A stretch of DNA of 29,734 nucleotides from a virus: the IMG/VR virus record IMGVR_UViG_3300031857_000980, positions 1-29,734 of that record. One strand, 5' to 3'. This document shows, in pieces, positions 1 through 29,734 of the stretch. Every line of letters starts with the position of its first letter. Within the stretch, counting starts at the first letter, position 1. The notes below the pieces were generated by a model, which worked only from the letters and a program-made list of their open reading frames with translations, was not told where the DNA came from and did not search any database. A program made the position numbers and the translations under genes.

Positions 1-548
1 CTTGTACCGCTGCTACCGGTGCTACCACCACTTCCGCTAGATCCACTTGTACCAGATGAACCACTTGAAGCAGACGATCCGCTACTACCACTTGAAGCAG
101 ATGATCCACTTGTACCGCTGCTACCGGTGCTACCACCACTTCCGCTAGATCCACTTGTACCAGATGAACCACTTGAAGCAGACGATCCGCTACTACCACT
201 TGAAGCAGATGATCCACTTGTACCACTACTACCGGTGCTACCACCACTTCCGCTAGATCCACTTGTACCAGATGAACCACTTGTACCACTACTACCGGTA
301 CTACCACCACTTCCACTGCTTCCACTTGATCCACTTGTACCGGACGATCCACTACTACCGCTTGTGCCACTACTTCCGCTTGATCCGCTTGTACCACTAC
401 TACCTGTACTACCACTTTCACCACTGGTACCAGAGCTACCACTGCTACCGACGGTACCACTACTTCCACTACTACCGTCTATACCAGATGTACCGGAGAT
501 ACCGCTTGTGCCACTACTTCCATTTATACCTGATGTGCCGGATGTACC
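1..548 (-). repeat. Collagen-like block at the left edge with 108-bp tandem repeat
   Basis: Gly-x-y block of the left-edge fibre gene, open at the window edge. A 108-bp unit marked by CTACCGGTGC at 13, 121 and 229 is tandemly repeated (36 residues per unit); the first two copies are nearly identical and the third diverges from about 275 on. Confidence 0.9.
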
Positions 549-722
549 GCTATAACTGAGAGCATAACTAGCGGTTAGGGCGGTATGGGCATAACTGGCT
601 GTTATGGCGTAACTACCCGTACCGTATATCAACTGTTTATTTTCGATATATAGGCTACCAGAAAGGTATACCGAACCCGTAATTACGGATGAACCTGAAA
701 TGACTGGGGTATAAATAATCAT
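1..722 (-). CDS. Collagen-like tail fibre protein (3' end outside window)
   Basis: 240 codons are visible and the frame is open to the left edge. The ATG at 722-720 is the first start after an in-frame TAG at 728-726. The N-terminus reads MIIYTPVISGSSVITGSVYL, close in pattern to the starts at 25529 and 15116 (M-x-I-x-x-P then G-S-L beta strands). Residues about 28-58 contain SYAITASYA and ALTASYALSYSG motifs nearly identical to those before the second collagen block of the 9573-15116 gene (SLYFEQ versus SLYIEN; TALTASYALSYSGTSG in both). From residue 59 on it is a Gly-Ser-Ser/Gly-Thr-Ser block running off the window. It is separated from the chaperone-like gene by 247 bases containing the conserved ACTATTTATAAT box, so it may have its own promoter. 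Confidence 0.85.
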   Translation of the reverse strand, partial: MIIYTPVISGSSVITGSVYLSGSLYIENKQLIYGTGSYAITASYAHTALTASYALSYSGTSGTSGINGSSGTSGISGTSGIDGSSGSSGTVGSSGSSGTSGESGSTGSSGTSGSSGSSGTSGSSGSSGTSGSSGSSGSGGSTGSSGTSGSSGTSGSSGSGGSTGSSGTSGSSASSGSSGSSASSGSSGTSGSSGSGGSTGSSGTSGSSASSGSSGSSASSGSSGTSGSSGSGGSTGSSGT

Positions 723-969
723 ATTCTACGTTTTAACTCTTAATAATATGATTATAAATAGTGATTATCTATAGGGTATGTTCTTAAATTTCTGTTATTA
801 ATTTAGGTATATCTTTACGTTCACCCACAATATAATAATAACAATTTATATCTGTATTTGTTTCAGTGCCGTTTCAATTGTAGTATTTGTCACATTTTTA
901 CATACAATTGTTGATAATATTTGTTTGGGGTAAGTGTTAGTTACACCGTGTATCGTTTGTTTATCGTTC
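723..969. other. Intergenic region, possibly with decayed coding sequence
   Basis: This is the longest gap in the window (247 bases). On the coding strand just after the chaperone-like stop codon, the +1 frame stays open to a TAA at about 847-849 (DPAKNDKQTIHGVTN then YPKQILSTIVCKNVTN). The next frame then gives NCYYYIVGERKDIPKLITEI before a TAA near 791. Neither stretch has an ATG at its head. The rest holds the ACTATTTATAAT box. No GC-rich terminator hairpin is visible. Confidence 0.4.
751..762 (-). promoter_or_regulatory. Conserved ACTATTTATAAT box before the left-edge fibre gene
   Basis: Identical over 12 bases to the box at 25533-25544 but 40 bases from its ATG. This is the only fibre gene in the window with a gap of more than about 50 bases upstream, which makes a separate promoter more plausible here. 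Confidence 0.45.
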
Positions 970-1536
970 TTAGCTGGATCTATAAGTAGGAACCGGAGGA
1001 AAAGGCGGTAAATTTATATTTACCAAAGTTGGTATTGAAGGCCATATAATTGTAGTAGGATCAGATGTATTTGGCAAATCTCTTAATTGTTGTCTAAATG
1101 TAGCAAATTCTGATTTTGCTTGAGTTGAAAATGGTACATCTGATAGTTGTGTAAAATCTGTTAAAGATAGATATCTATCTCTAATCATTCTTATTTGACT
1201 TCTTAAAACCTCAACTCTTTCAGATAATTCTTGAGCCGTCAAAGTTTTTATAGTATATGTAACATTACACGTTTTACTTGTTGCATCCAAAGAATTATTT
1301 GGAATCAAACTTTGACTTATATTATAATCTGGTTTTGTATCAAAATTTGCTTTCCAAAAACCTAAATTGGAATTACCTTGCCAGGTTAGATCGGATAATA
1401 ATTCAGGTGAACTTTCTTCCAAAACATTAAATCCACTAGTGGGGCCAAAGTTATCAGGCAATTGCATTGGTCCTTGAATTATAAAATAATTTTGATTGTC
1501 AATCTTGTTAACTAAAAAATATTGATTTGTACTCAT
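970..1536 (-). CDS. Phage tail assembly chaperone-like protein
   Basis: A 188-residue protein. The N-terminal part (FIIQGPMQLPDNF near 18-30) resembles the small beta domain that often precedes this family's helical part. Residues about 101-126 are a charged helix (ELSERVEVLRSQIRMIRD), followed by the signature RDRYLSLTDFTQLSDVP (119-135), FRQQLRDLP (147-155) and WPSIP (165-169). This order, RD..L..TD..QL.D.P then FR..LRD.P then WP..P, is typical of the phage tail assembly chaperone family Phage_tail_APC (PF16778, from memory). Family members lie beside tail-fibre genes and are thought to help fibre or tail assembly. The start is three bases after the stop of the lectin-like gene (TAATTTATG), pointing to translational coupling. 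The proline-rich end PPFPPVPTY is unremarkable. The assignment is by motif reading and not by a profile search. Confidence 0.78.
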   Translation of the reverse strand: MSTNQYFLVNKIDNQNYFIIQGPMQLPDNFGPTSGFNVLEESSPELLSDLTWQGNSNLGFWKANFDTKPDYNISQSLIPNNSLDATSKTCNVTYTIKTLTAQELSERVEVLRSQIRMIRDRYLSLTDFTQLSDVPFSTQAKSEFATFRQQLRDLPNTSDPTTIIWPSIPTLVNINLPPFPPVPTYRSS

Positions 1537-1539
1537 AAA

Positions 1540-2313
1540 TTAAACGCTTATACCATATCTGTATTTGATTTGATCTTTTATTGCCAAAGCTGCTGTAGTA
1601 GATAAATATGTATCACTATAAATAGCATCTCCATAATAACTTCTAGGCATATAGTTATCAACACCTTGTTGACCATATCTACCCAAAGCTATTTTTCCAG
1701 CGGTATTCATTGCTAATCCTCCTATAGCTGTATTACTATAAGAATTACCAGCACTATCAAATAAATAAAAATAACCAGCGTTAGTGGAAAAACTATTTCC
1801 TACAACGGCTATATATCTTCTGCCTGATACTGGAGCCGTTCCTAGGGTTGCTATATTAGACGCTCCATTTCTTAAAAACTGCCATGGTTGTGAAGCAGAA
1901 AAACTATACTGACCAATCCACCAATCATGCGTACTATTAGCATACGCGCCGGCGATAATATCAGCGCCGTATGTTAAATTGGAGGCTACGTATTCCCAAC
2001 CTACTATAAAAGTAAAGTTATCTGATGTACCAATATTCAAGTAAATTGTTTTACCTTGGCCAGGTGTAGGATTATAACCTGTAGTATTATTTAAATAAAC
2101 CATTCCACCGCATTTCCACGGATAATACTCAGATGATAATTGATAAGCTGTACCAACAATACCATTGCCTGAAACATCTAGAAAATCTCCAGCTGATTTT
2201 TGTGGATTATAACTTCTACCTTGACTTAGATTATATCTATAAACAGATGCACCGGCGGATGGATTATATGGAAAAGCACTTCCGTTAATATTTTGGTTAA
2301 GTGATATACTCAT
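1540..2313 (-). CDS. LamG/concanavalin-A-like lectin-fold protein, probable fibre tip or accessory adhesin
   Basis: A 257-residue protein with the look of a concanavalin-A-like jelly roll of the LamG type: alternating aromatic/hydrophobic strands (TFIVGWEYVA near 101-110, RYIAVVGNSF near 166-175, YFYLFDSAGN 181-190), then GKIALGRYG (207-214), YYGDAIYSDTYLS (226-238) and a final helix AALAIKDQIKYRYG. The end matches the common LamG pattern in which a 'G-x-I-A-I-Y' strand is followed by 'LS' and a short helix. No signal peptide or membrane segment is seen. It starts three bases after the fibre stop codon (TAATCTATG) and ends three bases before the next gene, so the three are very likely one transcript. 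A carbohydrate-binding role at the fibre end is inferred from fold and position; the ligand is unknown. Confidence 0.75.
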   Translation of the reverse strand: MSISLNQNINGSAFPYNPSAGASVYRYNLSQGRSYNPQKSAGDFLDVSGNGIVGTAYQLSSEYYPWKCGGMVYLNNTTGYNPTPGQGKTIYLNIGTSDNFTFIVGWEYVASNLTYGADIIAGAYANSTHDWWIGQYSFSASQPWQFLRNGASNIATLGTAPVSGRRYIAVVGNSFSTNAGYFYLFDSAGNSYSNTAIGGLAMNTAGKIALGRYGQQGVDNYMPRSYYGDAIYSDTYLSTTAALAIKDQIKYRYGISV

Positions 2314-2316
2314 AGA

Positions 2317-5300
2317 TTATAAGTTAGTACTTACTAGAGCTTGTGATACAACGGTTCCAATCCAGACTGGTGTACCTGCTCCTCCTTGATAACTAGTTAA
2401 CATAAATACATCTGCATAACCATTTGTACCAGTTAATGTAGGAGCTACACCATTTGCCCATATTACGTTGGTAAATGTAATAGAAGCTGAACCAGCATAT
2501 TTTACAACCAACATAATTGTATTTACAGATGGATTGTTATCTCTGTTGGTATAACTGATTGTGGTAATGGTTGCACCACTTGCCATAGAAACAACATATA
2601 CAGCCGCAGTATCCAAATTGAGTGTTAATGTTTGGCCAGTACCACTAACACTTACTGTTGTGCTATTTTGTACAAATTTACTTGTAGTTCTAATTGAACC
2701 ATTTACATCTAATGTATAACTCGCTGCTTGTCCATTATTTATAGACATTCTTTTGTTTGTACCATCAAACCAAGCAATTACACTATTCTTACCATTACCA
2801 ACATTGAAATTTCTAAATTGTGTATTTCCATTATTATATCCAGCATAGTTAATCCACATATCTGCAATGCCATTAGTAAAATATGCAGAATTTAAAGTAT
2901 TATTTTCAGTTGGAGATACATAAATATAATCATTAAATATTGTTAGATTATTTATTGCAGTTCTAAATGTACCATTTACGTCCAATTTAGAACCAGGACT
3001 GGTCGTACCAATACCTACACTACCTCCGTTTAATATTGTCATTAAAGTGGAGGTATCACCACCATTAATAAAATTAAGCGCAGTTGTGCCTGTATAAATG
3101 TAACTATACGCACCACCAGAACCAGCAAAAAACTTTTGGCCACCTATAGAATGATAAACATTTGCTGCAAAGTTGGTGGTTCCATTTATATCTAATTTAG
3201 CAATCGGAGCTGTAGATCCAATACCTACGTTGCCTGATGCATCAATAATTGCAGTTTGAGTGGTTCCTCTGTAAAATGCTATTTTACCAGCGGACCAAGT
3301 ATTTACTTCCATTTGACCAGAAGAAACACTCATACCTCCTATAGCACCACCACTACCATCTTCATAAACTCTTAATTTTACATTGGCTCCTGCACTATTA
3401 CTAAATGTACCTCCCAAACTTAATGTTTCTGTAGCAGAAGTTTGTGTGCTTGTTAAATTGCCTAGTTGAAGTCTTGATGACGGTCTACTTGTACCTATAC
3501 CTATACTACTACCACTAACCACCAAAGCATTGCTACCATATTTACCAGCAACAACTCTATTGTTGCTAAATACTTCCAATAATGGCAAACCAGATACATC
3601 GTTTACACTAAATAAACTACCACTTAGTTGATCTGTTACTTCAAATAGTGTGCCGTTACCACCATCTACTCTAAATACACTCAAATTGCTACCACTAGCA
3701 TAAGCATTTAATTTACTTAATACTTGACTTGTACCTATACCTACGTTACCTGTAGAACCAGAAACAACCAAGTCATTTCTATTGACATTGCTATCAATGT
3801 TTATTTTTACACCTACGACTGCTGAGTTACTTCCAAATACAGCGTAACTAGAATTGGTACCACTTGCTACAGATGTTCCGAATTGTCCATATGTTGTACC
3901 ATATACAGCACCTACTACGTGTAACTTTTGAACAGGACTACTTGTTCCTATACCCAAATTACCATTACTATTAATAATTGCGTAATTACTACTACCGCCT
4001 CTGTTTCTGAAATAATGGGTGGTATTATCATAATAATTTGCTGGATCAGAATTATTTCCCAAATATATTCCTGGATTTCCAGCTGGTTCATATAATCTAT
4101 TATAATTTCCAGAATATAATGCAACAAGTACACCACCGCTAGCTATTCCGCCATTTACATCTAATCTATAAGCAGGACTAGTTGTGCCTATACCTACACT
4201 ACCTGCGGTGTTCAATACGTGGTAAGTAGTACCTCCAGCACCCAAAAGTAAATTACCATTATCAGTTCTTATAGTCGAATTGCCGGCTCCACCGTCAGTG
4301 GATCTATTGGATGAATTTGTAAACAATACTATACCATTGGCATCTCCATTTCTACGTAATACTATTGCTGAGTAAGCACTTGTTCCTGTGCTTGCATTTC
4401 TAACAAAAGCCACATGACCGGCATCTGTACTGTCATAAACATCCAATCGTCCAACCGCTGCACTAGTTCCAATACCAACGAATCCATCATTGGCTTGAAT
4501 ACGCATTCTTTCACTTGTTCCATTAGCGTAAAATCTTAAATGAGCACCTGTTGTACCTGGACTATTATAATTAATGTACATACCATCTTGAATGGTAGAT
4601 GACATGTTTCTTATAACTCTTATATTAGCATATATATCATTTGCATTACTACTTTCATTTAGTACCGCAACTGTTCCAAATCTTAATACAGTTCCTGTTG
4701 CAAAATTTACATCTCCGCCTGCAACGTCTAATTTATAAGCAGGAGCAGCAGATCCTATACCTACGTTGCCAGTACTCGTTATACGTAGTTTTTCAGTTGG
4801 TAATGTATTTGTAGCATTTGTAGCAAATATTAAAGATTGAGCATTATCTCCAGCTGCTGCAGCATCGATTCTTGATCCAATATAAGCATAAGCATTGGCA
4901 TTTGAAGTGGTATTTGTAAATGCTAATGCTGTACCTGTATTAAAAACATCGGATCCTACATTACTACGTATTCTACCGGCTATATTAACTATAGAAACTG
5001 ATCCACTACCCACCAATTCAAATTTATAAGCAGGACTTGTTGTACCTATACCTACATTTCCGTTACCTGTGACAGTTAATCTTGCGGTTGAATTTGTTCT
5101 GAGTATTAAGGATCTTACTCCGCTATCATGACCAAAATAGCTAGCGGTATCATCCATTGTAAACGTAGTTGTATATCCAGATGTAGATGTTCCACTAAAT
5201 ACATAATTTGAAGCGGCATTTGTTCTAACCTCAAGTTTACCACCAGGAGTTGTTGTACCTATACCAATATTACCATTTGAATCTATAAGTACTTTTGTAT

Positions 5301-8300
5301 TGTTTCCACTATTCCATGTGCCTATATTAGCATATGTATTTCCTTTAATTCTGAATTCGACACCTTCTATTATATCTAACCATGGACTACCACTACCAAC
5401 GGATAATGCTAAACCATTATTAGCACCACCACCACCGTTTCTAATTCTAATAGCACTGTCATTTGCAGTATTTACATCTAATTTATAAGCAGGACTACTT
5501 GTACCTATACCCAAATTACCACTACTATTAAGTCGCATCTTTTCAGTTGTTTCTGTATAAAATGCGTGATTTGCCGTAGTACCACCGGAATTTCCCGCAT
5601 GATATTCAATACCGCCAGCATTATTCAAACCAAATCCATAAGTTTCACTATTTGTTGTATTTCTATATAAATAAAATTTCAATGATGTGTTTCCACCAAC
5701 TGCATTTCTAAAGGTATTATCCATTTGTATTGCAGTTGGTGTAGCAGTAGCACCAGATGAACCACCTACTTGCAATAAAGATGCAGGACTTGTTGTACCT
5801 ATACCAACATTGCCAGTTGATGGACCAACAAATAATCTTCCATTGTTAATGTTTAATGATCCATTTGCGGTGCCACCATCATCAATTCTTATGTAACCAA
5901 CACCACTATCCATATAAGATGCAAAAAATCCAGTACCGTCAGAATCATTAATTATTACATCTCCACCACCAGATAAAGTTATATTTGAATTTACTTGTAA
6001 AGTACTTGAAAAATATCCAGTTCCATTCACATCTAATTTATAAGCAGGACTTACTGTACCTATACCCACACTGCCGTTGCTTAACATTACAAAACTGTTA
6101 CCAAAATTAGATTTGTAACTTAATATTGCTAAATTATTTCCTGTTCCTGTAGCGTCCGCATCTACCCAATCCCAACCATCAGCATATGCATCATTGTATG
6201 CGCTACTATACATACTTTCCACATATAATTTAGGCCAGTAGCCTGGACTTACTAATACAATACAAACTTTAGGCGTACCTGAAGAATCCCAGTCTTCAGC
6301 CGATAACTTAACCGTTGGAGCATAACTACCTGCCGAACTAATTGTTGGGTTATAAAAAGTACTCAAATAATAATGCCAACAAATCATCAAACTAGTAGTT
6401 TCTACACTACCATATCTAAATCCCTTTATATTAATCGTGAAATCTGCTGCTCCAGACGCAAAAGGAATTTTTGTTCTTATCTTTATGAAGTTTGGAGTGA
6501 CTTGACTATTAATATCTAAACCAATTAGTGTAAGTTTACTTCCATCACCAAAACTAGCTTCTCCATCAACCGCTAATTTTATTGAAGGACTACTTGTACC
6601 TATACCAACATTACCACCGCTAGTTATACGCATGTATTCTGTCGAAGCGGTCTGACTGGTTGTTTTATACCATACATGATTACCTCCTGTATAATAACCA
6701 GTTATATCATCATGTATTCCAAAACCACTGATCCAACTAGAACCATCATCATATAAAGTAATTTTATTTGGACCTCTATTTGTAGTATTAGAATAATCGT
6801 TATTAAATATCAAACGACTAAATGATGTGTAGTTAACTGCTGCGGCACCACCTTGAGTTCCTTGAATATATTGATTACCATTGTATATATGAAATTTTTG
6901 TGCTGGACTTGTTGTGCCTATACCGACATTACCACCAGCTTCAATGCGTAATTTTTCTGTTTGTGTACCATTGCCAGTATAAAATCTTACGCCACCATTT
7001 ACTATAGATTCAATCAAAGCATAATTGGTTGTTTCTGAACCCATTATCAATGCGGCTGCACCACCAAATTTTTGTAGTGATAATGTATTACCAGATGCGT
7101 TGTAAATTACAACTTGTCCATTTGTTAAGGTAGTTGTACCTATACCAACATTACCACCGGATGTAACATACATCAAAGTATTACCATTTGATTTAACTTC
7201 AAGTGGTGCAAATCCTGATAGAGATTGAACAATCAAACCACCACCATTTAAGAACTCGGTACCCCTGGTGAGTAGACCTGAATCATCTGATATTAATATA
7301 GATCCATTAGCAACACTTGGTCTTATGTTACCCGTGTCTGCGTCATAAGAAGCTAATACTATACCGCCGCTATTTGTAGCGATAGCTGCATCTCCAAAAA
7401 CTATTAGTTTTCTCGATGCAGATGTTGTACCTATACCCAAATTACCAGTTGAAGTTAATCTTGCTCTCTCTGTACCAGAAACATAAAACATGGTATAACT
7501 ACCATTTATTAATATTGGTTCGTAGTTAGCGTTAACTCTATCATATACTTGGAATATACCCTGACTACCATCCCAACCAATTTCTACACCACCGGTTGTA
7601 CCTGAATTATTGTTTGACCAACCACTAACTGAAAGACCACCACCAGCAACATCTAATCTAGCCGTAGGAGTTGTTGTGCCTATACCAACAAGACCATTTC
7701 TAATAGCCAATCGTGTAGCTACTGCGCGAGCATCATCCGCTACATCTATACCGAAGGTCGTCGCAGTATAACCATTACCAACTTCAGTCCATAGTCTGGC
7801 TTTATAATAGCTGGTATTTCCATTGTACCAAGAAATAGCTTGTCTACCAGTAGCTTGAGCATTATCTTCATACAAATAAATTGCATCTCTTGTAGTTGTA
7901 TCTGCTACAGTTGTTTGTATTTGTAAAGCATTACTTGTTCCATTATTTAAGAAAGTTTGTCCAGAAACTTGTAATTTATAAACAGGATTACTTGTGCCTA
8001 TACCAACGTTACCATTAGCATCGATACGCATTCTTTCAGTATTATTAGTATACAATATAAAAGCACCATTATCCGTATTATTCAAGTATACATTCGTTGA
8101 ATACTTTTGAATATAAAACGGATTATTACTATTTCTAAGTGCTATCAACGAATCAGTAGCACCATATAATTCTAATAATCCTCTGTTTGAAGTTGAATAT
8201 GTAAATGTTGATGTGCCTATACCTACATTGCCGTAGAAAACAGCAGCCGTAGATGATCCTGTTATGTGTAACTTAGCCACAGGATTTGTTGTGCCTATAC

Positions 8301-9540
8301 CTATATTGCCATCTGTAGCAACATACAATGCTTGTGTAGCATTTCTTACACCCAATGAAAGAGCTGTTGCTCCTGTTGTAAAATACCACAACCTAATATT
8401 ACCCAGTTCGGTACCACCAGTCGCACCTTGTGAAAATCTAATACCAGTATAATTTCCATCACTAATACCCCCATCTGTATTAAAATTAACTTGATAAGCA
8501 GAGGCTTGAGTTGGTCTTGAAATTGTTAATTGATGTGAAGGACTATTTGTACCCAAACCAAGATTGCCATTATTTAATATAGTCAACGCAGGTGTACTAT
8601 TAATTTTATCATAAGAGGATACTCTTAACAAAGCATGATATCCATTTACACTTTCCCATCCACCTGCTACATCAAATAAAGATGCTGTAACTTGATTTCT
8701 GTTAGCCGTTGCTGGATAACCGGTTATACCACCAACTGGCCCAGGACCACTGAAATTTTCATTGCCTACTACAAAGTAATTTGCATCAGGAGCACTACCA
8801 TACATTTGTGTACCAACTTGTAATTTAGCTGTAGGACTAGTTGTGCCTATACCAACATTGCCACCTGCTGTAATACGCATTTTTTCTGTACCATTTGTAT
8901 AAAATAAATAAGCGTGTGCTCCAGCTGTAGAAAAAATTGTACCATTTGAATCTGCACCAATACTGAATCCAACATCTGTAGCTAAATCTCTTGTAAACGT
9001 AGCAAGCGTAGCTGCTGTGTTAAATACATGTAATGGTGTACTTGGACTTGTCGTACCTATACCAATATTACCATTAGGATCTACAGCTATTCTATAAGCA
9101 CCACCAGTATTATCAAATAAACCAAATCCAGATCCTACACCATATCCAGTTGTACCAGCAATAAATCTCCAATCACGATCACCAAGAATCCATAAATTTC
9201 CACCACTTCCAGGTGTACCAACAGTAGCATCTCCAAGTACTTGTAACTTTGTACCCGGATTACTTGTGCCTATACCAACCAACCCAGCAGCAGTCACACG
9301 CATTTTTTCACTAGCGTTAGTTTCTAAAACCAATGGTTGATTATCGTTGGTACCAAGCAATGCCGTTGTGCCAAAACTGTTACCTCCTTGTACAAACAAA
9401 TTGGAACCAGCAAAACTTCCGCTGAAACTGCCAGTTATACCCTTTGCTCTAATGTTATCACTAAATCTAACTAAACTGCTACTAATCGTGATTTGAGCAC
9501 TGCTTGTTATAAAGCTATTTTTGATCTGGATTTTAGCCAT
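2317..9540 (-). CDS. Tail fibre protein (2407 aa) built of about 25 NVGIGT modules
   Basis: Long beta-structured fibre or shaft protein. The N-terminus (MAKIQIKNSFITSSAQITISSS, then ITGSFSGSFAG) differs from the other fibre genes. From about residue 87 to 2190 it repeats modules of roughly 50-100 residues, most ending EKMRI-x-x-x-GNVGIGTTSPxYKLDVNG; about 25 were counted by eye. A globular insertion sits near residues 1002-1156. Another module (near 3571-3720) is shared with the giant fibre gene. The last 112 residues form a Gly/Thr-rich beta domain with WANGVAPTLTGTNG and GGAGTPVWIG, a tail type seen at the ends of phage fibre proteins; there is no S74 domain. It ends in TAA three bases before the LamG-like gene, which suggests a shared message and coupled translation. 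No collagen-like block is present, unlike the two genes upstream. Confidence 0.92.
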   Translation of the reverse strand: MAKIQIKNSFITSSAQITISSSLVRFSDNIRAKGITGSFSGSFAGSNLFVQGGNSFGTTALLGTNDNQPLVLETNASEKMRVTAAGLVGIGTSNPGTKLQVLGDATVGTPGSGGNLWILGDRDWRFIAGTTGYGVGSGFGLFDNTGGAYRIAVDPNGNIGIGTTSPSTPLHVFNTAATLATFTRDLATDVGFSIGADSNGTIFSTAGAHAYLFYTNGTEKMRITAGGNVGIGTTSPTAKLQVGTQMYGSAPDANYFVVGNENFSGPGPVGGITGYPATANRNQVTASLFDVAGGWESVNGYHALLRVSSYDKINSTPALTILNNGNLGLGTNSPSHQLTISRPTQASAYQVNFNTDGGISDGNYTGIRFSQGATGGTELGNIRLWYFTTGATALSLGVRNATQALYVATDGNIGIGTTNPVAKLHITGSSTAAVFYGNVGIGTSTFTYSTSNRGLLELYGATDSLIALRNSNNPFYIQKYSTNVYLNNTDNGAFILYTNNTERMRIDANGNVGIGTSNPVYKLQVSGQTFLNNGTSNALQIQTTVADTTTRDAIYLYEDNAQATGRQAISWYNGNTSYYKARLWTEVGNGYTATTFGIDVADDARAVATRLAIRNGLVGIGTTTPTARLDVAGGGLSVSGWSNNNSGTTGGVEIGWDGSQGIFQVYDRVNANYEPILINGSYTMFYVSGTERARLTSTGNLGIGTTSASRKLIVFGDAAIATNSGGIVLASYDADTGNIRPSVANGSILISDDSGLLTRGTEFLNGGGLIVQSLSGFAPLEVKSNGNTLMYVTSGGNVGIGTTTLTNGQVVIYNASGNTLSLQKFGGAAALIMGSETTNYALIESIVNGGVRFYTGNGTQTEKLRIEAGGNVGIGTTSPAQKFHIYNGNQYIQGTQGGAAAVNYTSFSRLIFNNDYSNTTNRGPNKITLYDDGSSWISGFGIHDDITGYYTGGNHVWYKTTSQTASTEYMRITSGGNVGIGTSSPSIKLAVDGEASFGDGSKLTLIGLDINSQVTPNFIKIRTKIPFASGAADFTINIKGFRYGSVETTSLMICWHYYLSTFYNPTISSAGSYAPTVKLSAEDWDSSGTPKVCIVLVSPGYWPKLYVESMYSSAYNDAYADGWDWVDADATGTGNNLAILSYKSNFGNSFVMLSNGSVGIGTVSPAYKLDVNGTGYFSSTLQVNSNITLSGGGDVIINDSDGTGFFASYMDSGVGYIRIDDGGTANGSLNINNGRLFVGPSTGNVGIGTTSPASLLQVGGSSGATATPTAIQMDNTFRNAVGGNTSLKFYLYRNTTNSETYGFGLNNAGGIEYHAGNSGGTTANHAFYTETTEKMRLNSSGNLGIGTSSPAYKLDVNTANDSAIRIRNGGGGANNGLALSVGSGSPWLDIIEGVEFRIKGNTYANIGTWNSGNNTKVLIDSNGNIGIGTTTPGGKLEVRTNAASNYVFSGTSTSGYTTTFTMDDTASYFGHDSGVRSLILRTNSTARLTVTGNGNVGIGTTSPAYKFELVGSGSVSIVNIAGRIRSNVGSDVFNTGTALAFTNTTSNANAYAYIGSRIDAAAAGDNAQSLIFATNATNTLPTEKLRITSTGNVGIGSAAPAYKLDVAGGDVNFATGTVLRFGTVAVLNESSNANDIYANIRVIRNMSSTIQDGMYINYNSPGTTGAHLRFYANGTSERMRIQANDGFVGIGTSAAVGRLDVYDSTDAGHVAFVRNASTGTSAYSAIVLRRNGDANGIVLFTNSSNRSTDGGAGNSTIRTDNGNLLLGAGGTTYHVLNTAGSVGIGTTSPAYRLDVNGGIASGGVLVALYSGNYNRLYEPAGNPGIYLGNNSDPANYYDNTTHYFRNRGGSSNYAIINSNGNLGIGTSSPVQKLHVVGAVYGTTYGQFGTSVASGTNSSYAVFGSNSAVVGVKINIDSNVNRNDLVVSGSTGNVGIGTSQVLSKLNAYASGSNLSVFRVDGGNGTLFEVTDQLSGSLFSVNDVSGLPLLEVFSNNRVVAGKYGSNALVVSGSSIGIGTSRPSSRLQLGNLTSTQTSATETLSLGGTFSNSAGANVKLRVYEDGSGGAIGGMSVSSGQMEVNTWSAGKIAFYRGTTQTAIIDASGNVGIGSTAPIAKLDINGTTNFAANVYHSIGGQKFFAGSGGAYSYIYTGTTALNFINGGDTSTLMTILNGGSVGIGTTSPGSKLDVNGTFRTAINNLTIFNDYIYVSPTENNTLNSAYFTNGIADMWINYAGYNNGNTQFRNFNVGNGKNSVIAWFDGTNKRMSINNGQAASYTLDVNGSIRTTSKFVQNSTTVSVSGTGQTLTLNLDTAAVYVVSMASGATITTISYTNRDNNPSVNTIMLVVKYAGSASITFTNVIWANGVAPTLTGTNGYADVFMLTSYQGGAGTPVWIGTVVSQALVSTNL
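2970..9285 (-). repeat. NVGIGT module array (about 25 modules) of the 2407-residue fibre
   Basis: About 25 copies of [NS]-[VIL]-G-I-G-[TS]-x-x-P-x-x-K-L-x-V-x-G spaced 50-150 residues apart. The short strand motif is strongly kept while the segments between differ, as expected if modules were gained by recombination at the conserved motif. Confidence 0.9.
6075..6535 (-). other. Globular module inserted in the NVGIGT array (2407-residue fibre)
   Basis: Near residues 1002-1156, between two NVGIGT strands. It contains NFIKIRTKIPFASGAADF, INIKGFRYGS and KVCIVLVSPGYWPKLYVES, and is richer in Trp, Tyr and Cys than the surrounding rod. It is a recognisable relative of the module at 28650-29120; function unknown, surface-exposed binding is a guess. 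Confidence 0.75.
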
Positions 9541-9541
9541 A

Positions 9542-9565
9542 TTATATTAATTTATTCTAATATAA
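9542..9565 (-). repeat. 8-bp inverted repeat before the 2407-residue fibre gene
   Basis: Coding strand TTATATTA, 8-base loop, TAATATAA, ending one base before the ATG. The stem is all A-T and therefore weak, but it sits where the third of three start-adjacent hairpins would be expected. Confidence 0.4.
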
Positions 9566-9570
9566 ATATG
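9559..9570 (-). promoter_or_regulatory. Variant CATATTTATATT box before the 2407-residue fibre gene
   Basis: Coding-strand TATTTATA core, 30 bases upstream of the ATG, immediately after the TAG stop of the upstream gene. The core is the same octamer as in the other boxes; the flanks differ. Confidence 0.4.
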
Positions 9571-9572
9571 AC

Positions 9573-12500
9573 CTACATCTTACGTATCATCGCTTTTATT
9601 GTATAACTCTCACCACTACCACTTTCCAATGCTTGAGCTATAACTTTACCAAACAAGTCCTTTTTGAAGATATTACCACGCTTTACACCCTTACCATGAC
9701 CTTTTTTATTGCTGGTAACGATATAATCACCAACATCTACTTTACCAGTAACCAAGATAGGTTCAGCACCTAATATAAGTGGTTCATCTTTACCATTCTT
9801 TACCACACCCATAACCAATTCATCTTCTTCTACTTTACTTGGTACACATTTATCGACTTCCCAACTTACTATAGTACCTGTTTGATATTCACCTAATCCA
9901 ACTGTTCTTAATCCAGTTTCAAACAAACCACCGATGGTTGATTGTGCTGCAAATATATCACTAAATCTGTTGCTTGGATTTCCAAGTGGGAATTTATTAT
10001 CTCCTACAGGAGCAATACTACCACTTACTTGTAGTTTATAAGCGGGTGTTGTACTACCAATACCGACGTTACCGTCACTGGTAATACGCATTTTTTCCGT
10101 CATACTGACACCTGTGTAAGTACGGAAAACTAAATGATATCCAGAAACACCGGCGATTTCACAATCACCATTATTCCAAGTTATATAATTACCTTGTGGT
10201 AAGTATATATTTCCAACAACAGAGAATTTTTGTACAGGACTTGTAGTGCCAATACCAACGTTACCATTCTTGTCCAACATCATTCTTTCAATGCCATTTG
10301 TAGAAAATGACATATAACCATCATATGCACCACCACCTCTATAATAATTTATACCTGAATTTAATGTGGTACTATAAAATAAACCTTGAACAAATGTCTT
10401 TGTATTAATTGTACTAGACCCAGAATTATAAGTTCTTAACTTAAAGTTTCCTTCAGTTGCATTAGTTAAATCAAATATAAAATTACCAGCACTCTTATAA
10501 GCAGTTAATGTTGCGGTTGGAACACTTGTACCAATACCAAGATTACCATTTGTATCAACTCTAACTACTTCACTACCTTGTATTTGAAAATATAAATAAG
10601 AACCACCTAAACCGAGTGGTTGATATGATGATGCAAATGTATTATCTACACCTTGAATCGTTGCACCTGTATTATCAATATTAAATCTAACACCTTTGGT
10701 TGCTGCATTTACACCAAATGCATATGCACTATTTGAACTACTTACATGAAGTCTTGCAGCAGGTACACTGGTACCAATACCAACGTTACCCGATGAATTT
10801 ATTACAAATTGATTTGTAAATGAACTATAAGCATTATTTGTTTGTAATATACGAAATGTACCGCCTTCTACATCAATCCAACGATTTGTAGTTCCACTTT
10901 GATCGCTTTCTCTGAATATTATTCCTGGCTGACTTGATTCTACTATAATTTTATTACTTGAACTAATAGTATTGTTAAAGAAAGAAATACCTTCTACATG
11001 TAATTTAGCAGTTGGACTGCTTGTACCAATACCAAGATTACCATTTGTATCTAATGTCATTCTGGTACTTCCATTGGTTTCAAATGCAAGTGCTGACGCA
11101 TCATTTGTACCCAATGTAGCGGTTGTACCAAAACTATTGCCACCTTGTTTAAAATATGAAGATAATTGTGGTATAGATCCACTAAAACTACCAGTAAAAT
11201 TTGTAGCCCATACATTGCCAACTACTCTCAACTTAGCATTTGGACTGGTCGATCCGATACCAACGTTACCTGTAGAATCGATTCTGAATTTTTCCGAACT
11301 ATAAATGTTAAATGTAATTGGTGCGCCATCTTCTGTTTGGGTTGTAAATCCACCTGTACCACGATATAGTATTAAACCTAAACCATTTTGACCAGAATTT
11401 CTTATTAATCGTAAGCCGTATGTAGTATATACAGTATCAGAAACTAAATTAATATACGATGGTCCGTCACTAGGTCTTTGATATCCTATAATTAATGATG
11501 AATCTTGTGGACTAACGCTTCTAATATAAACGGTTTCTATAAACTTTGCTGTACCTTCTACTTCTAATCGACTGACAGGAGTTGCTGTACCTATACCAAC
11601 CGATCCCCCAGCTGTTATTCTAACCTTTTCACTATTATTTACTGATAGTCCAATTGGATAATTATTGACCGTACCAAAGTAAGCGACATTGTTAAATGGA
11701 TTTATTTGTATTACAGTTGTACCATCACTTATAGCAAATTTAGTGGTTGGATTTGTGGTACCAATACCAACATTACCATTGACATCAATACGCATTCTTT
11801 CTTGGTTACGTAAAAAAGGACCAGAACCTACATTGAATGCCATATAATCATTACCATAAATTGCGGTGGTAATGCTATGTTTCATTATTCCACCATTAGC
11901 AAAACCAAGACCCACAACATTAGTACCAGCTCCACCAGAATTATTATCAATATATAAAGGATAAGCCGTACTACCTATACTTCCACTAACCACATGTAAT
12001 CTAGCCAATGGACTAGTAGTACCAATACCAATATTGTTGTTTAATTCGAATATAGGTGTAGTTGTATTACCAATCGTAGTTGAACCAGTAAATTTAACGA
12101 TTGTATTTGTCGTGCCACTAACCGAAACACTACTACCACTTGTACCACTAGATCCACTTGAAGCACTACTACCGCTTGTACCAGACGATCCACTTGAAGC
12201 ACTACTTCCGCTTGTACCACTAGATCCACTTGAAGCACTACTACCGCTTGTACCAGACGATCCACTTGAAGCACTACTACCGCTTGTACCACTAGATCCA
12301 CTTGAAGCACTACTACCGCTTGTACCAGACGATCCACTTGAAGCACTACTACCGCTTGTACCAGACGATCCACTTGAAGCACTACTACCGCTTGTACCAG
12401 ACGATCCACTTGAAGCACTACTACCGCTTGTACCAGACGATCCGCTTGAAGCACTACTTCCGCTTGTACCACTAGATCCACTTGAAGCACTACTACCGCT

Positions 12501-15116
12501 TGTACCAGACGATCCACTTGAAGCACTACTACCGCTTGTACCAGACGATCCACTTGAAGCACTAGATCCGCTTGTGCCGCTACTACCACTAGTTCCACTA
12601 CTACCACTAGTTCCACTACTTCCACTTGAAGCGCTAGATCCACTTGTGCCACTGCTACCGGCACTACCACCACTTCCACTTATTCCACTAGTACCACTAC
12701 TACCGGATGAACCGCTTGTACCAGAGCTACCAGATGAACCACTTGAAGCACTACTTCCACTGGTGCCGCTTGTGCCACTACTTCCAGATGTACCTGTCGA
12801 ACCACTACTGCCACTTGTTCCACTGCTACCGGTACTACCGCTAGATCCACTGGTACCACTACTTCCATTAATACCACTTGATCCAGCTGTACCTGATGTA
12901 CCACTATAACTCAATGCATAACTTGCAGTTAAAGCGGTCAATGCATAACTTGCTGTATTTGGATTTTGGCCAATGGGTACAACTACAACATTATTTGAAT
13001 TAAATCTTAATTGTGCTTGATTGTTTACAACATCGACTGTAAGAGGATATTGTTCAAAATAAAGACTACTGGTACTTAGATAGATATCTCTCCATTTTAG
13101 TGAAGGAGTACCTAGACTATAAAAGTTATTTTGGAAAGGTACTAGATTTTGTTTGACCCCAGCCAAATAACTAGCTGTAATAGCTCTACTGCTGGTTATT
13201 GGATAACTACTACCTGTAAATATACTGGTACCGCCATTTAAAGCATATATAGCCCAACTGGCTGTAATTGGATAACTACTACCTGTGATAAGATTTGCAC
13301 CACTACCGGAAATTATTCTTAATCCGCTACGAGCGGCTATAGCATAACCACTTTCATTTATAGGAAACGTTAAAGTAGCGGTATTATTGTTATTTAATAC
13401 GATATCTTGGGGTACTATTTGATTATAGTTTATATCGTATGCTTGTATCAATACTGGTCGAGTACCCAAATTATGATTGAATGTCCACGTACTACTACTT
13501 GTAAAAGTACCTACTACACTATTTGCCGGAGTACTACTGCCACTAACAACATTTATAGCCCAACTGGCTGTAATTGGATATAAACTACCTGTGTAAATAT
13601 TTGCTCCACCACCACCACTACCAGAAAATATTCTTAAACCACTACGTGTAGCAATTACAAAACCACTTTCAAGCGATGGAAAGCTGAGTGTGGCTGTATT
13701 GATATTATTTAGATAAACATTTGATGGTATGATTTGATTGTAGAAATAATCAAATGCTTGTATTACTACCAAACGAGAATTTAAACCGTGATTAAAAGTC
13801 CAAGTACTACTGCTTATAAACGTAGCAGTAACACTATTACCAACTGGAACATAACTCGCAGTAAGAGCATTTATAGCCCAGCTACTTGTTATAGGATATG
13901 TACTGCCAGTTAAAACTGTGCTACCACCATTTAAAGCATTTACCGCCCAACTACTTGTTATGTAATATGTTCCTTTAGCTAAACTACCACTAAAACTACC
14001 TGTAAAACTATTAGCATTTACACGATTTGTTACAATCAAACTACCAGTAATTTGGGTATTACTATTTATTTTTACAACCGAACCATTGTCTGTAATATTA
14101 CTATCACCAATTTGATTTCCATCAGTTGCTTTAGGAATATAATTGGTAGTAAGATTACCATTGTTATTTGGACCAAGTATAAATTTATTTTGACTATTGG
14201 TTGCGGTACTACCACTAACAAAGAAATAATTTCCTTGACTATCCCATAACATGCTACTCATGGCATTACTACCACTATCATGCATTTCCAAACCAGCAAA
14301 TCTCTTATATGGACTTAAAGCGTTTAATGTGATGATATTATCACCAATTATAACGTGGCTACTAGTAATAATTACATAACTAGCACTAAAAATAGTTGCG
14401 GTACCAGCTACATTTAAATTACCATCTATAAAAAGTGTACTTCCACTAAATCTTAAATCACTTTGTACAGTAGCACTATTACCATATCCATTATATGTAA
14501 TCACACCCTGCGGAGTAGATCCAGTTAACGCTAATAATCCACTACTACCGCTTGATCCAGCACTACCACTAGTACCACTAGTACCAGATGATCCACCAGT
14601 TCCACTACTTCCACTTGTACCACTTGATCCGGATGTACCACTACTACCACTACTACCGCTACTACCCGATGTACCACTTGATCCAGCACTTCCACTTGTA
14701 CCACTTGATCCACTACTACCGCTAGTACCACTACTTCCACTTGATCCGGATGTACCACTTGATCCAGCACTACCACTTGTACCGCTTGATCCAGCACTAC
14801 CACTTATACCGCTTGATCCAGCACTACCGCTAGTACCACTACTTCCACTTGTACCACTACTTCCACTACTTCCACTTGTACCACTTGATCCAGCACTACC
14901 ACTTGTACCACTACTTCCACTTGATCCTGACGTACCACTACTACCGGCTGTACCACTTGTGCCGCTTGATCCGTTTGCTCCGCCAATAGCTTTGTGAACT
15001 TGACCAGTTGTATTGTCGATTGATAAGAAAAAACCAGTTGGATTAGTGGTTAGGTTCGTAATGAATATAGAACCTGTTATACCTGGCGTTAAAATTTGCG
15101 GCGAATCAATTTTCAT
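9573..15116 (-). CDS. Tail fibre protein (1847 aa) with two collagen-like blocks, twin HNLG domains and a non-S74 C-terminal domain
   Basis: Fibre protein whose start MKIDSPQILTPGITGS parallels those at 25529 and 722. Residues 46-192 are 49 unbroken Gly-x-y triplets. A region of TASYA/TSSWA beta motifs follows (about 195-740), holding two homologous copies of a domain with TWTFNHxL, IQAxDxxxNQIxP and ESGxxIAxRSGLRI near residues 426-498 and 534-602. Residues about 739-996 are a second collagen-like block, then nine NVGIGT modules. The last 118 residues lack SDxRxK; instead they contain VSWEVDKCVP, TGKVDVGDYIVTS and FGKVIAQALESG, and are rich in Lys and Glu, unlike the Ser/Thr/Asn-rich rod. 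Such V-x-GDYI-V-T-S tails occur at the ends of other fibre proteins and may be an alternative chaperone or tip; that is inference. It ends in TAG, 32 bases before the next gene. Confidence 0.92.
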   Translation of the reverse strand: MKIDSPQILTPGITGSIFITNLTTNPTGFFLSIDNTTGQVHKAIGGANGSSGTSGTAGSSGTSGSSGSSGTSGSAGSSGTSGSSGSSGTSGSSGTSGSAGSSGISGSAGSSGTSGSAGSSGTSGSSGSSGTSGSSGSSGTSGSAGSSGTSGSSGSSGSSGTSGSSGTSGSSGTGGSSGTSGTSGSAGSSGSSGLLALTGSTPQGVITYNGYGNSATVQSDLRFSGSTLFIDGNLNVAGTATIFSASYVIITSSHVIIGDNIITLNALSPYKRFAGLEMHDSGSNAMSSMLWDSQGNYFFVSGSTATNSQNKFILGPNNNGNLTTNYIPKATDGNQIGDSNITDNGSVVKINSNTQITGSLIVTNRVNANSFTGSFSGSLAKGTYYITSSWAVNALNGGSTVLTGSTYPITSSWAINALTASYVPVGNSVTATFISSSTWTFNHGLNSRLVVIQAFDYFYNQIIPSNVYLNNINTATLSFPSLESGFVIATRSGLRIFSGSGGGGANIYTGSLYPITASWAINVVSGSSTPANSVVGTFTSSSTWTFNHNLGTRPVLIQAYDINYNQIVPQDIVLNNNNTATLTFPINESGYAIAARSGLRIISGSGANLITGSSYPITASWAIYALNGGTSIFTGSSYPITSSRAITASYLAGVKQNLVPFQNNFYSLGTPSLKWRDIYLSTSSLYFEQYPLTVDVVNNQAQLRFNSNNVVVVPIGQNPNTASYALTALTASYALSYSGTSGTAGSSGINGSSGTSGSSGSTGSSGTSGSSGSTGTSGSSGTSGTSGSSASSGSSGSSGTSGSSGSSGTSGISGSGGSAGSSGTSGSSASSGSSGTSGSSGTSGSSGTSGSSASSGSSGTSGSSASSGSSGTSGSSASSGSSGTSGSSASSGSSGTSGSSASSGSSGTSGSSASSGSSGTSGSSASSGSSGTSGSSASSGSSGTSGSSASSGSSGTSGSSASSGSSGTSGSSASSGSSGTSGSSASSGSSGTSGSSVSVSGTTNTIVKFTGSTTIGNTTTPIFELNNNIGIGTTSPLARLHVVSGSIGSTAYPLYIDNNSGGAGTNVVGLGFANGGIMKHSITTAIYGNDYMAFNVGSGPFLRNQERMRIDVNGNVGIGTTNPTTKFAISDGTTVIQINPFNNVAYFGTVNNYPIGLSVNNSEKVRITAGGSVGIGTATPVSRLEVEGTAKFIETVYIRSVSPQDSSLIIGYQRPSDGPSYINLVSDTVYTTYGLRLIRNSGQNGLGLILYRGTGGFTTQTEDGAPITFNIYSSEKFRIDSTGNVGIGSTSPNAKLRVVGNVWATNFTGSFSGSIPQLSSYFKQGGNSFGTTATLGTNDASALAFETNGSTRMTLDTNGNLGIGTSSPTAKLHVEGISFFNNTISSSNKIIVESSQPGIIFRESDQSGTTNRWIDVEGGTFRILQTNNAYSSFTNQFVINSSGNVGIGTSVPAARLHVSSSNSAYAFGVNAATKGVRFNIDNTGATIQGVDNTFASSYQPLGLGGSYLYFQIQGSEVVRVDTNGNLGIGTSVPTATLTAYKSAGNFIFDLTNATEGNFKLRTYNSGSSTINTKTFVQGLFYSTTLNSGINYYRGGGAYDGYMSFSTNGIERMMLDKNGNVGIGTTSPVQKFSVVGNIYLPQGNYITWNNGDCEIAGVSGYHLVFRTYTGVSMTEKMRITSDGNVGIGSTTPAYKLQVSGSIAPVGDNKFPLGNPSNRFSDIFAAQSTIGGLFETGLRTVGLGEYQTGTIVSWEVDKCVPSKVEEDELVMGVVKNGKDEPLILGAEPILVTGKVDVGDYIVTSNKKGHGKGVKRGNIFKKDLFGKVIAQALESGSGESYTIKAMIRKM
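9576..9929 (-). other. Charged C-terminal domain replacing S74 in the 1847-residue fibre
   Basis: Residues 1730-1847. It contains YQTGTIVSWEVDKCVPS, PILVTGKVDVGDYIVTS, GHGKGVKRG and FGKVIAQALESGSGESY. The Lys/Glu-rich composition contrasts with the rod. The V-x-G-x-V-x-x-G-D-Y-I pattern recalls beta-rich tails seen after other fibre rods, some with self-cleaving chaperone roles; no cleavage site can be named here. Confidence 0.6.
10020..12060 (-). repeat. NVGIGT module array (9 modules) of the 1847-residue fibre
   Basis: Nine copies by eye, from NIGIGTTSPLARLHVVSG to NVGIGSTTPAYKLQVSG. The segment between includes a QGGNSFGTTATLGTND module that is also present near the start of the 2407-residue fibre. 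Confidence 0.9.
12129..12902 (-). repeat. Second collagen-like block of the 1847-residue fibre (86 triplets)
   Basis: 258 residues in Gly-x-y phase, no proline. It is flanked upstream by TALTASYALSYS and downstream by SVSVSGTTNTIVKFT, nearly the same downstream flank as in the giant fibre (SVAVSGTTNTIVKFT). Confidence 0.93.
12157..12562 (-). repeat. 36-bp tandem repeat, 12 copies, encoding SSASSGSSGTSG
   Basis: The marker CTTGAAGCAC (plus strand) occurs 12 times from 12157 to 12553 at exactly 36-bp spacing. Each unit codes for GSS ASS GSS GTS, so every fourth triplet has Ala in place of Gly. Copies differ at only a few silent positions (ACCAGACGAT versus ACCACTAGAT). Confidence 0.95.
13310..13515 (-). 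other. HNLG-type beta domain, copy 2 (1847-residue fibre)
   Basis: Near residues 534-602: STWTFNHNLGTRPVLIQAYD, NYNQIVP, NTATLTFP, ESGYAIAARSGLRI. It is homologous to copy 1, and the two are separated by a short TGSxYPITASWAI linker. Confidence 0.8.
13622..13840 (-). other. HNLG-type beta domain, copy 1 (1847-residue fibre)
   Basis: Near residues 426-498: STWTFNHGLNSR, VVIQAFDYFYNQIIP, NTATLSFP, ESGFVIATRSGLRI. It is a small beta domain frequent in phage tail proteins and duplicated here at 13310-13515. Confidence 0.8.
14541..14981 (-). repeat. First collagen-like block of the 1847-residue fibre (49 triplets)
   Basis: Residues 46-192 read as unbroken Gly-x-y triplets, mainly GSS, GTS and GSA, with one GTG, one GIS and one GAN. 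No proline and no Gly replacement is present. Confidence 0.93.
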
Positions 15117-15119
15117 TCC

Positions 15120-15131
15120 TATATAAATAGT
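15120..15131 (-). promoter_or_regulatory. Conserved ACTATTTATATA box before the 1847-residue fibre gene
   Basis: It starts 15 bases before the ATG, the same spacing as for the giant fibre. A second, inverted copy (coding-strand CTATAAATAG, 15145-15154) lies just after the upstream stop codon and does match a T4-type late promoter in the correct orientation, about 29 bases before the ATG. Confidence 0.45.
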
Positions 15132-15153
15132 CTCTAATTACCAACTATTTATA
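15122..15153 (-). repeat. 10-bp perfect inverted repeat before the 1847-residue fibre gene
   Basis: Arms TATAAATAGT (15122-15131) and ACTATTTATA (15144-15153) with a 12-base loop. It lies between the TAA stop and the ATG. It is AT-only except one G-C pair and has no T-tract, so it does not look like a strong terminator. Confidence 0.55.
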
Positions 15154-15155
15154 GG

Positions 15156-18100
15156 TTATTTATTTACTTTTGACTTTAAATCATCAATTTCTATTTGTTG
15201 TTGTTTGACTATAGCACTCAATTCTTGTACTGCTTTAATCAAAGGTACCATCAAATTACCTGGGGTAGCTTCCAATTTATTAGGATTAGACTCATATACC
15301 AGATTCAAATATGTAGCATTTTCAGTTTCTTGTAGCTCTTTTAGTTCTTGAGCTATAAAACCAATTTGTGTTGCATCATCTTTTTTGCTACCGTCTCTGT
15401 TGCCATTAGGATACCACTCACGTTTATCCCACTTAAATGTCACAGGACGTAGTTTTTCAACAAATGATAAGCCTACTTGTACGTTATTTATATCAGTTTT
15501 ATCTCTAAAGTCTGATAGAGCGGTTATGGTGGTTACTTGACAACGTAGTGTAGCTACGGACGAATTACCCAGTGTTATTTCATTTGTAGCTGTAGCAGAT
15601 GAAGCGGCTGCTAAATAACCTATTATAGTTAGATTTGTACCAGTTGTTACAGCTGTACCCGCACCATATCCAACTGCGGTATTATTTGTACCACTTGTAG
15701 TACCTACCAATGCTCTAGCACCTACAGCAACATTAAATACGCCTGTATTATTAGCATATAATGCTCTGTAACCTATCGCAACACTTCCACTTGGTACTGC
15801 CGTAAATGGAAATGCTAATGGACCTTGTAAAGTATCAGTTCCTACCGCTACGTTTCTGTTGCCATGTAAGACGTAAATCATCGATGCGTGTCCTACAGCA
15901 GTATTATCTATCGCGCTTACTGTACCTCTCAATACACCATATCCGAAAGCAGAATTGTTGTTTCCGGTCGTATTTAAAGATAGAGCGTTAACACCTATTC
16001 CAAGGTTATTATTACCCGTGGTATTACTACCCAAAGAATTTCTGCCAAGAGCAACGTTTCCTTGACCAATTGTGTTGGTTTGTAAAGCATAAGTTCCGAA
16101 TGCAGTGTTCCAAATACCCGTTGTATTGCTTGACATTGCTTTATAACCAAATGCGCTATTATCTCTACCGGTAGTGTTTGTACTTAAAGCGTTGTAACCA
16201 AATGCACTATTAGTAACACCAACAGTATTAACTGCCAAAGCTCTGTAACCAAACGCACTATTACCTTTACCAGTAGTATTGCTATTTAATGCCTGATAAC
16301 CTACAGCTACATTTGATAATGGTTTTGTGTTAGATACATTTTTATTACCTCTACCCACTGTAATTTTATCGATAATTACATTGTAGTTACTAAATGCTTC
16401 GATTACAGGCAAACCTGTAATATCATTTACACTAAACAAACTACCGCTTAGATTGTCTGTTACTTCAAATAGTGTACCATTACCACCATCAACTTTGAAT
16501 ACACTTAGATTGCTACCACTAGCATAACTATGTAGTTTACTAATAGGAGTTAGTGTACCTACACCTACGTTACCACTACTATTGACCCACATTCTCTTGT
16601 TACCTTGACCATCGGCAAGTATGATAGTACTGCTTAGTGAACTTGATAAACCCGTAACATTAGCGCCAACTATTGTGTTGTAATTACCTGTGGTAATTCC
16701 TCTGCCAGCAGCAAAACCTATTGCGGTATTTAAAGTTCCTGTGGTTACTTCGTATAATGCTTGAGCGCCAAACGCACTATTACTATTTGTGGTATTAAAA
16801 TATAGTGCTTGGTCTCCCATAGCTGTATTATTTGTACCAACTTCATTACTATATAATGAATATAAACCAAATCCATTGTTTCTACTACCAGATGTATTTG
16901 ATCTTAAAGCTAAACGTCCTACAGCAGCATTATAATTACCAGTTGTATTTAAACTTAAAGCGCCTTGACCAACACCTACATTACAAAGACCAATTGTATT
17001 ATTTTGTAAAGCGGTATCACCTATAGCTACATTTAAAGCTCCTGTTGTATTATTAAGTAATGCTTTATAACCAAAAGAGCTATTTGCATAACCAAATGTA
17101 TTTGTATATAAAGATAAATATCCAAAACTGCTATTTCTATATCCTGTTGTGTTACTTTGTAGAGAACTACGACCAACTGCTGTATTATAATTACCTGTAG
17201 TATTATAATACATAGCGTTATAACCAATTGCTACGTTAGCAATACCAATAGTGTTATATCTTAAAGCATAATTACCAAACGCACTATTATTATAACCAGA
17301 AGTATTGCTTCTCAAACTAAATCTTCCAAATGCACTATTAGCTCCACCAGTGGTGTTACTTTGTAATGTATATGCACCAAATGCACTATTGCAATTACCG
17401 GTGGTATTATTTGCCATTGCCGATCTACCAATTGATGTATTGTCTTGACCAGCTGTATTTGATAATAAACTGTTAACACCGATAGATACATTATTTACGC
17501 CGGTAGTATTATTTGCTAATGATTGATGACCAATTGCTACGTTATTTTGTCCACTAGTATTGGATCCCATAGCACTTGTACCTATTGATACGTTCTGAAT
17601 ACCCGTAGTATTTAGAATTAAAGAGTCTCTACCTATAGCAATATTATTATTACCACCCGTGTTTGCATTTAATGTATTAACACCAATTGCTACGTTATTT
17701 CCACCTGTTGTATTATTATACAAACTACCATAACCTACACCCGTATTATTAATACCAGTTGTATTTGTATATAGTGAAGCGTAACCAATAGCTGTATTAT
17801 TTACGCCCGTTGTATTGCTGAATAATGTATATGTACCAAATGAACTATTAGCAGTACCTATCGTATTATTTTGTGAAGAACCTCTACCAACAGCCGTATT
17901 TAATCCACCTGTAGTATTATTTAACAAAGCATTGACACCTACTCCAGTATTGCTGTTACCTATTGTATTCTTTTGTAATGCATTCAAACCAAATGCACTA
18001 TTATTAAGGCCGACAGTATTTAATAATAGTGTATAATTACCAAATGCACTATTTCCTGTTCCACTAATGTTTGCATTCAATGCTTTATAACCAAATGCAC

Positions 18101-21100
18101 TATTATTAGCCCCAGTAGTATTAGTATATAAACTATAAGAACCAAAGGCAGAATTATTAACGCCTGTGGTATTAAATCTCAAAGCTTTAAATCCAAAAGC
18201 GCTATTATTATTTGTTGTATTACTAGTTAGAGCATAATATCCAAATGCGCTATTATAACTTCCAACACTGCTATATAAAGCATCAACACCGAATGCGCAA
18301 TTATAATTACCAACAATATTACTTAACAATGTTCCCCAGCCAAATCCAGTATTGCTTCTGCCAATTGTATTGTTCAGTAATGATTTATAACCGAATGCGC
18401 TATTAAAATTACCGGTTGTATTTGATTTTAAAGACTCTAGTCCAAATGCACTATTGGCTGTACCAGTTGTATTGTTTCGTAATGCTTGATCACCAAATGC
18501 GCTATTATTATTTGTTGTATTTTTAAACAACGCATAACGTCCAAAAGCGCTATTTGTATTACCAACGTCATTATACATTAATGCTGCATGACCAAATGCG
18601 CTATTATTAACACCCGTAGTATTAGCTAATAAAGCATTAAAACCAAATGCATTGTTATAACCACCTGTGGTATTTGATTTTAAAGCTTGATAACCAAATG
18701 CACTGTTATTTATACCAATTGTATTTGCTCTTAGAGATCCATATCCAAATGCACTATTGTTTTTACCCGTGGTATTAAATCTTAAAGAATTCATACCTAC
18801 GGCTGTATTGTATTTACCAAATGTATTGCTAGTTAAAGAAACATGTCCAACTGCTGTATTAAAACTACCTGTAGTATTTGAAGCAAGAGCAGACACACCG
18901 ACAGCAGTATTTAGTGCGCCTATCGTATTAGCATTTAAAGCTTTATAACCAAAAGCACTATTATTATCGGTGGTATTACTATATAAAGCGTATATTCCAA
19001 AAGCACTGTTATTACTTCCTGCACTATTTGTAGCAAGAGCTGCTCTACCAACTGCTGTATTTCTATTACCAGTTGTATTTCCAGCAAGTGCGCTAACACC
19101 CATAGCAACATTATAATTACCAAATGTATTAACACCCATTGCATTATAACCAACTGCGGTATTATAAGATCCACTATTATTGGCGGTTAATGATATATAA
19201 CCAACAGCAACGTTGTATTGACCTGTTGTATTAGCAAACATCGATTTATAACCAAATGCGCTGTTATTACTTACAGTATTATTTACTAATGTTTGAAAAC
19301 CAACGGCGGTATTATTATTTCCTGCAATATTAGATACTAACGATCCGTGGCCGACTGCTACATTATTTGAACCTGTTGTATTTAGTGCCAAACTATTATA
19401 ACCAAAAGCAGTATTACTATTACCTGTTGTATTTCCTAATAATGATTGATAACCAAATGCACTATTTTTATTACCAGATGTATTATTATATAATGCTGCA
19501 TATCCTACAGCAACGTTATATGCACCGGTTTTATTAGCAAATAATGATCTATATCCAACCGCTGTATTTGCATTTGTTGTATTATAGTATAATGATTGAA
19601 ATCCTATTGCAGTATTATTACTAGCATTTACACTATATAATAATGCTTGTTGACCAAATGCACTATTTCTTGTACCAACTGTATTTGAAACCAGCGCATT
19701 GTAACCAAATGCACTATTAGAACTACCAGTAGTATTTGATAGTAAAGCTTCTGTTCCTACAGCTACATTTTGTGTACCAATTGTATTAGAATATAAACCT
19801 CTATATCCTACAGCAGTATTACCATTTGTTGTATTGAATCTTAAAGATTGATTTCCTATAGCAGTATTGTTACTGGCTGTAGCACTATAAAATAATGTTT
19901 CAAAACCTATAGCAACATTACCCACGCCACTTATATTATAAAGTAAAGCATTGTGACCAAATGCACTATTATTTTTACCCGTGGTATTTCCGTATAGTGA
20001 ATTATAACCAACAGCAACGTTGTTATAACCAAATGTGTTGGATCTTAATGCTCTATTACCAATAGCTACGTTATACGTACCACTTGTATTTGCTCTCAAA
20101 GCATAATAACCAAATGCATTATTATCACTACCTGTAGTATTTACGCTTAAAGAACTATAACCAAATGCATTATTTCTAACACCAATTGTATTAGCAGCTA
20201 AAGCATAGTTACCCATTGCAACGTTATAAATACCCGTGGTATTCGCTTGCATTGTTTTGAAACCGAATGCATTGTTACTGATTGCTAAATTAGCAAACAA
20301 TGCTCTATAACCAAATGCACTATTATATGAACCGGTAGTATTATTATTTAATGCACTATATCCGAATGCACTGTTGTTACTGCCGGTAGTATTAGAATAT
20401 AGAGATGAACGACCAACTGTTGTATTATATTTGCCAAATGTGTTACTATACAATGAAGACTGACCTACAGCTGTATTATAACTACCCGTGGTATTACTAT
20501 TCAATGATTTGAAACCGAATGCACTATTTTCATTTCCAATAGTGTTACTATACAATGCTCTATAACCAAATGCACTGTTTTGAGTACCCGTGGTATTAGC
20601 TTTTGCAGCTTGAAAGCCAAATGCACTATTATTGTTTGTAGTATTAGCTTCCAAAGCAGATGTACCAACAGCTGTATTTTGATAACCATTTACGTTGTTA
20701 TACAAACAGCTTACCCCCATAGCAACATTGTAATTACCACCGGCATTTGTATACAAAGCATTAACACCTATAGCAACGTTTTCTACACCAACTGTATTAG
20801 AAAACATCGAATACATACCAAATGCACTATTATATCTACCACTGACATTTGTAAACATCGATCTATGACCAAAAGCACTATTAAAGCTACCAGTTGTATT
20901 AGCATGTAGTGCAGTTTCGCCTACAGCTGTATTTTTAGTGCCGATTGTATTTGTGTACAATGTTTTATAACCAAATGCACTGTTGCTATCAGTTGTATTA
21001 CTATACAACGATTGATAACCAACTGTTGTATTATTATTTCCGACAGCATTAAATCTTAATGATTGTTGACCAAATGCACTATTATTAACACCACTTGTAT

Positions 21101-24100
21101 TATTTGCTAACGTACTAGAACCAACAGCAGTATTATTTATACCCGTTGTATTTTCTTGCAATGCACTTCGACCAAAAGCACTATTATTTACGCCTATAGT
21201 ATTTCTTAATAATGAATAAAAACCAAAAGCGCTATTACTACCACCCGTAGTATTATAAAACAACGATCCATGTCCCATTGCAACGTTATTGGTACCTATT
21301 GTATTACTATACAAAGCTTGCATGCCTACAGCGGTATTACTTACACCTGTTGTATTTGCTTGCAATGTTTGTTGACCTACAGCAGTATTATAATTACCAA
21401 TTGTGTTACTTAGTAAACTATTCAAACCAACAGCAGTATTACTTGTACCTGTTGTATTAGTAAATAAAGATTTATAACCAAATGCACTATTATTATCAGC
21501 TTTATTATTATAAAGTGCAAATTGACCGACCGCTGTATTATTACTACCTACAATATTTAGTCTCAAAGCATTGGTACCAACAGCTACGTTTCTATTACCG
21601 GTTGTATTTGATAGTAAAGTTCCTGCACCAAATCCAGCATTGTATCTACCAAATGTATTGCTAGCTAAACTATACCATCCAAATGCAGCGTTAGCATTGC
21701 CTGTTGTATTGTTTGTTCCGGCTTTATATCCAAATGCACTATTACTAACACCACTTGTATTATTAGTTAAAGCCCAACCACCAACAGCTGTATTGTATGA
21801 ACCAGTTGTATTTGCAAATAAAGTTCTATATCCGAAAGCATTATTATGAGTTCCGATTGTATTACCAGTCAATGAATTTACGCCAAAACCACTATTAAAT
21901 GAACCAGTTGTATTAGATCTTAAATTATTATAACCAACAGATGTATTATTAGCGCCAGTTGTATTACTCAATAATGAAAAATATCCGAACGCACTATTAT
22001 ATGAAGCAATAGTATTAGCTTTCAAAGCTTGATAACCAACTGCTGTGTTGTTTATACCTGTTGTATTATTTTGTAATGCTTGATAACCAAATGCACTATT
22101 ATTATTCGTTGTATTATAGAATAGAGCCAAATGTCCTACTGCTGTATTATTGTTACCTATGAGATTTGTATACAATGTTTGTGTACCCATTGCAACATTT
22201 GCTGCGCCGCTTGTATTACTTATTAATGCTTGAAAACCTACAGCTACGTTACTAGCACCTGTTTTATTGCTTTCCAATGCACTACGACCAACGGCTACTA
22301 TATTATTTGCAGTATTATTGTATAACGCTCTCCAACCTATACCAACTGTATCATTCGCATTACCAACATTACATACTTGATAACCAAAATAAGAATTTCT
22401 TTCACCACTTGTATTTGAATTACCAGATTGAAAACCTACAGCGGTATTATTATAACCTACTGTATTATTATACATTGCTTGATAACCGATTGCAGTATTA
22501 TTTACGCCGACTGTATTACTAAAAAGACTATATGCACCAACTGCTACATTAGTTGAACCAGTAGTATTATATCTTAATGAAAAAAGTCCTACAGCTGTAT
22601 TATTGCTACCGATTGTATTTACAGGTAGTGATTGATAACCAAATGCTGTATTATTGTTGCCTGTTGTATTTGTGTATAATGCGGCGAATCCTACAGCGGT
22701 ATTATTTGAACCTATTGTATTAAGAAACAAAGCTGTTCTACCAACAGCCGTATTATATGAACCTACAGTATTTGTATATAAAGATTGAAAGCCAACTGCT
22801 GTATTTTCAAAACCCGTTGTATTGCTTGATAAAGAATTTGCACCTACAGCAACATTTCTAGTACCTGTTGTATTAACTAACAAAGCTCTATAACCAAAAG
22901 CACTGTTATTACTTGTTATATTAGCTTCTAAAGCTTGAAAACCAACGGCAGTATTTGAACTACCTATCGTATTAACTGATAATGCACTACGACCAAGTGC
23001 AGTATTATAAAGACCAGTTGTATTAGAGTTAAGCGCATATGTACCAAATGCTGTATTATTACTTCCGGTTGTATTAGCGCTTAATGAACCAAGTCCTACA
23101 GCTGTATTTAGTGATCCTATTGTATTAGCACCCAATGCACTGTTACCCATTGCAACGTTTGAATAACCAGTCGTATTGTTTCTTAGTGCGTTATAACCAA
23201 ATGCGTTATTAGAATTAGTTGTATTACTATACAACGCGCCATAACCAAATGCGTTATTGTATGATCCAACTACATTACTAGCCAAAGCAACTCTACCTAT
23301 TGCAGTATTTCTTATACCTGTGGTATTCGATGCTAAAGCATAACTACCAAATGCACTGTTCAATGTTCCGGTAGTATTTGATTGCATCGATCTAAAACCG
23401 AATGACGAATTATCTCCACCAATTGTATTATTTCTCAGAGCATATAAACCAAAAGCGCTATTATTATTACCAGTTATATTTGATCTAAGAGCGTTGCTGC
23501 CAAATGCACTATTGCTTTGACCTATAGTATTATATCTTAAAGAATATCTGCCAAATGCGCTATTATTATCACCCGTTGTATTACTTATTAGTGAATTATG
23601 ACCGACAGCTGTATTACTGCTTCCTATCGTATTACTTTGTAAAGCACCAACACCTATCGCAACATTTCTTGTACCAGTCGTATTGGCCCTTAAAGCTTTA
23701 TATCCAAAAGCATTATTATTGCTTGTTAAATTATTATATAATGATTCAAATCCTACAGCTGTATTATTATTTCCGCTAACATTTAAGAATAAAGACGTAT
23801 CACCTATACCTACATTTTTTGATCCTATGGTATTAAAAATTAATGCATTACAACCAAATGCAGTATTACTATTGCCAGATGAAACCGCTGCTAACGCATA
23901 ACTACCAAATCCACTATTTCGATCACCTGACAAATTGTTTTGTAATGCTCCATTACCAAATGCGCTATTTTGTGATCCATTACTATTAAAACGTAAGGCA
24001 TTATATCCAAATGCGTTATTTTGGCGACCAGTTGAATTGAATTGTAAAGCATTTACTCCAAAAGCACTATTATTATAACCATATGTATTAGATCTTAACG

Positions 24101-25529
24101 ATGAAAATCCAAATGCACTATTATTGTATCCAGTTACATTAGAATATAAAGATCTATAACCAAATGCGCTATTGTTATTTGTGGTATTAACTCTTAAAGC
24201 TTCAAATCCAAACGCACTATTATTTGAGCCAGTTTGATTAGCGTACAACGCATATCTACCAAACGCAGAATTATTATTTCCTACATTATTAGCATACAAA
24301 GCACTGCGGCCAACTGCTGTATTATATGATCCCGTTGTATTCGCTAACAAAGCAAAATAACCTACCGCGGTATTTTCTATACCAATTGTATTAAATTGCA
24401 ATGCTGAATAACCAAATGCACTATTATTTACTCCTGTGGTATTTGCATTCAATGCACTGTTACCTACAACCGTATTGCTTACAATGTTACCAACACCACG
24501 ACCAACCGTTACAGAGTTAACGTTTATACTATGAGTAATATCAGTCGTGTTACTATCACCAATAGTTGTACTGCTAGTGAATTTAACAATAGTATTGGTA
24601 GTACCACTTACAGCTACACTTGTACCCGATGTGCCACTGCTACCACCAGCACCACTTACTCCACTTGTACCGCTACTTCCACTTGTACCGCTACTTCCAC
24701 TTGTACCGCTACTTCCACTTGTACCGCTACTTCCACTTGTACCGCTACTTCCACTTGTACCGCTACTTCCACTTGTACCGCTACTTCCACTTGAAGCGGA
24801 CGATCCACTTGTACCGCTACTTCCACTTGAAGCAGAAGATCCACTTGTACCACTGCTTCCACTTGTACCGCTACTTCCACTTGAAGCGGACGATCCACTT
24901 GTACCGCTACTTCCACTTGAAGCAGAAGATCCACTTGTACCACTGCTTCCACTTGAACCGGAGGTACCACTTTCTCCACTACTTCCACTTGTACCTGACG
25001 TACCAGAACTTCCCGATGATCCATTTACACCACTTGTTCCACTACTGCCGGAACTTCCACTACTACCATCCACACCACTAGTACCAGACGATCCACTACT
25101 TCCACTTGAAGCACTACTACCACTCGTACCGCTACTACCAGTACTACCACTGCTACCGTCTACGCCACTTGTTCCACTGCTACCACTACTTCCACTACTA
25201 CCATCCACACCACTAGTACCAGATGAACCATTTACGCCGCTGGTTCCACTGCTACCACTACTGCCATCCGAGCCACTTGTGCCACTACTACCACTTGATC
25301 CAGTATTACCGCTGGTACCACTACTGCCTGTTTGACCACTGCTACCAGCGGTACCGCTACTGCCTGAGGAACCAGAACCACCTCCACCACCGTTCATTGC
25401 ATAACTTGCGGTTATGGCGTAACTGGCGGTAACATTTAATGTACCTGTACTAGGTTTTAGACTGCCTGTTAGGTGAAAATCACCTATTTGATCTGTTAAT
25501 CCTTTTAAAGTGGGCGTAAATATTTTCAT
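15156..25529 (-). CDS. Giant tail fibre protein (3457 aa): collagen-like rod, about 154-coil beta-roll, S74 chaperone domain
   Basis: Very long fibre protein. Residues 1-46 form a small N-terminal segment (MKIFTPTLKG..., TASYAITASYA) that resembles the starts of the genes at 15116 and 722, which supports this ATG. A poly-Gly hinge leads into 85 Gly-x-y triplets (residues 50-304), then a VSGTTNTIVKFT linker, then about 154 tandem 17-residue coils of the form NSAFGYxALxxNTTGxx, similar to the left-handed beta-roll of YadA-type adhesin heads. A single NVGVGT module and connector follow, then about fifteen more coils and the S74 domain. Ser3339 and Lys3344 in SDFRDK match the Ser/Lys pair used for S74 self-cleavage. 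No signal peptide or membrane segment is visible, which argues against a bacterial autotransporter. The reading frame is intact over 10.4 kb despite extreme repetition. Its role is most likely a long receptor-reaching fibre; the receptor is unknown. Confidence 0.93.
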   Translation of the reverse strand: MKIFTPTLKGLTDQIGDFHLTGSLKPSTGTLNVTASYAITASYAMNGGGGGSGSSGSSGTAGSSGQTGSSGTSGNTGSSGSSGTSGSDGSSGSSGTSGVNGSSGTSGVDGSSGSSGSSGTSGVDGSSGSTGSSGTSGSSASSGSSGSSGTSGVDGSSGSSGSSGTSGVNGSSGSSGTSGTSGSSGESGTSGSSGSSGTSGSSASSGSSGTSGSSASSGSSGTSGSSGTSGSSASSGSSGTSGSSASSGSSGTSGSSGTSGSSGTSGSSGTSGSSGTSGSSGTSGSSGTSGVSGAGGSSGTSGTSVAVSGTTNTIVKFTSSTTIGDSNTTDITHSINVNSVTVGRGVGNIVSNTVVGNSALNANTTGVNNSAFGYSALQFNTIGIENTAVGYFALLANTTGSYNTAVGRSALYANNVGNNNSAFGRYALYANQTGSNNSAFGFEALRVNTTNNNSAFGYRSLYSNVTGYNNSAFGFSSLRSNTYGYNNSAFGVNALQFNSTGRQNNAFGYNALRFNSNGSQNSAFGNGALQNNLSGDRNSGFGSYALAAVSSGNSNTAFGCNALIFNTIGSKNVGIGDTSLFLNVSGNNNTAVGFESLYNNLTSNNNAFGYKALRANTTGTRNVAIGVGALQSNTIGSSNTAVGHNSLISNTTGDNNSAFGRYSLRYNTIGQSNSAFGSNALRSNITGNNNSAFGLYALRNNTIGGDNSSFGFRSMQSNTTGTLNSAFGSYALASNTTGIRNTAIGRVALASNVVGSYNNAFGYGALYSNTTNSNNAFGYNALRNNTTGYSNVAMGNSALGANTIGSLNTAVGLGSLSANTTGSNNTAFGTYALNSNTTGLYNTALGRSALSVNTIGSSNTAVGFQALEANITSNNSAFGYRALLVNTTGTRNVAVGANSLSSNTTGFENTAVGFQSLYTNTVGSYNTAVGRTALFLNTIGSNNTAVGFAALYTNTTGNNNTAFGYQSLPVNTIGSNNTAVGLFSLRYNTTGSTNVAVGAYSLFSNTVGVNNTAIGYQAMYNNTVGYNNTAVGFQSGNSNTSGERNSYFGYQVCNVGNANDTVGIGWRALYNNTANNIVAVGRSALESNKTGASNVAVGFQALISNTSGAANVAMGTQTLYTNLIGNNNTAVGHLALFYNTTNNNSAFGYQALQNNTTGINNTAVGYQALKANTIASYNSAFGYFSLLSNTTGANNTSVGYNNLRSNTTGSFNSGFGVNSLTGNTIGTHNNAFGYRTLFANTTGSYNTAVGGWALTNNTSGVSNSAFGYKAGTNNTTGNANAAFGWYSLASNTFGRYNAGFGAGTLLSNTTGNRNVAVGTNALRLNIVGSNNTAVGQFALYNNKADNNSAFGYKSLFTNTTGTSNTAVGLNSLLSNTIGNYNTAVGQQTLQANTTGVSNTAVGMQALYSNTIGTNNVAMGHGSLFYNTTGGSNSAFGFYSLLRNTIGVNNSAFGRSALQENTTGINNTAVGSSTLANNTSGVNNSAFGQQSLRFNAVGNNNTTVGYQSLYSNTTDSNSAFGYKTLYTNTIGTKNTAVGETALHANTTGSFNSAFGHRSMFTNVSGRYNSAFGMYSMFSNTVGVENVAIGVNALYTNAGGNYNVAMGVSCLYNNVNGYQNTAVGTSALEANTTNNNSAFGFQAAKANTTGTQNSAFGYRALYSNTIGNENSAFGFKSLNSNTTGSYNTAVGQSSLYSNTFGKYNTTVGRSSLYSNTTGSNNSAFGYSALNNNTTGSYNSAFGYRALFANLAISNNAFGFKTMQANTTGIYNVAMGNYALAANTIGVRNNAFGYSSLSVNTTGSDNNAFGYYALRANTSGTYNVAIGNRALRSNTFGYNNVAVGYNSLYGNTTGKNNSAFGHNALLYNISGVGNVAIGFETLFYSATASNNTAIGNQSLRFNTTNGNTAVGYRGLYSNTIGTQNVAVGTEALLSNTTGSSNSAFGYNALVSNTVGTRNSAFGQQALLYSVNASNNTAIGFQSLYYNTTNANTAVGYRSLFANKTGAYNVAVGYAALYNNTSGNKNSAFGYQSLLGNTTGNSNTAFGYNSLALNTTGSNNVAVGHGSLVSNIAGNNNTAVGFQTLVNNTVSNNSAFGYKSMFANTTGQYNVAVGYISLTANNSGSYNTAVGYNAMGVNTFGNYNVAMGVSALAGNTTGNRNTAVGRAALATNSAGSNNSAFGIYALYSNTTDNNSAFGYKALNANTIGALNTAVGVSALASNTTGSFNTAVGHVSLTSNTFGKYNTAVGMNSLRFNTTGKNNSAFGYGSLRANTIGINNSAFGYQALKSNTTGGYNNAFGFNALLANTTGVNNSAFGHAALMYNDVGNTNSAFGRYALFKNTTNNNSAFGDQALRNNTTGTANSAFGLESLKSNTTGNFNSAFGYKSLLNNTIGRSNTGFGWGTLLSNIVGNYNCAFGVDALYSSVGSYNSAFGYYALTSNTTNNNSAFGFKALRFNTTGVNNSAFGSYSLYTNTTGANNSAFGYKALNANISGTGNSAFGNYTLLLNTVGLNNSAFGLNALQKNTIGNSNTGVGVNALLNNTTGGLNTAVGRGSSQNNTIGTANSSFGTYTLFSNTTGVNNTAIGYASLYTNTTGINNTGVGYGSLYNNTTGGNNVAIGVNTLNANTGGNNNIAIGRDSLILNTTGIQNVSIGTSAMGSNTSGQNNVAIGHQSLANNTTGVNNVSIGVNSLLSNTAGQDNTSIGRSAMANNTTGNCNSAFGAYTLQSNTTGGANSAFGRFSLRSNTSGYNNSAFGNYALRYNTIGIANVAIGYNAMYYNTTGNYNTAVGRSSLQSNTTGYRNSSFGYLSLYTNTFGYANSSFGYKALLNNTTGALNVAIGDTALQNNTIGLCNVGVGQGALSLNTTGNYNAAVGRLALRSNTSGSRNNGFGLYSLYSNEVGTNNTAMGDQALYFNTTNSNSAFGAQALYEVTTGTLNTAIGFAAGRGITTGNYNTIVGANVTGLSSSLSSTIILADGQGNKRMWVNSSGNVGVGTLTPISKLHSYASGSNLSVFKVDGGNGTLFEVTDNLSGSLFSVNDITGLPVIEAFSNYNVIIDKITVGRGNKNVSNTKPLSNVAVGYQALNSNTTGKGNSAFGYRALAVNTVGVTNSAFGYNALSTNTTGRDNSAFGYKAMSSNTTGIWNTAFGTYALQTNTIGQGNVALGRNSLGSNTTGNNNLGIGVNALSLNTTGNNNSAFGYGVLRGTVSAIDNTAVGHASMIYVLHGNRNVAVGTDTLQGPLAFPFTAVPSGSVAIGYRALYANNTGVFNVAVGARALVGTTSGTNNTAVGYGAGTAVTTGTNLTIIGYLAAASSATATNEITLGNSSVATLRCQVTTITALSDFRDKTDINNVQVGLSFVEKLRPVTFKWDKREWYPNGNRDGSKKDDATQIGFIAQELKELQETENATYLNLVYESNPNKLEATPGNLMVPLIKAVQELSAIVKQQQIEIDDLKSKVNK
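15159..15515 (-). other. S74 intramolecular chaperone domain of the giant fibre
   Basis: Residues 3339-3457 of the 3457-residue fibre. Motifs seen in order: LSDFRDKTDI, LRPVTFKWD, IGFIAQEL, LNLVYESNPNKLEATPG, MVPLIKAVQEL, then a helical tail. In the endosialidase tailspike family (peptidase S74) this domain helps the trimer fold and is released by self-cleavage at the Ser of S-D-x-R-x-K; Ser codon 15513-15515 and Lys codon 15498-15500 keep that spacing. Confidence 0.92.
15550..16313 (-). repeat. Second beta-roll array of the giant fibre (about 15 coils)
   Basis: 17-residue coils as in the main array, from SNVAVGYQALNSNTTG to NEITLGNSSVATLRC, running straight into the S74 domain. One coil near 15790-15830 is expanded by the insertion LQGPLAFPFTAVPSGS, the only prolines in either beta-roll run besides a single SLPVN coil. 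Confidence 0.88.
16660..24476 (-). repeat. Main beta-roll array: about 154 tandem 51-bp/17-residue repeats
   Basis: Hand parsing gives about 154 coils of the form N-[ST]-A-[FV]-G-x-x-[AS]-L-x-x-N-T-[TI]-G-x-x. The pattern fits a left-handed parallel beta-roll like YadA heads, whose repeats are usually a little shorter (about 14-16 residues). Most coils are exactly 17 residues. A class of 16-residue coils, where T-T-G-x-x becomes T-T-x-x (for example NTTNN), recurs through the array. Repeats are diverged at DNA level and are not recent perfect copies. Confidence 0.93.
24661..24786 (-). repeat. Perfect 18-bp tandem repeat, 7 copies
   Basis: Seven identical copies of CCACTTGTACCGCTACTT (plus strand), each encoding GTSGSS on the minus strand. 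Perfect identity points to recent slippage or unequal exchange. Confidence 0.95.
24791..24957 (-). repeat. 90-bp tandem duplication in the collagen-like block
   Basis: The segment beginning TTGAAGCGGACGATCC at 24791 recurs at 24881 with the same following sequence for about 77 bases; period 90 bp, that is 30 residues, so the frame and the Gly phase are kept. Confidence 0.88.
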
Positions 25530-25553
25530 TCCATTATAAATAGTATGAAAATA
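25521..25553 (-). repeat. Inverted repeat enclosing the start codon of the giant fibre gene
   Basis: Coding strand TATTTTCAT, 15-base loop holding the ACTATTTATAAT box, then ATGAAAATA. The right arm is the ATG plus codons 2-3, so a 9-bp RNA stem could cover the start codon. Confidence 0.5.
25533..25544 (-). promoter_or_regulatory. Conserved ACTATTTATAAT box before the giant fibre gene
   Basis: On the coding strand the box starts 15 bases before the ATG. It contains TATAAT and is identical over 12 bases to the box before the left-edge fibre gene. Read on the plus strand it contains TATAAATA, the core of T4-type late promoters, but in the wrong orientation for this gene. Confidence 0.45.
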
Positions 25554-25581
25554 CCCGCCATTAACGAGTTATTTTAATAGT

Positions 25582-28500
25582 TTAATTATTTAGTTTTGAT
25601 TTTAAATAATCTATTTCTAACTGTTGTTTTGCTATTTTATCATCAAATTCAATACGTTGTTGTTTAACTATAGCATTCAATTCTTGTACAGCTTTGATTA
25701 ATGGTATCATCAAATTGCCTGGGGTAGCTTCTAATTTATCAGGATTTGATTCATATACCAAGTTCAAATAAGTAGCATTTTCAGACTCTTGTAGAGCTTT
25801 TAGTTCTTGAGCTATAAATCCAATTTGGGTAATAGTATCTTTTTTGCTACCATCTCTATTGCCATCAGTATACCATTCGCGTTTATCCCATTTAAACGTT
25901 ACAGGTCTTAACTTTTCTACAAAACTAAGTCCCACTTCTACATTATTTATATCAGTTTTATCACGAAAATCAGATAAAGCGGTTATGGTGGTTACTTGAC
26001 AGCGTAGTGTAGCTACAGAACTGTTACCAAGAGTTACTTCATTTGTTGCTGTAGCCGTGCTTGCTTGAGCATTATAACCGAATACACTTAGATTTGTACC
26101 TGTGGTTATTGTACTACCAGCATTACCACCTACAGTTGTATTTTTTGTACCGCTGGTATTATTATATAATGAACCCGAACCAAAAGCACAATTATTTACA
26201 CCTGTGGTATTGAATCTTAAAGCTTTATAACCAAATGCACTATTGTTTTTTGCGGTATTATTATATAATGCAAAATTTCCAAATGCACTATTATTGTTAG
26301 CAATTTGATTGTAATACAATGCATATGAACCAAAAGAACAATTATTTTTGCCGGTTGTATTATAAACCATTGAACGATGACCTACAGCTGTATTTTCATT
26401 TCCTGTTGTATTTGAATTTAATGCAAGATATCCAAATGCGCTATTAGCATTACCACTCGTATTAGAAGATAGTGCCATAGTTCCTACAGCTGTATTTAAA
26501 ACACCTGAATTACTATTAGCTGTACCTACATTTGATTCCATTGCTAGCCAACCAATTGCAACATTTCCTCCCGCAAGATTTTTAGCTAAAGCACGATGTC
26601 CTATTGCTACTACTCTGTTAATATTAAATGCTGCTCTAGCTGCTTGATAACCAATAGCAACATTTTCATCACCAATCGGATCACCGTATACATCGGTTGA
26701 ACCCTGTGTAGTACGTAAAGCCTCATAACCTATAGCTATGTTTCGTTTACCTCTAGTATTGGTATATAGTGCCTGATATCCTATAGCAATACTACCTGTT
26801 CCTGTAGTGTTGTTTAATAGTGCTTGATAACCTATAGCAGTATTTCCTGTTCCAGTATTAACATTACCTGCTTGATAACCCAAAGAAGTTTCAAATGGAG
26901 TTGCACTGTCAGTCTGACCAGTTAAACTGCTACCAGCAGGAGCAGCTAAAGCATAACTAGCGGTACCATAAAATCTACCTTTACCACTGGTTGTAAACAT
27001 TGCACTACCACTCAATCGTGTAGCATATAAACTACCATTAACTTCCAACTTATAAGCAGGACTTGTTGTACCTATACCTACGTTACCATCAACATTAAGA
27101 CGCATTTTTTCGGTATTGTTAGGTGCAAATGTTAGTGGTAAACTACCAATTGTGCCTAATTCAGCGTATGTTGATACACCATATAAATACGCTCTTTGTG
27201 AACCACCAGAACCTATATTTAATGAAACATCTGTAGTTCCATTAACAGAAAGAACAGTTCTATTAGCAGCTGTTCCGAAAGGGGTTGTTGTGCCTATACC
27301 AACATTACCATTTAAAAGTGCAATTCTAGGATTAGATCCACCTGAATCAGCATATATGCCAAAGTATTCTGCTGTAGTTAGAGAATTGCCTGCAACTGCG
27401 ATTGAAAATGGATGTGTAGAATCATATAAAGAATTAATAGTTGAGTAATATGCACTTGGTCCACTTGCAGTTTGAAGTCTTAATTGAGTTCCATTTGTTT
27501 GAATTGTTAATGAACCTGATGGTGCAGTAGTACCAATACCAACACTACCCTGTACAATCAGACCATTTGAAGGTGCAGCAACTGATCCATATGAACTACC
27601 TATACTTGTATTACCGAATACACTTAACTTACTACCAGTTTGTGACAGATTACCAATAGATACAAAGTTTGTAGTTAAATGGGTTGCATTATCATATATC
27701 ACTCTAAATCTAGCTACTCCCGAAGCATTCTTTAAATCAAAATAATCACCGTTGCTTGAATTTCTTATGTATACACCGGTACCATCTATGCCAAATGAAC
27801 CAGATCTTGCAGTTGGAGTCCATTGTACTGATGCTATAGGAGGCGATGATGTATTGCCAGCAATTTCTAATTTGCTTCTTATAACAGTTGTACCTATGCC
27901 AACGTTACCATTTGCATCAATACGCATCTTTTCTGATACAGCTGTAACCGTACCCGATGTAGCATTTACGTTACTAAATGCAATTGAACCATTTGAAGTG
28001 GTTCTAACTGTGCCAAATGAACCACTATTAACACTATTAGCATTGGCTCTAAATACCAACATAGGACTATCATATGCAGCTCCAGTATAAGTTTGTTTTA
28101 AATAAACAAACTTTTCTGTTGTTGGTGTTGTTGTACCCGCCGTAAAACTGGCAAGTATGCCGCCCAAACTTGGATATTCCATTTTACTAACATCCAATGT
28201 TGCTGTAGGACTTGTTGTACCTATACCAACATTACCATCTCCTTTTACAACAAGACTAGTTGCATTTGTTCCACCAACTTCAAAATAATCCGAAGTATCT
28301 ACCACTTTCAAATACCAGTTTCTTACACCATTATCTGTAAGTCTTATATATGGATCGCCAGATGTTGCTAATAATTGAATATTACCATTTAATATACCAA
28401 GTTTTTCACCTGGACTACTCGTACCAATACCTACGTTACCATCACTGGTAATACGCATTCTTTCCGAAGTATTTGTAGTTATTGAAATGAAACCGGCACC

Positions 28501-29734
28501 ACCATTATTGAAGTAAAAGTCATTTCCAGTTTTTTGCAAATAGGAATTTGCGGTTGCGTTTCTTAATGATATTAGTGCATCCGTACTACCATATACTTCA
28601 ACATCACCACGGGCTGCATTTGAATAAACAAATGAAGTTGTACCTATACCAATATTACCACCAAAATATTTGTTGAAACTTGTTTCTAAACTATCTTCAG
28701 ATATACTGGTAGCAATTGTTGTAATCGATCCACTATCAAAAGTAGAATACATACTATTACCTAATATATCAGTTTGTATAGTCCAATTACTATCTTGTAA
28801 ATAACCATCATCACCATTTAATTCGATATAAAGGTTTCCTGCGGTACCACTAGATGCAGATACATAACTATTCACCACCACATTACCATATTTTTCTATG
28901 GTGGTTAAATTTGTATTGAAATTGAAAGTATATCCAGAATAACCAACATAATCTAAATAATTTACACCAGAACTATTGTTTGCCATAGCTATGGCTTTTA
29001 CTTTCACTATAAAATCCGCACCAGTATTAATTTTTGTAAATGGTATAGTTATTCTTATAGGATTGTTTGTGGTTATACTATTTACTTTACTATAAACAAT
29101 AGCACCATCTTGTGTCATTAATCCCGAAACATGTAATTTATTTTTCGGATTACTTGTGCCTATACCAACGTTACCTCCACCTTTTATAACCATGTAACTG
29201 TTTCCAGAATGATCTTCGACAGATAAAGCATAATTGTTTGAATGATCTCTTATTCGTACTCCAGCAGAAGATGCAGAAACGTTTGTATTTGATAGATTGT
29301 TTAATCTTTCTACAAGTACAACATTAGTTTTAGCAGGTGAACCATATACTTCTTGAAAATAACCGATTGGAGCTGTTGTGTTACTATTTCTATAAGCGTT
29401 TAATAATGCAGCAGGATTACTTGTGCCTATACCTACGTCACCAGTACTGGTTATACGCATTCTTTCAGTTGAATTAGTACCGAAATATAAAGCAGTATTT
29501 GAACAATTTATTAAAGATGTTACACTGTCTGAAGCTACTGCTAGTTGTAAACCATTATTGTAAGCGGTACCAGTATTACTTGTATATATTGCTAAACGAG
29601 ATTCAGCATTTGATGTGGATGTACCATATATTTGTAATCTTGGTACAGCAGACGTAGGAGTTAAACCAATACCAACCACACCTTGAAATATACCGGCGGT
29701 AGTAGAAGCTGAAGCACTTACATGTAACTTAGCG
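25582..29734 (-). CDS. Tail fibre protein with NVGIGT modules, beta-roll array and C-terminal S74 chaperone domain (5' end outside window)
   Basis: Structural fibre protein; 1383 codons are visible and the frame stays open to the right edge, so the true start is outside. The GTG at 29677-29679 lies inside a repeat (reading ..AGIFQGVVGIG..) and is not a start. In order: about eleven modules ending in NVGIGTTSPxxKLxVxG-type strands, many preceded by TEKMRI or SERMRI; a globular insertion near 28650-29120; a GTASYA linker; about sixteen 17-residue NTAVGYxAL coils (26000-26890); then an S74 domain with SDFRDK, LRPVTFKWD and IGFIAQEL motifs and a Lys/Gln-rich helical tail. The S74 family folds the trimeric fibre and then cuts itself off at the Ser; Ser (25972-25974) and Lys five residues later (25957-25959) are both present. 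It ends in TAA, 52 bases before the next gene. Fibre identity is firm; its position on the virion is unknown. Confidence 0.9.
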   Translation of the reverse strand, partial: AKLHVSASASTTAGIFQGVVGIGLTPTSAVPRLQIYGTSTSNAESRLAIYTSNTGTAYNNGLQLAVASDSVTSLINCSNTALYFGTNSTERMRITSTGDVGIGTSNPAALLNAYRNSNTTAPIGYFQEVYGSPAKTNVVLVERLNNLSNTNVSASSAGVRIRDHSNNYALSVEDHSGNSYMVIKGGGNVGIGTSNPKNKLHVSGLMTQDGAIVYSKVNSITTNNPIRITIPFTKINTGADFIVKVKAIAMANNSSGVNYLDYVGYSGYTFNFNTNLTTIEKYGNVVVNSYVSASSGTAGNLYIELNGDDGYLQDSNWTIQTDILGNSMYSTFDSGSITTIATSISEDSLETSFNKYFGGNIGIGTTSFVYSNAARGDVEVYGSTDALISLRNATANSYLQKTGNDFYFNNGGAGFISITTNTSERMRITSDGNVGIGTSSPGEKLGILNGNIQLLATSGDPYIRLTDNGVRNWYLKVVDTSDYFEVGGTNATSLVVKGDGNVGIGTTSPTATLDVSKMEYPSLGGILASFTAGTTTPTTEKFVYLKQTYTGAAYDSPMLVFRANANSVNSGSFGTVRTTSNGSIAFSNVNATSGTVTAVSEKMRIDANGNVGIGTTVIRSKLEIAGNTSSPPIASVQWTPTARSGSFGIDGTGVYIRNSSNGDYFDLKNASGVARFRVIYDNATHLTTNFVSIGNLSQTGSKLSVFGNTSIGSSYGSVAAPSNGLIVQGSVGIGTTAPSGSLTIQTNGTQLRLQTASGPSAYYSTINSLYDSTHPFSIAVAGNSLTTAEYFGIYADSGGSNPRIALLNGNVGIGTTTPFGTAANRTVLSVNGTTDVSLNIGSGGSQRAYLYGVSTYAELGTIGSLPLTFAPNNTEKMRLNVDGNVGIGTTSPAYKLEVNGSLYATRLSGSAMFTTSGKGRFYGTASYALAAPAGSSLTGQTDSATPFETSLGYQAGNVNTGTGNTAIGYQALLNNTTGTGSIAIGYQALYTNTRGKRNIAIGYEALRTTQGSTDVYGDPIGDENVAIGYQAARAAFNINRVVAIGHRALAKNLAGGNVAIGWLAMESNVGTANSNSGVLNTAVGTMALSSNTSGNANSAFGYLALNSNTTGNENTAVGHRSMVYNTTGKNNCSFGSYALYYNQIANNNSAFGNFALYNNTAKNNSAFGYKALRFNTTGVNNCAFGSGSLYNNTSGTKNTTVGGNAGSTITTGTNLSVFGYNAQASTATATNEVTLGNSSVATLRCQVTTITALSDFRDKTDINNVEVGLSFVEKLRPVTFKWDKREWYTDGNRDGSKKDTITQIGFIAQELKALQESENATYLNLVYESNPDKLEATPGNLMIPLIKAVQELNAIVKQQRIEFDDKIAKQQLEIDYLKSKLNN
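25585..25974 (-). other. S74 intramolecular chaperone domain of the right-edge fibre
   Basis: The last 130 residues of the right-edge fibre, starting at the predicted self-cleavage Ser. It is nearly identical to the domain at 15159-15515 through MxPLIKAVQEL; differences include an 11-residue longer tail (FDDKIAKQQLE...) and YTDGNR in place of YPNGNR. Both are preceded by the same GNSSVATLRCQVTTITAL stretch, including a conserved Cys 12 residues upstream of the Ser. Confidence 0.92.
26000..26890 (-). repeat. Beta-roll array of the right-edge fibre (about 16 coils)
   Basis: 17-residue coils of the NTAVGYxAL type. Two coils carry insertions (TTQGSTDVYGDPIGDE near 26670-26710 and NVGTANSNSGVL near 26500-26540). 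The array enters the S74 domain through the same NEVTLGNSSVATLRC sequence as the giant fibre. Confidence 0.88.
27035..29690 (-). repeat. NVGIGT module array of the right-edge fibre (about 11 modules in window)
   Basis: Modules of 50-150 residues each ending in a strand like NVGIGTTSPAYKLEVNG, usually preceded by T-E-[KR]-M-R-[IL]. One copy is degenerate (FVSIGNLSQTGSKLSVFG) and lacks GIGT. Confidence 0.88.
28650..29120 (-). other. Globular module inserted in the NVGIGT array (right-edge fibre)
   Basis: Contains NPIRITIPFTKINTGADF, VKVKAIAM and NLYIELNGDDGYLQDSNW. The order (IPF, then ADF, then a V-K or I-N-I-K strand, then a long beta segment) matches the module at 6075-6535, although identity is low. 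Confidence 0.65.

Follow-up and report, generated by a model that had tools for sequence, protein, structure and literature searches.

The window, a 29,734-base linear virus record (IMGVR_UViG_3300031857_000980), begins inside a 108-bp tandem repeat, raising the question of what this array encodes and whether, as an initial annotation proposed, its copy number tunes the reach of a phage fibre. TRF places the array at 1-283, with a period of 108, 2.6 copies and 98% matches. Bases 1-108 are identical to 109-216, and the exact match between 1 and 109 spans 116 bp. The third copy is exact over 55 bp (13 = 121 = 229) and, within its opening 67 bases, differs from both earlier copies at 2 positions. 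The tandem repeat first described here is therefore real and exactly spaced, but it comprises 2.6 copies rather than three units because TRF closes the third copy at 283; base 1 is the contig end and lies inside the array, so that 2.6 counts visible copies only. The longest exact internal repeat in the tract at 9-548 is 108 bp, whereas its 60 nine-base units, shuffled 200 times, yielded a median of 22 and a maximum of 34. Exceeding that maximum, the repeat goes beyond what low-complexity code alone would yield.

The coding strand of the array, on which the initial annotation was silent, is the minus strand. It carries the 5' part of a collagen-like tail-fibre ORF at 3-722, with 240 codons visible, an ATG at 722 and no stop before the contig end. 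In the reading direction, a non-repeat N-terminal segment of 58 residues with TASYA motifs (549-722, minus strand) is followed by a Gly-X-X tract (9-548, minus strand) of 60 whole visible triplets, four of which are ASS instead of GXX. The array itself (1-283, minus strand), two identical copies and a partial third, forms the last part of the visible ORF, after the TASYA segment and the remaining Gly-X-X triplets. Its units are in frame and built on 9 bp, as first proposed, each whole unit comprising 12 triplets of which two are ASS. The ORF scores 74.6 bits against PF01391 (Pfam cut-off 27.2), and its top PHROG is phrog_5073, tail fiber protein (2.6e-23), a match driven largely by the tract. 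This assignment and a neighbouring chaperone gene (PF16778) support the proposed phage fibre gene, specifically as a tail-fibre gene. Relatives of the N-terminal segment, at 40-56% identity, stand ahead of Gly-X-X tracts in some of 21 loci.

Copy-number change had been expected to leave the glycine register intact, which does not hold: each 108-bp unit has two Ala triplets in the Gly register, and ASS makes up 4 of 60 triplets in this tract and 14 of 86 and 5 of 86 in its sister tracts. Gly opens 56 of the 60 triplets of tract 9-548, a near but not strict periodicity. Besides Gly, the triplets hold mostly Ser and Thr, mainly as G-S-S and G-T-S. Proline is absent from all four Gly-X-X tracts of the window, and its fraction is 0.0023 over 298 tracts found in 105 of the 175 records searched (window included). 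The tract thus scores above the curated PF01391 cut-off, yet its Gly periodicity is not strict and its X and Y positions are not proline-rich.

This composition bears on what the tract forms. It may be a flexible or otherwise folded Ser/Thr-Gly tether instead of a rigid collagen rod, in which case length would set tether slack and not rod reach. The lack of proline favours a tether, as does Ala in the Gly register at 23 of 232 triplets of three tracts, since classical triple helices tolerate Ala there poorly. Against this, the Pfam Collagen score lies far over its cut-off, although a match in glycine spacing and composition does not prove a fold. In addition, 37 distinct PDB sequences, largely collagens, match at E <=0.01 through glycine spacing. 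In relatives, moreover, glycine keeps its spacing almost strictly, as a packed axis would suggest. A tether is a serious alternative that falls somewhat short of even odds.

All 23 ASS triplets of the window fall in three tracts with long pure arrays (9-548, 12129-12902 and 24618-25391), and 22 of them share the codons GCTTCAAGT. ASS as a mark private to the window phage was considered and rejected: a pattern scan returned 78 stretches and 28 further tracts with at least three ASS, in a set biased by its own search pattern. The other tracts of the first set hold just 1 ASS in 49 tracts. One further locus, L130, has a tract of 341 triplets, of which 101 do not start with Gly; most of these are ATS or ASS, and they often lie two or four triplets apart.

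Upstream of the array ORF in reading order lie a chaperone-like gene, a 257-aa protein, a 2407-aa fibre ORF and a pair of giant ORFs that hold the other three Gly-X-X tracts. The first encodes a 188-aa tail-fibre assembly chaperone-like protein (970-1536, minus strand; PF16778, 2.1e-13; phrog_4912 tail fiber assembly, 8e-17). The 257-aa protein (1540-2313, minus strand) has no match in Pfam or PHROGs; its predicted structure is of low confidence (mean pLDDT 55.3), and the matches listed for it are mostly to lectin-like folds, pentraxins and legume lectins among them, making it a possible lectin-like fibre tip. It is 74-92% identical across four relatives. The 2407-aa tail-fibre ORF (2317-9540, minus strand) matches phrog_18345 and phrog_9942, both tail fiber protein.

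The second and third Gly-X-X tracts lie on the minus strand in ORF 9573-15116: one of 86 triplets, 14 of them ASS, at 12129-12902, which holds a 36-bp array, and one of 52 triplets at 14514-14981, free of ASS and of long exact repeats. The fourth, of 86 triplets with 5 ASS, lies at 24618-25391 (minus strand) in ORF 15156-25529 and holds 18- and 90-bp arrays. TRF confirms these previously noted arrays, the 36-bp one at 12124-12575 and the 18- and 90-bp ones at 24660-24995. The further statement that every repeat unit is a multiple of 9 applies to the Gly-X-X tracts but not to the whole window, which also contains 51-bp arrays between 18077 and 23583. These arrays of 17-residue units, in ORF 15156-25529, repeat an N-x-A-F-G-type sequence that we take to resemble YadA-head repeats. 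PF01391 and PF13884 (S74 chaperone) both occur in ORF 15156-25529, and S74 chaperone domains terminate this ORF and the one from 25582 onwards. A relative (L030) encodes a tail tube and baseplate hub, identifying the window phage as a tailed phage; it is probably T4-like.

Two ideas about how the window tracts relate to one another were rejected. No two different tracts share an exact match of more than 23 bp, so that recent conversion between them is not supported, despite the codons common to 22 of the 23 ASS triplets. A rule placing the pure array near the C-terminal end is true of three of the four window tracts, with no such rule in relatives.

Searches of phage records, from which close records may have been withheld, found no near-identical relative of the window contig. 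The region 545-2313 had no DNA match in the 'phages' set, an exact-DNA scan with 24 bases of the 108-bp unit returned nothing, and a dedicated search with the N-terminal segment gave no match. The chaperone matches 14 records, every one below 60% identity and none covering 80%, and a genome-contig scan with it found no relative. For the flank of the 36-bp array, the nearest relative detected is L187, with 515 of 597 bases identical. Its orthologous tract consists of GIN-bearing units and shares DNA stretches of at most 14 bp with the window tract. Other units beside a flank of this similarity are as expected if arrays turn over.

Length change can be followed directly in related tracts. The initial annotation would have been contradicted by an absence of length polymorphism among relatives; such polymorphism is present in other IMG/VR phages, the window locus itself aside. 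A tract starting at residue 287 in seven contigs measures 147, 147, 159, 111, 99, 99 and 99 residues. Two changes separate this tract in L031 from that in L034: the neighbouring five triplets are duplicated (45 bp), and 9 bp are lost. The aligned part of the tract is free of substitutions, the 400 bp on either side are 100% identical, and 7,053 bp outside the tracts contain 7 substitutions and no gap. The difference has the form of a tandem duplication and a loss between in-register repeats. Internal exact repeats in this varying tract (112 and 135 bp) are comparable to the 108-116 bp found in three of the four window tracts. Separately, L031 carries a cassette of about 3.7 kb after the chaperone gene (7494-11191), with a sulfotransferase (PF13469) and two ORFs without a Pfam match; it is aligned through in L032 and L035 and skipped in L033, L034 and L106-L108.

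Length differences were scored from the spacing of unique 25-mers in 45 related pairs, after removal of 16 loci that were near-clones or duplicates. In this thinned set, 48 of 52 in-tract differences are multiples of 9, compared with 5 of 67 outside tracts, although the way tracts are defined already favours a 9-bp step to some extent, and the pairs share loci and are not independent. Unthinned counts are 74 of 78 and 8 of 112, respectively. The expectation that all length variants differ by multiples of 9 bp thus largely holds in related tracts, with four exceptions: three come from the pair L132/L176, and the fourth is a 641-bp interval covering more than one tract (L153/L165). Since 9 bp is the codon length of one triplet, such multiples are expected if frame and register are kept. 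They follow largely from the Gly-X-Y code and the need for register, and are therefore not evidence of tuning.

Of the 15 tract families, 10 vary in length and five kept one length. All six families with an internal exact repeat of at least 30 bp vary, versus four of nine without (hypergeometric about 0.04, by hand). The size of the longest internal exact repeat goes with the difference in length across 37 non-independent pairs (Spearman correlation 0.62; Mann-Whitney p 0.0003). This association is partly circular because duplication itself creates an exact repeat.

The pace of change can be read from tract pairs grouped by divergence. Length differs in 1 of 23 pairs with less than 0.2% divergence, in 1 of 4 between 0.2% and 2%, in 21 of 28 between 2% and 6%, and in none of the 4 beyond 6%. 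Equal length is thus seen in 36 of 59 pairs, including 22 of 23 in the lowest class and all four in the highest, with pairs sharing loci. Near-clone contigs of different samples have identical tracts (L031/L032; L106/L107/L108). Some tract families hold their length at 5-10% divergence. Against the general pattern, L115, L122, L160 and L168 (48 triplets each) and L163 (49) are near-constant in length at several per cent divergence. Fast length change was not seen: tracts keep their length among near-clones but frequently differ once divergence reaches a few per cent. Length change is thus an evolutionary process operating at about 0.1-5% divergence and not a switch within near-identical strains.

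The best explanation, to which we assign a probability of about 0.8, is that the 108-bp array arose by recent duplication within the Gly-X-X shaft of a tailed-phage tail-fibre protein, and that related shafts change by whole 9-bp triplets. The array, the ORF, its fibre neighbours and whole-triplet gains and losses in related tracts with near-unchanged flanks are all directly observed. Mechanistically, new copies could arise when internal exact repeats misalign during replication or recombine with one another, and indels that preserve frame and triplet register would survive. The product would be a rod or tether; as a collagen helix, each 108-bp unit would add about 10 nm (36 residues at 2.9 angstrom per residue, a value quoted in a passage of PMC3368898). 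The initial annotation was thus right in its observation and partly right in its interpretation.

The part of that interpretation that goes furthest is adaptive tuning, in which repeat number is selected for setting fibre reach and the purity of the array is maintained as a source of variants. Variation in two-thirds of tract families is consistent with tuning, and precedents described in passages of two reports are the tail-fibre duplications of phage EfV12-phi1 in coevolving replicates (PMC6365445) and the correlation of GXY repeat number with binding in the Legionella adhesin Lcl (PMC6460258). By analogy with these two systems, fibre length may matter to the phage. However, a neutral model predicts the same pattern, and the case draws on sequence and not on phenotype. 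The unchanged length of nearly all pairs below 0.2% divergence and of five whole families also weighs against tuning, which appears doubtful. A more elaborate version is more speculative again: the proline-free Ser/Thr-Gly shaft with amplified Ala-for-Gly units may be a length module of aquatic phage fibres that evolves fast and is private to its lineage. Arrays would then turn over completely, in both the type and the number of their units, beside flanking fibre that remains about 86% identical, and unit number would be selected for reach through the host surface layer.

Mis-joining or collapse of a short-read repeat could also produce an array at a contig end, and the relatives are all metagenome assemblies, in which repeats of at least 100 bp can be mis-assembled; the identical tracts of near-clone contigs from separate samples speak against this. 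The window contig does stop inside a 116-bp exact repeat, and the L187 contig likewise stops in its tract. Contig ends were considered as a sign of tract-driven assembly breaks and rejected: among 22 whole contigs, tracts make up 14.4% of the bases and reach 3 of the 44 ends, showing no enrichment. The third copy also departs from the first two, and the sister arrays sit well inside the contig, which makes an artefact improbable. Less probable still is a contingency locus with fast on/off or length-phase variation during infection: long pure repeats are the usual substrate of such loci, but the in-frame units preclude an on/off switch, and change within near-identical strains appears in just 1 of 23 pairs, though consensus assemblies could hide minor variants.

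The duplicated-shaft reading provides a comparative measure across uncultured phages, in which collagen-like shafts change in one-triplet steps, are stable within strains and vary between them. If length is selected, such steps would offer phages a simple route to adjust to host surface layers. The phenomenon itself is not new, and the window tract adds to already known length-variable collagen-like fibres. Triplet-step variation is known from E. coli prophage fibres, whose Col-domain lengths typically differ by multiples of three residues, as stated in part of PMC3368898. The EPclA and EPclB proteins covered there are likewise phage fibres with Gly-X-Y tracts of strain-dependent length. The window differs from them, as far as that portion of the source describes, in its proline-free tracts with Ala in the Gly register and in how its domains are ordered, with a TASYA segment, a lectin-like neighbour and S74 chaperones.

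Collagen-like repeats of variable copy number also occur in bacterial surface proteins, unlike the phage fibre of the window. In BclA-type filaments, copy number is polymorphic and linked to filament length. Lcl shares with the window this polymorphic copy number, according to the passages of PMC6460258 consulted. Among phages, EfV12-phi1 resembles the window in having in-frame tandem duplications of varying number in a tail-fibre gene; its units are 1.8 kb, laboratory-selected and not Gly-X-X, arising in 4 of 4 coevolving replicates and in none of the phage controls (part of PMC6365445). Pelagimyophages, which are aquatic and T4-like, carry triple collagen repeats in their structural operons and combine collagen repeats with lectin domains among host-recognition proteins, as described in sections of PMC7029224 that do not take up length variation; the window is similar in its collagen-like tracts and possible lectin-like neighbour.

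Follow-up and report, generated by a model that had tools for sequence, protein, structure and literature searches.

Shortened 16-residue coils in a 155-coil viral fibre array: a probable local turn variant with a replicated three-coil context

The window analysed here is the whole of one linear virus record of 29,734 bases (IMG/VR record IMGVR_UViG_3300031857_000980, positions 1-29734). Nearly all of it is taken up by minus-strand fibre genes, which together encode more than 9,000 amino acids and combine collagen-like, coil-array and S74 parts (Table 1). Relatives found in bacterial genomes are mostly from Bacteroidota. The unit that recurs through the 2,407-aa neighbour of the fibre gene studied here is the V-G-x-x-x-P-x-x-x-L capping-loop motif of S74/MAT fibres (PMC10769870), present in many copies.

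From the N-terminus on, the fibre protein consists of a collagen-like Gly-x-x region, an array of 155 coils, a short linker, a second, smaller array and an S74 chaperone; it is an S74-chaperone fibre with a collagen-like stretch. The C-terminal Peptidase_S74 domain scores above the curated Pfam cut-off (41.6 bits versus 22, and 49.1 bits in a second search), and the linker VGVGTLTPISKL again fits the capping-loop motif of S74/MAT fibres (motif from PMC10769870). Profiles of PHROG 23837, 6002 and 4636 match along the fibre array with 1,371-1,660 bits in 24-37 stretches, and many stretches of the protein, whose role is probably receptor binding, hit PHROG models of structural and tail-spike proteins of phages. 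Sequence searches of solved structures with the coil array or the S74 domain returned no matches.

Table 1. Features of the window, with positions on the 29,734-base record
Feature	Position	Strand	Basis or remark
Tail-assembly-chaperone-like gene	970-1536		PF16778
Neighbour gene, 2,407 aa	2317-9540	minus	many N-V-G-I-G-T-T-S-P-x-x-K-L units
Fibre gene, 3,457 aa	15156-25529	minus	ORF calls, Pfam, PHROG structural/tail families
Peptidase_S74 intramolecular chaperone	15330-15515	minus	PF13884, 1.6e-10
SDxxxK motif (SDFRDK, aa 3339)	15498-15515	minus	motif definition from PMC10769870
Second array, about 12-14 coils of the 17-residue type	15687-16319	minus	shorter and less regular
Linker VGVGTLTPISKL after main array	16533-16568	minus	motif match
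Main array, 155 coils, last one or two degenerate	16635-24482	minus	segmentation
Span holding all 19 short coils	16788-24227	minus	segmentation
Short coils 6, 15, 25, 31	24180-24227, 23724-23771, 23217-23264, 22914-22961	minus	
Short coils 42, 43	22356-22403, 22308-22355	minus	both irregular
Short coils 47, 59, 69, 76	22107-22154, 21498-21545, 20991-21038, 20637-20684	minus	
Short coils 83, 92, 97, 103	20283-20330, 19827-19874, 19575-19622, 19272-19319	minus	
Short coils 109, 118	18969-19016, 18513-18560	minus	
Short coil 123	18261-18308	minus	irregular turn
Short coils 124, 152	18213-18260, 16788-16835	minus	
Regular run, 27 coils (125-151), no short coil	16836-18212	minus	segmentation
Coils 99-114 (short coils 103, 109), AlphaFold2 model	18714-19523	minus	pLDDT 87.9, pTM 0.84
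Coils 131-146 (no short coil), AlphaFold2 model	17091-17906	minus	pLDDT 89.9, pTM 0.86
Collagen-like G-x-x region (GSSGTSG type), aa 53-302	24624-25373	minus	Pfam PF01391, 2.4e-26, and motif positions
Adjoining fibre gene, 5'-open, 1,383 aa	25582-29733	minus	short array of 17-residue coils and S74 domain

Delimited objectively with a profile and dynamic programming, the coils of the main array follow each other in 135 steps of 17 and 19 steps of 16 residues. The original prediction had counted about 154 coils at 16660-24476; the count is right, given the degenerate end of the array, and the coordinates hold once the minus strand is stated, the array running from 24482 to 16635. The 16 short coils named there are all recovered by the segmentation, as is a long regular run of about 27 coils, and coils 42, 43 and 123 had been missed. 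The coil consensus is x-x-N-[ST]-A-[FV]-G-Y-x-A-L-x-x-N-T-T-G, with Gly7 conserved in 155 of 155 coils, Asn3 in 153 and Asn14 in 147. Since these conserved positions use mixed codons (for Gly7, GGT 109, GGA 33 and GGC 12 times), the array is old and held by selection, and with a longest exact nucleotide repeat of only 25 nt a misassembly is unlikely. From the rise of 4.8 Å per layer published for left-handed parallel beta-rolls (PMC9543794), the rod would by arithmetic be about 74 nm long.

What distinguishes the short coils from their neighbours? The residue that they lack is lost from the N-T-T-G-x turn, which typically becomes N-T-T-(N/D/S). The two successive irregular 16-residue coils 42 and 43, NSYFGYQVCNVGNANDTVGIG, break the pattern and have a cysteine inside; they may represent a scar or a separate insertion. 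With coils 42, 43 and 123 set aside, the short coils are spaced more evenly over the 155 coils than expected at random (CV 0.58 versus 0.86, P=0.036), and more so over the first 125 coils, a cut chosen post hoc (CV 0.34, P about 1e-4); with all 19 short coils included, the evenness has P=0.17. A rule that merely forbids a second short coil within 3 coils accounts for the evenness over the whole array (P=0.55; P=0.04 for the first 125 coils only), and close-neighbour exclusion likewise explains the spacing in the arrays of two uncultured viral contigs, L104 and L118. In the pooled viral arrays, including a held-out set, short coils are depleted at a distance of 1-2 coils from each other. A fixed periodicity was rejected once this exclusion was allowed for, and no period is common to the arrays. 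In sum, short coils avoid each other's proximity; beyond this exclusion their spacing is about random.

A far stronger regularity is found in the coils that flank a short one. In the window, the coil before a short coil has threonine at position 15 in 2 of 15 cases, as against 105 of 121 other coils (p=1e-8), the threonine being replaced by V, I, L, Q, E, D or A. The same depletion is seen in 53 further arrays, a set of which part had been looked at before the test (17/44 versus 1030/1265, p=1e-9), and in a held-out set of 84 new loci (L097-L180) that was fetched afterwards and to which the new test was confined (62/106 versus 1901/2163, p=2e-13). Permutation within each array leaves P<0.0002 in each of the three sets; when the two longest arrays are dropped from the held-out set, P is 0.0012 there. 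The effect is strongest where arrays have many short coils: counted separately, 16 of the 30 held-out arrays fall short of their own Thr15 background and 14 exceed it, the latter probably being mostly arrays with few short coils. On the other side, the coil that follows a short one in the window has Phe6 in 14 of 16 cases (76/155 overall) and Tyr or Phe at position 8 also in 14 of 16 (65/155 overall), so that the NSAFGYxAL type proposed for this coil is right for the window. In the held-out arrays, Asn2 (p=4e-10) and Tyr/Phe8 (p=2e-12) are favoured in the following coil; in the first set of relatives, Tyr/Phe8 was not significant (19/50, P=0.16). Phe6, Ser4 and Lys/Arg/Gln9 were not replicated as a general motif in the held-out set and are limited to the lineage of the window.

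The neighbourhood effect extends to coils of regular length. Across 4,206 coils, neighbouring coils covary at matching positions (12-12, 4-4, 6-6 and 14-14), as expected of stacked layers, and position 11 also covaries with position 5 of the neighbouring coil. Even when only 17-residue coils are considered, position 15 of one coil covaries with position 16 of the next (z=13.9). Furthermore, turns with a hydrophobic residue at position 16 (N-T-[IVF]-G) avoid adjacent coils in the array of the window and in those of L002-L180, with 8 adjacencies where 35 are expected in the first set, and 17 where 36 are expected in the held-out set. A strict alternation of NTTG and NTIG/NTVG turns was considered and rejected, the data showing this avoidance instead. 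As the turns of successive coils covary even in the absence of short coils, the packing of stacked turns is the best explanation: each turn appears to rest on that of the following coil, and one that has been shortened to need a different partner. Judged by sequence, the short coils resemble a local packing motif more than they do duplicates of a longer unit, and we infer packing as the cause of the three-coil context. In the open-access literature we found no paper stating such a stacking rule, and our literature search yielded no dedicated description of the coil repeat itself.

Structure prediction fits such a layered arrangement. AlphaFold2 models of two segments, one with two short coils and one with none (Table 1), are confident and agree on one solenoid, in which each coil contributes two short strands; both were run as monomers, with a wide spread among the five models. 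The best PDB match of the model with short coils is the left-handed beta-roll head of BpaC (7o23), a weak match (E=0.015, prob 0.96), and the matches of the other model are weaker still, the best being the bacterial adhesin CbpF (E=0.044, prob 0.28). Some of the PDB matches are left-handed beta-helix enzymes. The predicted fold of the array is likely a left-handed beta-roll. Searched against a library of viral folds, model m2e8e97fe8d66 has close matches in Bodo saltans virus, Gaeavirus, Tupanvirus, a chlorovirus and a virophage protein, which indicates that viruses of eukaryotes have the coil array as well.

Taken together, we favour, at a probability of about 0.68, a beta-solenoid fibre whose 16-residue coils represent local variation in the outer turn, set by the packing of stacked turns. 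The gene would give rise to an extended virion fibre that most likely trimerises via its C-terminal S74 chaperone, which would then cut itself off. Most of the length of the fibre would be a beta-roll-like solenoid with one 17-residue coil per layer, and a short coil would be a variant of the outer turn in which N-T-T-G-x is shortened to N-T-T-N/D/S. Because each turn would stack on the next, this shortening would favour a residue other than threonine at position 15 of the preceding coil and, in long arrays, also Asn2 and Tyr/Phe8 in the following one. Short coils would be found so seldom close together because they are tolerated only where the three-coil context fits. Coils would come and go one at a time or a few together, and would afterwards diverge within the limits of a strong constraint on N3, A5, G7, L11 and N14.

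Could the short coils in addition serve a purpose in the fibre? The idea that they are a structural register mark, as the original prediction had it, is supported in a local form, namely as the context of preceding coil, short coil and following coil, which is replicated in other viral arrays. More tentatively, with the odds against it, this conserved three-coil module of an altered turn, a shortened turn and an Asn2/aromatic-8 coil may be a functional mark along long viral solenoid rods, with nearest-neighbour rules deciding which turns stack; if so, it could for instance bend the rod, reset its twist or offer a site to a ligand. We consider it rather unlikely that the short coils were themselves selected for altering the fibre locally in its twist, bend or surface, for instance as a marker of ligand sites or for fitting the length of the fibre to the virion. 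Their presence in most long viral arrays, where they make up about 8% of the coils, and their conserved three-coil context would agree with such a role, as would the fairly even spacings in a few arrays (13, 11, 14 and 10 coils in L007; 16, 16 and 15 between the canonical short coils of L038). However, the latter two arrays were picked out after the fact, some arrays have no short coils at all, the array of the window includes a run of 27 coils without any, a common period is lacking, and the solenoid predicted by AlphaFold2 is the same with and without short coils.

Alternatively, an ancestral unit of about 5-12 coils with one short coil could have been duplicated repeatedly and then have diverged past recognition. 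Precedents for this scenario exist: the roll of BpaC grew by expansion of a three-layer motif (PMC9543794), and block amplification does occur elsewhere among arrays of the 17-residue coil type, as in a Candidatus Babeliaceae MAG (L094), where a 14-coil super-repeat in about 2.5 copies has its short coils at fixed offsets and coil identity reaches 58% at lag 14 (mean 35%). In the main array of the window, the coil identity at lags 1-40 exceeds its background by at most about 2 percentage points, with small excesses at lag 5 (z=3.4) and lag 32 (z=3.3), and coils 91-95 and 96-100 are alike by eye. Against this, no pair of 3-, 5- or 8-coil blocks rises beyond the 95% level of coil-shuffled arrays. 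The agreement of synonymous codons is 0.97-1.03 at lags 1-12 and 0.97 among the coils after short ones, compared to 1.36 in L112, where neighbouring coils were apparently duplicated recently; this measure is weak for old duplications, as the super-repeat of L094 scores only 1.11. Near the short coils, strong resemblance is limited to the short coil itself and its successor and fades by offset +2 to +3, where a copied block should reach further, and the variable spacing over the whole array fits exclusion and chance. Two relatives, L002 and L003, align over 15 coils and differ by the gain or loss of one whole coil; one short coil is kept in place between them, and other coils that are short in one relative have regular length in its counterpart. 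No ortholog-type alignment of the main array with L002, L003 or L104 scored above shuffles. Lag identity, block matches, synonymous codons and exact repeats, none of which reveals a near-identical multi-layer motif of the BpaC type, therefore exclude block duplication as a recent process in this array, and the proposal of a higher-order unit amplified as a block is left unsupported. Block copying here is either absent or very old, and as the origin of the short coils we regard it as improbable. A mere neutral tolerance of single-residue turn deletions, with the context as a statistical by-product, is very improbable in view of the strong and replicated context effect and the depletion of close pairs, even if rare loop indels are found at the equivalent place in bacterial left-handed beta-rolls (PMC9543794).

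The reading of the short coils as outer-turn variants in a stack of layers can be set beside known beta-rolls. As in the array of the window, each layer in the left-handed parallel beta-roll heads of the trimeric autotransporter adhesins YadA, BpaC (7o23) and CbpF is a single small coil, and both have an invariant glycine per layer (G at position 8 in the bacterial beta-rolls, PMC9543794; G7 here). Loop indels at the layer-to-layer junction of the bacterial heads (PMC9543794) resemble the short turns. The layers of the bacterial left-handed beta-rolls, however, comprise 14 residues (PMC9543794) rather than 17 or 16, and the motif GxNSVAIGAxSxAx of YadA-like heads is absent from the window array, where the core is N-[ST]-A-[FV]-G. 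Pfam YadA_head has no match in the array, and one sub-threshold match in the neighbouring gene. Whereas YadA-like adhesins have a membrane anchor, the window fibre has an S74 chaperone in its place. Thus, the array would work like a beta-roll yet falls outside the YadA_head class, and belongs to the widespread S74 fibres of viruses. With the MAT fibres of Bdellovibrio (PMC10769870) it shares the S74 domain with its SDxxxK motif and the V-G-x-x-x-P-x-x-x-L capping-loop motif, but the published MAT tips are intertwined trimeric beta-prisms and beta-helices (PMC10769870), unlike the 17-residue coil array.

As a fibre, it adds one more example to a type that is very common among viruses; of wider interest are the replicated stacking rules, a sequence signature of how neighbouring solenoid layers would accommodate a change of one residue in a turn. 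If confirmed by structure, they could help to register arrays, to predict surfaces and to guide the design of long solenoid rods. Phages of many kinds have the 17-residue coil repeat, relatives being found in cyanophages, pelagiphages, roseophages and Bacillus phages, and predicted structures related to the array occur in giant viruses and chloroviruses. The viral fibres of PHROG 23837, 6002 and 4636 share the repeat motif and the predicted fold with the window fibre, and several of them have an S74 end; examples are the 'putative T4-like proximal tail fiber' of Prochlorococcus phage P-SSM2, SPO1 gp2.52, Methylophilales phage Venkman gp55 and Pelagibacter phage HTVC112P gp48. The window fibre has many more coils than the fibre genes of sequenced phages with which it was compared, the gene of HTVC112P gp48 measuring 2,271 bp in total. 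It is not the longest known array, being exceeded by those of L104 (203 coils, at a locus with a 3,703-aa gene) and L118 (198 coils, in an open frame of 4,849 aa). Finally, a chromosomal-looking gene of Flavobacterium agri (L086:6575-10612) encodes 1,346 residues with a signal-like start, 61 coils and an S74-like end; it is a probable secreted protein of Flavobacterium and suggests that this type of fibre is also present on a bacterial surface.
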